From Comamonas antarctica (GTDB lineage Bacteria > Pseudomonadota > Gammaproteobacteria > Burkholderiales > Burkholderiaceae_C): a stretch of 64,000 bases of DNA. Below, in pieces: positions 1 to 64,000 of the stretch. The DNA is taken from the NCBI RefSeq assembly GCF_013363755.1, contig NZ_CP054840.1:3279501-3343500 (forward strand), read 5' to 3'. The notes under the pieces are model-generated. The model was not told the origin of the DNA. It did no database searches and saw only the letters and a list, made by a program, of their open reading frames with translations. A program made the translations under genes and the position numbers. Every line of letters begins with the position of its first letter. Position 1 is the stretch's first letter.

Positions 1-255
1 CGGCAGGTTCACCAGAATCGCGGTGGTCGAACCACCGTACTGCGCGCCGTAGTAAATACCGGCCAGCATGATCAGCGCCGCCACGGGAGGCAGGGCGTAG
101 GTCGCGGGCAGCAGCATGGCGATGGTCGCCACGGGGCCGATACCCGGCAGAATGCCGATGAGGGTACCCAACAGACAGCCGATGAAGCAGTAAATCAGGT
201 TTTGGAAGGTAAAGGCAACGCCGAAGCCGAGTGCCAGATTGTCAAGAAGTTCCAC
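1..255 (-). CDS. tctA: TctA-family tricarboxylate transporter large permease, N-terminal part only
   Basis: Large membrane subunit of a tripartite tricarboxylate transporter, which imports carboxylates together with the small subunit TctB and a periplasmic TctC-type binding protein. Only the first 85 codons lie in the window. They show a hydrophobic segment followed by the glycine/proline-rich loop typical of TctA (LIGILPGIGPV, then YYGAQYGGST). The start is a GTG at 255 preceded by AAGGGAG, a good ribosome site. It begins 13 bases after the tctB stop, so tctB and tctA form one operon in the usual B-A order. The substrate cannot be told from these residues. Confidence 0.9.
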   Translation of the reverse strand, partial: MELLDNLALGFGVAFTFQNLIYCFIGCLLGTLIGILPGIGPVATIAMLLPATYALPPVAALIMLAGIYYGAQYGGSTTAILVNLP

Positions 256-268
256 GAACGATGCTCCC

Positions 269-757
269 TTAACCCGTGATGAAGCTAGGCCACACGGGGA
301 ACTGCAGATTCAGTGCCCAGACGAAAGCCACATAGCTGCCCACTGCCAGAACCGTTGCCAGGACCAGCACTTCCTTCGCGTTGAAGGAGTAGCCGCCCAT
401 GCTGGCGATGAAGACCAGCGCGTAGATGGCGACGATCAGGCCGAACTGGGGAATGCCGAAGGCGGGAACGCCGACCAGCAGGATGCCGAACGCGAAGTTG
501 GCGGCCAGGATGAAGAAGACCTGCTTCCAGGCCCACTTGCCGATCTTGTCGCCATCGGCGGTTTCGACGATCAGGCCCTTGGCGGCAATGGCCGTACCCA
601 GAATGGCCATCAACACGCCCAGGATCAGCGGGAAGTACCCGGGACCCATGCGCGCACCCGTACCGACGTTGTATTCCGTGGCACCGATCGCAAAGGCGAG
701 ACCGATGACCAGGAACATCAACCCGGCAAAAAAGTCTTTTTGACTCTTGATTTTCAC
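269..757 (-). CDS. tctB: TctB-family tricarboxylate transporter small subunit
   Basis: Small integral-membrane subunit of the tripartite tricarboxylate transporter. The 162-residue product has four hydrophobic segments and the family loop TGARMGPGYFPLILG after the first helix. The reading frame stays open upstream to 940, but I place the start at the GTG at 757 (VKIKSQKDFF) because AGGAGA lies just before it and the upstream extension is arginine-rich and non-hydrophobic. A TctC-type binding protein gene is often found upstream of tctB; here the upstream neighbour is the unrelated gspE-like gene, so the binding protein must be encoded elsewhere. Confidence 0.88.
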   Translation of the reverse strand: MKIKSQKDFFAGLMFLVIGLAFAIGATEYNVGTGARMGPGYFPLILGVLMAILGTAIAAKGLIVETADGDKIGKWAWKQVFFILAANFAFGILLVGVPAFGIPQFGLIVAIYALVFIASMGGYSFNAKEVLVLATVLAVGSYVAFVWALNLQFPVWPSFITG

Positions 758-841
758 AAAAATGTCTCCTAGACGGAAATCACGATGGGGCGATTGTGGG
801 GCCGCGGAAGTTGTGTCCGAATGTGGATTCCACCTACAAAC

Positions 842-880
842 CCGATTCCGCAAAGCATGCTTGCGGCGGTACCGAATCGG
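842..880. repeat. Nested inverted repeat between gspE-like gene and tctB
   Basis: Outer arms CCGATTC (842-848) and GAATCGG (874-880) enclose inner arms CCGCAA (848-853) and TTGCGG (861-866) around GCATGC. It lies in the 209-bp gap between the gspE-like stop (967) and the tctB start (757). It could be a factor-independent stem after gspE without a T-tract, or an operator for tctBA. Nothing else was recognised in this gap. Confidence 0.4.
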
Positions 881-966
881 GCTGCAACCCGCATGCAGGC
901 TGGATTTGCGGGGTTTTGGCGAGGTCGGCTGGAGCATCACCCCAGGGTTTGTACCAGGGGGCGATT

Positions 967-2802
967 TCAGCCCAGCTGGGGTGTGCTGCCGATGACTTCG
1001 GCCAGCGTGGTGAAGCCTTCGGCCACGCGCAGCGCGCCCGCGAGCCGCAGCGGGCGCATGCCGTCGGCCACGGCCTGGCGGCGCAGGCCGTCAATGGACG
1101 GCGCGGCATGGATCAGCTCCTTGAGCGGCTCGCTCACCGTGAGCAGCTCGTAGAGGCCGGTGCGGCCCTTGAAGCCCGTCATGCGGCAGTCGGTGCAGCC
1201 CACGGGCTGGTAGGGGTGGTAGCCGCCATTGAGCTTCCAGGGCCTGACGGCCTCGGCGAGTTGCTCGCGCGTGGCCGTTTCATCGGGCTGCTTGCACTGC
1301 GGGCACAGCGTGCGCACCAGGCGCTGCGCCAGCACGCCCAGCAGCGTGGCGTTGATCAGATAGGACGGCACGCCCAGCTCCATCAGCCGGCTCACGGCGC
1401 TCGGGGCGTCGTTGGTATGCAGCGTCGAGAACACCAGGTGGCCGGTGAGCGCGGCCTGCACCGCCATTTCGGCCGTGGCGAGGTCGCGGATCTCGCCGAC
1501 CATGAGGATGTCCGGGTCCTGGCGCATCAGCGCGCGCAGGCCTTCGGTGAAGCCGAAATCGAGTTGCGGCTGGACCTGGGTCTGGTTGAAGGCCGGCTCG
1601 ATCATCTCGATCGGGTCCTCGACGGTGCTGACGTTGACCTCCTCGGTGGCCAGGCGCTTGAGCGTGGCGTAGAGGGTGGTGGTCTTGCCCGATCCGGTCG
1701 GGCCCGTCACCAGGACGATGCCGTGCGGCTGGCGCACCAGCGATTCCCAGCGCTGCGCGTCATGCGGCGCGAAGCCCAGGCCGGCAAGGTCCTTGACCGC
1801 ATTCTCAGGATCGAAGATGCGCATCACCATCTTTTCGCCAAAGGCCGTGGGCAGCGTCGACAGGCGCATTTCGACCTCGGCGCCGCGCGGGTTGCGCGTC
1901 TTGATGCGGCCATCCTGGGGGCGGCGGCGTTCGACCACGTCCATGCGGCCCAGCAGCTTGACGCGCGCCACCATCGCATTGAGCACGCCCATGGGCAGGT
2001 GGTAGACCGGGTGCAGCACGCCGTCGATGCGAAAGCGGATCACGCCCTGCTCGCGCCGCGGCTCGAGGTGGATGTCGCTGGCGCGCTGGTCGAAGGCGTA
2101 TTGCCAAAGCCAGTCGACCACGCGCACCACGCCCTGGTCATTGGCATCGAGCTGCTTGTTGGCGTTGCCCAGCTCCACCAGTTGCTCGAAGCTGGCGGTG
2201 CTGGCCGCCCCGCCGCTCTTTTGCGCCGCGCGCACCGATTTGGCCAGGGCAAAGAATTCGGCCGTGAGGCGCTTGATGTCCAGCGGATTGGACATGACGC
2301 GGCGCACCCGGCGCCGCGCCTGGCGCTCGACTTCGGCGACCCAGTCGTCGACCAGCGGCTCGGAAGTCGCCACGATCACTTCCTCGGGCGTGACCTGCAC
2401 CGGCAGCACGCGGTGGCGCTCGGCATAGCTCGCGCTCATGGTCTCGGCAATGCGCCCCGCATCGACGCGCAGGGGATCGATGCGCAGATACGGCAGGCCG
2501 CAGCGCTGGGCCACGTACTGCGTCAGCGCCTCGACATCGAGCGGCTGGCTGCCGTCGGCGCGGGCCATGGCCACATGCGCCAGCCGCACCAGCGGGTGCA
2601 GGCTGCTTTCGGCCTGCGAGCAGCGCACGATGGTGCGTTCGGCTTCCTCGGAGGTGATCACGCCATCGGCCTGCAGCCAGCGCACGATGCTGCGCCACTG
2701 CAGCGGCCCGGACCCGGACCGTTCGGCGGGAGAGGAATCAGGCGTAGGTATCAACTTGCGCGCCCAGCGTGCCCAGCGCCGGAGTGCGGCGCGGCGCGGC
2801 AT
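967..2802 (-). CDS. GspE/PilB-family secretion ATPase (orphan)
   Basis: Hexameric cytoplasmic ATPase of the type II secretion / type IV pilus family. It has an N-terminal GspE-N region, Walker A GPTGSGKT at residues 367-374, a Walker B region PDILMVGEIRD, the His-box TGHLVFSTLHTND, and two zinc-binding pairs (CPQC and CTDC) near the C terminus. The 611-residue length assumes the ATG at 2802. That start overlaps the FlxA-like gene by 65 bases, and a TTG at about 2754 is an alternative start. No pseudopilin, secretin or platform-protein genes lie nearby, so its partner machine is encoded elsewhere. Family assignment is firm; whether it serves secretion or pili is open. Confidence 0.88.
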   Translation of the reverse strand: MPRRAALRRWARWARKLIPTPDSSPAERSGSGPLQWRSIVRWLQADGVITSEEAERTIVRCSQAESSLHPLVRLAHVAMARADGSQPLDVEALTQYVAQRCGLPYLRIDPLRVDAGRIAETMSASYAERHRVLPVQVTPEEVIVATSEPLVDDWVAEVERQARRRVRRVMSNPLDIKRLTAEFFALAKSVRAAQKSGGAASTASFEQLVELGNANKQLDANDQGVVRVVDWLWQYAFDQRASDIHLEPRREQGVIRFRIDGVLHPVYHLPMGVLNAMVARVKLLGRMDVVERRRPQDGRIKTRNPRGAEVEMRLSTLPTAFGEKMVMRIFDPENAVKDLAGLGFAPHDAQRWESLVRQPHGIVLVTGPTGSGKTTTLYATLKRLATEEVNVSTVEDPIEMIEPAFNQTQVQPQLDFGFTEGLRALMRQDPDILMVGEIRDLATAEMAVQAALTGHLVFSTLHTNDAPSAVSRLMELGVPSYLINATLLGVLAQRLVRTLCPQCKQPDETATREQLAEAVRPWKLNGGYHPYQPVGCTDCRMTGFKGRTGLYELLTVSEPLKELIHAAPSIDGLRRQAVADGMRPLRLAGALRVAEGFTTLAEVIGSTPQLG

Positions 2803-3094
2803 CGTCTTCGGGATGGGCCTCGGACTGGCGCGCCTGCGTCTTTTCCAGCTGCGCCTGCTGCTGGGCGCGCTGCAGGGCTTCGATCTGCGCCTGGACGGCC
2901 ATGATCTGTGCCTGCAGCAGTTCCTGTTTCTGCTGCTTGGTCTTGGCGTCGCCGTCGGAGTTCGCGACCTCCTTGAGGTCCTTGGTCAAGGATTGCAGCT
3001 GCTTTTGCAGCTGGGCAATCTGGCTGGCCGTGGCGCGCGAAGGGCCGGCCGCCGGGGACGAAGAAGAAGTGGAGCTGACTTGCATGCCTGCCAT
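2738..3094 (-). CDS. Small coiled-coil protein, FlxA-like
   Basis: 118-residue protein with a serine/alanine-rich N terminus (MAGMQVSSTSSSSPAAG). A long amphipathic helix follows, dominated by Gln, Leu, Lys and Ala (IAQLQKQLQSLTKDL, then QAQIEALQRAQQQAQ). This composition and length fit the FlxA-like family, whose function is unknown. There is no signal peptide. The ATG at 3094 has GGAGG seven bases upstream. It sits 24 bases after the spermidine-synthase-like gene and overlaps the start assigned to the GspE-type ATPase, so it is probably cotranscribed with both. An accessory role with the ATPase is only a guess from position. Confidence 0.65.
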   Translation of the reverse strand: MAGMQVSSTSSSSPAAGPSRATASQIAQLQKQLQSLTKDLKEVANSDGDAKTKQQKQELLQAQIMAVQAQIEALQRAQQQAQLEKTQARQSEAHPEDDAAPRRTPALGTLGAQVDTYA

Positions 3095-3118
3095 TGTGCC
3101 TCCTGTCAGCGCTTCGGT

Positions 3119-3886
3119 TCAGCGTTTGACGATCGGCTTGAAGCCGCGCAGCCACTTGGTGGCCGGCAGGTCCCAGCGCGCCTGGATGGCCTGCGCGCGT
3201 TCGTCCAGCACGGCGCGCGCGGGCCGCGCGGGCGTGCGCTGCGCGAGCACCACGGTATTGCCTTCGCGCGTGGGCTTGAAGGCCCACAGCGCATCCTCGC
3301 CAAACGCCTCGGCCATCTTCGCCAGGCTCTTCTCGTAGCTCGATGACCGGCCGAACAGGTTCACCGTCATGCAGCCATCATCGGTCAGCAGCGCGCGGCA
3401 GTCGGCATAGAACTCTGCGCTGTCGAGCACCGGCGCCGCGGCTTCGTGGTCGTAGAGATCGACGGCCAGCGCATCGACCTGGTTTTCCCAGCCCTCGCGG
3501 CGGATCTCCTCGGCCGCGTCGGCAAGCACCACCTGCAAGCGCGCGCCGTTGGGCGGCAGCTTGAACCAGCTGCGGCAGACCGCGATCACCTGCGGGTTGA
3601 GCTCGATGGCCGTGGTCTGCATGCGCAGCTTCTTGTGGCAGAACTTGGTGATCGCGCCCGCGCCCAGGCCCAGTTGCACCGCATAGCGCTTGCTCACGGT
3701 GGCCGGGTCGACGAACAGCAGCCAAGCCATCATGCGCTGCACGTATTCGAGCTCGATCTCGAAAGGCTCCTTGACGCGCATCGAGCCCTGGATCCAGGGC
3801 GTGCCCAGATGCAGATGGCGCACGTCGCCATACTCCGAGACACTGACTTCGGGCAGCTCGATGCTGTCGTTTTTCTTGCTGTTCAC
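3119..3886 (-). CDS. Spermidine-synthase-like methyltransferase-fold protein
   Basis: 255-residue soluble protein with the Rossmann fold of spermidine synthases and SAM methyltransferases. Motif I is VQLGLGAGAITKFCHKK, followed by TTAIELNPQVIAVCRSWF with the acidic residue that holds the ribose, and DALAVDLYDHE as the motif after strand 4. Such proteins are commonly named spermidine synthase, but the aspartates needed for putrescine aminopropylation are not obvious, so the substrate is unknown. It starts with GTG at 3886 inside a GTGA overlap with the upstream glycosylase stop, which shows translational coupling. Confidence 0.7.
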   Translation of the reverse strand: MNSKKNDSIELPEVSVSEYGDVRHLHLGTPWIQGSMRVKEPFEIELEYVQRMMAWLLFVDPATVSKRYAVQLGLGAGAITKFCHKKLRMQTTAIELNPQVIAVCRSWFKLPPNGARLQVVLADAAEEIRREGWENQVDALAVDLYDHEAAAPVLDSAEFYADCRALLTDDGCMTVNLFGRSSSYEKSLAKMAEAFGEDALWAFKPTREGNTVVLAQRTPARPARAVLDERAQAIQARWDLPATKWLRGFKPIVKR

Positions 3887-4440
3887 GCGTTCACCAATCC
3901 CGCGGCGGCCAGGGCGTCATGCCAGGCCTGCCGCTTACGTTCAAAACTCCAGCCCGCATTGGCGGGACTGGTCGAAGGCAGCTTCACTGCCCGTGCGCTG
4001 CCGGCCAGGCCCAGCGCCGCCAGCGCCGCATCGGCATGGCGAAAGCTTTCGGCGCCGTTGTGCGCCAGCACGCGCAGCTGCGGGCACCGCATGCGCAGCG
4101 CCGCGAAGTCGTTGACCTCGGGACGGCGGATGGCGGCGTCGAGGCTGCCCTCGCGCTCGCAGCTGTCATAGACGTCCCATAACCCGAGCCCGCGCGCCAG
4201 CAGCCAGGCACAGCGCCCCGCATAGTCCTCGCGCCCGGGCTGCGGGTGCTGCGGCCAGAGCGTCTGCAGCACACGCCAGAACTGGTTCTGCGGATGCGCG
4301 TAATACTGCTGCGCAGCCAGCGACGCCGCGCCCGGGAAGCTGCCCAGCACCAGCACCCGCGTATTCGCGGCGACCACGGGGGCCAGGCCCTGCAGGCGCG
4401 CCGGCGGCGCCAGGGGAGTGGATTGCAAGAAAAGGCTCAT
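3883..4440 (-). CDS. DNA-deoxyinosine glycosylase (UDG superfamily, HDG type)
   Basis: Base-excision repair enzyme of the uracil-DNA-glycosylase superfamily, family 6, which removes hypoxanthine (deaminated adenine) from DNA. The N-terminal motif VLGSFPGAASL and YYAHPQNQFW match the active-site region, and LPSTSPANAGWSF matches the C-terminal substrate-binding motif. The 185-residue length assumes the ATG at 4440 (MSLFLQSTP); an upstream extension to 4491 is arginine-rich and unlikely. The stop overlaps the next gene by four bases. A second UDG-linked locus (DUF4130/radical SAM) lies at 17.2-19.5 kb on the same strand but is not contiguous. Confidence 0.82.
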   Translation of the reverse strand: MSLFLQSTPLAPPARLQGLAPVVAANTRVLVLGSFPGAASLAAQQYYAHPQNQFWRVLQTLWPQHPQPGREDYAGRCAWLLARGLGLWDVYDSCEREGSLDAAIRRPEVNDFAALRMRCPQLRVLAHNGAESFRHADAALAALGLAGSARAVKLPSTSPANAGWSFERKRQAWHDALAAAGLVNA

Positions 4441-4498
4441 CTGCCCGCATTCTGTCCTGAAACGCCGCCCGCGCGCTTCGCCACGGCGCATTGCGCTG

Positions 4499-5341
4499 TC
4501 AGCGCTGGCTGGTATTCGTGTGGATCAATGCCGACAGGCCGGGCAGCGCGGCGCAGGCATTGGCGGTGCTGGCTTCGGCCAGTTCGGCGGCCGGGATGGC
4601 GCGCAACTCGGCCACGACCTGCGCGATGCGCGGCAGCTCGGCCGGGCTGTTGCGGCCCTGCGCCACGCCCTCGGCGCGCTGCTGCGCCGTGGTGTAGACC
4701 CATTGCGGCGGAATGTCGGGTGCATCGGTTTCCAGCACCAGTGCGGACAGCGGCAGCTCGGCCGCCAGCGCGCGCAGCTTGTGCGCGCGCTCGAAGGTCA
4801 GCGCGCCGCCGAAACCCAGCTTGAAACCCATGTCGATGAACGCCTGCGCCTGCTGCGCACTGCCGTTGAACGCATGCGCGATGCCGCCGCGCACCGGGGT
4901 CTCGCGCAGCTGCCTGAGCAGCTGGTCGCTGGACTTGCGCACGTGCAGCAGCACCGGCAGATCGAATGCGCGCGCCAGCTGGATCTGCGCGCGGTAGATC
5001 TGCTGCTGGTGCCCGGCATCGAGCCCGGGCACGAAGAAATCCAGGCCGATCTCGCCCACCGCAACCAGCCGCGGATCAGCGCGCCGCGCCGCGAGTTCCT
5101 GCTTGAGCAGTTCCAGATCCTCAGCGTTGGCCCGGGGCGTGAACAGCGGATGGATGCCCAGCGCGTAGCTGTCGCTGCCCGCATGCGCGAGATCGCGCAC
5201 GGCTTGCCAGTTGCCGCGCTCCACCGCCGGGATCACGCAATGCGCGACACCGGCCGCACGGCCCGCGGCGCGCACCGCGCTCCGGTCCGCGTCGAACTCA
5301 GCGGCATCGAGATGGCAGTGGGTGTCTATCCAGAACGTCAT
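4499..5341 (-). CDS. TatD-family metal-dependent hydrolase
   Basis: Amidohydrolase-fold metal-dependent DNase of the TatD family, thought to act as a 3'-5' exonuclease on DNA ends. Metal ligands are visible: WIDTHCHLD at the N terminus, VGEIGLDFF in the middle, then LLHVRKS, GIAHAFNGS and LVLETDAPD. At 280 residues it is of normal length. It lies 22 bases downstream of lolD and 58 bases before the deoxyinosine glycosylase, in a minus-strand run that could be one transcript beginning at lolC/E. Confidence 0.9.
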   Translation of the reverse strand: MTFWIDTHCHLDAAEFDADRSAVRAAGRAAGVAHCVIPAVERGNWQAVRDLAHAGSDSYALGIHPLFTPRANAEDLELLKQELAARRADPRLVAVGEIGLDFFVPGLDAGHQQQIYRAQIQLARAFDLPVLLHVRKSSDQLLRQLRETPVRGGIAHAFNGSAQQAQAFIDMGFKLGFGGALTFERAHKLRALAAELPLSALVLETDAPDIPPQWVYTTAQQRAEGVAQGRNSPAELPRIAQVVAELRAIPAAELAEASTANACAALPGLSALIHTNTSQR

Positions 5342-5363
5342 TGCCAGCTCCCCGTGAAAGCTG

Positions 5364-6047
5364 TCAGGCCAGCTGGCCTTGCACCAGGCGCACCACGCGG
5401 TCGCACTTGGCGGCCAGCGACTCGTCGTGCGTGACCATCACGAAAGCCGTGCCCTTGTCGCGCGCCAGGCCCAGCATCAGCGCGAACACCGCGTCGGCGG
5501 TGTTGCGGTCGAGGTTGCCCGTGGGTTCGTCGGCCAGCACGCAGGCCGGCTCGGTGACCAGCGCGCGCGCAATCGCCACGCGCTGGCGCTCGCCGCCCGA
5601 GAGCTCCGACGGCCGGTGCTGCACGCGGTCCTTGAGGCCGACCAGCGCCAGCATCTGGCGCGCGCGCTCGCGGCATTCGGCCGCGGGCAGGCGGCGGATG
5701 CGCAGCGGCATGGCCACGTTGTCCAGCGCGCTGAACTCGGGCAGCAGATGGTGGAACTGGTAGATGAAGCCCAGGTGCTGGTTGCGCAGCTGGCCCTGGG
5801 CCTGCGGCGACAGGTCCTGCAACTCCTGGCCCTTGAGCCAGACGCTGCCTTCGCTGGGCGCATCGAGCCCGCCGAGCAGATGCAGCAAGGTGCTCTTGCC
5901 CGAACCCGAGGCGCCGACGATGGCCAGGGTCTCGCCGGCCACCACCGACAGGTCGACGTTGCGCAGCACCTGCACGTCGAGGCGGCCTTCGGCGAAGCGC
6001 TTGCTCAGCGCGCGCGCCTGCAGCACGATAGCTTGGGAATCATTCAT
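5364..6047 (-). CDS. lolD: Lipoprotein-releasing ABC transporter ATPase LolD
   Basis: ATP-binding subunit of the Lol complex, which extracts outer-membrane lipoproteins from the inner membrane and hands them to LolA. The 227-residue protein has Walker [10 protein letters not shown]-loop region [10 protein letters not shown], signature LSGGERQR and Walker [13 protein letters not shown]. It overlaps the upstream permease gene by eight bases, the usual permease-ATPase coupling. The outer-membrane acceptor gene lolB lies at 61.1 kb in the same window. Confidence 0.94.
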
Positions 6048-7293
6048 AACGCAGTGCCTCCGCCGGGTTCACGCGGCTTGCACGCCAGCTGGGATAAATC
6101 GTCGCGACAAACGACAGGATCAGGGAAATGACGGCGATCGGCGCGATGTCGGAGCTCTGCGGCTCGCTGGGCATCTTGCTGATCAGGTAGATGTCCTTGG
6201 GCAGGAAGCTGGCGTTGAACGCGTGCTCGATGGCCGGCACGATCACGTCGATGTTCAGCGCGATGCCCAGGCCCAGCGCCAGGCCGGCCAGCGTGCCGAT
6301 CACGCCGACCATCGCGCCCTGCACCATGAAGATCAGCATGATGCTGCGCGGGCTCGCGCCCAGCGTGCGCAGGATGGCGATGTCGGCGCGCTTGTCGGTC
6401 ACGGTCATGACCAGGGTCGACACCAGGTTGAACGCGGCCACGGCGACGATCAGCGTCAGGATGATGAACATCATGCGTTTTTCCAGCTGCACGGCCGAGA
6501 ACCAGGTCTTGTTCTGCTGCGTCCAGTCGCGGATCAGCAGGTGGTCGCTGAGCGTGTCGGCCAGCTGGCGCGCGACCTGGGGCGCTTCGTGCAGGTCCTT
6601 GAGCTTGAGGCGGATGCCGGTCGGGCCTTCCAGGCGGAACAGCCGCTGCGCGTCGTCGTGGTGCAGCATCACCAGCGCCGAGTCGTATTCGTAATGGCCG
6701 GAGTCGAAGGTGCCGGCCACGGTCATCTGCTTGAGCCGCGGCACCACGCCCGCGGGCGTGACCTGGCCGCCGGGCACGATCAGCGTGACCGCATCGCCCG
6801 TGCGCACGCCCAGCGAGCGTGCGAGCTCGATGCCCAGCACCACGCGGAACTCGCCGGGCACCAGTTGCGCCAGCGCCTTGGCATTGTTTTCGGCCAGGTC
6901 GGTGACCTCGGGTTCGAGCGCCGGGTCGATGCCGCGCACCAGCGTGCCCTTCATGTCCTCGCCGCGCGCCAGCAGCGCCTGGGAGGACACGAACGGCGCC
7001 GCGCCGACCACGTTCGGGTTGCGCCGGGCCTCGGCCAGCGTGCGCTCCAGGCTCGGCAATGCCGCGCCCTGGGGGGCGAAGATCTCGATGTGCGACACGA
7101 CGCTGAGCATGCGGTCGCGCACTTCCTTCTGGAAGCCGTTCATGACGCTGAGCACGATGATCAGCGCGGCAACGCCTAATGCGATGCCCAGCATGGATAC
7201 ACCGGAGATGAAGGAGATGAAGCCGTTGCGGCGTGTCGCGCGCCCCGCGCGGGTGTAACGCCAGCCCAGGGCCAGCTCATAGGGTATTTGCAT
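6040..7293 (-). CDS. Lipoprotein-releasing permease LolC/LolE family
   Basis: Inner-membrane permease of the Lol lipoprotein-sorting complex. The 417-residue protein has the family N terminus [13 protein letters not shown], a first membrane helix ([18 protein letters not shown]), a large periplasmic domain and three C-terminal helices. The frame is open much further upstream to 7983, but that part is antisense to the rpfE-like gene. The ATG at 7293 ([10 protein letters not shown]) is the family start. Only one permease gene is present, so the complex may be a homodimer as in bacteria with a single LolF-type subunit; this is inferred from the window alone. A -10-like CACAAT lies ten bases upstream of the ATG. 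Confidence 0.92.
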
Positions 7294-7399
7294 GGTGCTT
7301 GCATTGTGGCATTGCCAGCGCATATCCCCGGGAAAACACCGGAGACCGCGGCTGACCCTTGCCCGGCACCGGAACCCGCGCTGACCGACAATAGCCGCC

Positions 7400-8386
7400 A
7401 TGCCTGCCACTGCCTCCGCGTCCGCCTCCGCCCCCCCTGCCGCCGACCTTGCCCAGACCGTGGCCTTCGCCACTGCCGGCCCCGAAGCCGCGGCGCTGTG
7501 GCCCACGCTGCAACTGCCGCATCTGCGCCAGCTGCTGCAGCACGCGGCGCTGGTGCACAGCGACGCGGGCGAGGAAACCGATTTCTGCCCGCCGCACGAA
7601 CGTGCGTGGGCGCGCCGGCTGCAGCTGCCATTGCAGGCTGGCTGCGTACCCTGGGCCGCCTGGGAGCAGCAGGCCGCCGACCCGGCGCCGCAGCAGCAGG
7701 CCTGGGCCTGGCTCTCGCCCTGCCACTGGCGCATTGGCGCCGACACCGTGCACATGGCCGATCCGGCCGGCCTCGGGCTGGAGGAGAGCGAATCGCGCGC
7801 GCTGCTGGAGATTCTCGCGCCCTGGTTTGCCGAGGACGGCATCGCGCTGCAGTTCGAACGCCCCGACCGCTGGCTGGCCAGCGGCGCGCCGCTTGACGGC
7901 CTGGCCACTGCCTCGCTGGACCGGGTGGTGGGCCGCGACGTGCGCCGCTGGTTGCCCGACGCGCGCACGGCGCGCACGCTCAACCGGCTGCACAGTGAAG
8001 TGCAGATGCTGCTCTACACCCACGCGTTCAACGACCGTCGCGCCGCGCGCGGCCTGGCGCCCGTCAATGCCTTCTGGCTGCACGGCGCGGGCCGGCTCGA
8101 GGCGCACGTAGACGTGCAGCCCCTGCGCGTGCATCCCGAACTCGCGGCGCTGCGCGCGGCCGCCTTGCAGGAAAACTGGCCGGCCTGGGCCGCGGCCTGG
8201 CAGCAGCTCGATGCCGGCCTGCTGCGCGAACTGCTCGAAGCGCAGCAGCGCGGCGCGGCGGTGCAGCTGACCCTGTGCGGCGAACGCAACGCGCTGACCT
8301 GGCAGCCGCAGGCGCCCGGCTGGCGCCAGAAAATCCAACAAGTCTTCAAGCCTGCCGGCCTGCCGGACCTGCCTTCCCTGTTATGA
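7400..8386 (+). CDS. RpfE-type / phosphoglycerate-mutase-like protein
   Basis: 328-residue soluble protein of the family called regulatory protein RpfE or COG4255, distantly related to cofactor-independent phosphoglycerate mutases. It begins with a low-complexity Ala/Ser stretch, then conserved features such as LSPCHWRIGADTVHMADP, LNRLHSEVQMLLYTHAFN and VNAFWLHGAGRL. Next to recJ is its usual position; the Xanthomonas rpf cluster also has rpfE near recJ. Its stop overlaps the recJ start by four bases (ATGA). A GACAAT hexamer ends eight bases before the ATG and no ribosome site is visible. The biochemical role is not known. Confidence 0.72.
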   Translation: MPATASASASAPPAADLAQTVAFATAGPEAAALWPTLQLPHLRQLLQHAALVHSDAGEETDFCPPHERAWARRLQLPLQAGCVPWAAWEQQAADPAPQQQAWAWLSPCHWRIGADTVHMADPAGLGLEESESRALLEILAPWFAEDGIALQFERPDRWLASGAPLDGLATASLDRVVGRDVRRWLPDARTARTLNRLHSEVQMLLYTHAFNDRRAARGLAPVNAFWLHGAGRLEAHVDVQPLRVHPELAALRAAALQENWPAWAAAWQQLDAGLLRELLEAQQRGAAVQLTLCGERNALTWQPQAPGWRQKIQQVFKPAGLPDLPSLL

Positions 8387-10098
8387 AAATCACCCTTCGC
8401 GAGATTCCCGCCGCCACGCTGGCGGCCCTGCAGCAATCGGGCATCCATCCACTGCTGGCCCAGCTGTATGCGGCGCGCGGCGTGCATTCGGCCGACGAGC
8501 TCAACGACGGCCTGGGCCGGCTGCTGCCGCCCGCGGGCCTGCGCGGCATCGATGCCGCGGCGCGGCTGCTGGCCGATGCCATTGCGCGCGACCTGCGCCT
8601 GTGCATCGTCGCCGACTACGACTGCGATGGCGCGACCGCCTGCGCGGTGGCCGTGCGCGGCCTGCGCCTGCTCGGCGCGCGCCATGTCGACTACCTCGTG
8701 CCCGACCGCGTGGTCGACGGCTACGGCCTCACGGCCTCGATCGCGCGCCGCGTCAAGGAACGCGGCGCCGACATGCTGATCACCGTCGACAACGGCATCA
8801 GCAGCGTCGACGGCGTGGCGCAGGCGCGCGCGCTGGGCATGCAGGTGCTGGTCACCGACCACCACCTGCCCGGACCCGCGCTGCCCGTGGCCGAGGCATT
8901 GGTCAACCCGAACCAGCCCGAATGCACGTTCGAGAGCAAATGCATGGCCGGTGTCGGCGTGATGTTCTATGTGCTGCTGGCGCTGCGCGCCGAGCTGCGC
9001 GCGCGCGGCGTGTTCGACCGCGAGACCCAACCCCGGCTCGAGCCGCTGCTGCCGCTGGTGGCGCTGGGCACGGTGGCCGACGTGGTCAAGCTCGATGCCA
9101 ACAACCGCCGCCTGGTGGCGCAGGGCCTCAAGCGCATCCGCGCGGGCCAGATGCAGCCCGGCCTGGCCGCGCTGTTCGACGCCGCGGGCCGCAAGTGGCG
9201 CGCCGCAACCACCTTCGACTTCGGCTTTGCGCTCGGCCCGCGCATCAATGCCGCGGGCCGGCTGGCCGACATGACGCTGGGCATCGAATGCCTGCTGACC
9301 GAGGACCGCGGCCGGGCCGAGGAGCTGGCGCGCACGCTGGACGCCATCAACCGCGAGCGCCGCGTGATCGAGGGCGGCATGCGCGAGCAGGCGCTGCTGA
9401 TGGTCGAGAGCCTGTTCGAGGAGCACGAGGAGCCGCCGCCGGCAGTCAGCGTGTTCGACCCGGACTTCCATGAGGGCGTGGTCGGCATCGTGGCGTCGCG
9501 CATCAAGGACAAGCTGCACCGCCCGAGCTTCGTGTTTGCCGCCAGCGCCGCGCCCGGCCATGAGCATGAGCTCAAGGGTTCGGGCCGCTCGATTCCGGGC
9601 TTCCACCTGCGCGATGCACTCGACCTGGTGGCCAAGCGCCATCCGGGCGTGCTGCTGCGCTTCGGCGGCCATGCGATGGCCGCGGGCTGCACCATTGCCG
9701 AGGAGCATTTCGAGCTGTTCGACCAGGCGCTGGCCCAGGTCGCCAAGGAATGGCTCGATGCCGCGACGCTCACGCGGCGCATCGAGACCGACGGTCCGCT
9801 GGCGCTTGAATACTGCGATGCCGACCTGGTCGACAAGCTGCACCAGGAAGTCTGGGGCCAGGGCTTTGCCGCGCCGACCTTCAGCGAAGAGGTCGATGTG
9901 CTGTCGCAGCGGCTGGTCGGCGAAAAGCATCTGTCGCTCAAGCTGCGCCACCAGGGCCAGCCCATCGACGGCATCTGGTTCGGCCATACCGACCCGCTGC
10001 CCGAACGCGTGCTGATTGCCTTCCGCCTTGACGTCAATGAATGGCGTGGCGAGCGCAAGGTCCAGTTCCTGCTCGAAGGCGCGCAGACCGGCAGCTGA
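8383..10098 (+). CDS. recJ: Single-stranded-DNA-specific exonuclease RecJ
   Basis: 5'-3' single-strand DNA exonuclease acting in RecF-pathway recombination, mismatch repair and base-excision repair. The DHH-family motifs are intact: IVADYDCDGATA, ITVDNGISS, VTDHHLPG, the DHHA1 region LRFGGHAMAAGCTI, and a C-terminal OB-type region. The start is the ATG at 8383, overlapping the upstream stop; an upstream extension to 8275 is out of line with the family. The 571-residue length is typical. Confidence 0.96.
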   Translation: MKITLREIPAATLAALQQSGIHPLLAQLYAARGVHSADELNDGLGRLLPPAGLRGIDAAARLLADAIARDLRLCIVADYDCDGATACAVAVRGLRLLGARHVDYLVPDRVVDGYGLTASIARRVKERGADMLITVDNGISSVDGVAQARALGMQVLVTDHHLPGPALPVAEALVNPNQPECTFESKCMAGVGVMFYVLLALRAELRARGVFDRETQPRLEPLLPLVALGTVADVVKLDANNRRLVAQGLKRIRAGQMQPGLAALFDAAGRKWRAATTFDFGFALGPRINAAGRLADMTLGIECLLTEDRGRAEELARTLDAINRERRVIEGGMREQALLMVESLFEEHEEPPPAVSVFDPDFHEGVVGIVASRIKDKLHRPSFVFAASAAPGHEHELKGSGRSIPGFHLRDALDLVAKRHPGVLLRFGGHAMAAGCTIAEEHFELFDQALAQVAKEWLDAATLTRRIETDGPLALEYCDADLVDKLHQEVWGQGFAAPTFSEEVDVLSQRLVGEKHLSLKLRHQGQPIDGIWFGHTDPLPERVLIAFRLDVNEWRGERKVQFLLEGAQTGS

Positions 10099-10130
10099 CC
10101 GGACGCCGGCCGCCGGACGCCGGCCGCCGG
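10099..10130. repeat. 14-bp GC-rich tandem repeat after recJ
   Basis: The unit CCGGACGCCGGCCG occurs twice (10099-10112, 10113-10126) followed by a partial CCGG. Each unit contains a GCCGGC palindrome, so the transcript could fold strongly. It fills the start of the gap between recJ and the PHP-domain gene and may reduce read-through, but it has no T-tract. Confidence 0.6.
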
Positions 10131-10173
10131 CAAGGGCATTGCCAGGATTGGGCTTGCCGCGCGGACCCCGGCC

Positions 10174-10179
10174 TACAAT
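10174..10179 (+). promoter_or_regulatory. Candidate -10 box of the PHP-domain gene (leaderless)
   Basis: TACAAT matches the sigma-70 -10 consensus at five of six positions and ends seven bases before the GTG start at 10186, so transcription would start at the start codon. There is no Shine-Dalgarno sequence. The -35 element is weak. Confidence 0.45.
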
Positions 10180-10185
10180 GGTCCC

Positions 10186-11049
10186 GTGCCCACCTCCTAC
10201 CTCAATGCCGACCTGCACTGCCATTCGCTGATCTCGGATGGCACCCTCACTCCCGAGGAGCTGGCCGCGCGTGCGCGCGCCAATGGCGTCGAGCTCTGGG
10301 CGCTGACCGACCACGACGAAATCGCGGGCCAGCAGCGCGCTGCCGCGGCCGCGCAGGCCCAGGGCCTGGCCTATCTCACGGGCGTGGAGATCTCGGTCAC
10401 CTTCGCCAACGAGACCGTGCACATCGTCGGCCTGGGCTTCGATCCCGAGAACGCCGCGCTCGATGCCGGACTGGCCGAGGTGCGCGGCGGCCGCGGCCCG
10501 CGCGCGCGCGAAATGGCCCGCCAGCTCGAGCTCGCGGGCATTCCCGGCGCCTATGAAGGCGCGCTGCGCTATGTCGGCAACCCGGCGCTGATCTCGCGCA
10601 CCCATTTCGCGCGCTTCCTGGTCGAGAAGAAGATCTGCCGCGACATGGGCGAGGTGTTCCGGCGCTTCCTCACCGAAGGCAAGCCGGGCTTTGCGCCGCA
10701 CCGCTGGGCGCGGCTGCAGCAGGCCGTGCAATGGGTCAACGATGCCGGCGGCATTGCCGTCATTGCCCATCCCGCGCGCTACCGTTTCTCGGCCAACGAG
10801 GAATATGCGCTGTTTTCCGAATTCAAGGCCCATGGCGGCCAGGGCGTCGAAGTCGTCACCGGCAGCCACACCACGGCCGAATATGTGACCTACGCGGCCA
10901 TGGCCCAGGAGTTCGGCCTGGCCGCATCGCGCGGCAGCGACTTCCACAGCCCGCAAGAATCGCGCACCGACCTGGGGGCCCTGCCCCTGCTGCCCGGCGC
11001 GCTGACACCCGTCTGGGAACTGCTGAGCGAACGCATACGGCAGCCCTGA
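10186..11049 (+). CDS. rnm: PHP-domain phosphoesterase, RNase AM (Rnm/YciV) type
   Basis: Metal-dependent phosphoesterase of the PHP family. The closest characterised members are RNase AM (YciV), which trims the 5' ends of small RNA fragments and rRNA, and 3',5'-nucleoside bisphosphate phosphatases. Metal-binding motifs are in order: NADLHCHSLISDG, ALTDHDEI, GVEISV, VIAHPARY and SRGSDFHSP. At 287 residues it has family length. The start is a GTG at 10186 without a ribosome site. The following gene is YciO-like; rnm (yciV) and yciO are also neighbours in E. coli, which supports the assignment. Confidence 0.82.
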   Translation: MPTSYLNADLHCHSLISDGTLTPEELAARARANGVELWALTDHDEIAGQQRAAAAAQAQGLAYLTGVEISVTFANETVHIVGLGFDPENAALDAGLAEVRGGRGPRAREMARQLELAGIPGAYEGALRYVGNPALISRTHFARFLVEKKICRDMGEVFRRFLTEGKPGFAPHRWARLQQAVQWVNDAGGIAVIAHPARYRFSANEEYALFSEFKAHGGQGVEVVTGSHTTAEYVTYAAMAQEFGLAASRGSDFHSPQESRTDLGALPLLPGALTPVWELLSERIRQP

Positions 11050-11086
11050 CGTCTTTCCTTTCCTTTTTGCCACGGAGCGCTTGCAA

Positions 11087-11722
11087 ATGGCCCAGTACTT
11101 TGAAGCCCACCCCGAAAACCCCCAGCCGCGCCTGCTCAAGCAGGCCGCGACCCTGCTGCAAAAAGGCGGGGTGCTGGCCGTGCCCACGGATTCAAGCTAT
11201 GCGCTGGTCTGCCATCTCGACGACCGCGACGCGGTGGAACGCATCCGCCGCATCCGCCAGATCGATGACAAGCATCACCTGAGCCTGCTGTGCCGCGACC
11301 TGTCCGAACTGGCGACCTATGCCCAGGTCGACAACCGCCAGTACCGGCTGCTCAAGCTGGGCACGCCCGGCCCGTATACCTTCATTCTCGACGCCACCAA
11401 GGAGGTGCCGCGCCGCGTGAGCCACCCGCAGCGCAAGACCATCGGCCTGCGCGTGCCCGAGCGCAAGGGCCTGCTGCTGCTGCTGGAGCTGCATGGCGCG
11501 CCGCTGCTCGCGTCGACCTTCATTCCGCCGGGCGAGACCGAGCCGCTCAACGACCCGCAGGAAATCCGCGAACGCTATGAAAAGCTGCTCGACGGCATTG
11601 TCGATGCCGGCGCATGTCCGCAGGAGCCGACCACGGTGATCGACCTGACGACCATGGCCAATGGCGGCGACGCGACCATGGTGCGCGAAGGGCGCGGGGA
11701 GTTGGCGCGGCTGGGGCTTTGA
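11087..11722 (+). CDS. YciO/Sua5/YrdC-family protein
   Basis: 211-residue protein of the YrdC/Sua5 fold. Typical elements are KGGVLAVPTDSSYALVC, IDDKHHLSLLCRDLSEL and GPYTFILDATKEVPRR, with the conserved KTIGLRVPE motif. YrdC and Sua5 make threonylcarbamoyl-AMP for tRNA t6A37. The length and the neighbouring PHP gene point to the YciO branch, whose contribution to t6A is less clear. The ATG at 11087 follows GGAG at about 11075; a TTG six bases earlier in frame is a less likely start. Confidence 0.82.
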   Translation: MAQYFEAHPENPQPRLLKQAATLLQKGGVLAVPTDSSYALVCHLDDRDAVERIRRIRQIDDKHHLSLLCRDLSELATYAQVDNRQYRLLKLGTPGPYTFILDATKEVPRRVSHPQRKTIGLRVPERKGLLLLLELHGAPLLASTFIPPGETEPLNDPQEIRERYEKLLDGIVDAGACPQEPTTVIDLTTMANGGDATMVREGRGELARLGL

Positions 11723-11803
11723 GGGGCTACGGGGTCCTGGCAGACAGGTCGTGCCGGACCTTGGCACGTGCATCAACAGCTGGTTTGATTTGAGTGCAGG
11801 CCA

Positions 11804-11859
11804 TTCATCCTTCGATCCTTCGACAGGCTCAGGATCAGGATCAGGCTCAGGACGAACGG
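11804..11859. repeat. Dispersed intergenic repeat, copy 1
   Basis: A copy of a REP-like element whose core reads TTCGACAGGCTCAGGATCAGG and ends CAGGACGAACGG. It is preceded by TTCATCCTTCGATCC, and the core contains a duplicated CAGGAT hexamer. An inverted copy lies at 15357-15415 and a shorter degenerate copy at 28780-28802. It occupies the 165-bp gap between the convergent YciO-like gene and chemotaxis receptor; nothing else was seen there. Confidence 0.7.
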
Positions 11860-11887
11860 GAGTGCACGTCCAACAGTGTCCGCCGCC

Positions 11888-13099
11888 TCAGGCCGCCAAT
11901 GCCAGCGCACCCCTTTTCGGCACGGCTGCGAGCGTTACCGCGGGCTCATCCTCGAGCTTGAACGCTCCCACCGCGCGCTGCAAATCCTGCACGCGCTCGC
12001 TCAGCGCCTGCGACGCATGTCCTGCCTGGCCTACCAGGGCGGCATTTTCCTGGGTCGCGCCATCCATGTGCGCGACCGCGAGATTGACCTGGACGATGCC
12101 TTCGCTCTGCTCCTGCAGCGCATGCGAGATCTCGCCAAGCAGTCCCGTGACCTGGCCCACGGCGCCGACGATCTCCTGCATCGTCCGGCCGGCCTCGCCC
12201 ACCAGGCCCGAGCCGCTTTGCACCTGGTCCACGCTGGCGGTGATCAGCGTCTTGACCTGCTTGGCGGCTTCGGCCGAGCGTCCGGCCAGGCTGCGCACCT
12301 CGCTGGCGACCACCGCGAAACCACGGCCCTGATCGCCCGCGCGCGCGGCCTCGACGGCGGCGTTCAGCGCGAGGATGTTGGTCTGGAAAGCAATGCCTTC
12401 GATCACCTGGATGATGTCGACGATCTTGCGCGAGCTGCCGCTGATCGCCTCCATGGTCTGCACCACCTGGCCGACCACCGCGCCGCCGCGCTCGGCCGTG
12501 GCCGATGCACCCACCGCCAGGCCGCTGGCCGAGCGCGCGCGGTCGGCATTCTGGCGCACCGTGGCCGTGAGCTGCTCCATGCTGGCCGCGGTCTGGGTCA
12601 GCGCCGCCACCTGGTCGTCGGTGCGGCGCGACAGGTCGGCATTGCCGGCATCGATTTCCGACGCCGATACGCAGATCGAATCGCTCGACTGCTGGATGCG
12701 GCCGACCAGTTCGGTCAGCGTGTCTTCCATCGTGCCCAGCGCGCCCAGCAGGCGGCCGAAGTCGCCCTGCAGGTCGGAGCTGAATTCCTGGCTCAGGTCG
12801 CCCGCCGCCACGGTCTCGGCAATCAGGATGGCCTGCTGCAGCGGCCGCACGATGCCCTGGCGCAGGCTGATCCACGCGGCCACCGCCAGCGCGCACACCG
12901 CAGCGCCCAGGCCCAGCACCCACCAGCGCACCTGCTGCAGCGCCGCCTGCGCGACATCGGTGGCGCCGCCGCCTTCAAGCGCGCGTTCGGCCCCCGCCAG
13001 CGACCAGCTGGTGACCACCATCATTGCCGCCATCAACGCGCAAATGCCACCAAAGGCAAGCACCAGCCTGGTGCCGATCTTCCAGCTGCCGAATCCCAT
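11888..13099 (-). CDS. Methyl-accepting chemotaxis protein with minimal periplasmic loop
   Basis: Chemoreceptor that signals to CheA/CheW. The 403-residue protein has two membrane helices (about residues 11-34 and 59-79) separated by only about 24 residues, so there is no room for a classical periplasmic sensor domain. A HAMP domain follows (IVRPLQQAI to about residue 135), then a long signalling coiled coil with the conserved hairpin tip [23 protein letters not shown]. There is no C-terminal NWETF-type CheR tether. The start at 13099 has AAAGAGG upstream. The gene lies on the opposite strand to its neighbours, between YciO-like and site-2 protease genes. Confidence 0.9.
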
Positions 13100-13232
13100 G
13101 TCTGCCTCTTTCTGCGCGCGGCGCATCTGTCTCTGTGTAGTGGTGTTTCTCAGACGAAATGGGCAGAGCCGGGGACTCTGCACATCCGCTTGCATTTTGC
13201 AACAAAATAGTAGATTTCCACTACCGCACATG

Positions 13233-13262
13233 CCTGTGTTGGCGGCCTCGATCCAACACAGG
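13233..13262. repeat. 10-bp perfect inverted repeat upstream of the site-2 protease gene
   Basis: CCTGTGTTGG (13233-13242) and CCAACACAGG (13253-13262) are perfect inverted arms around a 10-base spacer. The right arm covers the expected -35 position of the promoter whose -10 box is at 13277, so this looks like an operator or a strong stem at a divergent promoter. Confidence 0.55.
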
Positions 13263-13276
13263 CGGCCCTGGTCTGA

Positions 13277-13282
13277 CACAAT
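13277..13282 (+). promoter_or_regulatory. Candidate -10 box of the site-2 protease gene (leaderless)
   Basis: CACAAT ends seven bases before the GTG start at 13289, with no ribosome-binding site between them. The spacing is the same as for the PHP, nadK, hrcA and TPR genes. Confidence 0.4.
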
Positions 13283-13288
13283 CCCCGC

Positions 13289-13957
13289 GTGGACTTCCCT
13301 AATCTCATCCAAACCGTTCTCATTTACGCCCTGCCCGTGCTGTTCGCCATCACGGTCCATGAGGCCGCCCATGGCTATGCCGCGCGCCATTTCGGCGACA
13401 ACACGGCCTATATGCTGGGGCGCATCACGCTCAACCCGTTCAAGCACATCGATCCCATCGGCACCATCCTGATGCCGTTGATGCTGTACTTCGCGACCTC
13501 GGGCGACTTCCTGTTCGGCTACGCCAAGCCGGTGCCGGTGCGCTTCGACCACCTGCGCAACCCCAAGCGCGACATGATCTGGGTCGCGCTGGCCGGGCCG
13601 GCGTCGAACTTCATCCAGGCCATTGTCTGGGCCGTGCTGCTGGTGGTGCTGATCACCAGCGGCGTGCAGGAGCGCTTCTTCGTCGAGATGGCGCGCGCCG
13701 GCATCCTGGTCAACCTGGTGATGTGGGCCTTCAACCTGTTTCCGCTGCCGCCGCTCGATGGCGGCCGCATCCTGATGGGCCTGCTGCCCTGGCGCCTGGC
13801 CAACCAGTTCGCGCGCATCGAGCCCTTCGGCTTCTTCATCGTGCTGGCGCTGGTGGTGTTCGGCATCGTCAGCACCATCTGGCTGCGCCCGCTGATGAGC
13901 CTGGGCTACAGCGCCATCGACCTGCTGCTGACGCCGCTGCTGGCGCTGCTGCGCTGA
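13289..13957 (+). CDS. Site-2 protease family membrane metalloprotease (M50)
   Basis: 222-residue intramembrane zinc protease of the M50 / site-2 family. It has the HEAAH metal motif in the first membrane helix ([14 protein letters not shown]) and the second conserved motif [13 protein letters not shown] with the third ligand Asp, among five or six hydrophobic segments. There is no PDZ domain, so it belongs to the short FwdE/YwhC-like group and not to RseP. The substrate is unknown. It lies 30 bases before trpS, a common pairing in this family of bacteria. Confidence 0.88.
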
Positions 13958-13987
13958 TTTCCTTTTCGCGAAAAACCGTTTCCTGCC

Positions 13988-15286
13988 ATGTCCAAAACCC
14001 GCTTTCTCACCGGCATCACGCCTTCGGGCACGCCCCATCTGGGCAACTATGTCGGCGCCATCCGCCCCGCCGTGCAGTCCAGCCAGCGCGCCGATGTGCA
14101 GAGCTTCTACTTTCTGGCCGACTACCATGCGCTGATCAAGTGCGCCGACCCGGCACGCGTGCAGCGCTCGACGCTGGAGATTGCCGCCACCTGGCTCGCT
14201 GCGGGCCTGGACCCCGAGCAGGTCATGCTGTACCGCCAGTCCGACGTGCCCGAGATCACCGAACTGTGCTGGCTGCTGACCTGTGTCACGGGCAAAGGCG
14301 TGCTCAACCGCGCGCATGCCTACAAGGCTTCGGTCGACAAGAACGTTGCCGCGGGCAACGACGTCGATGCCGATGTCTCGGCCGGCCTGTTCATGTACCC
14401 GGTGCTGATGGCCGCCGATATCCTGATCTTCGGCGCCAACAAGGTGCCCGTGGGCCGCGACCAGGTCCAGCATCTGGAGATGGCGCGCGATATCGCTTCG
14501 AGCTTCAACCATCTCTACGGCGAGCTGCTGGTGCTGCCCGAAGTGGTGATCGACGAGAACGTGGCCACGCTGCCCGGCCTCGACGGCCGCAAGATGAGCA
14601 AGAGCTACAACAACACCATCCCGCTGTTCACGCCGCGCGAGCAGTTGCGCAAGCTGATCAACGGCTTCACCACCGACTCGCGCGCGCCCGGCGAGCCCAA
14701 GGAGGTCGAAGGCTCGGCGCTGTTCCAGTTCTATCAGGCATTTGCCTCGGAGGCGGAAACCGAAGCGCTGCGCCAGCGGTACGCACAAGGCATTGCCTGG
14801 GGCGATGCCAAGCAGCTGGTGTTCGAACGCCTGGACCAGGAAATCGCGCCCATGCGCGCGCGCTATGAGAGCCTGATGGCCGACCCGGCGCAGATCGAAG
14901 CCGTGCTGCGCGCCGGCGGCGAACGCGCGCGCGCGCTGGCCGCGCCTTTCGTGCGCCAGTTGCGCGAAGCCGTGGGCCTGCGCAGCCTGGCCCAGGTGCA
15001 GGCGCCGCAAGCCGCCAAGGCCGCCAAGTCGGCGCTGCCGCAGTTCAAGCAATACCGCGAGGCCGACGGCAAGTTCTATTTCAAGCTGGTATCGGCTTCG
15101 GGCCAGTTGCTGCTGCAAAGCACGGCCTTCGATGCGCCCAAGGAGGCCGGCCAGAGCATTGCGCGCCTGCAGCAGCAGGGCGCAGCAGCGCTGGCGGAAC
15201 TGGGCGCGCGCCTGATGCCGGTGGAAGGTGCCGACGCCGCGCAGCTGAGCGAGGCGCTGGAGCAGCTGGTGGCCGCCAACACGTGA
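13988..15286 (+). CDS. trpS: Tryptophan--tRNA ligase
   Basis: Class I aminoacyl-tRNA synthetase charging tRNA-Trp. The HIGH-type motif is [13 protein letters not shown] and the KMSKS motif is intact ([10 protein letters not shown]). The 432-residue protein is about 100 residues longer than the E. coli enzyme. The extra part is a C-terminal region ([17 protein letters not shown] to the end) that looks like a small appended domain found in beta-proteobacterial enzymes. No ribosome site is obvious before the ATG, and I saw no trp attenuator or T-box upstream. Confidence 0.95.
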
Positions 15287-15356
15287 TTTGCATCCAAGCA
15301 GTATTGCTGCTTGGACACCATTCATCCCGATCCTGCAGCAGGGGTCGAAGATGAAA

Positions 15357-15415
15357 CCGTTCGTCCTGATCCTGATCCTGAGCCTGTCGAAGGATCGAAG
15401 AATCGAAGGATGAAC
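15357..15415. repeat. Dispersed intergenic repeat, copy 2 (inverted)
   Basis: Reads CCGTTCGTCCTGATCCTGAT and then CCTGAGCCTGTCGAAGGATC on the plus strand, the reverse complement of the element at 11804-11859. It also has an extra GAAGAATC tandem segment and one CTGATC unit fewer. It lies between trpS and the tRNA-Arg terminator. The two copies flank the chemoreceptor-protease-trpS segment in opposite orientation. Confidence 0.7.
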
Positions 15416-15443
15416 GGCCGCTCTCGAACCTGCAGATACGAAA

Positions 15444-15473
15444 AAGCCCCAGAATCTTTCAATTCTGGGGCTT
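15444..15473 (-). terminator. Rho-independent terminator of tRNA-Arg
   Basis: A perfect 12-bp stem (AAGCCCCAGAAT / ATTCTGGGGCTT) with a six-base loop is followed on the minus strand by TTT. It begins seven bases after the tRNA-Arg CCA end. Confidence 0.85.
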
Positions 15474-15479
15474 GTCGTT

Positions 15480-15556
15480 TGGTGCGGCTGGCAGGAATCG
15501 AACCCACGACCCCTTGGTTCGTAGCCAAGTACTCTATCCAGCTGAGCTACAGCCGC
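15480..15556 (-). tRNA. tRNA-Arg (ACG)
   Basis: 77-base cloverleaf including an encoded CCA end. The acceptor stem is GCGGCTG/CAGCCGC, the D-arm is GCTC/GAGC, and the anticodon stem CTTGG/CCAAG carries the loop CTACGAA, so the anticodon is ACG (read as ICG). The T-loop is TTCGATT. It is transcribed on the minus strand and ends at a strong terminator. Confidence 0.95.
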
Positions 15557-15622
15557 TAAGCTTCGTATTCTAGCCGGGAAATAATGCCCTTCCGGCAAAA
15601 CACGGGCTTTTTTGCAAAGAGT

Positions 15623-17086
15623 TCACCAAAAGCCCGGCTGCATGGCCCATTTCTTCAGCCGCTGCTGCGATCGATCGAGCAGCTGCGCGCGCTGCGCCGC
15701 GAGCCAGCCCAGCGCAAACCAGGCCTGGGGCTGTGTCTGCACCAGCCGGCCAAAGGCCTGCTCGGCCACCACCAGGTCGTTGTACTCGCCCAGCGCATCC
15801 TGGGCGGGCTTGAGTTCGTCCAGATAGCGCTGTACCTTCTTCGCCCGGAACAGCGATGCCGTGAACTCGATGGCGTAGCGCAGGCGCTTGAGGCGCCGGC
15901 GCGCGCGGTGGCGCTGCTCGTCCTCCAGACCGGCATAGGCCTTGGCATCCTTGGCGAGCTGGCGCTGCAGCCGCTTGATGCGCCGGGCGGCGAGCGCGCG
16001 CGCGTCGCCCGCGGGCTTGCCCTCTTGCGCCTGCGCAGCGTTGGCAAACGCAATCAGCGCCAGCCATAGCTGCGTCGTGGCGGGCGCGCGCAGGGTATCG
16101 GCCACGCTGCTTTCCGCCGCGGCTTCGGCCGGCAGTTCGGCCAGCGGCGCGCCCGCCGCGCGCAGTGCGGGCAACAGATCGGCTTCAAGCGCATCGCGGT
16201 CGCGCGCCGCGCCGAGCTGGCCAAACAGCGAGGCCAGCGCGGGTGTCCATTCGGCGCTGGTGTCCGGTGACCAGTCGCCATAGATGCGCAGCGCCGTGCG
16301 CAGCCGGCGCAGCGCCACGCGCGCCTGGTGCAGATGCTCGGGCTGCGCCGCGCCGCCGGCCACCTCGGCCGCGTTCGGCAGCAGATGCGCGAGGCAGGCG
16401 GCCACCATCTGGCGCAAGGCCGCATCGGGCGATGGCGCGTTCTTGAGGACCACGGGCTGGGCATGCACCGGCGCCACGCTGGCCGCGCCACGCACCACCT
16501 GCTGGCCGCGTTCGGCCTTGCTGATGACATCGAGCCACAGGCCATGGCGCTCGACCCAGCGCGTGGCCAAGGCCACCAGGGCCGCCACGCTGCCGCTTTG
16601 CAGTTCGAACTCGATCTCATGGAGCTCGCGGCGTGCGCTGCCGGCACGGATCTCGCCTACATCCAGCGCCACTTCGGCCTGCAGGTCAGGACCCAGGATC
16701 ACGCGCCGCGTGCGCTGCACGTCGGTGGCGTACACCACCTCCAGGCGGTCGGCCTGCTTGCCCAGCGCCGCCATGAGCCGGTCGCCCGCGGGCGTGCCGG
16801 CATGCAGCGACAGGTCGAGCCGGGGCTCATCGCCGTCGGCCGCGCGCGGCACTTCGTGCTCGAGCCGGCTCCAGCGGTTCTCGCCCGGGCACTTGAGCGT
16901 CTGCACCCAGGCCTCGCCCTCCTGGCGCAGCCGCAGCGAGACATGGGCCGCGGCCAGGCGCCGGTCGGGCGTGTCGAAGTACTGCGCCTGCAGGCGCAGG
17001 ATCTGCGCCTTCGACGTGGCCAGCGCGCGGCGCACGGCCTGGCGCTGCGCTGGCGGTACCTGGAATTTCAGTTCGATTTCGTTCAT
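15623..17086 (-). CDS. CYTH and CHAD domain protein
   Basis: 487-residue two-domain protein. The N-terminal CYTH triphosphate-tunnel domain has the metal motif EIELKF at residues 3-8 and further basic and acidic strand residues (YFDTPDRRL, SLRLRQEG, EIEFELQSG). The C-terminal CHAD domain is helical and rich in His and Arg (LHQARVALRRLRTALR, HRARRRLKRLRYAIEF); CHAD domains bind polyphosphate. CYTH-CHAD proteins are inorganic triphosphatases or polyphosphate-linked. The ATG at 17086 has GGGAGAA upstream and is preferred over 17104. No polyphosphate kinase is nearby. Confidence 0.9.
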   Translation of the reverse strand: MNEIELKFQVPPAQRQAVRRALATSKAQILRLQAQYFDTPDRRLAAAHVSLRLRQEGEAWVQTLKCPGENRWSRLEHEVPRAADGDEPRLDLSLHAGTPAGDRLMAALGKQADRLEVVYATDVQRTRRVILGPDLQAEVALDVGEIRAGSARRELHEIEFELQSGSVAALVALATRWVERHGLWLDVISKAERGQQVVRGAASVAPVHAQPVVLKNAPSPDAALRQMVAACLAHLLPNAAEVAGGAAQPEHLHQARVALRRLRTALRIYGDWSPDTSAEWTPALASLFGQLGAARDRDALEADLLPALRAAGAPLAELPAEAAAESSVADTLRAPATTQLWLALIAFANAAQAQEGKPAGDARALAARRIKRLQRQLAKDAKAYAGLEDEQRHRARRRLKRLRYAIEFTASLFRAKKVQRYLDELKPAQDALGEYNDLVVAEQAFGRLVQTQPQAWFALGWLAAQRAQLLDRSQQRLKKWAMQPGFW

Positions 17087-17203
17087 GTGCTTCTCCCAAT
17101 GCATGGGCTTGCCCGGGCCGCGGCCGCTTGGCGTTTCGTCAGCAGACTATAGCCGGGGCCATGCCGATGGGAGACACAGACGGGCCACTGGCCGGCAAGC
17201 GCT

Positions 17204-18175
17204 TCAGCCCGGGTCCTGCACGGCGGGACCCTGCTGCGGCAAACGGCGCCTTGGCGTGGTCGGCGCATTGGCCAGCATCGCCGCGCTGCGCGCCTGGGCC
17301 GCCTGGATCATGGGCGAGATCAGCTGGGTTTCGGGCAGGTTGTGCCAGTACTTGCGCGGCATTTCCTTGTACATCGCCGCAACCTTGAGACGCGCGGGAT
17401 TGAAGATGTGCGCATAGTAGGTGAGCCAGAGGTTTTCGCCAGCATCGGCATCGGGCGCGTCCTGGGCGCTGGCGCCCGGCCCCCAGCTGAGCACGCCGGC
17501 GCGGCCCCTGAGCGGCTGCAGCGCGGCTTCGGGCTGCACGCCCTGCGCGGCCAGCGCGGCGACATCGGGCGCCTGCGGCCACCAGCGCAGGCTGCATTGC
17601 GGTGTCAGGATGGCCCAGCGCATGTTGGCAAAGCGCTTGACGAAAAACGGCGCCGCGGCATGCACGATGTGGTGCACCGGTTCGAACCAGGCGACATACA
17701 GCGGGCCGCTGCCGTCGGCCGGGTCGTCGGCCAGCGCCACGGGCCGAAAGCGCACGAAGGCATGGGCCTTGTGCACTTCGCGGCGCACGGCCTTGATCCA
17801 GTGCTGCATTTGCACCTGGTCGGCATCGAGCAGGTCATGGCGCAGCGCGGGTTCATGCTGCATGCGCCACAGCAGCCGGTAGAGCAGCGCAAAGCGATCG
17901 GGGTCGGAGTTGAGCAGGCATTGCTCGGCCTCGGCAAGCCAGGCGCGCGGCACCGTGAGAGCGCGTTCCGGTGTGGCCGCGAGCGCTGCCAGCGACGCGG
18001 CCTGGGGCGCGGCTTCGGGCATTGCAAACAGATCGGGAGAGCGGGCCTGCAGGTCCTCGGTCAGCCATACCACCTCCTCGGGCGGCACCTGCTGCGCCCA
18101 GAGCCCGCGCGCAAGCTGGCGCCAGTGCGCGAAATCGGTGCCGTCGCCGGGCAGGATCAGCGTGTGGGCCGCCAT
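17204..18175 (-). CDS. DUF4130 DNA-metabolism protein, partner of radical SAM protein
   Basis: 323-residue protein matching the DUF4130 family described as a probable DNA metabolism protein. Recognisable parts are FALLYRLLWRM, MQHWIKAVRREVHKAHAFVRF, YVAWFEPVHHIVHAAAPFFVKRF and the C-terminal MYKEMPRKYWHNLPE. In many bacteria this domain is fused to a uracil-DNA-glycosylase-like domain of the UdgX type. Here the protein stops about 40 residues after the DUF4130 motif, so the glycosylase part is absent. It follows the radical SAM gene by six bases, the standard pairing. The reaction is unknown. Confidence 0.78.
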   Translation of the reverse strand: MAAHTLILPGDGTDFAHWRQLARGLWAQQVPPEEVVWLTEDLQARSPDLFAMPEAAPQAASLAALAATPERALTVPRAWLAEAEQCLLNSDPDRFALLYRLLWRMQHEPALRHDLLDADQVQMQHWIKAVRREVHKAHAFVRFRPVALADDPADGSGPLYVAWFEPVHHIVHAAAPFFVKRFANMRWAILTPQCSLRWWPQAPDVAALAAQGVQPEAALQPLRGRAGVLSWGPGASAQDAPDADAGENLWLTYYAHIFNPARLKVAAMYKEMPRKYWHNLPETQLISPMIQAAQARSAAMLANAPTTPRRRLPQQGPAVQDPG

Positions 18176-18181
18176 GGCATT

Positions 18182-19486
18182 TCAGAACAGGCTGGCCTGC
18201 ACCGGCCTGGGCGCCATCGGCTGCACGAGTTTCGCGGCCAGCAGGGGATCGTCAAGGCTGCGCCCCGGACTCCAGCCCTGGCATTCGACAAACGGCAGCA
18301 GCTTGTCCATGGGCACGCGCAATTGCTCGATGTCGGCGCTGCGCAGCTGGCGCCAGCGGCGCACGGCCAGCAGCTTGTCGACGCTGCGCACGCCCAGCCC
18401 GGGCACGCGCAGCAGCATCTCGCGCGGCGCGGTGTTCAGGTTGACGGGAAAGCGCTCGCGGTGCGCGAGCGCCCAGGCCAGCTTGGGGTCGTGCTCGAGC
18501 GACAGCATGCGCTTGCCCTGCGCGCCGGCGGGCACGATCTCATGCGCCTCGAAGCCGTAGAAACGCATCAGCCAGTCGGCCTGGTACAGCCGGTGCTCGC
18601 GCACCAGCGGCGGCGCGATCAGCGGCAGGTCGGCCGTGGCGTCGGGAATCGGACTGAACGCCGAGTAATAGACGCGGCGCAGGCGAAAGCCGGTATAGAG
18701 CTTGGCGCTGGTGACGATGATGTCGCCATCGTCGGCGCCATCGGCCCCGACGATCATCTGCGTGCTCTGGCCGCCCGGGGCAAACGCCTGCGGCGCGGTG
18801 GGCCGCGTGCGGCGCGAGCGCGGCATGGAGATGACCGACGCCTTGCGGGCATCCTGGCGCTCGGCCTTGGCGGTCGCGATGTGGTCGTGCAGCTGGCCCA
18901 TGGCCTGCTGGATGGTGGCGCTGTTCTTCTCGGGCGCGAGCTGTGCCAGGCCCTGCACCGTGGGCAGCTCGATGTTGATGCTCAGGCGGTCGGCATAGAG
19001 CCCGGCTTCGGCCAGCAGCTGCGGATCGGCATCGGGAATGGTCTTGAGGTGGATGTAGCCCTTGAAGCCATGGTCGAGGCGCAGCGAGCGCGCCACGCCC
19101 ACCAGTTGCTCCATGGTGTAGTTGCTGCTGCGGATGATGCCGCTCGACAGGAACAGGCCTTCGATGCAGTTGCGCCGGTAGAAGTCGAGCGTGAGATCGA
19201 CGACCTCGGCCACCGCGAAGCGCGCGCGCGGGATGTTGGAACTGACGCGGTTGATGCAGTACTTGCAGTCGTAGATGCAGAAGTTGGTCAGCAGGATCTT
19301 CAGCAGCGAGATGCAGCGCCCGTCGGGCGTGTAGCTGTGGCAGATGCCCATGCCCTCGGTGGAGCCGATGCCGCCGCGCGCGGCATCGCGCCTGGCGCTG
19401 CCGCTCGAGGAGCACGAAGCGTCGTACTTGGCCGCATCAGCCAGGATGGCGAGTTTGTTTTGCAGTTCCACTGTATGAATATACAT
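18182..19486 (-). CDS. Putative DNA modification/repair radical SAM protein
   Basis: 434-residue radical SAM enzyme with the 4Fe-4S motif CX3CX2C at C70, C74 and C77 (NFCIYDCKYC). An N-terminal Cys-rich stretch precedes it (YDASCSSSGS), and a C-terminal helix-hairpin-helix ends the protein (LLRVPGLGVRSVDKLLAVRRW), consistent with DNA binding. This family is found with the DUF4130 / UDG partner, here immediately downstream. I chose the ATG at 19486 because the family motif KLAILADAAKYD follows shortly; the ATG at 19525 adds 13 residues and leaves ten bases to the Fur-family stop. Substrate and product are not known. Confidence 0.82.
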   Translation of the reverse strand: MYIHTVELQNKLAILADAAKYDASCSSSGSARRDAARGGIGSTEGMGICHSYTPDGRCISLLKILLTNFCIYDCKYCINRVSSNIPRARFAVAEVVDLTLDFYRRNCIEGLFLSSGIIRSSNYTMEQLVGVARSLRLDHGFKGYIHLKTIPDADPQLLAEAGLYADRLSINIELPTVQGLAQLAPEKNSATIQQAMGQLHDHIATAKAERQDARKASVISMPRSRRTRPTAPQAFAPGGQSTQMIVGADGADDGDIIVTSAKLYTGFRLRRVYYSAFSPIPDATADLPLIAPPLVREHRLYQADWLMRFYGFEAHEIVPAGAQGKRMLSLEHDPKLAWALAHRERFPVNLNTAPREMLLRVPGLGVRSVDKLLAVRRWRQLRSADIEQLRVPMDKLLPFVECQGWSPGRSLDDPLLAAKLVQPMAPRPVQASLF

Positions 19487-19535
19487 GGAAGGCAAACCAG
19501 GGATTGCGCCAGGGGCATCCGCCATCGCGCCCCGG

Positions 19536-19961
19536 TCAGAGCGCAGGCAGCTCCAGCACCAGCGTCCGGCCCGCGACGTTCAGGCCGGCACGGGCCGCGG
19601 CCGCGATCAATCCCGCATGCAGATCGACATCGTCCAGCTGCACGCTTTGCCCGCTGCGGCGGCAGACGACACGCACGCATGGGGCTTCGTGGCGGGTCCA
19701 TTGCAGCCGGTAGTGCACCTTGCCGGTATCGTCGAGCTCGCGCAGCAGCAGTCTGACGGCATGGAGCCGCTGCGTGATCCGGTAGACCGTGCTCAGGCTG
19801 GTGCGCATGCCGCGGCGGCGCAGTTCACGGAAGATTTCCTCGCTGTTGAGGCGGCGCGGGTCCTGCGCCTCGAGCACCTGCAGCACGCCGATGCGCGCCG
19901 CGGTGGGTGTCACGCCGGCCGAGCGCAGGCGCTGCAGCAGGGTCAGGCTGACGGCGTTCAT
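19536..19961 (-). CDS. Fur-family transcriptional regulator, divergent metal site
   Basis: 141-residue protein with the Fur winged-helix N-terminal domain: LLQRLRSAGVTPTAARIGVLQVLEA, LNSEEIFRELRRRG and SLSTVYRITQRL (recognition helix). The C-terminal dimerisation domain is unusual. Where Fur and Zur carry HHHDH followed by CxxC, this protein reads YRLQWTRHEAPCVRVVCRR, with one His and two separated Cys, and no second CxxC pair near the C terminus. It is the last gene after the putative iron-import operon (97 bases from the DUF4198-like gene), so it may regulate that operon. It precedes the radical SAM gene by only 10 to 49 bases. Confidence 0.8.
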   Translation of the reverse strand: MNAVSLTLLQRLRSAGVTPTAARIGVLQVLEAQDPRRLNSEEIFRELRRRGMRTSLSTVYRITQRLHAVRLLLRELDDTGKVHYRLQWTRHEAPCVRVVCRRSGQSVQLDDVDLHAGLIAAAARAGLNVAGRTLVLELPAL

Positions 19962-20058
19962 GGCCGGTCGGCCGCGTACGCGGCAAATGCAGTGCCTTGC
20001 GGCAGTGGGAAACGGCAAGCGCGCACGCGCGACATGGGGAGGTCTGGCCCGGTCATGG

Positions 20059-20694
20059 TCAGTGCGCCACTTCGAAACTCAAGGTGGCGGTGTGGCGCAC
20101 GTCGTTGTACTTCCTGCCGTCGAGCGTCACCGAGCCGTTGTTCACGCGCGCCGAGACTTCCAGCACGTAGAGGCCTGGAAACGTTGGCACGAAGCTCACC
20201 GTGCCATCCTTGGCCGGCGCCAGCACGCGGCGCCAGCCTTCGGAGGTCTCGACATTGACCTGGCTGGCTGCGACCGGACGGCCCTTGAACACCAGCTGGA
20301 AGGTGTTGCCGCCGGCTTCGGTGGGCACCAGTTCGAGGTCGTTGACGGCTTTGGTTTCCAAGCGACCGGACCTGGCCTGGAAGTAGGTCAGCACGCCATC
20401 GGCTTCGGCGCGCGTGGCGGTGAAGCGCAGGTCGCCGGCATTGGCCGGGGTGAACGCGAAGTGGTTGCCCGCGGTTTCGGCATCCAAGGCCTTGCCGTCG
20501 GGCGCCACCGCCTTGGCGTCGCTCAGCGCGGGCAGCTGCGCCAGCGGCTTGTGCAGTTCGCCGGCAAACACCTGCGCCTGCGCGCCAGTGCGCTGCAGCC
20601 AGAGGTAGTCGGCGTGGGCGTTTTGCACCAGCGCGAGCAGCGCCAGCGTCGGCACGAAGCGCCGTGAAATGGAAAGCAATGCAGAAGTGGTCAT
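20059..20694 (-). CDS. Exported DUF4198-like protein
   Basis: 211-residue periplasmic protein with an N-terminal signal peptide ending near QNAHA, then DYLWLQRTG, the usual start of DUF4198 proteins, and Ig-like beta-rich repeats (FTPANAGDLRFTATR, FVPTFPGLYVLEVSAR). DUF4198 and NikM/NikL-type proteins usually accompany transition-metal uptake systems. It sits 34 bases downstream of the second binding-protein gene at the end of the ABC operon, which fits a metal-related periplasmic role. It is not part of the P. aeruginosa fpv operon as I know it. Confidence 0.65.
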   Translation of the reverse strand: MTTSALLSISRRFVPTLALLALVQNAHADYLWLQRTGAQAQVFAGELHKPLAQLPALSDAKAVAPDGKALDAETAGNHFAFTPANAGDLRFTATRAEADGVLTYFQARSGRLETKAVNDLELVPTEAGGNTFQLVFKGRPVAASQVNVETSEGWRRVLAPAKDGTVSFVPTFPGLYVLEVSARVNNGSVTLDGRKYNDVRHTATLSFEVAH

Positions 20695-20728
20695 TGGAAG
20701 CTTTGGTATGGGTTTGACAGGGCGGCAC

Positions 20729-21592
20729 TCAGCGCGGGCGCAGCGCGTCGACGACCCGCGTGGCGAGGACTTCCAGATCGGCCACCGGGTCCTGGCCATC
20801 GGCGGCCAGCACGACCACGGCAGCGCCCGCATCCGTTGCGGCCTTTGCCAGTTCCGGCGCCAAGGCCTCGTGGTGCAGCACTGCGGCCACGCCCTCGCTG
20901 CGGACCAGCGCCGCCAGCGCCTGCGGTTCATTGCTGCCCGGCACCAGCTCGAGATTGAAGGCCGAAGCCAGATAGTCCAGCCGCGGCGACAGCGACACCA
21001 CCGTGAGGTTGGGCGCGGCCAGCAGCGCGGCTTCGGCCTTGCTGGACAGCGCCACCAGCCGCTGCTTGAGGCCGGCCAGATTGCGCGCAATCGACGGCGC
21101 GTCCCGGGGCGACAGCCGCTCCAGATCGGCGGCGACGATATCGGCCATGCGCCCCAGGTTCACCGGATGCAGCCACGGATGGCTGCCCAGCTCGGCGCCG
21201 GGTTGCAGCGCAATGCCGGGCAGCGCGCCGTCGATCGGCCGCGCGGCGTCGATCTCGACGATGCGGATGTTGGCGCGGCGCGCCAGCGGGTAGAGCGGGT
21301 CCTGCGGCCACAGCGAGCGCAGCGTGATCACCGCATCGGCCCCGGCCGCGGCCTGCGCCAGCGCCTTGGCGCCGCGGCCGTCGAAATAGGCGAGCAGCCG
21401 CGCCGGCGGCAGGCTGGCAGGCGCGGCGCGCGCCACGCTGATGCCGCTGCCTTCGGCCAGTTGCGCGGCCAGGCCATGCGCCACCGGGTGGGCGGCCAGC
21501 ACCTGCACTGCCTTGGCCGGCGCCTGTGCCTGCGCGGCCACGCCCGCCAGCAGCGCCGCGGCGGCCAGCAACAAATTCAACAAGGGTTTCAC
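20729..21592 (-). CDS. Second periplasmic metal-binding protein of the ABC operon (FpvF-like position)
   Basis: 287-residue cluster A-I solute-binding protein with a signal peptide (LLNLLLAAAALLAGVAAQAQA). Conserved landmarks are AHPVAHGLAAQLA near the N terminus, HPWLHPVNLGRMADIVAADL in the middle and LEVLATRVVDAL at the end. It lacks the His-rich loop of zinc-specific ZnuA. The start overlaps the permease stop by four bases. A second binding protein after the permease is the arrangement of FpvF in P. aeruginosa, where FpvC and FpvF work with the same FpvDE transporter. The fpvF link is from gene order and size; identity was not measured. Confidence 0.75.
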   Translation of the reverse strand: MKPLLNLLLAAAALLAGVAAQAQAPAKAVQVLAAHPVAHGLAAQLAEGSGISVARAAPASLPPARLLAYFDGRGAKALAQAAAGADAVITLRSLWPQDPLYPLARRANIRIVEIDAARPIDGALPGIALQPGAELGSHPWLHPVNLGRMADIVAADLERLSPRDAPSIARNLAGLKQRLVALSSKAEAALLAAPNLTVVSLSPRLDYLASAFNLELVPGSNEPQALAALVRSEGVAAVLHHEALAPELAKAATDAGAAVVVLAADGQDPVADLEVLATRVVDALRPR

Positions 21593-22491
21593 GACGGCAG
21601 TCCTTTCAATCCCGGAACCAGGCCGCGCAGGACCGCGGCCAGCATGAATACCGCCCCCGCCACCAGGATGATGGCCGCGCCCGAAGGCAGGGGCAGCGCG
21701 AATTCAATGGGCAGCAAGATGCCCGCGAGCGTGCTGAACGTGGCAACCAGCACGCTGAGCCAGAAGAACCCGCGCAGCGACTGGCTCAACAGCCGCGCCG
21801 CCGCGGCCGGGATCACCAGCAGCGCGCCCACCAGGATCGCGCCAATGACCTTGACCGAAGCCACGGTCACCACGGTCACCAGCACCACGAACAGGTAGTC
21901 CATGGCCTTGACGGGCACGCCGCGCACCGCGGCCAGTTGCGGATTGAAGCTGGCCAGCATCAGCCGGTTGTAGTTGGGCAGGCTCAGCGCCAGCGTGAGC
22001 AGCGCCACCGCGGCCAGCACCGTGAGGTCCTGGCTGTTCACGGTGAGCACCGAGCCGAACAGCACGTTCTCCAGGATGTGGATGTTGATGCGCCCCGACA
22101 GCAGCAGCAGCAGGCTCGCGCCCAGCGCCAGCGACACCGACAGGAATACGCCGATCAGCGTGTCGGGCGTGAGGCCGGTGCGGTTGCGCAGGTAGTTAAG
22201 GCTGATGCCGAACAGCAGGCAGTAGCCGAACAGGCTGCCGTACGGTCCGGTGTAGGGCTCGCCCAGCAGGATGCCGATGGCCACGCCGGTCAGCGCCGAA
22301 TGGCCCACGGCCTCGGAGAAGAACGCGAAGCGCTTGACAACGACCAGCGTGCCCAGGCCGCCCAGCACCGGGCCGATGATCAGCCCGGCCAGCACCGCGT
22401 TGACGACGAAGCCGTAGGCCAGCGCGCCCGGCAGCGCGCCGGCTTCGGCCCAGCCCTGGATGGCGACGCGCAGGGTCTCGAAGAAGTTCAT
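21589..22491 (-). CDS. Metal ABC transporter permease (ZnuB/FpvE family)
   Basis: 300-residue inner-membrane permease of the ABC-3 family with about eight hydrophobic segments. Typical stretches are VVKRFAFFSEAVGHSALTGVAIG near the first cytoplasmic loop and LLVIPAAAARLLSQSLRG toward the C terminus. The frame is open upstream to 22659, but the ATG at 22491 (MNFFETLRVA) gives the family length and a four-base overlap with the ATPase stop. By gene order I take it as the FpvE-like subunit of an iron importer; zinc or manganese cannot be excluded from sequence. Confidence 0.88.
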   Translation of the reverse strand: MNFFETLRVAIQGWAEAGALPGALAYGFVVNAVLAGLIIGPVLGGLGTLVVVKRFAFFSEAVGHSALTGVAIGILLGEPYTGPYGSLFGYCLLFGISLNYLRNRTGLTPDTLIGVFLSVSLALGASLLLLLSGRINIHILENVLFGSVLTVNSQDLTVLAAVALLTLALSLPNYNRLMLASFNPQLAAVRGVPVKAMDYLFVVLVTVVTVASVKVIGAILVGALLVIPAAAARLLSQSLRGFFWLSVLVATFSTLAGILLPIEFALPLPSGAAIILVAGAVFMLAAVLRGLVPGLKGLPS

Positions 22492-23228
22492 GCGGCAGCC
22501 TCCTGCGCCAGGGCGCCGCGCGGACGCGTGGAAAACAGATCGAGCAGAGTCTGCGGCGTCAGCACCTCGCGCGGCGGCCCGTCGAACAGCACGCCGCGGT
22601 TCAGGCCCGTCACATGGTCGGCAAGCCGGCCCACGGCCTCGAGGTCGTGCTCGACCCACAGCACCGTGACGCCGGCCTGCTTCCAGCCGGCCAGCAGCTG
22701 CTCGAACACCTGCGCGCCGGCTTCGTCGAGCGCGGCCATGGGTTCATCGAGCACCAGCAGCGCCGGCGTGGGCACCAGGCCCTGCGCCAGCAGCACGCGC
22801 TGGCGCTCGCCGCCCGACAGCGCGCCCATGCGGCGCTGGCGCTTGCCGGCCATGCCCACGCGCTCCAGCGCCGCGCTGATCTCGGCAACGCGAGCGCGCG
22901 CAAACCCCAGGAACGCAGGCTTGCGCTGGGTCATTGCAGCCATGAAGTCGTCGACCGTCATCGGCAGGCCGGCATCGAAAGCCAGCGCCTGCGGCACATA
23001 GCCCATCACGCCCGGCGCGCCCGGCCATTCGAGCGCGAGGCGCCCCTGGTGCGGCGTCTGGCCCAGCAGCGTCTTGACCAGCGAGCTCTTGCCCGCGCCA
23101 TTGGGGCCGACGATGGCATGCACGCTGCCCGGCGCGACGCGCAGCGAGACATCGCGCAGCACCTGCGTCCGGCCCAGCGTCAGCGCGACGCGCTCGAACA
23201 CGACGGCCGGTCCGTGCACCCGCGTCAT
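22488..23228 (-). CDS. Metal ABC transporter ATPase (ZnuC/FpvD family)
   Basis: 246-residue ATP-binding subunit with Walker A GPNGAGKS, signature [13 protein letters not shown], Walker B ALLVLDEPMAALDE and switch His in VLWVEHDLEAVG. It overlaps both neighbours by four bases, so binding protein, ATPase and permease are translationally coupled. Metal specificity is set by the binding proteins and not visible here. Confidence 0.92.
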   Translation of the reverse strand: MTRVHGPAVVFERVALTLGRTQVLRDVSLRVAPGSVHAIVGPNGAGKSSLVKTLLGQTPHQGRLALEWPGAPGVMGYVPQALAFDAGLPMTVDDFMAAMTQRKPAFLGFARARVAEISAALERVGMAGKRQRRMGALSGGERQRVLLAQGLVPTPALLVLDEPMAALDEAGAQVFEQLLAGWKQAGVTVLWVEHDLEAVGRLADHVTGLNRGVLFDGPPREVLTPQTLLDLFSTRPRGALAQEAAA

Positions 23229-24169
23229 TGGCCGGCCTCGCGGATGGCGCGCACCACGGCGGCGAGATTGCGCGCCGTGTCCTGCTCGAATTTTTCCCGG
23301 GTGTACTCGCCGTACGAGATATGCGTCAGCGCGTAGAGGCGCACGCCGGTCTCGCGGCGGATGGTGTCGACATAGGCAGAAGGGAAGTCCATCTCCGAGA
23401 AGATCACCTTGACGTCCAGATTGCGCAATTGGTCTATGGTCGTCTTGAGCTGCGCCGGGCTGGGCTCGATGCCGTGCGCGGGTTCGACCACGGCCGTGAC
23501 TTCGAGGCCGAATTCGCGCAGCAGGTAGTCATAGGCGCCATGGATGGTGGCCACGCGCAGGTTGCGCCCCGGCGCCTGGGCCAGGCCGGCGAGCGCATCG
23601 GCGCGCAGCTTGCGCAGCTTCTGGCCATAGGCGCGCGCATTGTTGCGGTAGGCCTCGGCGTTGGCCGGATCGAGCTTGCCGAGTTCGCGCGCAATGGTGT
23701 TGACCTGGGCAATCGAGGCCGCCACCGAGAGGAAGGTGTGCGGATTCACGACCTGGCCCGAGCTGTCCTTGCCGCTGCGCCCGGCGTTCGCCGCCGCGCC
23801 CACGGCGGCCAGCAGCGGCACCTGGGCGTTGGCCTCGATCACCGGCAGCCGGGGCTTGCTGCTGGCGGCGATCATGCGCTCGGCGAAGTCGTCGTGGCCG
23901 ATGCCGTTGAGCACCACCACGTCAAGGCCGCCGATGCGCTTGATGTCTTCGGCGCGCGGCTCGTAGGCATGCGGATTGAAGCCGGCCGGAATCAGCGGCA
24001 CGACCTCGGCCAGGTCGCCGACGATATTCGTGACATAGCTGTAGTACGGATGCAAGGTGATGCCGATGCGCAGCCGGCGCGCCTGCGCGGCCAGCGGGAA
24101 CAGCGCCAGCACGGCAGGGGCGGCCAGGCCGGCTTGCAGCAAACGGCGGCGGCTGAAATGGGGGGACAT
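23225..24169 (-). CDS. First periplasmic metal-binding protein (FpvC-like position), Tat signal
   Basis: 314-residue cluster A-I binding protein. The N terminus SRRRLLQAGLAAPAVLALF is a twin-arginine-type signal. Metal ligand positions are visible: His in GFNPHAYEP, His in VVNPHTFLS, His in TIHGAYDYL and an acidic residue in FSEMDFPSAY. There is no His/Asp-rich loop as in zinc-specific ZnuA, which favours iron or manganese. I start at the ATG at 24169 and not at 24199 because the Tat motif should be close to the N terminus. In P. aeruginosa the protein in this position, FpvC, acts as a ferrous-iron chaperone. Confidence 0.85.
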   Translation of the reverse strand: MSPHFSRRRLLQAGLAAPAVLALFPLAAQARRLRIGITLHPYYSYVTNIVGDLAEVVPLIPAGFNPHAYEPRAEDIKRIGGLDVVVLNGIGHDDFAERMIAASSKPRLPVIEANAQVPLLAAVGAAANAGRSGKDSSGQVVNPHTFLSVAASIAQVNTIARELGKLDPANAEAYRNNARAYGQKLRKLRADALAGLAQAPGRNLRVATIHGAYDYLLREFGLEVTAVVEPAHGIEPSPAQLKTTIDQLRNLDVKVIFSEMDFPSAYVDTIRRETGVRLYALTHISYGEYTREKFEQDTARNLAAVVRAIREAGQ

Positions 24170-24232
24170 GTACGGCTCCAGCGTAAAGGCGCGCTGCACG
24201 TCGGCAGCGGCAAGAAATCAAGGGAAAAGGAT

Positions 24233-24847
24233 CTAGCGCGGCTGGCGTGTCACGCCCGCGTCGAAGCGCGCGACCACCTGGCGCCAGCCGGCGCGCGTGA
24301 GCTGCGCATCGTCCAGCGCGGTGGGCGCCACGCGGGCATTGCGGTGCAGCCAGATATCGGGCTCGGCGTCGGACGCGTGCGCGGCATCGGCAGCGCCATG
24401 CGCGCGGCCATGCGCGGCCTGAACGCGCATCAGCACCGAACCGGCAACGGCGCTGTCCGCGCTCAGCCCCACATAGGCCTGCGTCCGGCCATCGGCCACG
24501 AGCGACCATGCATGGCCGCCGCGCTGCACGCTGCTTGCATCCTCGGCGAACGGCGGCAGGCCCAGCTCCGACAAAGCCGCCACGGCGGGCAGCCTGGCAT
24601 GCGGGCCGCGTTCGGCCTCGATCTCATCGAGCGCGATGCGCAGATCGGCATGGATGCCCTGCTCGGCCGCCGTCAGGTCGCGCCGCGCATCGAGCTGGTG
24701 TGCGGCCACCGCATGGCTGTGCTGTGGCGCGCCGCGCAGCGTGACCACGGTCCCGGCGATGGCCAGGACCAGCGAGCAGCCGGCCAGCACCGCCAGGGTT
24801 TCATGGCCCGCTCCCGCCGGGCGCACCAGTTGCGTGGTGGCGCTCAT
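24233..24847 (-). CDS. DUF6162-like single-helix membrane protein (FpvK-like position)
   Basis: 204-residue protein with one N-terminal membrane helix (ETLAVLAGCSLVLAIAGTVVTL) and a periplasmic part. A His-containing stretch follows the helix (PQHSHAVAAHQ), then LDEIEAERGP, SELGLPPFAED and GHAWSLVADGRTQAYVGLS, with DIWLHRNARV near the end. I match it tentatively to DUF6162, a family seen beside metal ABC genes. It overlaps the upstream small gene by four bases and is 63 bases from the binding-protein start. Size and position match FpvK of P. aeruginosa. Confidence 0.6.
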   Translation of the reverse strand: MSATTQLVRPAGAGHETLAVLAGCSLVLAIAGTVVTLRGAPQHSHAVAAHQLDARRDLTAAEQGIHADLRIALDEIEAERGPHARLPAVAALSELGLPPFAEDASSVQRGGHAWSLVADGRTQAYVGLSADSAVAGSVLMRVQAAHGRAHGAADAAHASDAEPDIWLHRNARVAPTALDDAQLTRAGWRQVVARFDAGVTRQPR

Positions 24848-25185
24848 CGCGCCGCGCCCGCGACGATCTCGGCATGGTCGACCTCGACCACATGGCCCGG
24901 GCCCGCATCGAACAGCACGAAGAAATCGCCCTTGGGCTTCTTGAAGCTCAGCAGCGAGCTTTTGTCGAGCTTGCCCGACACCAGCACCTTGTCGTCATAG
25001 CTCATCACATCGAGGCGCACGCCCGGGGCCAGCGAACCGTCGGAAAACGCGCCGCGGCACTGGATGGTGTCGGCCGAGACCTGGCGGCATTCGACCACGG
25101 GGTTGTGCGCCAGCGCCGGTGCCGCCACCGACAGCAGCCATGCGCCGGCCGCCAGTGCGCGGCGGACAGGGTGAGGAAATGTCAT
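24844..25185 (-). CDS. Small exported protein (FpvJ-like position)
   Basis: 113-residue periplasmic protein with a signal peptide (LAAGAWLLSVAAPALA) followed by HNPVVECRQVSADTIQCRG, which has two Cys eight residues apart, and a beta-sandwich-like remainder (LDVMSYDDKVLVSGKL, FFVLFDAGPGHVVEVDH). It overlaps both neighbours by four bases. A His directly after the cleavage site and a nearby Cys could bind metal. No named family was recognised; the fpvJ equivalence rests on order and size. Confidence 0.6.
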   Translation of the reverse strand: MTFPHPVRRALAAGAWLLSVAAPALAHNPVVECRQVSADTIQCRGAFSDGSLAPGVRLDVMSYDDKVLVSGKLDKSSLLSFKKPKGDFFVLFDAGPGHVVEVDHAEIVAGAAR

Positions 25186-26066
25186 TGGGATGGCCTTTCT
25201 ATTGCGCCTTGCGGTGCCGCCGGCCCCGCTTCAGGCTTGGCTTCGCGTTGCTGGAACCAGGCGACCGTGGCCGGCGACACATCCGCCAGGCGCACCTGCG
25301 CCTGGTGCATCTCGCCGTCCTTGCCCACCACCGTGAGCCACAGGCTGCTTCCGGCCGTGGTGTTGGCCGGCAGCTGGATGTCGACGTTGCGGTCCCAGCG
25401 CGTGCCCTGCAGCACGATGCCCGCGGCGCGCAGCGAGCGCGGCTTGTTGACCTTGAGATAGGCGGCGCGGATCTGCGCGTCGCAGTCCTCGCAAAAGCGC
25501 ACCTGGTAGGACTTCATGGGGATGTCCATGGCCACCAGTTTGGGCACGTCATGGTCGCGGTCCGCGAGGCGGAAGCTCCACGGCCCGACCTGGCCCGCGA
25601 ACGCATCGGCGCGCAGCAGCGGCGCGATCGGCGTGGCCTGCAACGCCAGCAGGTAGACCAGCGGCACCGCAGCCAGCAGCGCCGCGGCAAGCCAGCGGCG
25701 CGCAGTGCGCCGGGGCGCCACCGGCATTTCGGCAGCAGCGCCGGGTTTCGCGGCCTTGGCCGGGCGCGCGGGCCTGGCATGGTCCACCGGCCGCAACGGC
25801 CACTTGGGAAACGCAAACACCAGCGCCAGCGCGGCAATCGTCAGCCAGCCCAGCCACAGCGTGATGCCCACGCCCGAGCCCAGGTAGGCGATGCCCAGCG
25901 CGAGCGACACGGCCAGCAGCAGCCAGCCGGCAACGCGCGCCAGCAGGCGCCATTGCGGCGCGGGCAGCCGGCCCAGCAGATGCTCGGCATGGCGTTCGGT
26001 GGCCAGCGCCAGCGCGGCAAAGCCCGCCAGGCTGATCACCAGGATGGCCAGATGCAACAGCGTCAT
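25182..26066 (-). CDS. DUF3325-type membrane protein with periplasmic CxxC domain (FpvH-like position)
   Basis: 294-residue inner-membrane protein. The first 90 residues carry three hydrophobic helices and match DUF3325, normally a small stand-alone protein. A fourth helix at about 123-143 leads to a periplasmic domain with C192-x-x-C195 (RFCEDCDAQIR) preceded by DRDHDVPK. The CxxC could bind metal or take part in electron transfer. The ATG at 26066 overlaps the DUF3649 stop by four bases; the open frame to 26216 is a shadow. The length fits FpvH, needed in P. aeruginosa for iron release from pyoverdine. Confidence 0.65.
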   Translation of the reverse strand: MTLLHLAILVISLAGFAALALATERHAEHLLGRLPAPQWRLLARVAGWLLLAVSLALGIAYLGSGVGITLWLGWLTIAALALVFAFPKWPLRPVDHARPARPAKAAKPGAAAEMPVAPRRTARRWLAAALLAAVPLVYLLALQATPIAPLLRADAFAGQVGPWSFRLADRDHDVPKLVAMDIPMKSYQVRFCEDCDAQIRAAYLKVNKPRSLRAAGIVLQGTRWDRNVDIQLPANTTAGSSLWLTVVGKDGEMHQAQVRLADVSPATVAWFQQREAKPEAGPAAPQGAIERPSQ

Positions 26067-26365
26067 GCCGCACCTCCCGACTGGAGCAGCCAGGCCAGTG
26101 CGGCCAGCACGCCCGTCACGGACACCACGCCGATCCAGGCGCGCGTGGCGCTGCGCGCCATGAACACCCAGATCGCGACCAGGCTGTAGATCGCAAAGCT
26201 CAGCATGCTGGCCCACAGCATCGCCTGGGCCTGAGGCCCGGGCCAGACCCGCGCCAGCAGCACCGTCGCCGCCGAGGCCAGCGCATAGCCGCCCATGGCC
26301 GCTGCCATCACGCGCGAGGCCACGGCCAGGCGATAGCTCAGCGAAAGAGAATGGGCCTTGCTCAT
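26063..26365 (-). CDS. DUF3649 small membrane protein
   Basis: 100-residue protein with three hydrophobic helices (AVASRVMAAAMGGYALASAATVLL, AMLWASMLSFAIYSLVAIWVFMA and GVVSVTGVLAALAWLL). It matches DUF3649, a family that goes with PepSY reductases and DUF3325 in siderophore-utilisation loci. Four-base overlaps link it to the PepSY gene before it and the DUF3325 gene after it. Confidence 0.75.
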   Translation of the reverse strand: MSKAHSLSLSYRLAVASRVMAAAMGGYALASAATVLLARVWPGPQAQAMLWASMLSFAIYSLVAIWVFMARSATRAWIGVVSVTGVLAALAWLLQSGGAA

Positions 26366-28020
26366 GCCACGCTCCCTTCGGTCACTGGCCGTGCGGCAGC
26401 GGCCCCTGCCGCTTTCCTTGCCGCGCGCGACGGGTCCAACCGGCGCTTGACCTTGACCGCCATCAGCGCCAGCAGCGCGGCCATGCCCCACATCGTCAGG
26501 TCGAAACCCGCCAGCACCCAGTCGCCCGCGCGCAGCGTGTTGAGCAGATGCTTGTCGGTGGTCAGGGCATTGATGACCGGCACCAGCGCATACGCCGCGC
26601 AGCCGGCCCGGAACAGCTCGATCCAGGCGCGGTGCAGCGGCCGCGCGAGCGCATAGAACAGCGCGCCGAGCCAGACCGCAAACAGCGTGTGCACCTCCCA
26701 CGCGGGGCGGTCGGTGATGTCCAGCGGCAGCAGACGGTTGGCAAGAAAGTACGCGGCCACGGCCATGGGCAGTCCGGCAATGGTCGCGACGTTGAGCGTC
26801 TCGACCAGGCGCACGCCGAACTGCTCGGTGGCTTCAAGGCCGCTGCCCAGGTGGTGCCTGCGGCGCTTGACGGTCCAGAGCACCATGCCGGTGCCTATCA
26901 TCGCGCAGCCCAGCAGGCCGGCGAAGAAATACACCCAGCGGCCCCAGGCGCCGACGAACAGGCCTTCATGCAGGTTCAGCATCACGGTCTGCGTGGTGCG
27001 CGCCGCGCCGCCGGTCTTGGGCTCGGGCGCCAGCGGCGCGCCGCTGCGCGCATCAAAGCGCAGCGTTTGCGGGCGCTGGAAATCCAGCGCGCTGCCGTTG
27101 ACCCGCGTCAGCGTCACGGCCTGTACCTCGCCCGCGCCCTGGTTGTGCATCACGCCGATGGTGCGCACCTGGCCCGGTCCCCAGACGGCTTCGGCCTGCG
27201 CCACCAGCGGCAGCAGCGGGGTCCCGGGGCGCGAGATGGCCACCGGCTTGCGGTTGAACTCGGGAAAGATCTCGGCGAAGTACGGCTTGCGGCTTTGCTG
27301 GTCGCTGCCGTAGATCGCGTTGATGCCCGCGGGCATGTAGGTGAACAGGAAGAACACCAGCCCGCTGTAGGTGATCATCAGGAAGAACGGCAGCGCCATC
27401 ACGCTCACCGCGTTGTGCGCGTCCAGCCAGCTGCGCTGGCCCTTGCCCGGGCGGAAGGTGAAGAAGTCCTTGAAGATCTTCTTATGCGTGATGACCCCGG
27501 TGACGATGGCCATCAGCATCAGCATGGTGCAGACGCCAACGATGCGGATGCCCCAGTCGAAGTCCATGTAGTGCAGCAGGTAATGCATCTGGTAGAGCGT
27601 GCGCCCGCCCGCGGTGGCGCGCGGCTCGATGCCCGAGGGCAGCACCTGGCCCGTGGCCGGATCGAGCTTCTCGCTGCCGCTCGGGCCGCGGTCATGGCCG
27701 TCGGGCGGCATCTCGTCCCAGCCGATGCCGAACTCCTGCCAGGTGCGCGACTGCAGAGACTCGTGCGGCAGGTTGATGCGCCACGCTGCGGCGCCCGGCG
27801 CGACCTTCTGCAGCCGGTCGAGCGCGAGTTCGAACGATGCGGCGCGGTTCTCGAGCGCGCGCGCCTGGACCATGGGCAGCTCGGGCTGCATCCAGCGCGT
27901 GATCTCGATCTGGAAATAGCCGGGCGTGCCGGTGACGAAGACGAAGAACAGCACCCAGCCGACGATCAGGCCGGTCCAGGTGTGCAGCCAGGAAGTGCAC
28001 TGGCGAAGCGAGGAAAACAT
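26362..28020 (-). CDS. PepSY-type inner-membrane iron reductase (FpvG-like)
   Basis: 552-residue membrane protein of the PepSY-associated family (PiuB/FpvG type). It has a first helix with an adjacent His (WLHTWTGLIVGWVLFFVFV), a periplasmic PepSY part, helices with conserved His (THKKIF; DAHNAVSVMALPFF), a second PepSY region, and two more helices around LHEGLFVGAWGRWVYFFAG and WTVKRRRHH. In P. aeruginosa FpvG reduces the iron in ferripyoverdine in the periplasm. The ATG at 28020 is the family start; the frame upstream overlaps the STN gene. Thirteen bases separate it from that gene. Confidence 0.82.
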   Translation of the reverse strand: MFSSLRQCTSWLHTWTGLIVGWVLFFVFVTGTPGYFQIEITRWMQPELPMVQARALENRAASFELALDRLQKVAPGAAAWRINLPHESLQSRTWQEFGIGWDEMPPDGHDRGPSGSEKLDPATGQVLPSGIEPRATAGGRTLYQMHYLLHYMDFDWGIRIVGVCTMLMLMAIVTGVITHKKIFKDFFTFRPGKGQRSWLDAHNAVSVMALPFFLMITYSGLVFFLFTYMPAGINAIYGSDQQSRKPYFAEIFPEFNRKPVAISRPGTPLLPLVAQAEAVWGPGQVRTIGVMHNQGAGEVQAVTLTRVNGSALDFQRPQTLRFDARSGAPLAPEPKTGGAARTTQTVMLNLHEGLFVGAWGRWVYFFAGLLGCAMIGTGMVLWTVKRRRHHLGSGLEATEQFGVRLVETLNVATIAGLPMAVAAYFLANRLLPLDITDRPAWEVHTLFAVWLGALFYALARPLHRAWIELFRAGCAAYALVPVINALTTDKHLLNTLRAGDWVLAGFDLTMWGMAALLALMAVKVKRRLDPSRAARKAAGAAAARPVTEGSVA

Positions 28021-28033
28021 GCGCGGCTCCGTC

Positions 28034-28483
28034 TCAGGAAAGGGCTTGCGGGTCGAACGCCGGGCGCTGCGCGCCCTGCGTCTGCGCTGCCTTGAGCGTG
28101 AACGAACGCGCGCGCGCCGTGGCAATGGCCAGGCCGGTGTGCGCCAGCAGGCGCTCGAGCGCTTCCTGCGGCGTGAACATGCCGTAGACCGCCTCGGCCT
28201 GCAGGCCGGCAAGAAGCGCTTCCTGGAACAGCACCTGCGAATGCGTCTGCAGGCCGAAGGCGCGCAGCGCGCCCAGCAGCGGCTGGGCCGGAATGTTGAC
28301 GGGCACGCGCAGCGGCTGCTCGTGCGCCGCCTGCGGCTGCCCCAAAGCGCCGAAGCCCGGCTGCGCGGCCGCCGGCAGCAACGGGCTGCAGCCCAGCACC
28401 GCCATCACCGCGAGCGCGCGATACCTGCGCCGCACCCTTCCCGCGAGGGGACCCGCCCGCCCGCTGCCCTGACCTTGCCGCAT
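28034..28483 (-). CDS. Stand-alone STN domain periplasmic protein
   Basis: 149-residue exported protein: signal peptide (YRALAVMAVLGCSPLLPAAAQ), a linker, then one complete STN (secretin and TonB N-terminal) domain, VPVNIPAQPLLGALRAFGLQ to GLAIATARARSFTLKAA. In TonB-dependent transducers this domain contacts FecR and is followed by plug and barrel. Here the protein ends about 20 residues later with a stop and a new ribosome site. It is either a detached signalling domain or the remnant of a lost receptor. No plug or barrel sequence is present in any frame before the PepSY gene. The start at 28483 is chosen for the signal peptide. Confidence 0.72.
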   Translation of the reverse strand: MRQGQGSGRAGPLAGRVRRRYRALAVMAVLGCSPLLPAAAQPGFGALGQPQAAHEQPLRVPVNIPAQPLLGALRAFGLQTHSQVLFQEALLAGLQAEAVYGMFTPQEALERLLAHTGLAIATARARSFTLKAAQTQGAQRPAFDPQALS

Positions 28484-28707
28484 TGCACTGCTTCCGTCTT
28501 CAAGCGCCACCCCGGCAGCGCTGCAGCGGGAAACATCAGCCCGTTGCAAGCACTGCACGCCCAGGATGCGCGCGGTGTTCGTGGCTGTTGGCGGGGACCG
28601 AAGTGCAGCTTCGGATCCGTGGCTGGCAGCCGGAGCACGAAAGGATTTCCGCGCCCTCAATAGGTAGAACGGAGATCGGCACGGACATGGAACCCGCGAA
28701 GTGAAAA

Positions 28708-28726
28708 ATAATGAGAATTATTTTTA
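28708..28726. promoter_or_regulatory. Fur box upstream of the STN/FpvG-like operon
   Basis: AATAATGAGAATTATTTTT matches the 19-base Fur consensus GATAATGATAATCATTATC at 14 positions and is the most A+T-rich spot nearby. It lies between fecR and the STN gene, so it likely controls the minus-strand operon from the STN gene onward by iron through Fur. Confidence 0.75.
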
Positions 28727-28779
28727 TGACGGAGCCAAAGGGCGAGGCATGCCTTGTCTATGGAGGCGGCGGTTCATGC

Positions 28780-28802
28780 TTCGACCGGCTCAGCACGAAC
28801 GG
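28780..28802. repeat. Dispersed intergenic repeat, copy 3 (degenerate)
   Basis: TTCGACCGGCTCAGCACGAA followed by CGG differs at two positions from the core of the copies at 11.8 and 15.4 kb and lacks the CAGGAT duplications. It overlaps a short stem just downstream of fecR. Confidence 0.6.
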
Positions 28803-28822
28803 AAATTGCCGTTCGCCCCGAC

Positions 28823-29863
28823 TCACCGCCGCGCGATCCGCCAGTTGCCGTCGGCCGTCTTGTCCACGCGCACCGGCACCACATCCGGCAACGCCTGCAG
28901 GAAGTCCTCGGCCGAGGAGGTCATGAGGAACCCCGAGATGGTGAGGCTGCCCAGGCCCGGATCGGCAATCGTGATGGTCTTGCCCAGGTAGCGGCCCAGC
29001 TCCTGCGCGATGTCCTGCAGCGAGGTGCGGCTGAACTGGATCTGCCCGGTGCGCCAGCGCCCCACCTCCTCGGGCGCGACACGCAGGCTGGCATAGCGGC
29101 CGGTGGATGGGTCGATGTCCACGCCCGTGCCCGCGCCCAGCAGCAGCACGGGGTCGGCCGGCTGGCTGCGGCGCGGTTGCACCTCGACCTTGCCTTCGAG
29201 CACCTGCACCGCCAGCTGCTGCGGCGCGGCGCGCACGTTGAATGCCGTGCCGACCACGCGCACCCGGCTGTCGGCACTGTCGATGGTGAACGGCCTGGAG
29301 GCATCGGCGGCAACGCGGAAGAACGCCTCGCCGCCGGCCATTGCCACCTCGCGCCGGCGCGGGTAGTAGCGCACCTGCACGCTGGTGCCGGTGTTCAATG
29401 CGATCTGCGAGCCATCGGGAAGATCGACGCTGCGCGTCTCGCCCGGCCCGGTGGCCAGTGCGAGCTGGTAGCCCGCGGTGTTGTCCCAGCGGAACCAGCC
29501 GGCCACGGCCAGCGCCATGCAACCGGCCGCCAGCACCGGGGCCAGGCTGCGCCGGCGCGCCGGCGTGAACCAGGGCCTGCGCGCTGCCTGGCGTGCCGCC
29601 GGCGGCACTGCGGGCACCGCCGCCGCACGCCGGCCATAGGTTTCGGGCCGGTGCTCGGGCAGCTGGCCTGCGAGCTGCACGGTCTGGCGCATGGCATCCA
29701 TGATGTCGCGGCGCCGCGGGTCGGCCTCCAGCCAGGCTTGCATTTCGCGTTCGTCGGCAGCCGTCCAGCCGGGCTGCTCGCGGCGCACGTACCAGCCGGC
29801 CACGGCCCGGTGCATATGCAGCATTGCGCTGAGATCGGTGCCTGGCGGCAGAGGCTTGGTCAT
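28823..29863 (-). CDS. FecR-family anti-sigma regulator
   Basis: 346-residue inner-membrane signal transducer that holds and activates the adjacent ECF sigma factor. The N-terminal cytoplasmic DUF4880-like region is AVAGWYVRREQPGWTAADEREMQAWL. One membrane helix lies at about residues 106-124 (LAPVLAAGCMALAVAGWF). The periplasmic FecR domain follows (SVDLPDGSQIALNTGTSV, VRVVGTAFNVR), and the C-terminal part resembles an STN domain (SLQDIAQELGRYLGKTITI). The start overlaps the fecI stop by four bases. Confidence 0.9.
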   Translation of the reverse strand: MTKPLPPGTDLSAMLHMHRAVAGWYVRREQPGWTAADEREMQAWLEADPRRRDIMDAMRQTVQLAGQLPEHRPETYGRRAAAVPAVPPAARQAARRPWFTPARRRSLAPVLAAGCMALAVAGWFRWDNTAGYQLALATGPGETRSVDLPDGSQIALNTGTSVQVRYYPRRREVAMAGGEAFFRVAADASRPFTIDSADSRVRVVGTAFNVRAAPQQLAVQVLEGKVEVQPRRSQPADPVLLLGAGTGVDIDPSTGRYASLRVAPEEVGRWRTGQIQFSRTSLQDIAQELGRYLGKTITIADPGLGSLTISGFLMTSSAEDFLQALPDVVPVRVDKTADGNWRIARR

Positions 29864-30483
29864 GCTTCGTTCCCGCCGCCATCGGCGGCCTCTTCTTGCG
29901 CGCTGAGCGCGGCATGCACGGGCCGCATCTGTTCGCTGCTGGTGTAGCTCACGCGCAGCTGGCAGTAGGCGAGCGCGCGGCTCAGGTGCTTGACCACCAT
30001 GCGCGTGGAGATTCCCATGCGCCTTGCGGTTTCCTCGACCGTGTGGCCTTCGATGCGGTGCAGCGTGAAGGCTTCGCGCTGGCGCGCGGGCAGCTCCCGG
30101 ATGGCCTGGTCGAGACGGCCCAGCATCTGGTACTGGCCCGCATGTTCATCGGTATGGTCGGCGTCGGTTTGCAGTCCCGACGCGTCCAGGTCCTCCTCGA
30201 GCGCGACGCGCTGCAAGCCCTCGCGCTGCGCGCTCTTGCGCCAGCCGTCGATGGCAATGTTGCGCGCGGCGCGGCGCAGGTAGGGCTGCTCGTCGGCCGG
30301 CGCAATGGTCTTGCCGGTCGCGGCAAGGCGCGCAAATACCTCCTGCGTCGCGTCCTCGACCTCGGCGGCCGAGCCGAAATAGCGCCGCAACATGCGCGCC
30401 AGCGGAGCACGCCAGCGCGCATACAGCTGGCCCAGCTGTTCGCCGGGCGCCAGTTCGGGCTTCGGCCCGCCCTCCCCGTTCAT
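29860..30483 (-). CDS. FecI-type ECF sigma factor
   Basis: 207-residue sigma-70 family member of the iron-starvation (FecI) group. Region 2 is LARMLRRYFGSAAEVEDATQEVFARL and region 4 is ELPARQREAFTLHRIEGHTVEETARRMGIS. There is an unusually long N-terminal and inter-domain region with GLQTDADHTDEHAG. The ATG at 30483 is chosen because region 2 begins about 30 residues later; the frame to 30657 is a poor extension. It should transcribe the gene of a cognate TonB-dependent transducer, which is not in the window. Confidence 0.88.
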   Translation of the reverse strand: MNGEGGPKPELAPGEQLGQLYARWRAPLARMLRRYFGSAAEVEDATQEVFARLAATGKTIAPADEQPYLRRAARNIAIDGWRKSAQREGLQRVALEEDLDASGLQTDADHTDEHAGQYQMLGRLDQAIRELPARQREAFTLHRIEGHTVEETARRMGISTRMVVKHLSRALAYCQLRVSYTSSEQMRPVHAALSAQEEAADGGGNEA

Positions 30484-30791
30484 CGCACGCCTCCATGCGC
30501 GGACGGCCACGCCCGAGCCGTGCTCGACCTGATCGCGGCAAGCATGGACGCAGCAAAGGGAAGGTGGGAGGCAGGCAAGGAAACCGTGATGGATGCAGGC
30601 GGACCCGCATTCTACCGAGGCCTGCCGTATCGAGCCGCGCGCGACGACCAGCCACAAATCCCCGAAAATAAGTAGAAGGTATTTCCATTATGGAAAAGAT
30701 TTCCAAATAATTTCATGCTGCATGGGTCCCTTGGCGCTGCATCGGCAATGCCCCGGGCCCCCGCATTTCAACGCACAACGGAGACAACACA
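30484..30791. other. Divergent intergenic region between fecI and the ThuA-like gene
   Basis: 308 bp containing the promoters of both divergent genes. An A+T-rich core (about 30660-30720) holds the 15-base palindrome at 30682-30696 and a further ATTTCC direct copy at 30699-30704. No gene, RNA or convincing Fur box was recognised here. Confidence 0.5.
30682..30696. promoter_or_regulatory. Palindrome TTTCCAT-T-ATGGAAA (candidate operator)
   Basis: A perfect seven-base inverted repeat around one central base in the A+T-rich core between fecI and the ThuA-like gene. Its position, about 100 bases upstream of the plus-strand start and 200 upstream of fecI, fits an operator. The binding protein is unknown. 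Confidence 0.4.
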
Positions 30792-31901
30792 ATGAGAAAG
30801 CCCAACCGGAAATTTGCCTATGCCGCGCTGACTTCGGCGCTGCTGCTGGGACTGAGCGCCTGTGGCGGCAGCGATGGCGACAGCTCCGCCACGCCTCCCG
30901 CCGCCGAGCAGCCCACGACGCCGCCGGTGGTCGAGCAACCCACGACGCCGCCCGTGGTCGAGCAACCCACCACACCGCCCGTGACCGAGGCGCCCGGTGA
31001 AAGCGCCGACGCCAGCTTCGACCCCTACTACAACGTCTGCCGCGGCACCGATGCCAAGTGCTACAACAACTGGGGCGCGTTTGCGTCCACGCCCAACCGC
31101 GTGCTGATCTACTCGCGCACCGCCGGCCCGCGCCACGCGAACCTGGGCACGCCCATGGCCAGCGGCCTGAATCCGGTGATGAACGAAGACAACATCATGC
31201 AGGCCGGCCTCAAGCGCATGATGGAGGAAGCCGGCATCCAGGCCGACTGGACCGAGGACGTCACGGTTCTTTCCGGCCGCATCAACAACTACAAGACCGT
31301 GATCTTCGCGAGCTCCAACCGCGACACGCTGTGGAACGAGGCCGCGCCCAACAGCAACGATGCGGCACGCACCTCGCTGCGCAACTACATGCGCCGCGGC
31401 GGCGGCTTCGTCGGCCTGCACAACGCGTTTGGCGCCGAATACAACTGGCCCTACTACGAAGGCCTGCTGGGCAACGCCAACTTCTACAACCATGGCCCGT
31501 ACCGCGACGGCACGGTGCAGGTCATCGCGCAGGATCCGTCGACCGAAGGCGTGGCGCTGAGCTTCCCCTTCAAGGACGAGTGGTACAACCTCGCGCCCTT
31601 CCCGACCAACGTGAAGTTCCTCGCCAAGGTCGACACCTCGACGCTGAACCCGCTCACCGCCGCGCCCCATCCGGGCCACAAGGACTTCCACCCCGTGGCC
31701 TGGTGCCAGTACTACGACGGCGGCCGTGCCTGGCTCAGCACGCTGGGCCATGCCGCCGACCACTTCACCAAGGACTCCGCGGCGCCGGGCGCGAAAGACT
31801 TCCAGAAGATGGTGGTCCAGGCCGTCAAGTCGACCATGGGCCTGACCGAGTTCTGCACCAGCACCCCGGCTGCGCCTGCCACCACCACCACCGCCAACTG
31901 A
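30792..31901 (+). CDS. ThuA-like domain lipoprotein
   Basis: 369-residue lipoprotein with lipobox LSAC at C24, then a Pro/Thr-rich linker containing the repeat VEQPTTPPV. A ThuA/glutamine-amidotransferase-like domain follows (NRVLIYSRTAG, KTVIFASSNRDTLW, FVGLHNAFG, HPVAWCQYYDGGRAWLSTLGHAADHF). ThuA-like proteins are linked to carbohydrate use in other bacteria, but their reaction is not established. The ATG has a GGAGA site upstream. It is followed after 26 bases by the quinoprotein gene; both have the same CGGSD sequence after the lipid Cys, which suggests a common membrane-anchored function. Confidence 0.82.
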   Translation: MRKPNRKFAYAALTSALLLGLSACGGSDGDSSATPPAAEQPTTPPVVEQPTTPPVVEQPTTPPVTEAPGESADASFDPYYNVCRGTDAKCYNNWGAFASTPNRVLIYSRTAGPRHANLGTPMASGLNPVMNEDNIMQAGLKRMMEEAGIQADWTEDVTVLSGRINNYKTVIFASSNRDTLWNEAAPNSNDAARTSLRNYMRRGGGFVGLHNAFGAEYNWPYYEGLLGNANFYNHGPYRDGTVQVIAQDPSTEGVALSFPFKDEWYNLAPFPTNVKFLAKVDTSTLNPLTAAPHPGHKDFHPVAWCQYYDGGRAWLSTLGHAADHFTKDSAAPGAKDFQKMVVQAVKSTMGLTEFCTSTPAAPATTTTAN

Positions 31902-31927
31902 GTCCGGCATCACCTTGGGGGAAAACC

Positions 31928-34126
31928 GTGAAAACTCGTTCCTACACCCTGTCTGCCATTGCAGCCGCCGTTCTTTGCCTGCCCGTGGTGCTGATCGGCT
32001 GCGGCGGCAGTGACAAACCCGTGACGGCGCCCGCGCCGGCGCCTGCGCCCGCACCCGAACCGACGCCCGCACCGGCGCCGGCGCCCGCGGCGGACCTCAG
32101 CGACTGCTGCACGCCCGGCGACAAGGATTTCCCCAAGGTGGGCGGAAACCTCGGCAACCAGAACTACAGCGGGCTGTCCGCGCTGAGCAAGCAGAACATC
32201 GCCCAGCTCGGCGGCGCCTGGGTCAACCGCGTCGAAGGCGGCCTCGACACCGGCACCAACCAGAGCACCACCGTGGTGGTCGATGGCGTGCTGTTCCTCG
32301 AAACCGCGCTGGGCAACGTCGTGGCCGTGGACGGCAAGACCGGCGTCACCAAATGGAAGTGGGAAACGCCCTATGGCACGATCACGCGCCGCGGCGTGGG
32401 CGTGGCCAAGGACCTGGGTCTGGTCTACACCGTGGCGCCGGGCAACCGCCTGGTGGCGCTGAAGATCGACACCGGCGAGGTCGCCTGGATCAAGCAGTAT
32501 CCCAGCGCCACCACCGACGCCAATTACCTGGGCGCGGTGCAGAAGGTGGCGCTGGTCTACCACGACAAGCGCCTGTTCATCGGCACCAACGACGGCAACC
32601 GCGGCGCGGCCTTCACCGCGGACGCCACCACCGGCGAAGTGCTCAACGTGTTCTGGGGCGTGCCCAAGCCCGGCACGCGCGGCTCCGAAACCTGGGGCGA
32701 CGCGGAAGAAGCCAACCGCACCGGCGCGACGCCCTGGATCCACCCGGCCGTCGACCCGGAACTCAACCTGGTCTACTGGACCTTCGGCAACGTGCGCGGC
32801 GGCTCGTCGCAGGACGGCTCCAAGCGCCCGGGCATGAACCTGTTCGCCAACTCCATCGTCGCGCTCGATGCCACCAGCGGCGAGTACAAGTGGCATTTCC
32901 AGTCGGTGCACCACGACATCTGGGACATGGACAACGTGATGTCGCCGGTGCTGGCCGACGTGACCATTGCGGGCGTGGCGCGCAAGGTCGTGATCTACGG
33001 CAGCAAGACCGGCATGTACTACATTCTTGACCGCAAGGACGGCTCGGCGCCGCTGGGCATCGACGAGATTCCGGTCAAGCAGGACGCGCGCCAGGCCACC
33101 TGGCCGACGCAGCCGATTCCGCGCCAGGGCGCCTGGACCGAAACCTGCGTGGTGGACCAGCAACTCGGCACCGCCGTGCCCGGCGACCCGAACCGCGCCA
33201 TTCCCAACTACCAGAAGGGCTGCCTGTTCGACCCGCACTGGGACATCCCGATCCTTTCGGTACCCGGCCATGGCGGCGGCGCGAACTGGAACCACCAGTC
33301 GTTCAGCCCCAAGAGCGGCCTGGTCTACACCGGCTTCGGCTATGTCGGCGCCGCGCACTCGCTGACCGAAGCCAGCAACGGCCTGCGCCCGCCAGGCACC
33401 TACCAGACCGGCGGCGTGGTGGCCGTCGACCCCAGCACCAACCTCGTGCGCTGGAAGAAGGCCATGCCCTACTCGCTGGCGCATGGCAACGGCATCCTGT
33501 CGACCGCGAGCAATCTGCTGTTCATCGGCCAGCCCGATGGCAACCTGATAGCCATGGACGGCGACAACGGCAACGAGCTCTGGCGCTTCCAGACCGGCGC
33601 CTCGATCAGCGCCAGTCCGGTGAGCTACGAGATCGACGGCGAGCAGTATGTCGCGGTGTTCGCGGGCGGCACCTCCATCCCCTACAGCGATGCGCCGCGC
33701 GGCGACTACCTCTGGGCCTTCAAGGTCGGCGGCAAGGTGCCGGCAGCCGCCACGCCCAAGCCGCCCGTGGTGCGCCGACCGGTGTCGGGCACGGCCGTGG
33801 CCGGCGCGGGCCTGCCCACGCCCAACACCGTCTACCTGGGCCGCGTGCAGACCAGCACCAATGCGCCCGGTGCCGCCGAATCCACGGCCGTCAACGCCAT
33901 GACACCGACCTGGATGACGGTGCCGCTGAACACCACCGTGACCTTCACCAACCCCGCAGGCAACCAGCACGAGCATTGCGCGACGCAGTTCTTCGAAGGG
34001 GTGTTCAACTTCCGCCTCAAGCCCGGCGAGTCGGCGCAGTACAAGTTCACGCAACCCGGCGAGTACTTCTACAACGACTGCCACAGCCCGCGTCCCACCG
34101 GCAAGGTCGTCGTCAGCGCGCAGTGA
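31928..34126 (+). CDS. PQQ-dehydrogenase-type beta-propeller lipoprotein with C-terminal cupredoxin-like domain
   Basis: 732-residue lipoprotein (lipobox LIGC, C25; Pro/Ala linker) with an eight-bladed quinoprotein propeller. Typical repeats are VVAVDGKTGVTKWKW and LVALKIDTGEVAWIKQ, and the catalytic-type motif HHDIWDMD is at about 329-335. The NWNHQSFSPKSGLVY stretch corresponds to NNWP in PQQ alcohol dehydrogenases; the vicinal Cys-Cys of that family is not at its usual place. The last 70 residues form a cupredoxin-like domain with H681, H683, C718 and H719, in place of a cytochrome c domain. The second His directly follows the Cys, unlike the CxxH of type 1 copper sites. It starts with GTG at 31928. 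The substrate is unknown. Confidence 0.78.
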   Translation: MKTRSYTLSAIAAAVLCLPVVLIGCGGSDKPVTAPAPAPAPAPEPTPAPAPAPAADLSDCCTPGDKDFPKVGGNLGNQNYSGLSALSKQNIAQLGGAWVNRVEGGLDTGTNQSTTVVVDGVLFLETALGNVVAVDGKTGVTKWKWETPYGTITRRGVGVAKDLGLVYTVAPGNRLVALKIDTGEVAWIKQYPSATTDANYLGAVQKVALVYHDKRLFIGTNDGNRGAAFTADATTGEVLNVFWGVPKPGTRGSETWGDAEEANRTGATPWIHPAVDPELNLVYWTFGNVRGGSSQDGSKRPGMNLFANSIVALDATSGEYKWHFQSVHHDIWDMDNVMSPVLADVTIAGVARKVVIYGSKTGMYYILDRKDGSAPLGIDEIPVKQDARQATWPTQPIPRQGAWTETCVVDQQLGTAVPGDPNRAIPNYQKGCLFDPHWDIPILSVPGHGGGANWNHQSFSPKSGLVYTGFGYVGAAHSLTEASNGLRPPGTYQTGGVVAVDPSTNLVRWKKAMPYSLAHGNGILSTASNLLFIGQPDGNLIAMDGDNGNELWRFQTGASISASPVSYEIDGEQYVAVFAGGTSIPYSDAPRGDYLWAFKVGGKVPAAATPKPPVVRRPVSGTAVAGAGLPTPNTVYLGRVQTSTNAPGAAESTAVNAMTPTWMTVPLNTTVTFTNPAGNQHEHCATQFFEGVFNFRLKPGESAQYKFTQPGEYFYNDCHSPRPTGKVVVSAQ

Positions 34127-34152
34127 TGCGCCGCGGCTGAACGCCGCCAGCA

Positions 34153-34187
34153 AAAAGCCCCTGCGGCCAAGGCCGGCAGGGGCTTTT
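34153..34187. terminator. Bidirectional rho-independent terminator
   Basis: Arms AAAAGCCCCTGC and GCAGGGGCTTTT extend into GGCC/GGCC with a single bulged base. T-runs on both strands let it end the plus-strand quinoprotein transcript and the minus-strand autotransporter transcript, which converge here. Confidence 0.85.
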
Positions 34188-34209
34188 CTTCATGGCCCGG
34201 CGCTGGCGC

Positions 34210-37200
34210 TCAGAAGGCCCAGCGCACGCGCACCTGCGCCGAGTGGTCGCGGTTGCCGCTGCCGAACTCGCCCTTGTAGCCCAGCACCAGCGCCGCGTTG
34301 CGGCTCAGCTCCAGTTCCGCCTCCAGGCCCAGCAGCGCGGTGTTGCGCGCCAGCGGCACGCCGGCCACCGTGAAGTTCTGTCCACCTTCGAAGGCCATGC
34401 TGGTGCGGTTGCTGACATCGCCAAACGCATGGCGCCAGCCCAGCGTGCCGCGCAGACGGCCTTCGCTGCCGCCGAGCTTGAAGTCGCTGTGCATGCGCAG
34501 GCCCAGCGTGCCGCTGCCCAGGTCGTCGCGGCTCGCGTCGCCGCGCAATGCCGCGAAGCCGCCGCGCTCCTGGAAGCCACGGTTGCGCTGCTCGCCCAGG
34601 CTGATGCCGGCAAACGGCTCGATGCCGACCTTGCCGTACTGGCCCAGTGCATAACCGACTTCGGCGAACAGCTGCGAGGTGCCGGCGTGGTAGTCGGCCT
34701 TGAGCGTCTGCTCCAGCGCGGCGACATGGCGTTCAGACGCGATCTCATGCCAGGTATAGGCCAGGCCGCCCATCACGTTCAGCTGGCCCACGCCCGCGCC
34801 GAAGCTCTTGCCGCCATAGACCGCGGCACTGTAGCTGTCGACCTTGCCGGTGGAGCTGCGGTCGGCAACGCGCGCATCGGTGCGCGTATAGCCCAGCGAG
34901 CCGCCCACGCGCCAGCCGCTGCCCGCGACTTCGCTGTCGCCGCCCAGGAACAGGCCGCCGGTGCTCTGCTTCAGGCGCGCGGCATTGCCGTCGCCGGCAT
35001 AGCTTTGCCAGTGGCCCACCACTTCCGCCCACATCGGCAGGGCCTTGGTCGAGGGCCAGGCCGAGGCCGGCAGCGGGCCGTCGGACTGCGCGATCGGTGC
35101 GCCGGGGCGCAGATTGGCGGTCAGGTTGCTGTGCAGGTGGCGCAGCGAGCTGTTGCCGAACAGCTGCGCGCCACTGCGCATGCTGCCTTGCGCCGTGGAG
35201 TGCACTTCGCCCGACAGGCTCTCGAACACCGCGGCGGGAGTGCCTTCGGGCAGCGACTGGACGAAGCGGTACAGCGCGCTGTCCGGCTGCAGGCTTTGCA
35301 CGGCGTTGGCCACGCCGGTCTGGTTGCGGGTCTGCGCGAGATCGGCGAACTCGATCGGGCGGGTGGGCGTGCCGGGATCGGCCGGGTCCACGGGCAGCTG
35401 CTTGCGCTCGAGCAGCAGCGACAGCGAGTTGGCGTTGTACTGCAGCTTGGGGTCGAGGTAGGCGTAGTTCGAGGACACGGTATCGAACTGGCCCTGCAGG
35501 CTGGCGGCCTGGAGCAGGGTGTAGGTCTTCGAGACGTCAAAACCTGCCCCCGGACCGACGTGCAGCAGGCCGCCGGCAAGCTGCACCGTGCCGCTCACCT
35601 GCAGCCGGTCGCTGGTGCCCGAATCGGGATCCGCGTGGAACTGGTAGGTCGAGCCCGGCGCGAAGCGCAGATCGCCATTCACGGTCAGCGTGCCGTAGCT
35701 GTGGCCCGAGACGCTGATGCTGCCCGGAGCAATGATGGCCCCGCTGGCCAGCGTGGTCGAGCCTACGCTGCCGCTGCCGGTCAGGCTCGCGCCGCCCGCC
35801 ACATGCAGGCTGCCGCCCAGCACCGCGCCCGCGCCGATGGCCAGCGTGCCGGCATCGACTGCCGTGCTGCCGGTGTAGGCGCTGCCGTTGCCGGTGAAGG
35901 CCAGCGTGCCCGCGCCGGTCTTGGTCAGGCTGCCATTGCCCGCCAGGGCCTGGGCCAGCGTGGCATCGCCAGCCTGATTCAGCTCCAGCGCGGCGTTGTT
36001 GGTGATCGCGCCGCTGCCCAGCTTGGCAACGGACGCCACCAGCCGGCCGGCCTCGATGACCGTGCCGCCCGTCGAGGTATTGGTGCTGGTGAGCGTCAGC
36101 GTGCCCGCACCCGATTTGACCAGCTGGCCGCTGCCCGCCAGCGACTGCGCCAGCGTGGCATCGAGCGCCTGGTTCAGCTCCAGCGTCGCGTTGTTGACGA
36201 TTGCGCCGCGGCCCAGATGGCCCGCCGCGGCAATCAGCCGGCCCGCCTCGATGCGCGTGCCGCCCGTCGAGGTGTTTTCACCGCTGAGCGTCAGCGTGCC
36301 CGCGCCCGACTTGATCAACTCGCCCGTGCCGCCGATGGCTTGCGCCAGCGTGGCATCGTTGATCTGCGTGAGTTCCAGCGCGGCGTTGTTGCTGATCGCG
36401 CCGCTGCCCAGGTTGCCAGCGCCGGCGATCAGCCGGCCGGCCTCGATGGTCGTGCCGCCCGTCGAGCTGTTGGCGCCGGTGAGCGTCAGCGTGCCCGCGC
36501 CCGACTTGATCAGCTCGCCCGTGCCGCCGATGGCCTGCGCCAGCGTGGCATCGGTGGACTGCTTGAGTTCCAGCGCGGCGTTGTTGCTGATCGCGCCGCT
36601 GCCCAGGTTGCCAGCGCCGGCGATCAGCCGGCCGGCCTCGATGGTCGTGCCGCCCGTCGAGGTGTTGGCGCCGGTGAGCGTCAGCGTGCCCGCGCCCGAC
36701 TTGATCAGCTCGCCGCTGCCGCCAATGGCCTGCGCCAGCGTCGCATCGTTGATCTGTTTGAGTTCCAGCGCGGCGTTGTTGCTGATCGCGCCGCCGCCCA
36801 GGTTGCCAGCCCCGGTGATCAGGCGGCCGGCTTCGATGGTCGTGCCGCCCGTCGAGTTGTTGGCGCCGGTGAGCGTCAGCGTGCCCGCGCCCGACTTGAT
36901 CAGCTCGCCCGTGCCGCCGATGGCTTGCGCCAGCGTGGCGTCGGTCTCCTGCTTGAGCTCCAGCGCGGCGTTGTTGCTGATCGTGCCGCTGCCCAGGTTG
37001 CCAGCCCCGGCGATCAGCCGGCCGGCTTCGATGGTCGTGCCACCCGTCGAGGTGTTGGCGCCGGTGAGCGTCAGCGTGCCCGCGCCCGACTTGATCAGTT
37101 CGCCCGTGCCGCCGATGGCTTGCGCCAGCGTCGCATCGTTGATCTGCTTGAGTTCCAGCGCGGCGTTGTTGCTGATCGTGCCGCTGCCCAGGTTGCCAGC

Positions 37201-40200
37201 GCCGGCAATCAGCCGGCCGGCTTCGATGGTCGTGCCGCCCGTCGAGGTGTTGGCGCCGGTGAGCGTCAACGTGCCCGCGCCCGACTTGATCAGCTCGCCC
37301 GTGCCGCCAATGGCTTGCGCCAGCGTGGCATCGTTGATCTGCTTGAGTTCCAGCGCGGCGTTGTTGCTGATCGCGCCGCTGCCCAGGTTGCCAGCGCCGG
37401 CAATCAGCCGGCCGGCTTCGATGGTCGTGCCTCCGGTCGAGCTGTTGGTGCCGGTGAGCGTCAGCGTGCCCGCGCCCGACTTGGTCAGATCGCCCGTGCC
37501 GCCGATGGCCTGGGCCAGCGTGGCGTCGGTCTCCTGCTTCAGTTCCAGCGCGGCGTTGTTGCTGATCGTGCCGCTGCCCAGATTGCCGGCCCCGGCGATC
37601 AGCCGGCCTGCTTCGATCAGCGTGCCCCCTGTCGACGTATTGGCGCCGGTGAGCGTCAGCGTGCCCGCGCCCGACTTGGTCAGGTCGCCCGTGCCGCTGA
37701 TGGCCTGGGCCAGCGTGCCGTTGCCGGCCTGGTTCACTTCCAGCGCGGCATGGTTGGTGATCGCGCCGCTGCCCAGGCTGTCGCTGGAGGCGATCAGGCG
37801 GCCGGCGCTGATGGTGGTGCCGCCGCGGTAGTCGTTGGCGCCGGTCAGGGTCGTCGTGCCCGTGCCCTGCTGGTGCAGGCTGCCGCTGCCGGTGATCGCA
37901 TTGCTCAGCGTGACCGCATCGCTGCGGTTGATGCCCAGCGTTGCGTTGTTGATCACATTGCCGCTGCCCAGCGCACCCGTGGTGCCGCCATTGCCCACCT
38001 GCAGCGTGCCGGCTTCGATGGTCGTGGTGCCGGTGTAGCGGTTGTCGGCCAGCAGCACGGTGGTGCCCGTGCCCTTCTGGACCAGATTGCCGCTGCCGGA
38101 GATCTCATTGTCCACATGCAGCAGGTTGCTGCGGTTGAAGGCCAGTGTGCCTTCGTTGGCGACGCTGCCCGTGCCCAGCGTGCCGGCCATGCCGCCATTG
38201 CCGACCTGCAGCGTGCCGGCCTCGATCTGCGTGCCGCCGGTGTAGCCGTTGTCGGCCGACAGCACCAGCGTGCCGGCGCCCTTCTTGCTCAGCGTCTTGC
38301 CGTTCCAGCCGGCCGCGCCATTGGCGCCCTGGTCGTCCAGCGCCACGCCCACGTCGAACTGCTCGCCGGCGCCGGCCAGCGTGAAGCTGCCCTGGGCCAG
38401 GTTGTTGTTCGCGCTCCAGTTCAGGCCGTAGCTGGCCAGGTACTGCTTGCCATCCGCGGACTTGCCGGTCGTCAGCGTGAGGTAATCCACCTCGCCGCTG
38501 AAGCCGCCCACATGCACCTTGGCGAAATCGCCGGTGATGCCGTTGTTGGTGCTGACCAGCACGCGGTCGAGTTCGCTGCGCGCGCCAATGCCGCTGAGGT
38601 TGAAGCCCACCTCGGCGCCCACTTGCAGGCTGTCGGCCACCAGCGACGGCTGCGCGCCGCGCGACTGGATGGACAGCTGTGCGCCCTGCAGCAGTTCGAC
38701 GGCCTTGCCGACGCTCAGCGTGGCCGCGGTGGCAATCTCCAGGCCCGCGCCGCCAGCGACCTGGATGTTCCCGGCCAGGGTATTGCCGGGCGAGAACTGC
38801 GCATCCGCGTCGGCGAATTTGAGGCTGCCGGCCGACACCAGCGTGTCGCCCGCATAGCTGTTGCGGCCCGTCAGCGTCAGCGTGCCGGCGCCGGTCTTGG
38901 TCAGACCGCCGCTGCCGGCGATGGCCTGGGTCAGCGTGCCATCGGCCGCCTGTTGCAGTTCGAGCGCGGCGTTGTTGGTGATGGTGCCGCTGCCCAGATT
39001 GGCCGAGGACGCCACCAGCCGGCCCGCATCGATGTGCGTTGCGCCCGTCGAGGTGTTGACGCCGGTCAGCGTCAGGGTGCCCGCGCCGGTCTTGCTCAGC
39101 TCCCCGCTGCCGGCAATGGCCTGGGCCAGCGTGGCATCGGACTCCTGCTTCAGCTCCAGCGCGGCGTTGTTGGCGATGATGCCGCTGCCCAGGTTGGCAG
39201 CGGATGCCACCACCCGGCCCGCGATGATGGCCGTGCCGCCGGTCGAGCTATTGGCGCCGGTGAGCGTCAGCGTGCCCGCGCCCGACTTGGTCAGGTCGCC
39301 GCTGCCGCTGATGGCCTGTGCCAGCGTGGCATCCTGGGCCTGGTGGATTTCCAGCGCGGCATGGTTGGTGATGGCGCCGCTGCCCAGGTTCGCCGCGGAG
39401 GCGATCAGCCGGCCCGCTTCGATGGTCGTTGCGCCCGTGGAGGTGTTGCTGCCCGCGAGCGTCAACACCGCGCTGCCCGATTTGATCAGGTCGCCGCTGC
39501 CGCTGATCGCCTGTGCCAGCACGGCATTGGTCGACTGCCGGATCTCCAGCGCCGCATTGTTGACGATCGCGCCGCTGGCCAGGCTGGCCACCGAGGCCAC
39601 CAGCCGGCCCGCCTCGATCGTGGTGCTGCCCGTGGCGGTGTTGCTGCCGGTCAGGGTCAGCGTGCCGGTGCCCGACTTGATAAGCTGGCCGCTGCCGCTG
39701 ATGGCCTGGGCCAAGGTGGCTTCGCCGGCCTGGTTCAGTTCCAGCTGCGCCATGTTGATGATCGCGCCACTGGCCAGGTTGGTCGCGGAAGCCACCAGGC
39801 GGCCGGACGCAATGCCGGTGAGGCCGGTGGAGGTGTTGGTGCCCGTGAGCGTCAGCGTGCCGCTGCCGGACTTGAGCAGGTGGCCGCTGCCGCTGATGTC
39901 CTGCGCCAGCACCGCGTTGCTGTCTTGCTTCAGCTGCAACGCTGCGTCGTTGACGATGGCGCCGCTGCCCAGGTTGGCCGTGGAAACCACCAGTTCGCCG
40001 TCCACGATGGTCGTGCCGCCCGTCGACGTATTGGCACCGGTGAGCGTCAGCGTGCCGGCGCCGGTCTTGGTCAGTTCGCCGCTGCCGCCGATAGCCTGGG
40101 CCAGGGTGGCATCGCTTGCCTGCTTCAGTTCCAGCGCGGCGTTGTTGGTGATCGCGCCGCTGCCCAGATTCGCGGCGGAAGCCACCAGGCGGCCGGCATC

Positions 40201-43200
40201 GATGGTCGTGCCGCCCGTCGAGGTATTGGCGCCCGCGAGCGTCAGCGTGCCGGCGCCCGACTTGATCAGCTCACCGCTGCCGCCCAGGGCCTGGGCGAGC
40301 ACGGCATTGTCGGATTGCTGGATCTCCAGGGCCGCGTTGTTGGTGATGCCGCCGCTGGCCAGATGGGCCACGCCCGCCACCAGGCGGCCTGCCTCGATCG
40401 CGGTGCCGCCCGTGGCGGTGTTCGTGCCTGCGAGGGTCAGCGTGCCGGTGCCCGACTTGATCAGATCGCCGCTGCCGCCCAGGGCCTGGGCCAAAGTCGC
40501 TGCGGTGTCCTGCCGGAGTTCCAGCGCCGCGTTGTTGACGATGTCGCCGCTGGCCAGATTGGCGACGGAGGCCACCAGCCTGCCGCCCGTGATGCCCGTG
40601 AGGCCGGTGGAGGTGTTGGCACCGGTGAGGGTCAGCGTGCCGCTGCCCGACTTGACCATGTCGCCGCTGCCCGCAATGTCCTGGGCCAGCGTGGCATCGG
40701 TGTCCTGCCGCAACTCCAGCGCTGCATTGTTGACGAGCATGCCGCTGCCCAGGTTGGCAGCCGATGCCACCAGCTGGCCCGCGATGATGGCCGTGCCGCC
40801 GGTCGACGTATTGGCGCCCGTGAGCGTCAGCGTGCCCGCGCCGGACTTGGTCAGGTCGCCGCTGCCGCCGATGGCCTGCGCCAACGTGGCATCGGTCTGC
40901 TGCATCAGCTCCAGCGCGGCGTTGTTGGTGATCGCGCCGCTGGCCAGGCTGGCGGCGGAGGCCAGCAGTCGGCCTGCATCGACGGAGGTGGTGCCGGTGG
41001 CGGTGTTGGCGCCGGTGAGCGTCAGCGTGCCCGTGCCGGCCTTGGTCAGGCTGCCGCTGCCGCTGATCGCGCCGCTCAGCGTCATGTCATGGCTGCCCTG
41101 CAGCGTCAGGCTGCCGGAAATGTCCACGGCATTGGCGAGGTTCATGCTGCTGGTGCTTTCCAGCGCCGCGCTGCCCGTGGCCTTCAGCATGCCGCCGCTC
41201 AATGCGCCGGCATTGCCCAGGCGCAGCGTGCCGGCCTTGAGCTCGGTATTGCCGAGATAGCTATTGGCCTGCCCCAGCGCCAGCGTGCCGCTGCCGTCCT
41301 TGACCAGGCCGGCCGTGCCCGAAAGCAGTCCATCGAACGCCAGCGCATTGCCGCCCACGACCGTGAGGTTGCCGTCGAGGCGCACACGGTTGGCCACCGC
41401 GATATCCGCGGCGCTTTGCAGCGTGGCAGCGCCGGTGACGTTCAACGCGGCATTGCCCAGCGAGGTATCGGTGCCCAGGCGCAGCGTGCCATGCGCCAGC
41501 GTCACGCTGCCGTCCAGCGTATTCGCGCCCAGCAGGTTCAGCGCCGCGCCGCCAGCCTTGATCAGGTTGCCATTGCCCGACACCGTGCCGGTGAGCGCCA
41601 GGTCGCGCGTGCCGAGCACGGTCAGCGCGCCGGTGAGCGCCACGTCGTTGTCCACGCCCACGCCCGGCACGCGGCTGTCGATGCTGGTGCCGTCAGCCGT
41701 CTTCAGCGTGCCCTTGCCCAGCGCCTGGGCGTTGCCGATCACGACGCCGCCGGCGTTCAGCGCGAAATCGCCCTCCATCTCGTTGCGGCCGTTGAGCACC
41801 AGCGTGCCGCTGCCGGCCTTGCTCAGGCCGCCCTGGCCCGAGATCGCTCCACCCAGCGTCATGGTCGAGCCGGCATCGAGGGTCAGGTCGCCCGCCAGCT
41901 GCAGGCTGTTGCCCAGGCTCACGGACTGCTGGTTGGCCAGCGCCGTGCCGCTCGAAGCCGTCAACGCTCCCGTGCCCAGTGCGCTGTCGCTGTGCGCAAC
42001 GATGCGGCCGGCCTTGAGCGTGGTGCCGCCGCGGTATTGGTTGTTGCCGGTCAGCACCAACGTGCCGGCGCTGGTCTTGCTCAGCGTGCCGTCGCCGGCC
42101 ATGTTCACACCGATACGGGCGGTCACATCGGCATCGACGCGCACTTCGGCGCTGCCGCCGTCCGCGTTGACCAGATTCAACTGGCCGGCGCCGCCGTTGA
42201 CCAGTTGGTAGCCGTTGCCGGTGAACTGCATGAACTTGACGTCATGGCTGCCCTCGACCTCCACGCCACCACCCGTGCCCTGGAAGATCGCCGAGTCGCC
42301 GGCCCAGGCCGTGTTGCGGCTGCCGGAAGCATTGGTCCAGTTGGTTCCCGCGGCGCTCCAGATGCCGCCGCCGCCATTGACGACGCCGTTGGCCAGGCTG
42401 TAGTTGCCGTCCCAGAACTGCATTGCCAGGTTGGGCGAATTGACGACGACGTTGACCTGATTGGCCACGCCGGTCTGCAGCTGCAGCTGCCCGGCCGTGA
42501 TGCCCTCGGGCAGCGCGCCGATGCTGGCCAGGTTGGAAGTCAGCAGGCCGCCATAGTCGAACAGGCGATAGACGCCATTGCCCAGCGCATCGGTTCCGGT
42601 GAAGTTGAACGTGCCGTTCAGTGCCAGGCTTCCCGCCACCTGCGCCATGGGCGTGGTGGTGGGCGCGCCCAGCGTGACGTTGGTGCTGCTGCCGGCGTTG
42701 AGCGCCAGCGAGCCCAGGCGCAAGGTGCTGCCCGACTTCAGTCCCAGCTTGCCGCCGGCTTCCACCGTCAGCGCGCCGCTGGTGCTGCCGGAACCCGACA
42801 GCGTCGCCCCGCTCTTGACCGTGACCGGGCCGGCGGCCAGGCTGCCATTGAGCACCAGCGTACCCGCATTGACATCGGTCTTGCCGGTCATCCCGTTGCT
42901 GCCGTTCAGCGTCAGCGTGCCGCTGCCGACCTTGGTCAGGCTGCCGCTGCCGCGCAACTGGCCGTCGAAGACCGCGCTGGTATTGCCGATGCCCGCGCTC
43001 AGCGCGCCCAGGGTCCAGACCGTGCCGGCGCCGCTCAGGTTGTTGACGGAGGCGGCGCTGTTGAGCCTGACGGTGGCACCGGCGGCGACATTCAGGTTCG
43101 GATTGCTGCCCAGCGTGCTGCCGGCGGCCATGGTGAGCGTGCCTTGGCGCACGTCGAGCGTGCCGGTGAAGATGTTGGTCACGCCCGAGAGCGTCAGGTC

Positions 43201-45291
43201 GCCGAGACCGGTCTTGGCCAGCGTGCCGCTGCCGGCGATCCGGCCGCTGCTGGTCAGGTCGGCATCGCTGGCAAGCTCCAGCGTCACGGGGAAGTTGATG
43301 GTGACGTCGCCGGGCAGCGCCTGCGACTGCTGGTATGCCAGGCGGCTGTTGCCGCTGACCACCAATGGGCCGCTGCCCAGCGCACCCGCCCGGGCCACGG
43401 TCAGCGTGCCGCCGTTGAGCTCGACGCCGCCCGCAAAGGTGTTGCTGCCGCCCAGCTGCAGATTGCCGGCGCCCCGCTTGATCAACTTGGCGCCCGCGGT
43501 GCCGCTGATCGTGCCGTTGAGGCCCAGCGCGTTGTTGCCACTGACCGTCAGGCTGGCGTTCAGCGCCACATCGTTGGCCAGCTCCACCGCAGCGCTGCTG
43601 GTGAGCGTGCTGGCGCCGGCAACGGTCAAGGCACCCGTGCCAAGGGCCAGGTCATTGCCGACGGTCAACGTGCCACCCGACAGCGTGGTTCCCCCCGAGT
43701 AGCTGTTGGCTCGGGCCAGCATCAGCGTACCCGTGCCGGTCTTGACCAGGCCCCCGCCCGGGGCGCCCGAGACGGTGCCATCGAGGCGCAGCTGATTGCT
43801 GCCATCGACCGTGAGGTGGTTGTTCACCACCACGTCGTTGGCCAGTGCCACCAGGGCACTGCTGTCGAGCGTGCTGGCTTGCGCCACCGTCAGGGCGCCC
43901 GTGCCCAGCGCCAGATCGTTGCCGACGCTCAAGGTGCCGCCCGAAAGCGTGGTTCCACCCGCGTAGCTGTTGGCGCCGGAGAGCTTCAACAGGCCTGTAC
44001 CGGTCTTGTAGAGGCTGGCATCCGTGCCGCCCGAAACCAGGCCATTGAGGGTCATGGAGTTCACGCCGTCCACCGTCAGGCCGCTGCCGCCGGTGCTCAG
44101 ATTACGGCCCAGCTGGATAGCATTGCCCAGCGTCAACGCCCCGAACTCGCTGCGCAGCGTGCCGCCCCGTGCGTCAATGGTGTTGCTGCCGGCAAACGCA
44201 TTGTTGTTGACGACCAGCGCGCCACCGAGCAGGCTGACGCTGGTATTACCGCCGCTGGCCAACTGACCGCGCAGGCTCCAGGTACCGCTGTTGACCTCAA
44301 AGTGGTTGAAGTTGACGTAAGTGGCAGTATTGATCGTCGAGCTGTCGGGGGCGCCGCTGGCCACGGCCAACTGCAGGCTCAGTGTGTTGTTGCCGCCAGC
44401 GCCGCCATCCACGATGCCAGAGGGCGCGAATTCCACACCGGCACTGGCGGTGAGACGGCCGGCGTTGCCATCGTTGACGTAAACCCCCGAGCCCGTCAGC
44501 ATGTTGAAGCGGTTGCTGCTGCCCGCTCCCATCGAGACACTGCCGAAGATATTGCCGGCATTGGTGAACACGTTGCCCTGGAGCGAGGGCGCGAAACCAA
44601 TGCGCCCGGTGACCTGCCGATTGTTGGTCATGTCCGCCCGGCCGCCACCGTAGACGGCCACCGCCGGCAGGTTGGCGCGCGAGCCCGTGGCGCCTTGCAC
44701 CAGGTCCACGCTGATGGAGCCATTGTTGACGATGGTGGTCACGCCTGAATTGGAGATATCCAGTGCCAGGCCGTTGAAGCTGCTCAGCGAGGCGCCCGGA
44801 TCACCCGACCTGCCATAGATCGCGGAGGTGTTGGAGAGGTTGTTGACGCTCAGGTTGGTGGGCCCGAAACCAAGCATCCTCAACCCCGTGGTCGGCACGG
44901 TAAAGGTGTTGCCCCAGGTGCCGGCAACGATGCCGTTGCTGTTGAACGTGAGTCCAATGCCCGCGAGGTTCATCGCGGGCGCGCCTTGCTGCGTCGATTG
45001 CGCCAGCGCGCCTGCGGCGATGTTGAAGGTCAGATCGGCACCAGTTGCCGAATAGTCGTAGATGCTGCCGCTGCAAGTCACCGTCATGCCGGGCGGGGGA
45101 GCAAATGGCGAGCAGGCGGCATAAGCCGGTGCGCTGGCCAATGCCAGCAGACCTGCGGCCGCGGCCGCCAGCGCGCTGCGGCGCAGGCGGCGCGCGCTGC
45201 GGCTGCTCTTGCCCGGGCCGCGCGCCACTTCGCTGACAGCCTGCCACACGCCGGTCACGGCGTTGAAAACCACTCGGTAGATTCGATTCAT
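34210..45291 (-). CDS. Giant autotransporter (type Va) with passenger-associated repeats
   Basis: 3,693-residue surface protein. The N terminus is an extended signal peptide of type V secretion (MNRIYRVVFNAVTGVWQAVS, then Ala-rich helix to SAPAYA). The passenger consists of beta-helix repeats of the GAGTLTLTGAN type. Two arrays of an exact 65-residue unit lie at about residues 1419-2133 (11 copies) and 2476-3125 (10 copies). The C-terminal 276 residues from about MWAEVVGHWQ form the autotransporter barrel and end in aromatic VRVRWAF. The whole frame is open with no stop. It is probably an adhesin or aggregation factor; no protease or esterase motif was seen in the passenger. Confidence 0.93.
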   Translation of the reverse strand: MNRIYRVVFNAVTGVWQAVSEVARGPGKSSRSARRLRRSALAAAAAGLLALASAPAYAACSPFAPPPGMTVTCSGSIYDYSATGADLTFNIAAGALAQSTQQGAPAMNLAGIGLTFNSNGIVAGTWGNTFTVPTTGLRMLGFGPTNLSVNNLSNTSAIYGRSGDPGASLSSFNGLALDISNSGVTTIVNNGSISVDLVQGATGSRANLPAVAVYGGGRADMTNNRQVTGRIGFAPSLQGNVFTNAGNIFGSVSMGAGSSNRFNMLTGSGVYVNDGNAGRLTASAGVEFAPSGIVDGGAGGNNTLSLQLAVASGAPDSSTINTATYVNFNHFEVNSGTWSLRGQLASGGNTSVSLLGGALVVNNNAFAGSNTIDARGGTLRSEFGALTLGNAIQLGRNLSTGGSGLTVDGVNSMTLNGLVSGGTDASLYKTGTGLLKLSGANSYAGGTTLSGGTLSVGNDLALGTGALTVAQASTLDSSALVALANDVVVNNHLTVDGSNQLRLDGTVSGAPGGGLVKTGTGTLMLARANSYSGGTTLSGGTLTVGNDLALGTGALTVAGASTLTSSAAVELANDVALNASLTVSGNNALGLNGTISGTAGAKLIKRGAGNLQLGGSNTFAGGVELNGGTLTVARAGALGSGPLVVSGNSRLAYQQSQALPGDVTINFPVTLELASDADLTSSGRIAGSGTLAKTGLGDLTLSGVTNIFTGTLDVRQGTLTMAAGSTLGSNPNLNVAAGATVRLNSAASVNNLSGAGTVWTLGALSAGIGNTSAVFDGQLRGSGSLTKVGSGTLTLNGSNGMTGKTDVNAGTLVLNGSLAAGPVTVKSGATLSGSGSTSGALTVEAGGKLGLKSGSTLRLGSLALNAGSSTNVTLGAPTTTPMAQVAGSLALNGTFNFTGTDALGNGVYRLFDYGGLLTSNLASIGALPEGITAGQLQLQTGVANQVNVVVNSPNLAMQFWDGNYSLANGVVNGGGGIWSAAGTNWTNASGSRNTAWAGDSAIFQGTGGGVEVEGSHDVKFMQFTGNGYQLVNGGAGQLNLVNADGGSAEVRVDADVTARIGVNMAGDGTLSKTSAGTLVLTGNNQYRGGTTLKAGRIVAHSDSALGTGALTASSGTALANQQSVSLGNSLQLAGDLTLDAGSTMTLGGAISGQGGLSKAGSGTLVLNGRNEMEGDFALNAGGVVIGNAQALGKGTLKTADGTSIDSRVPGVGVDNDVALTGALTVLGTRDLALTGTVSGNGNLIKAGGAALNLLGANTLDGSVTLAHGTLRLGTDTSLGNAALNVTGAATLQSAADIAVANRVRLDGNLTVVGGNALAFDGLLSGTAGLVKDGSGTLALGQANSYLGNTELKAGTLRLGNAGALSGGMLKATGSAALESTSSMNLANAVDISGSLTLQGSHDMTLSGAISGSGSLTKAGTGTLTLTGANTATGTTSVDAGRLLASAASLASGAITNNAALELMQQTDATLAQAIGGSGDLTKSGAGTLTLTGANTSTGGTAIIAGQLVASAANLGSGMLVNNAALELRQDTDATLAQDIAGSGDMVKSGSGTLTLTGANTSTGLTGITGGRLVASVANLASGDIVNNAALELRQDTAATLAQALGGSGDLIKSGTGTLTLAGTNTATGGTAIEAGRLVAGVAHLASGGITNNAALEIQQSDNAVLAQALGGSGELIKSGAGTLTLAGANTSTGGTTIDAGRLVASAANLGSGAITNNAALELKQASDATLAQAIGGSGELTKTGAGTLTLTGANTSTGGTTIVDGELVVSTANLGSGAIVNDAALQLKQDSNAVLAQDISGSGHLLKSGSGTLTLTGTNTSTGLTGIASGRLVASATNLASGAIINMAQLELNQAGEATLAQAISGSGQLIKSGTGTLTLTGSNTATGSTTIEAGRLVASVASLASGAIVNNAALEIRQSTNAVLAQAISGSGDLIKSGSAVLTLAGSNTSTGATTIEAGRLIASAANLGSGAITNHAALEIHQAQDATLAQAISGSGDLTKSGAGTLTLTGANSSTGGTAIIAGRVVASAANLGSGIIANNAALELKQESDATLAQAIAGSGELSKTGAGTLTLTGVNTSTGATHIDAGRLVASSANLGSGTITNNAALELQQAADGTLTQAIAGSGGLTKTGAGTLTLTGRNSYAGDTLVSAGSLKFADADAQFSPGNTLAGNIQVAGGAGLEIATAATLSVGKAVELLQGAQLSIQSRGAQPSLVADSLQVGAEVGFNLSGIGARSELDRVLVSTNNGITGDFAKVHVGGFSGEVDYLTLTTGKSADGKQYLASYGLNWSANNNLAQGSFTLAGAGEQFDVGVALDDQGANGAAGWNGKTLSKKGAGTLVLSADNGYTGGTQIEAGTLQVGNGGMAGTLGTGSVANEGTLAFNRSNLLHVDNEISGSGNLVQKGTGTTVLLADNRYTGTTTIEAGTLQVGNGGTTGALGSGNVINNATLGINRSDAVTLSNAITGSGSLHQQGTGTTTLTGANDYRGGTTISAGRLIASSDSLGSGAITNHAALEVNQAGNGTLAQAISGTGDLTKSGAGTLTLTGANTSTGGTLIEAGRLIAGAGNLGSGTISNNAALELKQETDATLAQAIGGTGDLTKSGAGTLTLTGTNSSTGGTTIEAGRLIAGAGNLGSGAISNNAALELKQINDATLAQAIGGTGELIKSGAGTLTLTGANTSTGGTTIEAGRLIAGAGNLGSGTISNNAALELKQINDATLAQAIGGTGELIKSGAGTLTLTGANTSTGGTTIEAGRLIAGAGNLGSGTISNNAALELKQETDATLAQAIGGTGELIKSGAGTLTLTGANNSTGGTTIEAGRLITGAGNLGGGAISNNAALELKQINDATLAQAIGGSGELIKSGAGTLTLTGANTSTGGTTIEAGRLIAGAGNLGSGAISNNAALELKQSTDATLAQAIGGTGELIKSGAGTLTLTGANSSTGGTTIEAGRLIAGAGNLGSGAISNNAALELTQINDATLAQAIGGTGELIKSGAGTLTLSGENTSTGGTRIEAGRLIAAAGHLGRGAIVNNATLELNQALDATLAQSLAGSGQLVKSGAGTLTLTSTNTSTGGTVIEAGRLVASVAKLGSGAITNNAALELNQAGDATLAQALAGNGSLTKTGAGTLAFTGNGSAYTGSTAVDAGTLAIGAGAVLGGSLHVAGGASLTGSGSVGSTTLASGAIIAPGSISVSGHSYGTLTVNGDLRFAPGSTYQFHADPDSGTSDRLQVSGTVQLAGGLLHVGPGAGFDVSKTYTLLQAASLQGQFDTVSSNYAYLDPKLQYNANSLSLLLERKQLPVDPADPGTPTRPIEFADLAQTRNQTGVANAVQSLQPDSALYRFVQSLPEGTPAAVFESLSGEVHSTAQGSMRSGAQLFGNSSLRHLHSNLTANLRPGAPIAQSDGPLPASAWPSTKALPMWAEVVGHWQSYAGDGNAARLKQSTGGLFLGGDSEVAGSGWRVGGSLGYTRTDARVADRSSTGKVDSYSAAVYGGKSFGAGVGQLNVMGGLAYTWHEIASERHVAALEQTLKADYHAGTSQLFAEVGYALGQYGKVGIEPFAGISLGEQRNRGFQERGGFAALRGDASRDDLGSGTLGLRMHSDFKLGGSEGRLRGTLGWRHAFGDVSNRTSMAFEGGQNFTVAGVPLARNTALLGLEAELELSRNAALVLGYKGEFGSGNRDHSAQVRVRWAF
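35917..37866 (-). repeat. Autotransporter repeat array 2: 10 units of 195 bp
   Basis: Ten in-frame units of exactly 195 bp, each encoding 65 residues beginning GAGTLTLTGANTSTGGT. Units 2 to 8 of this array are nearly identical in sequence. They differ mainly in short cassettes such as INDATL, ETDATL or STDATL and in a few synonymous sites, which suggests recent duplication or gene conversion. Confidence 0.95.
38893..41037 (-). repeat. Autotransporter repeat array 1: 11 units of 195 bp
   Basis: Eleven in-frame units of exactly 195 bp. They are more diverged than array 2 and show a higher-order period of four units: units 2-5 resemble units 6-9, and unit 10 resembles unit 2. Shared marks are LAQDI in 2 and 6, STGLTGI in 3 and 7, and NTATG with NAVLAQ in 4 and 8. 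Confidence 0.92.
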
Positions 45292-45433
45292 GACGATGGA
45301 GACCCGGGCCTTGCCCAGCCGGGGTGTTTACAAGAGTTGGGTAGGAAAAAGCCAGGCGCGCAACATGCCAGGGCATGTGTCGATAAAGCCTTGATGGGTC
45401 GTGACAACCCATAGTTAAAAGCATTTTCTTACA

Positions 45434-45474
45434 AACGAAACGTTTTGGAATGGGACTCCAAGTCAAGTTTCGTT
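45434..45474. promoter_or_regulatory. Inverted repeat AACGAAAC/GTTTCGTT upstream of the autotransporter
   Basis: Arms at 45434-45441 and 45467-45474 lie in an A+T-rich stretch of the 268-bp gap between the autotransporter start (45291) and the HD-GYP stop (45560). A TTGACT sequence on the minus strand lies between the arms, so the arms may form an operator over the -35 region of the autotransporter promoter. Confidence 0.4.
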
Positions 45475-45559
45475 ACTACAACACTTGTGTAACTTTCGAA
45501 AAAATCCCTCAAGAAATCGGATCCGCCGATCGGCGCTTAGCTGGTGCCCGCTTGCAAGC

Positions 45560-46900
45560 TCAGGACCGCATCGGCGGCAGGCGATGAATGCAGGCCTTGA
45601 GCGCCGCGAAGCACTCCGCATCGATGGCGCTGCCCACGGTTTTTTCCATGATTTCCAGCGTTTCGTCGACCGGCACCGCCCCGCGGTAAGGGCGCGCCGC
45701 GGTGATCGCATCGAAGATGTCGGCGCAGGTGATGATGCGGGTCTCGAGCGTGATGTCCTGCGCACTCAGCCCGCGCGGATAGCCCTTGCCATCCAGGCGC
45801 TCATGGTGCGCGCCCGCGATGCGCGCCAGCTCGCCAAACGCATCGATGCGCCCGAGAATGGTCTCGGTATGCATCGCATGCGCCTGCACCGCGGCCCATT
45901 CGTCGCCGTCGAGCTTGCCCGGCTTGTCCAGGATGCTGTTGCTCACGCCGAGCTTGCCGATGTCATGCAGCAGCGCGCCGCGCTTGAGCCAGCGCCGGCG
46001 TTCCGCACCGATGCCCATGGTTTCGGCCATCAGGTCGACATACAGCGCGACGCGCGCGCTGTGCCCGCTGGTGTAGGGACTCTTGGAATCGACGACCTGT
46101 CCGAACGCCGCGGCGATATCGTCCAGATAGTCCTCATCGAGCGGCACCAGCCTCGAGCCAGGCTCCAGCGCCAGCACGGCCGGACCGATGTCGCCGCCGG
46201 CCAGCTGCTGCCAGAAACCGGCATCGGCCACGGCCAGCAGCGCATCGATCAGTTCCGGGTCGAGCCACTGGCCGCGGCGGCGCTGCAATTCCTCGGCCAC
46301 TGCCTGCGCCCCGCCGCTGGTGTGGAATACGTCGGTCACCTGCGCCAGCAGCGCAATGCGCGAGTACAGCGGAATCGCCTCGCCGGCGAGGCCGTCGGGC
46401 CGGCCCTTGCCGTTGTAGTGCTCATCGAGGTGGTAGATGCCCGCGGCCACCGACTCGGGAAAGCGCAGCAGCCGCGCGATCTCGGCGCCGCGCTGGCAGC
46501 GGGTCTGGATCAGTTCGTCGGCCAGGTCCCTGCCATTGCGCAGGATGTTGAGCACCGCGCGGAAACGCTCGGCCAGCGGCGCGCGCAGGCCGGTGTGCGA
46601 GAGCACGAAATTGAGCACCTGCGGCAGGCTGTCGCCGACGGTCTTGAAGTCGTGCTTGAAGGCAAGGTCGTTGGTCATGTACAGCTCGCAGATGCGCGCG
46701 GCATTGCTGCTGCAGCCCAGGTCCTTGAGCAGCAATGTGTAGTACAGGCCCCATAGTTCGTCCTCGGACATGCCGATGCGCCGCCCCACCTGCATGCCGA
46801 TCCAGCAGCAGCGCGAGCAATGGCCTTCGGGTTGGCCTTCGGTGATGTCGAGCGCATGGCTCAACGCAGAAATCAGCTCTGACAGGCGCAGTCCGTGCAT
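45560..46900 (-). CDS. Tandem HD-GYP protein, probable cyclic-di-GMP phosphodiesterase
   Basis: 446-residue soluble protein with two HD-GYP-like modules. The first is degenerate: where the catalytic HD should be it reads LLLKDLGC, although a GYP-like segment HYNGKGRPDGL is kept. The second is intact, with LLHDIGKLGV (H312, D313), AGAHHERLDGKGYPRGL and CADIFDAITAARPYR. HD-GYP enzymes hydrolyse cyclic di-GMP to GMP. There is no receiver or membrane domain. It is the gene upstream of the giant autotransporter on the same strand but separated by 268 bp, so a regulatory link through c-di-GMP is only possible, not shown. Confidence 0.88.
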   Translation of the reverse strand: MHGLRLSELISALSHALDITEGQPEGHCSRCCWIGMQVGRRIGMSEDELWGLYYTLLLKDLGCSSNAARICELYMTNDLAFKHDFKTVGDSLPQVLNFVLSHTGLRAPLAERFRAVLNILRNGRDLADELIQTRCQRGAEIARLLRFPESVAAGIYHLDEHYNGKGRPDGLAGEAIPLYSRIALLAQVTDVFHTSGGAQAVAEELQRRRGQWLDPELIDALLAVADAGFWQQLAGGDIGPAVLALEPGSRLVPLDEDYLDDIAAAFGQVVDSKSPYTSGHSARVALYVDLMAETMGIGAERRRWLKRGALLHDIGKLGVSNSILDKPGKLDGDEWAAVQAHAMHTETILGRIDAFGELARIAGAHHERLDGKGYPRGLSAQDITLETRIITCADIFDAITAARPYRGAVPVDETLEIMEKTVGSAIDAECFAALKACIHRLPPMRS

Positions 46901-47055
46901 GGGTAACCGTATATTGCAATGCCGATGTACCGTTTACATCGTGTCACATGTGAGTCTGCACACTATTGAGTAAGCGTGCACTCACCACGGTCAATCCCCC
47001 GGCACGAAACTGCCCGGCAACGGGACACTACGCCCATTCCGGCCTCGCGCCGATT

Positions 47056-47553
47056 TTATTTCAGTGATTTCTCCAGGCCTTGCGCGTGTTCGCGGTGGGC
47101 CTTGAGCACCGGCAGCGTCTTGGTGGCAAAGGCCTTGACCTCGGCATCGTCCGCGCCCTTGCTGGCTTTCTCGAACAGCGCGATATCGGTCTTGTGGTCG
47201 GCGAGGCCGACTTGCTTGACGAACTCGCGGTCGAAGTTCTTCGCGCCGGAGATCTTGTCCAGGCGCGCCTGCTTGTCGGCTGGCACGGCCGCAGGCAGGG
47301 TCACGCCCTTGCGCGCGGCCAGCCCCTTGAGTTCCTCATTGGCCGCGCCATGGTCCTTGACCAGCATCGCACCATAGGATTTCACCGGCTCGGAGCTGCC
47401 CTTTTGCTCCGCTAGGCGCCCGGCTTCCACCTCATACAGGCCGCCAACGGCCGCCTTGCTGAGAAATTCGTGGTCCTTCTTGCTGGCTTCGGCATGCGCG
47501 GTGGCAACGACTGCAACGCTGAAAGCGGCGGCGACCCAATGGCTGAGTTTCAT
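47056..47553 (-). CDS. Exported DUF4142 protein
   Basis: 165-residue periplasmic protein with a signal peptide (HWVAAAFSVAVVATAHA) and an all-helical DUF4142 domain of ferritin-like appearance (EFLSKAAVGGLYEVEAGRLAEQKGS, KSYGAMLVKDHGAANEELKGLA, ADHKTDIALFEKASKGADDAEVKAFA). The ATG at 47553 has AAGGAG upstream. Family members are stress-related in several bacteria, but no reaction is known. It stands alone between HD-GYP and peroxiredoxin genes. Confidence 0.85.
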   Translation of the reverse strand: MKLSHWVAAAFSVAVVATAHAEASKKDHEFLSKAAVGGLYEVEAGRLAEQKGSSEPVKSYGAMLVKDHGAANEELKGLAARKGVTLPAAVPADKQARLDKISGAKNFDREFVKQVGLADHKTDIALFEKASKGADDAEVKAFATKTLPVLKAHREHAQGLEKSLK

Positions 47554-47652
47554 GGCGAATCTCCTTGCAAAGAAACCACCGTAAGACCTTGGATGCCAGG
47601 TCAATGTGGGCCAATGGATGGACTGCGGATGAGAACGCACCTACAGCGGTGC

Positions 47653-47708
47653 CGGCCGCACCGCACCGGCCGCACCTCGCCGGCCGCACCTCGCCGGCCG
47701 CACCGCGC
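47653..47708. repeat. 14-bp tandem repeat, four units
   Basis: Four consecutive units of CGGCCGCACCnCnC (third-position variants CGCAC, CTCGC, CTCGC, CGCGC) at 47653, 47667, 47681 and 47695. It fills much of the 169-bp gap between the DUF4142 start and the peroxiredoxin stop. The unit contains the NotI-like palindrome CGGCCG. Confidence 0.85.
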
Positions 47709-47722
47709 CAGTTGCACTATGC

Positions 47723-48280
47723 CTACTTCCTGCGCTGCAATTGCTGCACCGCGGCCTTGGTCTGCGCCACATGCTCCATCGGGTCGGCGCCGACATGCGC
47801 GAACTTGATGCGGCCGTCCTGGCCGATCACATAGGAAATGCGGTCGGCGCGCTGCGGATTGGCGGCGGCCGAGGCATCGTAGGCGCGGATGGTCTTGGCC
47901 TGCGGGTCAGACGCCACGGCGAACTGGTCGCGGCAGGCCTCGGTGGAAAAGCGCTGCAGCGTGGCGATGTCGTCGTGCGACATGCCCACGACCTGCGCGC
48001 CCAGCGCGTTGAACGCGGGCGAGGCCTCGGCAAATGCATGGGCCTCGAGCGTGCAGCCCTGGGTGAACGCCTTGGGAAAGAAATACAGCACCACCGGCCC
48101 CTTGGCCAGTGCCGCCTTCATGCCGAATTCAAAGGGCTTGCCCGCGACCGCGGCCTGGGTGGTGAATGCCGGTGCCGCGTCGCCTACCTTGAGCACCGCC
48201 TGGGCCGCCGGGGAAAACAGGGCCGCCAGCACCAGGGCGGCGGGGAATGCGGCGCGAATGCCAGAGCCGGGAATGCGCAT
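47723..48280 (-). CDS. Exported peroxiredoxin (PrxQ/AhpC-TSA family)
   Basis: 185-residue thiol peroxidase with an N-terminal signal peptide ([20 protein letters not shown]), so it should act in the periplasm. The peroxidatic site is [17 protein letters not shown] with C76; the usual Pro before Gly-Cys is replaced by Gln, but the Thr three residues before the Cys is kept. A candidate resolving Cys is C116 in [10 protein letters not shown]. The ATG at 48280 has GGGAGG upstream. The exported location is less common than the cytoplasmic Bcp type. Confidence 0.85.
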
Positions 48281-48421
48281 GGGAGGTTCCTTGCTGTGAT
48301 GTCTGGATCGCATTGTCCAGGCTTTTGCCTTGCCGGCCTATGCCGACCTATGCCGGCACCTGCGCGCAATGCACGCAATGCCCGCAAAATGGCGCTTCAG
48401 ATCAAACCGGAGGAGCAGGAA

Positions 48422-49186
48422 ATGGCATCGAGCAAGGTAGCGGTCATCACGGGCGCGGGATCGGGCATTGGCAAGGCAGTGGCGCTGGCGCTGATCGCGG
48501 ATGGTTTCCAGGTGGTGCTGGCGGGGCGCCGCGGCGCGCTGCTGGAGCAGGTCAAGGAGGAGGCCCAGGCGCTGCATGGCGCGGGCGAGCGCGTGCTGTG
48601 CGTGCCCACCGATGTGAGCGATGCCGATGCCGTGGCCGCGCTGTTCGCGCGCGCCGTCGAGACGTTCGGCCGCGTCGACCTGCTGTTCAACAACGCCGGC
48701 CGCGGCAACCCCCCGGGTTCGTTCATCGACTGGACACCGCAGCAGTGGCGCGAGGTGGTCGATGTGAACCTGAACGGCATGTTCTACTGCCTGCAGCAGG
48801 CCTTCAAGATCATGCGCGACCAGCGCCCGCAGGGCGGGCGCATCATCAACAACGGCTCGATCTCGGCGCATGCGCCGCGCCCTAACTCGATTGCCTACAC
48901 CGCGACCAAGCACGCGGTGATGGGGCTGACAAAGACCGCGTCGCTCGACGGCCGCCCCTACAACATTGCGGTCGGCCAGATCGACATCGGCAATGCGCTG
49001 ACCGAACTGGCCGAGCGCATGACCCAGGGCGTGCCCCAGGCCAACGGCGAGATTGCCGTGGAGCCGACCATGGATGTGAACGTGGTCGGCCAGTCGGTGC
49101 TCTACATGGCCAAGCTGCCGCTCGAGGCCAACGTGCTGTTCCACACCGTCATGGCGACCAAGATGCCGTTCGTCGGCCGGGGCTGA
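48422..49186 (+). CDS. Short-chain dehydrogenase/reductase (SDR)
   Basis: 254-residue NAD(P)-dependent oxidoreductase of the classical SDR family. The cofactor motif is [19 protein letters not shown] is present in [10 protein letters not shown], and the catalytic residues are Ser in NGSISAHAP and the YTATK pair. GRR after the second strand suggests NADP preference. The start is the ATG at 48422 with GGAGGAG upstream; an ATG at 48389 lies before that ribosome site and is less likely. The substrate is unknown. Confidence 0.9.
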
Positions 49187-49305
49187 AGCCACGGCATCGA
49201 TGGCGCTGCAGCGCAGGCCCGGGCACGGCGTGTCCGGTGGACCTATCCCCTGTGACGTTATCGAGAATCAGTTGTAATAAGAGATTGCGCAATCGGAGCC
49301 ATGCA

Positions 49306-50538
49306 ATGACCACCAAGACCTCGCTCGACAAGTCGAAAATCAAGTTTCTGCTGCTGGAAGGCATCCACCCCAGCGCGCTGCAGCTGCTGCACAAGGCCGG
49401 CTATACCAACGTGGAGACGGTCACCGGCGCGCTGCCCAACGACGAGCTGCTGCGCAAGATCGCCGACGTGCATTTCGTCGGCATCCGCTCGCGCACGCAA
49501 CTGACCGAAGAAGTTTTCCAGGCCGCGCAGAAGCTGGTGGCCGTGGGGTGCTTTTGCATCGGCACCAATCAGGTCGACCTCAATGCCGCGCGCCAGCGCG
49601 GCGTGGTGGTGTTCAACGCGCCCTATTCCAATACCCGCTCGGTGGCCGAGCTGGTGCTGGGCGAAGCCATCCTGCTGCTGCGCGGCATTCCGGCCAAGAA
49701 CGCCGCTGCGCACCGCGGCGGCTGGCTCAAGACCGCGGACAACTCCTATGAGATCCGCGGCAAGACGCTGGGCATCGTCGGCCACGGCTCGATCGGCAGC
49801 CAGCTGTCGGTGCTGGCCGAAGGCCTGGGCATGCAGGTCGTGTTCCACGACATCGTCACCAAGCTGCCGCTGGGCAATGCGCGCCAGGCGGCTTCGCTGC
49901 ACGAACTGCTGTCGGTGAGCGACATCGTGACGCTGCACGTGCCCGAGCTGCCTTCGACGCAGTGGATGATCGGCGCCGCCGAGCTCGCCGCGATGAAGCC
50001 CGGCGCGATCCTGATCAACGCCTCGCGCGGCACCGTGGTCGAGATCGACGCGCTCGCCGATGCGCTCAAGTCGGGCCGCCTGCTCGGCGCCGCGCTGGAC
50101 GTGTTCCCGGTCGAGCCGCGCACCAACAAGGACGAGTTCATCTCGCCGCTGCGCGGCCTGGACAACGTCATCCTGACCCCGCACATCGGCGGCTCGACGA
50201 TGGAGGCACAGGCCAATATCGGCCTCGAAGTCGCCGAGAAGCTCGTGAAGTACAGCGACAACGGCACCACCACCTCGGCCGTGAACTTCCCCGAAGTCGC
50301 GCTGCCGGCCCACCCCGGGCAAAAGCGCATCCTGCACGTGCACCACAACGCGCCCGGCGTGCTGTCGGCCATCAACCAGATCTTCGCCCAGCATGGCATC
50401 AACATCGCGGGCCAGTACCTGCGCACCGATGAAGGCCTGGGCTATGTGGTGATGGACATCGATGCCGGCACCGTGGACCTGCCGATGGCGCAGCTGCTGG
50501 ACATCCCGGGCACGATCCGCTGCCGCGTGCTGTTCTGA
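49306..50538 (+). CDS. serA: D-3-phosphoglycerate dehydrogenase
   Basis: First enzyme of serine biosynthesis, oxidising 3-phosphoglycerate with NAD. The 410-residue protein resembles the E. coli type with a C-terminal ACT domain. It has the substrate loop VGIRSRTQLT, NAD motif LGIVGHGSIGSQLSVLAEGLG, catalytic ILTPHIGGSTMEAQ, and ACT region ILHVHHNAPGVLSAINQIF. The ATG at 49306 follows TCGGAG at nine bases; a nearer ATG at 49301 is out of frame and ends at once. A terminator follows. Confidence 0.95.
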   Translation: MTTKTSLDKSKIKFLLLEGIHPSALQLLHKAGYTNVETVTGALPNDELLRKIADVHFVGIRSRTQLTEEVFQAAQKLVAVGCFCIGTNQVDLNAARQRGVVVFNAPYSNTRSVAELVLGEAILLLRGIPAKNAAAHRGGWLKTADNSYEIRGKTLGIVGHGSIGSQLSVLAEGLGMQVVFHDIVTKLPLGNARQAASLHELLSVSDIVTLHVPELPSTQWMIGAAELAAMKPGAILINASRGTVVEIDALADALKSGRLLGAALDVFPVEPRTNKDEFISPLRGLDNVILTPHIGGSTMEAQANIGLEVAEKLVKYSDNGTTTSAVNFPEVALPAHPGQKRILHVHHNAPGVLSAINQIFAQHGINIAGQYLRTDEGLGYVVMDIDAGTVDLPMAQLLDIPGTIRCRVLF

Positions 50539-50576
50539 GCGGCCCGCAACGGCGGCATCGCGCCGCCGGCACATGA

Positions 50577-50606
50577 AAAAAGCCAACCCCTGAAGGTTGG
50601 CTTTTT
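50577..50606. terminator. Bidirectional terminator between serA and the CAT tRNA
   Basis: Arms AAAAAGCCAACC and GGTTGGCTTTTT around a six-base loop end the serA transcript on the plus strand. With T-runs on the minus strand as well, it also ends the tRNA transcript. Confidence 0.88.
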
Positions 50607-50611
50607 CAATC

Positions 50612-50690
<79 letters not shown>

Positions 50691-50747
50691 GAAAACGCGC
50701 TGCCTGGCACGCCTGGGGCGCGCTGGCAAAACCTGGCTATTGTAAGC

Positions 50748-51749
50748 CTATCGCCGATGGCTCAAGGCGTTGGTCACGAGCTTCGACGTGATGTCGACGA
50801 TCTGGATCATCCGGTCGTAATGCATGCGCGTCGGCCCGATCACGCCCAGCGTGCCGACGATCTTGCCGTCGACTTCATAGGGTGCGCTCACCACCGACAG
50901 CTCCTCGAAGGGCACGACATGGCTTTCGCCACCGATGTAGATGCGCACGCCTTCGGCCTGGCTCGAGATGTCGAGCAGGCGCAGGATCTGCGTCTTCTGC
51001 TCGAACAGGTCGAAGGCGCGCCGCAAATGGTCCATGTCGCTGGAGAAATCGCTCACCGCCAGCAGGTTGCGCTCGCCCGCGATCACGACATCGGCCTCGT
51101 CGCTCTGGTTCTCGCTGCCGACGTTGACCGCCGCCTGCATCAGCGCCGCGACTTCGCCGCGCAGCCGCTCGACCTCGCCCTTGAGGCGTTCGCGCACCTG
51201 CTCCATGGCCAGGCCGGCGTAGTTGGCGTTGAGGAAGTTGGCCGCCTCGACCAGTTGCGAGGCGTTGTAGTCGACCTCGGTGAAGATCACGCGGTTCTGC
51301 ACGTCGCCATCGGGCGACACGATGATGACCAGGAAGCGCTTCTCGGACAGCCGCACGAACTCGATCTGGCGGAACACCGAACTGCGCTTGGGCACCATGA
51401 CCACGCCGACGAACTGCGACAGGTTCGACAGCAGATGCGCGGCGTTGGCGATGACCTTCTGCGGCTGCTCGGCCGGCAACGCGGGCGCCTGCAGGCCGTC
51501 GCGCTGCACCGTCAACATGGTGTCGACGAACAGGCGGTAGCCCTTGGCGGTGGGAATGCGGCCCGCGGAAGTGTGCGGGCTGACGATCAACCCCAGCTCT
51601 TCGAGGTCGGACATCACGTTGCGTATGGTTGCAGGCGACAATTCAAGGCCCGAGGCACGCGAAAGCGTGCGTGAACCTATGGGCTGGCCGTCGGCGATAT
51701 AGCGTTCGACCAGCGCTTTGAGTAACAACTTGGCACGGTCATCGAGCAT
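50748..51749 (-). CDS. hrcA: Heat-inducible transcription repressor HrcA
   Basis: 333-residue repressor of the CIRCE heat-shock operator. The N-terminal winged helix is [32 protein letters not shown], followed by the GAF-like and dimerisation parts ([42 protein letters not shown]). No CIRCE element (TTAGCACTC-N9-GAGTGCTAA) lies in the 28-bp divergent gap to nadK, so its targets are elsewhere. A TAAAAT hexamer ends seven bases before the ATG and there is no ribosome site, which suggests a leaderless mRNA. Confidence 0.95.
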
Positions 51750-51755
51750 GTAGTG

Positions 51756-51771
51756 ATTTTAATGATGTAAT
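51756..51771. promoter_or_regulatory. Back-to-back -10 boxes of hrcA and nadK
   Basis: In the 28-bp divergent gap, TAAAAT on the minus strand (51761-51756) ends seven bases before the hrcA ATG, and TGTAAT on the plus strand (51766-51771) ends seven bases before the nadK ATG. The -35 regions would lie in the opposite coding sequences. Both transcripts would start at the A of the start codon. Confidence 0.45.
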
Positions 51772-51777
51772 TTCAAA

Positions 51778-52677
51778 ATGACGTCTAAGTTCCGCCGAGT
51801 CGCGCTGATAGGGAAATACCAGTCGCCCTCCTCCACCAGCGCCAGCCCCGACAGTGTCCGCCAAGCCCTCCAGGATATCGCCAGCTTCGTCACCCGCCAG
51901 GGCTGCGAAGTCATCGTCGATGCCGATTCGGCCGCAAATGCCGGTATTGAGGGCTATCGCGCCATGGATGTCGATGGTCTGGGTGCGCATTGCGACCTGG
52001 GCTTGGTGGTCGGCGGCGACGGCACCATGCTGGGCATCAGCCGCCACCTCGCGCGCTACGGCACGCCGCTGATCGGCATCAACCAGGGACGCCTGGGCTT
52101 CGTCACGGATATTCCGCTCGAAGATTACCAGACCACCCTCACGCCCATGCTGCAAGGGGAATACGAGGAGGACCTGCGGCCGATGATCCGCGCGCGCGTG
52201 ATGCGCGGCGAGCAGCTGGTGTTCGAGGCCCTGGCCATGAACGATGTAGTGGTCAACCGCGGCGGCACCTCGGGCATGGTCGAGCTGCGCGTCGAGGTCG
52301 GAGGCCATTTCGTCGCCAACCAGCGCGCCGACGGCCTGATCATCGCCACGCCCACGGGCTCGACGGCCTATGCGCTGTCGGTGGGCGGGCCCATGGTGCA
52401 CCCGTCGATTCCCGGCTGGGTCATGGCGCCGATCGCACCGCATACCTTCTCCAACCGCCCCATCGTGCTATCCGATGCCACCGAGGTCGCGATCGAAGTC
52501 GTCGGCGGGCGCGATGTCAGCGCCAATTTCGACATGCAGTCGCTGGCTTCGCTGCTGCACGGCGACCGCATCCTGGTGACCAAGGCCGAGCATTCGGTGC
52601 GCTTCCTGCATCCCAAGGGCTGGAATTACTTCGCCACGCTGCGCAAAAAGCTCTTCTGGAACGAGGGAGGCAACTGA
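51778..52677 (+). CDS. nadK: NAD kinase
   Basis: Phosphorylates NAD to NADP. The 299-residue protein has the GGDGT motif ([16 protein letters not shown]), [13 protein letters not shown], the NE/D motif region [12 protein letters not shown] and the glycine-rich [15 protein letters not shown]. It is divergent from hrcA with a 28-base gap, and recN follows after two bases. Confidence 0.96.
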
Positions 52678-52679
52678 AC

Positions 52680-54344
52680 ATGGGGCTCAAACGCATTGCG
52701 CTGCGCGATTTCGTCATCGTCCAGGCGCTCGACCTGGACCTGCACGGCGGCTTCACGGCGCTGACCGGCGAGACCGGCGCGGGCAAATCGATCCTGATCG
52801 ACGCGGTGCAGCTGGCACTGGGCGCGCGCGCCGATGCGGGCGTGGTGCGCGAGGGCGCGCCGCAGGCCGACATCTGCGCCGAGTTCGAATGCCCGGCGCG
52901 GCTCAAACCCTGGCTGGAGCAAGGCGGTTTCGCGCTCGAAGACACGCTGCTGCTGCGGCGCGTGATCGACGCCCAGGGGCGCAGCCGGGCCTGGATCAAT
53001 GGCGCGCCGGCCACGGCCACCCAGCTGCGCAGCGTGGGCGAGCAGCTGCTCGACATCCACGGCCAGCATGCCTGGCAAAGCCTCACCCGCCCCGATGCGG
53101 CGCGCGAGCTGCTCGATGCCTATGCGGGCTTGCAGACCCAGCCGCTGCGTCAGCTCTGGGGCGTCTGGCGCAATGCGCGCCAGGCGCTGGAGCACGCGCT
53201 GGCCGCGCAAGACAGCCTGCAGCGCGAACGCGAGCGGCTGCAGTGGCAGATCAGCGAGGTCGAGAAGCTCGACCCGGGCGAGGACGAATGGGAAGAACTC
53301 AATGCCCAGCACACGCGGCTGTCGCATGCCCAGGCGCTGCTCGACACGGCGCAAAGCGCGCTGTTTGCCATCGAGGACGATGAAGCCGGCGGCCTCACGG
53401 CGCTGACGCGCGCGCATGGCGAGCTCGAGGAGCAGGAGCATCTCGATCCCGAATTCAAGGCGATCGCCGAAGTGCTGGCCTCGGGCCTGGCGCAGATCGG
53501 CGATGCGCGCCATTCGCTGCAGACCTACCTGCGCCGCACCGAACTCGACCCCGAACGCCTGGCCGAACTCGACGCCCGGCTGTCGCTGTGGATGCAGTTC
53601 GCGCGCCGCTACAAGCGCCAGCCGGCCGAGCTGCCGCAACTGTTCGCGGGCTGGCAGCAGGAGTTGCGCCAGCTCGATGCCTCGGTCGATGTCGACGGCC
53701 TGCGCGCCCAGGCCGAAGCCGCCCAGGCGCAGTACGAACAAGCCGCGCGTGCGCTGTCGCAGCAGCGCGCCAAGGCCGCGCCCAAGCTGTCGCGCGCCAT
53801 CACTCAAGCCATGCAGGGCCTGGGCATGCAGGGCGGGCGCTTCGAAGTGGCGCAGACGGCGGCGGATGAACCCGGCCCGCATGGCATCGACGCCATGGCG
53901 TTTCTCGTCGCCGGCCACCCCGGCGCGACGCCGAAGCCGATCGGCAAGGTGGCCTCGGGCGGCGAGCTGTCGCGCATCTCGCTGGCCATCGCCGTCACGA
54001 CCAGCGAACTCGGCGAAGCCTCGACGCTGATCTTCGACGAGGTGGATTCGGGCGTCGGCGGCGCCGTGGCCGAGACCGTGGGCCGGCTGATGCACAAGCT
54101 GGGCCAGGACCGCCAGGTGCTGGCCGTGACGCACCTGCCCCAGGTCGCGGCCTGCGCCGACCACCACCTGGTGGTGGCCAAGCGCCGCGACAAGCAGGCC
54201 ACCACCAGCACCGTCACGGCGCTGGCCCAGGACACGCGCGTCGCGGAGGTGGCGCGCATGCTCGGTGGCGAGCGCCTGTCCGAAACCACCATGGCACACG
54301 CGCGCGAAATGCTCCAGCAGGCGGTGCCGGCACGCAAGGGTTGA
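52680..54344 (+). CDS. recN: DNA repair protein RecN
   Basis: SMC-like ATPase for double-strand-break repair. The 554-residue protein has Walker A FTALTGETGAGKSILIDAVQLALG, a central coiled coil rich in Glu, Gln and Ala, the signature VASGGELSRISLAI, Walker B STLIFDEVDSGVGG and the H-loop AVTHLPQVAA. The ATG at 52680 follows GGGAGG; the open frame upstream is a shadow of nadK. Confidence 0.96.
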   Translation: MGLKRIALRDFVIVQALDLDLHGGFTALTGETGAGKSILIDAVQLALGARADAGVVREGAPQADICAEFECPARLKPWLEQGGFALEDTLLLRRVIDAQGRSRAWINGAPATATQLRSVGEQLLDIHGQHAWQSLTRPDAARELLDAYAGLQTQPLRQLWGVWRNARQALEHALAAQDSLQRERERLQWQISEVEKLDPGEDEWEELNAQHTRLSHAQALLDTAQSALFAIEDDEAGGLTALTRAHGELEEQEHLDPEFKAIAEVLASGLAQIGDARHSLQTYLRRTELDPERLAELDARLSLWMQFARRYKRQPAELPQLFAGWQQELRQLDASVDVDGLRAQAEAAQAQYEQAARALSQQRAKAAPKLSRAITQAMQGLGMQGGRFEVAQTAADEPGPHGIDAMAFLVAGHPGATPKPIGKVASGGELSRISLAIAVTTSELGEASTLIFDEVDSGVGGAVAETVGRLMHKLGQDRQVLAVTHLPQVAACADHHLVVAKRRDKQATTSTVTALAQDTRVAEVARMLGGERLSETTMAHAREMLQQAVPARKG

Positions 54345-54347
54345 CGC

Positions 54348-55229
54348 ATGGCACTCGAGATCGTTTTGGTCACCGGCATGTCCGGCTCCGGCAAATCCGT
54401 CGCGCTGCACGCGCTCGAAGACGCGGGCTACTACTGCGTCGACAACCTGCCGCCCGAACTGCTGTCATCGTTTGTCGCGCTCGAGCACACGCACCATGGC
54501 AACCGCGTGGCAATTGCCATCGATGCGCGCAGCGCCACCGGCCTGCCCAGCCTGCCGGCGCAACTGGCCTTGCTGCGCAGCGAGGGCGTGGTGGTGCAGT
54601 CGCTGTTTCTCGATGCCAACACCGCCACGCTGGCGCGGCGCTTTTCCGAAACCCGCCGCCGCCATCCGCTGTCCAGCGACGAGCTGCAGCAGGGCCGGCA
54701 GGCGCTGATGCAGACCATCGAGTGGGAGCGCGAACTGCTGGCCGGCCTGCGCGAGCAATCGGAAGTCATAGACACCAGCAGCCTGCGGCCGTCGCAGCTG
54801 CAGAGCTATGTGAAGAGCCTGCTGACCCTGCCGCTGGGGCAGATGACGCTGGTGTTCCAGTCGTTCGGCTTCAAGCACGGCATTCCCGCGGACTGCGACT
54901 ACCTGTTCGATGTGCGCATGCTGCCCAACCCCTACTACGACCGGGAACTGCGGCCGTTTTCGGGCAAGGATGCACCGGTGCAGGCCTTTTTGCGCCAGCA
55001 GCCCGAGGTGCTGGAGATGCAGCGCCAGATCGCGCAGTTCTTCGAACACTGGCTGCCGCTGCTGGAGCAGAACCACCGCAGCTATGTCACGGTGGCCGTA
55101 GGCTGCACCGGCGGCCAGCACCGCTCGGTCTACCTGGTGGAGCAGCTGGCCACCCACTTCGCCAAGGACTGGCCGACCTTGACGCGGCACCGCGAGCTGG
55201 ATGCGCGGACGGCGGCTGCGGAGATCTGA
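54348..55229 (+). CDS. rapZ: RNase adapter protein RapZ
   Basis: GTP/ATP-binding protein that in enterobacteria senses glucosamine-6-phosphate and guides RNase E to the GlmZ sRNA. The 293-residue protein has the P-loop GMSGSGKS at residues 10-17, VDNLPPELL, and the conserved C-terminal part [25 protein letters not shown] and [17 protein letters not shown]. It follows recN after three bases. The usual ptsN and hprK neighbours are absent here. Confidence 0.95.
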
Positions 55230-55247
55230 ATTCCAGGGGGCAGACCC

Positions 55248-56294
55248 CTACCCTTCGCGCTCCAGCAGCTTCCTCACCGGCGCCGGCAATCCCATTTCCG
55301 TCCACTGCGCCCGCGTATACCAGTCGTCCGCCGACGGCTCGGCCGCCTCGACGCGCGCAATCACCGGGTGCAGGTGCAGGTCGCGGTGCGTGAGCACATG
55401 CAGGAAGGCATCGTGGTGCTCCAGCGGCACGCCGGGCCAGCGGGCCTGCACCACGGCTTCGAGCGCGGCCGCATCCTCGAACACCGGCGGACTGTAGAGC
55501 CCGGCCCAGATGCCGGTCGACGGGCGCTTGCCCAGGCGGATGCGCCCCGCGCTGTCTTGCGCGATCAGCAGCCACCAGGCCTGGGAACTGCGCTTGAGCT
55601 TGCGCGTGCGCACCGGATAGTGCTCGGGGTTGCCGGCGCGCGCCGCGCGGCATTGGCTGTGCAGCGGGCACAGCAGGCAGGACGGATTGCGCGGCAGGCA
55701 CAGGCTCGCGCCCAGGTCCATCATGCCCTGGGTGTAACGCGGCATCGCGTCGTGCAGATCGAGTTCGCGCGGATCGGGGCACAGCGCCGTCGCCTGGTCC
55801 CAGAGATCACGCTCGTTGCGCGCCACGGCCAGGTCGGCATCGAAGGCCAGTACGCGCGTGAGCACGCGCCGCACATTGGCGTCGAGAATCGGCACGCGCT
55901 CGGAAAAGCAGAACGCCGCAATCGCGCCCGCGGTCGAGCGGCCAATGCCCGGCAGCGTCGCGAGCTGCTCGGCGGTTTCGGGAAAGCGCCCGCCGTGCAG
56001 TTGCATCACCGCCTGCGCGCACTTGTGCAGGTTGCGCGCGCGGCTGTAGTAGCCCAGTCCGCTCCAGAGCGCGAGCACCGCGTCCTCGGGCGCGGCCGCG
56101 AGGCTGGCCACATCGGGAAACTGTGCCAGGAAACGCGGGTAGTAGCCCAGCACCGTGGCCACCTGGGTCTGCTGCAGCATGATTTCGGACAGCCAGACGC
56201 GGTACGGGTCGCGCGTCTGTTGCCAGGGCAGATGGTTGCGGCCATGCGTGGCCTGCCACTGCACGACGGCGGCGGCGATGGAGGAAGTCGTCAA
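55248..56294 (-). CDS. mutY: A/G-specific adenine glycosylase MutY
   Basis: Removes adenine mispaired with 8-oxoguanine. The 348-residue protein shows SEIMLQQTQVATV, the helix-hairpin-helix LPGIGRSTAGAIAAF, the catalytic Asp in PILDANVRRVL, a 4Fe-4S cluster motif C-x6-C-x2-C-x5-C (CLPRNPSCLLCPLHSQC) and a C-terminal NUDIX-like domain that reads 8-oxoG. I place the start at the TTG at 56294, two bases after the dynamin-like stop, since no ATG or GTG gives the right length. MutM, acting in the same pathway, is two genes upstream. Confidence 0.92.
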   Translation of the reverse strand: MTTSSIAAAVVQWQATHGRNHLPWQQTRDPYRVWLSEIMLQQTQVATVLGYYPRFLAQFPDVASLAAAPEDAVLALWSGLGYYSRARNLHKCAQAVMQLHGGRFPETAEQLATLPGIGRSTAGAIAAFCFSERVPILDANVRRVLTRVLAFDADLAVARNERDLWDQATALCPDPRELDLHDAMPRYTQGMMDLGASLCLPRNPSCLLCPLHSQCRAARAGNPEHYPVRTRKLKRSSQAWWLLIAQDSAGRIRLGKRPSTGIWAGLYSPPVFEDAAALEAVVQARWPGVPLEHHDAFLHVLTHRDLHLHPVIARVEAAEPSADDWYTRAQWTEMGLPAPVRKLLEREG

Positions 56295-56296
56295 GA

Positions 56297-58264
56297 TCAG
56301 AGTACCGGAGTGGGGTCGTGGGCTGCGGGCGCGGGCTGCGGCGCGGGCGGCGCCAGCAGCTGCGCGCAAAGTTGCGCCAGCTGTTGTTGCAAGGCCGTGA
56401 GGTGCCGCTCGGCGGCGTCCAGTTCGGCAATGCGCTCGACCAGGCTGCTGGCCGCCTGCTGGATACGGTCCACGGCCTCGATGCGGCGCGTGAAGCTGCG
56501 TTTGCGTTCCGCCCATTGTGCATCGAGTTGCGCCAGGGCCGCATGGCTCCACAGGGTGACCTCCTGGCCCGCACTGGCAAACACGGCCGTCAGGCGCTCG
56601 GCCAGCGCGCGCGTCAGGCGCTGCGAATGCCCGGCCTGCGCGAGCCGCAGCGCGTGGCCCAGGCCCAGGTAATGCAGGTAGCCGCGCTCGATCTGCGCGA
56701 CGTCGCGCGCCAGGCTCTGCACGTTCCAGGCCGCCGAGGCTTGCAGCGAGAAGCCGAATTCGGCATTCAGCGCACGGAACGACGCCGCCACCATCTGCTG
56801 CAGTTCGCCCGCCTCGGTCAGCCATCGTTCGACCGTGCCGTGCAGCTGTTCGAAGGCCGTCGCATAGGCCTGGCGCGCGCCCAGCTTCAGCCCGCGGCGC
56901 GCCAGCGCGGCACGCAGCGGCGCCAGCCCGTCTTCGATCGCGTCCCCAGACGCGGCCTGGAGCAAGGTCTGCTGCATGCGTGCCTGCACCGCGCGCAGCG
57001 CCTGGATGCGCGCCGCGCTGGCGTCGAACTCGGCCTGCTCCTGCTGGATGCGCGCGCGCATCGACGCCATGACGCCCGCGTTCTTGCCGCGCAGGCTGCG
57101 CAGCTCGGCCAGCTGGTCGTCGAGATCGCGCCGCTGGATGGTGAGGCGGCGCTGCACTTCGGCCTGCAGCTGCGCGACGCCGGACTCCACCGCCAGGCGC
57201 AGCACGCCCTGGCGCTGGCCCATGATGCCGTCGGACAGCGCCTGCTCGAACGGCATCAGCCCGCTGGCGCGCAGCAGCGCGGCGTCTGCGCCGATCTTGG
57301 CCACCAGGCCTTTTTGCGCCGACACCGGCAGCACGCGTTCGGGCGGCAGGCCCAGGGTTTCGGCGGCCGCACGGCGCTGGCGCTGGATCTGCGCATGCAC
57401 CTGCTGGCCGGTGCTGAGCCGGTCCCACAGCGTGTCGATCTTGTTGAGCACCACGAGCCGCGACAGCGCCGCGCCGTCGCCCGCATGCAGATGCGCGCGC
57501 CAGACGGCCAGGTCCGACTGCGTCACGCCGGTGTCGGCCGCCACCAGAAAAACCACGGCATGCGCCTGGGCCAGCAGACCGACCGTGAGTTCGGGCTCGG
57601 CGCCGATGGCATTCAGGCCGGGCGTGTCGAGAATCACCAGCCCATCCTGCAGCAGCGGATGGGGCAGGTTGATCAGTGCATGGCGCCATGCGGGCACTTC
57701 GACCAGGCCTTGCGCATCGGCCACGGGCTGTGCATCGTCCTGCGCCGGGTCCTGCCAGAACCCCCAGGCGCGCGCCTGGGCCAGCGGCACGCGGCGCACC
57801 TCGGCAATCCTGGCCAGCGCGGCCGCGAGTTGCGCCCCATCATCGACATCGAGCGGCAATTGCTGCCAGGCTTCGGGCCGCAGCCGCCATTCGGCCAGGC
57901 TGCTGGCGTGCGCGCGGGTTTCCACCGGCAGCAGGCGCAGGCTGGGCGCGCGCTCCGGCTCCCAGGCGAGTTCCGCGGGGCACATGGTGGTGCGCCCCGC
58001 GCCCGCGGGCATCAGCCGCCGGCCATACCCGGCAAAGAACACCGCATTGATCAGCTCGGACTTGCCGCGCGAGAACTCGGCCACGAACGCCACCATGACC
58101 TTGTCGCCCTGCACCTGCGCCTGCAGGCGCTGCAGACGCTCGGCGACGGCCGCATCCAGCAGTTCATGGCCGTCGAGCCATTCGCGCAGTTGCTGCAGCC
58201 GGCGCGCGAAATTCCGGCGCCAGCGGCCGTGCTGGTCGAACTGTGCATTGAAAGGTGTGGCCAA
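56297..58264 (-). CDS. Dynamin-like GTPase
   Basis: 655-residue bacterial dynamin-superfamily protein. The P-loop is FVAEFSRGKSELINAVFF, a switch Thr lies in GRTTMCPAEL, G3 is VILDTPGLNAIG and G4 is LVVLNKIDTLWD. Long helical regions rich in Gln, Arg and Ala follow, with a Pro/Ala tail. There is no clear membrane helix. Bacterial dynamins remodel or protect membranes. The start is a TTG at 58264, supported by GGGAGAG eight bases upstream. It sits between mutM and mutY and is followed by mutY after two bases. Confidence 0.87.
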   Translation of the reverse strand: MATPFNAQFDQHGRWRRNFARRLQQLREWLDGHELLDAAVAERLQRLQAQVQGDKVMVAFVAEFSRGKSELINAVFFAGYGRRLMPAGAGRTTMCPAELAWEPERAPSLRLLPVETRAHASSLAEWRLRPEAWQQLPLDVDDGAQLAAALARIAEVRRVPLAQARAWGFWQDPAQDDAQPVADAQGLVEVPAWRHALINLPHPLLQDGLVILDTPGLNAIGAEPELTVGLLAQAHAVVFLVAADTGVTQSDLAVWRAHLHAGDGAALSRLVVLNKIDTLWDRLSTGQQVHAQIQRQRRAAAETLGLPPERVLPVSAQKGLVAKIGADAALLRASGLMPFEQALSDGIMGQRQGVLRLAVESGVAQLQAEVQRRLTIQRRDLDDQLAELRSLRGKNAGVMASMRARIQQEQAEFDASAARIQALRAVQARMQQTLLQAASGDAIEDGLAPLRAALARRGLKLGARQAYATAFEQLHGTVERWLTEAGELQQMVAASFRALNAEFGFSLQASAAWNVQSLARDVAQIERGYLHYLGLGHALRLAQAGHSQRLTRALAERLTAVFASAGQEVTLWSHAALAQLDAQWAERKRSFTRRIEAVDRIQQAASSLVERIAELDAAERHLTALQQQLAQLCAQLLAPPAPQPAPAAHDPTPVL

Positions 58265-58313
58265 CGTCGCTCTCCCGCGGATCTGCTGCGGGCACAGCGC
58301 CCGGCGTCACAAA

Positions 58314-58343
58314 ATATAAGCCATGTGGCAGTGAGAGCAGCAA
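58314..58343 (-). promoter_or_regulatory. Candidate promoter of the dynamin-like gene
   Basis: On the minus strand TTGCTG (58343-58338) is followed after 18 bases by TTATAT (58319-58314), about 50 bases upstream of the TTG start. Both hexamers lie in the 119-bp gap after mutM. Confidence 0.4.
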
Positions 58344-58383
58344 GCGCGGGGTGGCCCGGCCACATACGCCGCTCAGGGGCTGC

Positions 58384-59205
58384 TCATTGTCTCTGGCAGT
58401 GGCTGCAGTAGAAGGTGCTGCGCTGGCCTTGGCGCAGCATGCGCAGCGGCGCCGCGCAGCGCGTGCAGGGCAGTCCTTCGCGGTCATAGACCTGGGTCTG
58501 CAGCTGGAAGTGACCTGGCATGCCATCGGCATTGGAGAAATCCTTGAGCGTGGTGCCGCCCTTCTCCACGGCCGCGGCCAGCACCACGCGGATGGCCTCG
58601 TACAGCCGCTGCGCGCGCCGCGGGCCGATGGTGTTGGCCGGCGCCAGCGGCGAGATGCGCGCCATGAACAGCACTTCCGACGCATAGATGTTGCCCACCC
58701 CCACCACCAGCTTGCCGCCCAGCAGCAGCAGCTTGATCGGCGTGCGGCTGGCCTGCAGGCCGGCATGGAACGCCTGCAGCGCAAACGTGTCTTCCAGCGG
58801 CTCCATGCCCAGACCGCCCAGCAGCTTGCGCGCCACCGGGTCGTCCTCGCCCGCGGCGTACACCACGGCGCCAAAGCGGCGCGGATCATGCAGCCGCAGC
58901 GTGCCCTGCGTGGTCACCAGATCGAAATGGTCATGCGTGCCGGGCGCAGGCAGGCTGTCCGTGGGCGCGAAGCGCAGGCTGCCCGACATGCCCAGATGCA
59001 GCAGCAGCAGGCCATCGCTCAGATCGACCAGCAGGTACTTGCCGCGGCGGCGCACGCTGCGCACCGCGCGCCCGGCCAGCGCCTCGGGCGCCAGGCCCAG
59101 CGGCCAGCGCAGCGGCTTGCCCAGGCGCACGTCCAGGATGCGTGCCCCCGCGATGGACGGTGCAAACGAGCGGCGCGTGACTTCGACTTCGGGTAACTCG
59201 GGCAT
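58384..59205 (-). CDS. mutM: Formamidopyrimidine-DNA glycosylase MutM
   Basis: Bifunctional glycosylase/lyase removing 8-oxoguanine opposite C. The 273-residue protein begins [12 protein letters not shown], giving the catalytic N-terminal Pro and Glu. It has the helix-two-turn-helix region [20 protein letters not shown] and a C-terminal zinc finger with CTRC and CSHC. The ATG at 59205 is required because the Pro must follow the initiator Met. It is divergent from the TPR gene. Confidence 0.96.
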
Positions 59206-59294
59206 GGCACTCCTGCGCAAATGGGCCGGCAGCGGTGCCGGCAAGCCTCGCAGATGAGGTTTTTTTGCGGCAATGCAAGCGCTGCCCGCTTACC

Positions 59295-59322
59295 TTGCAG
59301 GACGGCTTGGTTCGATTATTAT
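59295..59322 (+). promoter_or_regulatory. Promoter of the TPR-lolB operon (leaderless)
   Basis: TTGCAG (59295-59300), a 16-base spacer and TATTAT (59317-59322) form a convincing sigma-70 promoter. The -10 ends seven bases before the ATG at 59329, so the transcript would have no leader; no Shine-Dalgarno is present. Confidence 0.6.
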
Positions 59323-59328
59323 GATTCG

Positions 59329-61110
59329 ATGGTTCATCCTCTACGCCCTCGGGCCCTGGCGCTGGCCGCCGCACTGGCGGCGCTGGCTGCCGTTCCCGCA
59401 ACCGCCTGGAGCCAGGCCGAGCCCCTGCCTCCCGCGGGCGGCACGCTGACGCCGCCGGCGAGCAATGAAGTCGACGATGCCGCGGCGTTCAACGCCGGGC
59501 TGTTCTACGAAGTGCTGGTCGGCGAGATGGCGGTGGGCGTCGGCGACCCGGGCAGTGGACAGGCGCTGATCCTCAACGCCGCACGCCAGAGCAACAGCCC
59601 CCAGCTGTACCGCCGCGCCACCGAGATGGCCTTGCAGGCACGCGCCGGCAACCAGGCGCTGCTGGCGGCGCAGGCCTGGCGCGAGGCGTTTCCCGAATCG
59701 CGCAACGCCAACCGCTTCGTGCTGCAGATCCTGGTCGCGCTCAACCGCATCGGCGACACCGTGCCCTATCTGCGCCAGGAAGTCGAAACCACGCCCGCGC
59801 CCAGCAAGCCGGTGGTATTCCTGAGCATCACGCAACTCTACAGCCGCGCCAGCGACAAGGCACTGGCGGCGCAGGTCGTCGAGCAGGCACTGCAAAGCCA
59901 GCTGTCCGACGCCGCCGCCGGCCCTTCGGCCTATGCCGCGATCGGCCACATGCAGCTGGCCGCGAGCAATCCCACGGCCGCGCTGGAAGCCGTCCAGAAG
60001 GCCGAAGTCCTGTCCCCGGGCAACGGCGCCTCCGCGCTGCTCGCGCTCGAGCTGCTGGAAAACGGCCACCGCGGCGCCGAACCGCTGGTCGCACGCTATG
60101 TCGAGAAGCAGCGCGGCGCCGACATGCGCATGGCCTACGCGCGCGTGCTGCTGGGCCAGGACCGGCTCGAGCCGGCCGAGGCACAGCTGACCGCGATCAC
60201 GCGTGAAACCCCTGATTACGCCGACGCCTGGTTCACCCTGGCGCGGCTGAATGCGCAGCAGCAGCGCTGGCCCGCGGCCGAAGCCGCGCTGCAGCGCTTC
60301 GATGCACTGATTCCGCAACTGCCCAATGCCGGCACGCAGCGCAGCGCCCGCACCGAGTCAGCCCTGCTGCATGCGCTGATCGCGCAGAAGGAAAACCGCT
60401 ACGCACCGGCGCTGCAATGGCTCGACAGCATTGAAGACGGCGCGCAGATGCTCAACGTCCAGGTGCGCCGGGCCTCGATCCTGGCCCAGCAGGGCCAGCT
60501 CGACCAGGCGCGCGCCGTCATCCAGGCCGTGCCCGCCGCGACGCCGCAGCAGCAGCGCCAGCGCCTGCAGGCCGAAGTGCAGCTGGTGCGCGAGGCCGAC
60601 CAGCCGGCGCTGGCCTATGCGCTGCAGTCCACGCTGCTCCAGCAGTTTCCGCAGGACAGCGAGATTGCCTACGACACCGCCATCCTGGCCGAGAAGATCG
60701 GCCGCTACCAGGAGATGGAAGACCTGCTGCGCGCGCTCATCGCGCGCGACCCGAGCTTCCACCACGCCTACAACGCGCTGGGCTTCTCGTTTGCCGAGCG
60801 CGGCATCCGCCTGGACGAAGCCCGCACGCTGATCACCAAGGCGCTCGAAGCCGCGCCCAACGACCCGTTCATCATCGACAGCCTGGCCTGGACGGAATTC
60901 CGCAGCGGCAACCTGCCGCTGGCGCAATCCCTGCTGGAAAAGGCCTTTGCGCTGCGCCCCGATGCGGAGATCGCCGCGCACCTGGGTGAAGTGCTGTGGA
61001 GCAGCGGCCAGCAGCGCCAGGCGCGCGATGTCTGGAAGAAGGCGCTGGCGCTCAATCCCGACAACGACACGCTGCGCGAAACCCTGCAACGCCTGGGCGT
61101 CAAGCCATGA
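59329..61110 (+). CDS. Tetratricopeptide-repeat periplasmic protein
   Basis: 593-residue protein with a signal peptide (ALALAAALAALAAVPATAWSQA) followed by many degenerate TPR helices from about residue 40 to the end. The clearest are YADAWFTLARLNAQQQRWPAAEAAL and FHHAYNALGFSFAERGIRLDEA. The last repeats (RDVWKKALALNPDNDTLRETL) match the family found upstream of lolB in beta-proteobacteria. Partner proteins are unknown; coupling to lolB by a four-base overlap hints at an envelope role. Confidence 0.88.
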   Translation: MVHPLRPRALALAAALAALAAVPATAWSQAEPLPPAGGTLTPPASNEVDDAAAFNAGLFYEVLVGEMAVGVGDPGSGQALILNAARQSNSPQLYRRATEMALQARAGNQALLAAQAWREAFPESRNANRFVLQILVALNRIGDTVPYLRQEVETTPAPSKPVVFLSITQLYSRASDKALAAQVVEQALQSQLSDAAAGPSAYAAIGHMQLAASNPTAALEAVQKAEVLSPGNGASALLALELLENGHRGAEPLVARYVEKQRGADMRMAYARVLLGQDRLEPAEAQLTAITRETPDYADAWFTLARLNAQQQRWPAAEAALQRFDALIPQLPNAGTQRSARTESALLHALIAQKENRYAPALQWLDSIEDGAQMLNVQVRRASILAQQGQLDQARAVIQAVPAATPQQQRQRLQAEVQLVREADQPALAYALQSTLLQQFPQDSEIAYDTAILAEKIGRYQEMEDLLRALIARDPSFHHAYNALGFSFAERGIRLDEARTLITKALEAAPNDPFIIDSLAWTEFRSGNLPLAQSLLEKAFALRPDAEIAAHLGEVLWSSGQQRQARDVWKKALALNPDNDTLRETLQRLGVKP

Positions 61111-61613
61111 GGGCGCAGTCTCCGACCCGGCGCGCGCTGCTGCTCGCGGCCGCGCCGCTGGCGCTGGTGCTCGGCGGCTGCGCCCAGCCGCGCCTGCGCC
61201 CCCAGAACGCCGCGGCGCACTGGAGCGGCCGGCTGGCGCTGCAAGTGCATGATGCCCAGGCCGAAGACCAGTCCTTCAGTGCCGCGTTTGAATTGCAGGG
61301 CTCTGAATCCGAAGGCCAGCTGATCCTGCTGACGCCGTTTGGCGCGGCGCTGGCCGAGTTGCTGTGGAGCCCCGCGGGTGCGCAGCTGCGCCAGGGCGGC
61401 GAGCTGCGCGAATCCCCATCGCTCGAGGCGCTGGTGCAGGACACCATCGGCACGCCCTTGCCCCTGGGCGCGCTGTTTGCGTGGCTCGCGGGCGAGCAGG
61501 CCGCGGCGCCGGGCTGGCGCGCCGACCTGTCGCAACTGGCCGAAGGCCGGCTGCGCGCCGAGCGCACCGATCCGCTGCCGCGCGCCACGCTGCGCCTGGT
61601 GCTCGACCGCTGA
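61107..61613 (+). CDS. lolB: Outer-membrane lipoprotein receptor LolB
   Basis: Accepts lipoproteins from LolA and inserts them in the outer membrane. The 168-residue protein has a signal peptide with lipobox LGGC at the expected place, HWSGRLALQV, FSAAFELQGSESEGQLILLTPFG and LPLGALFAWLAGEQ, all typical of LolB. It starts inside the TPR stop (ATGA). Its inner-membrane partners lolC/E-lolD lie at 5.4-7.3 kb. Confidence 0.92.
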   Translation: MRAQSPTRRALLLAAAPLALVLGGCAQPRLRPQNAAAHWSGRLALQVHDAQAEDQSFSAAFELQGSESEGQLILLTPFGAALAELLWSPAGAQLRQGGELRESPSLEALVQDTIGTPLPLGALFAWLAGEQAAAPGWRADLSQLAEGRLRAERTDPLPRATLRLVLDR

Positions 61614-61653
61614 AGCCGGGCCGCGCCCGGTCCCCCTTTCCGTTTCCCATTCC

Positions 61654-62508
61654 ATGCGTTCGCTTCACGACGTGCCGGCTCCGGCCAAGCTCAACCTGTT
61701 CCTGCACATCACCGGCCGCCGCGCCGATGGCTACCACCTGATCGAATCGGTGTTCATGCTGATCGACTGGCAGGACCGCCTGCATTTCGACCTGCGCGCC
61801 GATGGCCGCATCACGCGCGAAGACCTGAGCGGCATGCGCCTGCCCGATGACGACCTGATCACGCGCGCCGCGCGCGCGCTGCAGGCCGCGACCGGCTGCC
61901 GCGCCGGCGCGCATATCGGCGTGGAAAAAAGCATTCCCGCGCAGGCCGGCATGGGCGGCGGTTCCTCCGACGCGGCCAGCACGCTGCTGGCACTCAACCG
62001 GCTCTGGAAGCTGGACCTGCCGCGCCCCGCGCTCGAAGCGATTGGCGTGCAACTGGGCGCCGACGTGCCGTTCTTCCTGCGCGGGCGCAATGCCTGGGTC
62101 GAAGGCATTGGCGACATCATCACGCCGCTGGAAGGCTCGCAGCAGTTGCCGCCGCAGCGCTTCCTGGTGCTCAAGCCCGGCGCGGGATTGGAGACGAAAT
62201 CGATTTTTTCGTCAGCCGCGCTGAAACGCGATTCGGAGCGTGCTACAATCTTGGACTTCGCTGCAATGCACTATGACTACGGTCAAAACAACTTGCAGCC
62301 GGTCGCACAAACCCTGTGCCCCGATGTGAAAAAAGCCCTTGATTGGCTTGAAGCACACGGATTGCATGGTAGGATGACGGGCTCAGGAAGTGCAGTGTTT
62401 GCACCGATGACGCAAACGATTGAGATGACGGGCGCACCCAGCGACTGGATGATCAAGGTTTGCCACAATCTCGACGTTCATCCGCTTCAGGGTTGGGCCA
62501 GGGATTAA
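61654..62508 (+). CDS. ispE: 4-diphosphocytidyl-2-C-methyl-D-erythritol kinase
   Basis: GHMP kinase of the non-mevalonate isoprenoid pathway. The 284-residue protein shows [19 protein letters not shown], the ATP loop [23 protein letters not shown] and the C-terminal [12 protein letters not shown]. The upstream 550 bases have the window's usual very high G+C. From about 62210 the sequence is clearly richer in A+T (for example GATTTTTTCG, CAAAACAACTTG), with a promoter at 62221-62249 inside the gene. The protein motifs continue normally through this part. Confidence 0.95.
62221..62249 (+). promoter_or_regulatory. Sigma-70 promoter inside ispE, toward tRNA-Gln and prs
   Basis: CTGAAA (62221-62226), a 17-base spacer and TACAAT (62244-62249) make one of the best promoter matches in the window. 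It lies within the ispE coding sequence about 300 bases upstream of tRNA-Gln, so it may transcribe tRNA-Gln-prs with part of ispE as a leader. Confidence 0.55.
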
Positions 62509-62545
62509 AGGTTACCGGTTGGTTGCATCAGCAATTGGCCCGTGT

Positions 62546-62622
62546 AGGGGAGTCGCCAAGTTGGTTAAGGCACTGGATTTTGATTCCAGCATGCGAAGGT
62601 TCGAATCCTTCTTCCCCTGCCA
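62546..62622 (+). tRNA. tRNA-Gln (TTG)
   Basis: 77-base cloverleaf with encoded CCA. The acceptor is AGGGGAG/TTCCCCT, discriminator G73, anticodon stem CTGGA/TCCAG with loop TTTTGAT (anticodon TTG), and T-arm GAAGG/CCTTC. The first pair is A1-T72; the T1-A72 pair common in tRNA-Gln is reversed. It stands 37 bases after ispE and 44 before prs. Confidence 0.95.
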
Positions 62623-62666
62623 AATGTCTTTTGCGTACAAGCAAACCCATAAACACTGGGACGCTC

Positions 62667-63626
62667 ATGCAGACCAATCATTCAGATTTCATGATTTTTA
62701 CCGGCAATGCCAACCGTGGCCTTGCCGATGAGATTGCCGGCCATCTCGGCACCAAGCTCGGCGCCGCCGAAGTGGGTCGCTTCTCCGATGGTGAAGTCAC
62801 CGTCGAAATCAAGCAGAACGTCCGCACGCGCGACGTTTTCGTCGTTCAGTCGACCTGCGCGCCGACCAACGACAACCTCATGGAACTGCTGGTGATGGTC
62901 GATGCGCTCAAGCGCGCATCCGCTGAACGCATCTGCGCCGTGATCCCCTACTTCGGCTATGCCCGCCAAGACCGCCGCCCGCGCTCGTCGCGCGTGCCGA
63001 TCACGGCCAAGGTCGTGGCCAACATGCTCCAGGCCGTGGGCGTCGAGCGCGTCCTGACCATGGACCTGCACGCCGACCAGATCCAGGGCTTCTTCGATAT
63101 TCCGGTCGACAACATCTACGCTTCGCCCGTGCTGCTCGGCGACCTGCGCCAGAAGAACTACGAAGACCTGATCGTCGTGTCGCCCGACGTCGGCGGCGTG
63201 GTCCGTGCCCGCGCGCTGGCCAAGCAGCTCGGCTGCGACCTGGCCATCATCGACAAGCGCCGCCCCAAGGCCAACGTCTCCGAAGTGATGCACGTGATCG
63301 GCGACATCGAAGGCCGCAACTGCGTGATCATGGACGACATGATCGACACCGCCGGTACGCTGGTCAAGGCCGCCGAAGTGCTCAAGCAGCGCGGCGCCAA
63401 GAAGGTCTACGCCTATTGCACGCACCCGATCTTCTCGGGCCCGGCCATCGAGCGCATTGCCGGCGGCGAGGCACTTGATGAAGTCGTCGTCACCAACACC
63501 ATTCCCCTGAGCGCGAACGCCCAGGGTTGCAGCAAGATTCGCCAACTCTCCGTGGCCCCGCTGATCGCCGAAACGATCAAGCGCATCTCCACGGGTGATT
63601 CGGTGCTCAGCTTGTTCTCGGAATAA
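62667..63626 (+). CDS. prs: Ribose-phosphate pyrophosphokinase
   Basis: Makes PRPP from ribose 5-phosphate and ATP for nucleotides, His, Trp and NAD. The 319-residue class I enzyme shows [10 protein letters not shown], the ATP region [18 protein letters not shown], the PRPP loop [14 protein letters not shown] and the flexible [11 protein letters not shown]. The ATG at 62667 is the family start; the frame is open back through the tRNA gene only by chance. Confidence 0.97.
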
Positions 63627-63664
63627 GACTCCGCTTGCGGAATCTCCAGCCTCGCGGCTGGCGC

Positions 63665-63684
63665 AAACCTCCCTCGGGAGGTTT
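63665..63684 (+). terminator. Candidate terminator after prs
   Basis: AAACCTCC and GGGAGGTTT pair around CTC, followed by TTTTGTGTGTTT. It lies 38 bases after the prs stop and about 100 before rplY, so it may end or attenuate transcription between the two. Confidence 0.65.
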
Positions 63685-63785
63685 TGTGTGTTTCGGGACA
63701 TACCAAGGACGGTCCGGCATTTTCCGGCCTGTCTTTTTTTCAAACGGGTCGCACTGGTCGCGGTCGGCCCACACAGGAGTTAACT

Positions 63786-64000
63786 ATGAACATCGTCGCT
63801 ACAGAGCGCGCAAAGCAAGGTACGGGTGCGAGCCGCCGTCTGCGTAATTCGGGCAAGACCCCCGGCATCGTGTTTGGCGGTTCCGCCGAGCCTTTGGCCA
63901 TCGAACTGGACCACAACAACCTGTGGCACGCCCTGAAGAAGGAAGCGTTCCACTCCAGCGTGCTGGAAATGGACATCGCCGGTCAAGTCAGCAAGGTCGT
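63786..64000 (+). CDS. rplY: 50S ribosomal protein L25 / Ctc, N-terminal part
   Basis: 5S-rRNA-binding ribosomal protein. The first 71 codons are present: [48 protein letters not shown], matching the L25 N-terminal domain. The ATG follows AGGAG at eight bases. The gene runs off the window end; whether it is the long Ctc form cannot be seen, though prs-rplY order with the long form is usual in beta-proteobacteria. Confidence 0.93.

Follow-up and report, generated by a model that had tools for sequence, protein, structure and literature searches.

A probable variant of the Fpv iron-release system with a barrel-less signalling protein in Comamonas antarctica

What does a run of twelve genes around an ABC transporter of Comamonas antarctica import, and how is it switched on? 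The genes lie in a window of 64,000 nucleotides (the whole stretch of DNA analysed here), and standard annotation would take the transporter for a ZnuABC-type zinc importer with unrelated neighbours, whereas the preliminary description likened it to the Pseudomonas aeruginosa operon that frees iron from ferripyoverdine. Open reading frames and profile matches placed all twelve genes on the minus strand, in the order that had been described, and gene coordinates bore out the seven four-base overlaps at their joints. The STN gene is not the first of the unit, as had been supposed, since genes for a FecI-type ECF sigma factor (30483-29860) and a FecR-type anti-sigma factor (29863-28823), themselves joined by a four-base overlap, precede it on the same strand. 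Three further genomes (L006, L007, and L008) share the order from FecI to the DUF4198-like gene, each with a FecI orthologue at the same place, and chance is thereby excluded.

By sequence comparison, six consecutive genes of the run are orthologues of pyoverdine iron-release genes, which is what had been proposed for the ABC part and small genes. These encode the small exported protein FpvJ (24844..25185; 53-64% identity to Pseudomonas, 53-65% over loci L009-L085), FpvK (24233..24847; DUF6162, PF19659 179 bits; 53-58% and 53-61%), the metal-binding periplasmic protein FpvC (23225..24169; 72-77% to Pseudomonas), the ATPase FpvD (22488..23228; 70-75%, and 70-76% in 76 of the 77 loci L009-L085), the permease FpvE (21589..22491; 81-83%, and 81-84% in 76/77), and a second periplasmic binding protein, FpvF (20729..21592; 47-54%, and 47-57% in 75/77). 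Orthologues of J, K, and C were present in all 76 Pseudomonas loci, those of D and E in 75 and that of F in 74, with the misses confined to two short or cut-off loci (L049 and L057). The Fpv genes found were on one strand and collinear in 76/76 of these loci, and 73 carried the full set of eight, G-H-J-K-C-D-E-F. Two Pseudomonas loci were checked for neighbours; a diaminobutyrate transaminase gene adjoins in both and a peptide synthetase gene also adjoins in one. FpvC matched PDB 6ru4/6r3z with 473 bits, entries named "probable adhesion protein", as is PA2407/FpvC, and all six histidines replaced by glycine in PDB 6r6k are kept in the window protein. FpvJ also showed a weak similarity to NikL (NF058648, 40.6 bits against a cut-off of 100). 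In P. aeruginosa, iron release is reported to need FpvGHJKCDEF together, several of which interact (PMC6954188).

This orthology bears directly on the zinc (or manganese) importer of standard annotation. Such a reading draws on Pfam matches to ZnuA and ABC-3 and on the best NCBIfam hits, AztABC and MntA/MntC, but all of the latter fell below their cut-offs (AztA 153.7/220, AztB 139.2/280, and AztC 130/350 bits), as did the Znu models (ZnuA 57.5/268, ZnuB 100.8/284, and ZnuC 131.6/306 bits). The permease identity and fixed gene order shared with the Fpv cluster argue against it, as do a Fur-like, iron-type regulatory setting and the existence of another ABC-3 system at C2:511007, with a histidine-rich loop in its binding protein; two further ABC-3 matches in the genome were weak. 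We therefore rejected zinc import on the Fpv orthology, the missed cut-offs, and the separate histidine-rich system, and consider a zinc or manganese importer highly improbable. Reduction and import of another metal complex (copper, nickel, or cobalt) by the same chemistry is an unlikely reading of the locus.

The genes upstream of FpvJ differ from the Pseudomonas operon. In place of FpvG there is a PepSY_TM protein of another family (26362..28020; PepSY_TM 226 bits). It had been equated with FpvG, an identification that we rejected: the two are only 22-26% identical, the protein is 552 residues long against 391-431 in the FpvG rows used, and the tree places it in a clade of 14 with DUF3649/DUF3325-linked PepSY proteins (support 100/99), outside the FpvG clade. 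Four of its histidines are conserved in 7/7 aligned rows. Known PepSY_TM proteins are described as heme-mediated ferrisiderophore reductases (PMC13038864 and PMC10866019) in which such histidines bind heme (PMC13038864), and by analogy this protein is a probable periplasmic ferric reductase. Its nearest relatives outside its own group stand after a receptor in four loci, L130-L133 (the receptors of L130 and L132 were scanned with Pfam). The adjoining gene encodes a small DUF3649 membrane protein (26063..26365; PF12365 31.5 bits), here a partner of the PepSY family, and this genome has two more cassettes in which DUF3649 adjoins a PepSY gene.

The next protein (25182..26066) is a fusion of an N-terminal DUF3325 (PF11804, residues 6-90) to FpvH, a membrane helix with a CxxC domain. 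In the alignment the FpvH match is confined to its C-terminal part, both cysteines are invariant in 20/20 rows, and the structure model predicts helices over residues 2-144 and a beta-sandwich from about residue 156. (Rows of alignment A5 were chosen by the motif AHNP, and AHNP conservation was not counted from A5.) Among the loci compared, DUF3325 is encoded separately in L086, L097, and L132, and FpvH, elsewhere a separate CxxC protein of ∼180 residues, in L009, L128, L129, and Pseudomonas; of 300 Burkholderiales genomes, 27 had a DUF3325 match above the cut-off. The middle small genes thus do resemble FpvH, FpvJ, and FpvK, with FpvH represented by a domain. The claim that gene order and sizes follow the Pseudomonas operon held for the order J-K-C-D-E-F but not for the sizes of the PepSY and DUF3325 proteins, because the former is longer than FpvG and only the C-terminal part of the latter matches FpvH. 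The window further adds to the Pseudomonas set the DUF3649, DUF4198-like, and Fur-like genes, its own FecI-FecR pair, and a free STN gene.

That STN gene (28034..28483) encodes an exported protein of 149 amino acids with neither plug nor barrel. The Pfam STN match was below its cut-off (20.7 against 28.4 bits), and phmmer against the PDB retrieved the signalling domains of HasR (E 6.8e-6), PupB, FpvA, PupA, and FemA and, more weakly, of FoxA and FecA (E 0.06 to 0.8), with TonB-dependent receptors accounting for 14/14 matches. Judged by these similarities, the protein is the signalling domain of a TonB-dependent transducer, encoded on its own. In FecI the Pfam domains Sigma70_r2 and r4_2 were over their cut-offs and the NCBIfam FecI models below theirs; FecR passed in Pfam (FecR 77.6 bits, with FecR_C) and scored 95.7 bits with the NCBIfam equivalog, below its cut-off of 385. 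The FecI/FecR pair and transducer signalling domain are as in the Fec, Fox, Fpv, and Pup systems, except that here the domain is separate and exported, with no receptor gene nearby. A precedent is VreA (PA0674) of P. aeruginosa, also an exported, barrel-less STN domain in a sigma/anti-sigma locus. VreA carries an additional TolA/TonB-like C-terminal domain and is described as belonging to a system that regulates virulence genes (PMC2729926), whereas the window protein, in an iron-release operon, ends 18 residues past the Pfam STN match and has no such domain. The free form is also found in L006, L007, and L008, and 17 protein clusters of similar length are related to it, some of them from these genomes; in more distant relatives the slot is occupied by a full receptor. 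STN is the least conserved gene of the locus, and its core is nevertheless, by codon comparison, under purifying selection (dN/dS 0.17-0.31, with dS >1 in the three comparisons with L008).

Between FecR and STN lies a perfect Fur-box-like palindrome, AATAAT-N4-ATTATT (28707..28722), which occurred once in the window and in none of 100 dinucleotide shuffles; it is perfect in L006, has one mismatch in L007, and was not seen in L008. Beside it, on the minus strand, is a candidate FecI-type promoter with a conserved downstream block (28653..28694), GGTTCC-N15-TCCGTTCT, whose core is exact at the same place in all three relatives. Even with as many as 3 mismatches tolerated, the block was found at one place in the C. 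antarctica genome, so genome-wide use of it was discarded. An ECF promoter appears to explain it better than a leader peptide, for which the short open frame ends at differing places in four loci (by eye), or a riboswitch, for which Rfam gave one chance-level match only. A hairpin with paired changes was seen by eye downstream of the block. The region upstream of fpvG in Pseudomonas gave no Fur-box support because the best 19-mers scored 8-15/19 in 75 loci, 71 of them at 10-12.

At the other end, the FpvF gene is followed by genes for a DUF4198-like exported protein (20059..20694; PF10670 26.7 bits, below the cut-off of 34) and a divergent Fur-superfamily regulator (19536..19961; PF01475 45 bits), which has a 70% orthologue in L007 and, in an alignment with six relatives, has lost the CxxC pairs. 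Directly downstream of the operon in L006 (cut by the contig end), L007, and L008 is a three-gene MacAB-OMF efflux pump, putatively of the PvdRT-OpmQ type. The pump is also present in L129, L132, and L133, again preceded by a DUF4198-like relative, but it is absent from the window; the nearest MacB relative in this genome (74%) belongs to a different PepSY cassette, at C1:866-873 kb. Nor did the window contain a TonB receptor barrel, the nearest of the genome's 26 being about 142 kb outside it, at C1:3485975. With no receptor barrel and the pump missing, the suggestion of a self-contained variant was not supported. Unlike the Pseudomonas system, with its peptide-synthetase siderophore genes, the C. 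antarctica genome yielded no NRPS condensation domain, nor did it yield an IucA/IucC domain. A borrowed siderophore is therefore likely, probably made by other microbes and, from the gene content, plausibly other than pyoverdine.

Our best reading is that the locus is a variant of the Fpv system that signals through a barrel-less protein, and we think it probable that Fur and an ECF sigma factor control periplasmic iron release from a ferric siderophore, likely foreign, and import of Fe2+. The ferrisiderophore would be brought in by a TonB receptor encoded elsewhere, and electrons would reach the iron via the PepSY reductase with DUF3649 and the DUF3325::FpvH fusion. FpvJ and FpvK would assist, FpvC would carry Fe2+ to FpvDE, and FpvF would handle the empty siderophore. 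The STN protein would replace the signalling domain of the receptor, binding FecR and gating FecI, which would transcribe the genes from STN to FpvF, presumably as a single unit. In P. aeruginosa, a free transducer signalling domain is reported to bind the anti-sigma factor and protect it (PMC11637429). A more speculative and rather unlikely extension is that STN reports to FecR the arrival of ferrisiderophore at the PepSY-FpvH complex, or its reduction there, and not receptor occupancy; one sigma system would then serve any receptor delivering a suitable siderophore.

Alternatively, an ordinary receptor could signal in trans, with STN a damping competitor or the remnant of a lost receptor. 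The L130-type receptor has STN, plug, and barrel, and a 72% relative of it is encoded at C1:2737920 (another, 74%, in G026); the low conservation of STN would also fit, as would a report of Pseudomonas signalling being blocked when free signalling domains are overproduced (PMC11637429). However, the receptor at C1:2737920 adjoins two FecI/FecR-like genes of its own (as read from the L144 ORF list), and purifying selection on the STN core and the recurrence of its free form argue against a remnant or competitor. We regard signalling in trans as possible but doubtful, and favor the free STN protein as the signalling component.

The literature search returned no paper describing such a gene arrangement among the matches listed, and on that search the arrangement appears undescribed. 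It shows the Fpv iron-release pathway to be modular, with the HJK-CDEF half, for Fe2+ import and chaperones, joined here to a PepSY reductase of another family. In the DUF3325::FpvH fusion, two families that have genes of their own in the other loci compared are brought together, and the fusion suggests a testable role for DUF3325 and DUF3649 as reductase partners. The transporters for iron freed by FhuB of Burkholderia cenocepacia and FoxB of P. aeruginosa are described as still to be identified (PMC10866019), and here the genes for a candidate transporter and a PepSY reductase of related kind stand together in a putative operon. The 2024 model of cell-surface signalling, as presented in PMC11637429, has a cleaved signalling domain; the free STN gene would be its natural counterpart, and the model may therefore be testable without engineered fragments.

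Fourteen co-directional genes occupy the minus strand of the window from 30483 to 19536, in the order FecI, FecR, a free-standing signalling domain (STN), PepSY, DUF3649, DUF3325::FpvH, FpvJ, FpvK (DUF6162), FpvC, FpvD, FpvE, FpvF, a DUF4198-like protein and a Fur-family protein. The twelve genes and seven four-base overlaps of the preliminary description were all recovered, and its operon start is revised, FecI and FecR having been overlooked. The roles given to these genes are those that we infer from their orthology, from the gene order and from what has been published on related systems.

Named genomes were scanned with a DUF6162 alignment and the best 80 of 422 encoded relatives were retained, giving loci from Acidovorax (L006), a genome named Pantoea sp. 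18069 (L007), Hydrogenophaga (L008), Pollutimonas (L009) and, for the other 76, Pseudomonas. The Pseudomonas loci all matched FpvJ (53-64% identity to the window; tblastn, best segment, here and below), FpvK (53-58%) and FpvC (72-77%), while 75 matched FpvD (70-75%) and FpvE (81-83%) and 74 matched FpvF (47-54%); the absent matches fall on short or cut-off loci (L049 and L057, with L068 for PepSY). The genes found were collinear on one strand in every case, with all eight present in 73, and within the fetched flanks queries with STN, FecR, FecI, DUF3649, DUF4198 and Fur matched none of the 76. Both Pseudomonas loci examined for context carry a diaminobutyrate transaminase downstream, and one of them (L046) a peptide synthetase upstream as well, which we take to be pyoverdine genes. 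FpvC matched PDB entries 6ru4 and 6r3z ("probable adhesion protein") with 473 bits and keeps all six histidines that are changed to glycine in the variant 6r6k; these entries correspond to PA2407. The Fpv module is rare and patchy in the groups surveyed: FpvK passed its cut-off in only 2 genomes of a set of 61 relatives and in 3 of a set of 399 Burkholderiales, both counts including the C. antarctica genome, and each set gave one more match below the cut-off (the relative G026 is of the same genus as C. antarctica).

The FpvJ-like protein (24844-25185) has a histidine at its presumed mature N-terminus, with AHNP in 12 of 12 aligned rows, and a weak likeness to NikL; it could bind metal through this histidine.

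The STN protein is 149 residues long and, by eye, starts like a signal peptide. Against the PDB it matched signalling domains, best that of HasR (E 6.8e-6), followed by PupB, FpvA, PupA and FemA, and all 14 matches to E 1 were TonB-dependent receptors or their signalling domains, with no secretins. Relatives formed 17 clusters in a collection of 5.8 billion proteins when candidates were limited to 0.55 to 1.75 times the STN length, and contigs of matching length (6,143, 8,482 and 104,643) in the DUF6162 list suggest that three of these sit with FpvK. Since dN/dS was 0.17-0.31 over 80 core codons (six comparisons, dS above 1 in the three with L008) and 0.39-0.55 over the full gene (three comparisons), the gene is probably functional and not debris. 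VreA is a precedent for such a gene, with an additional C-terminal domain of its own (PMC2729926).

The free STN belongs to an arrangement, FecI-FecR-STN-PepSY-DUF3649-DUF3325::FpvH-FpvJKCDEF-DUF4198, common to the window, L006, L007 and L008. Among the other comparison loci, L128 and L009 have FpvGHJKCDEF with a receptor nearby, and L129 reads receptor end-DUF4198-MacA-MacB-channel-Fur-FpvGHJKCDEF on a single strand throughout. L130 and L131 read FecR-receptor-PepSY-DUF3649-DUF3325::FpvH-FpvJ, with no FpvK or FpvCDEF in the fetched stretch; FecI was seen before FecR only in L130, since the L131 stretch stops inside FecR. L132 and L133 read FecI-FecR-receptor with STN-PepSY-DUF4198-DUF3649-DUF3325-DUF4198-MacA-MacB-outer-membrane channel-Fur, and the stretch fetched for them contains no Fpv genes. 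The receptors of L130 (STN at 24.1 bits, under the cut-off) and L132 (41.7 bits) both have plug and barrel, and those of L131 and L133 were assigned by length and position. The L007 record (NZ_CACSJA010000001.1) bears the name Pantoea, and its locus is of comamonad type, nearest to that of Acidovorax; the genome is perhaps misnamed.

A MacA-MacB-channel pump follows DUF4198 in L007 and is present in L008 (72, 66 and 65% identity), and the L006 contig breaks off within it, after MacA (92%) and the beginning of MacB (97%). After the pump L007 continues with a Fur gene and a radical-SAM gene, and in the window the same pair, at 70 and 86% identity to L007, comes directly after DUF4198. Nothing in the window matched the pump MacB more closely than ABC ATPases at 31-40%. 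Loss of the pump from this place in the window lineage is the simplest explanation; a gain in the other three loci is the less simple alternative. The closest MacB relative in the genome (74% identity, contig C1:869792) lies inside a PepSY cassette at 866 kb. This second cassette (L097, C1:866-873 kb) reads DUF3649-PepSY-DUF3325 with a MacA-MacB-channel pump directly after, and no receptor barrel was found nearby.

Upstream of STN stands a perfect palindrome, AATAAT-N4-ATTATT, which occurs once in the window and in none of 100 shuffles; it is perfect in L006, has one mismatch in L007 and was not seen in L008. It scores 14/19 against a 19-base Fur consensus, the top score in the window, but in 20 shuffles of the window scores of at least 13 also arose by chance, on average 0.45 times per shuffle. 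A second element, GGTTCC-N15-TCCGTTCT, starts 12 bases further downstream; it is common to the window, L006, L007 and L008, occurs once in the genome and is read here as a candidate FecI-type promoter. By eye, L130 and L131 also carry GGTTCC ahead of their receptors, there with a looser partner. The leader past the candidate promoter (28483-28652, minus strand) seems, by eye in the window, L006, L007 and L008, to retain a hairpin with paired changes and an invariant GGCTGCCAGCC; no Rfam family fitted. The Fur-family protein (19536-19961) lacks the CxxC pairs of several relatives and shows no HHDH motif; its metal response may therefore differ from that of Fur.

Elsewhere in the window, 34210-45273 (minus strand) encodes a type V autotransporter-like protein of 3,687 residues, whose signal peptide is extended and whose passenger repeats (PATR) number 32.

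Searches of the genome for condensation and IucA/IucC domains gave no match, so C. antarctica is unlikely to produce a siderophore by the NRPS or NIS route. Its genome encodes 26 receptor barrels, none of them in the window. The L130 receptor, which shares its locus with a related reductase, has a 72% relative at C1:2737920 with STN, plug and barrel, adjoining two genes that look like a FecI-FecR pair belonging to that receptor; a gene for an aromatic amino acid lyase lies near by. For the outer-membrane step of the operon's pathway, this receptor is the strongest candidate.
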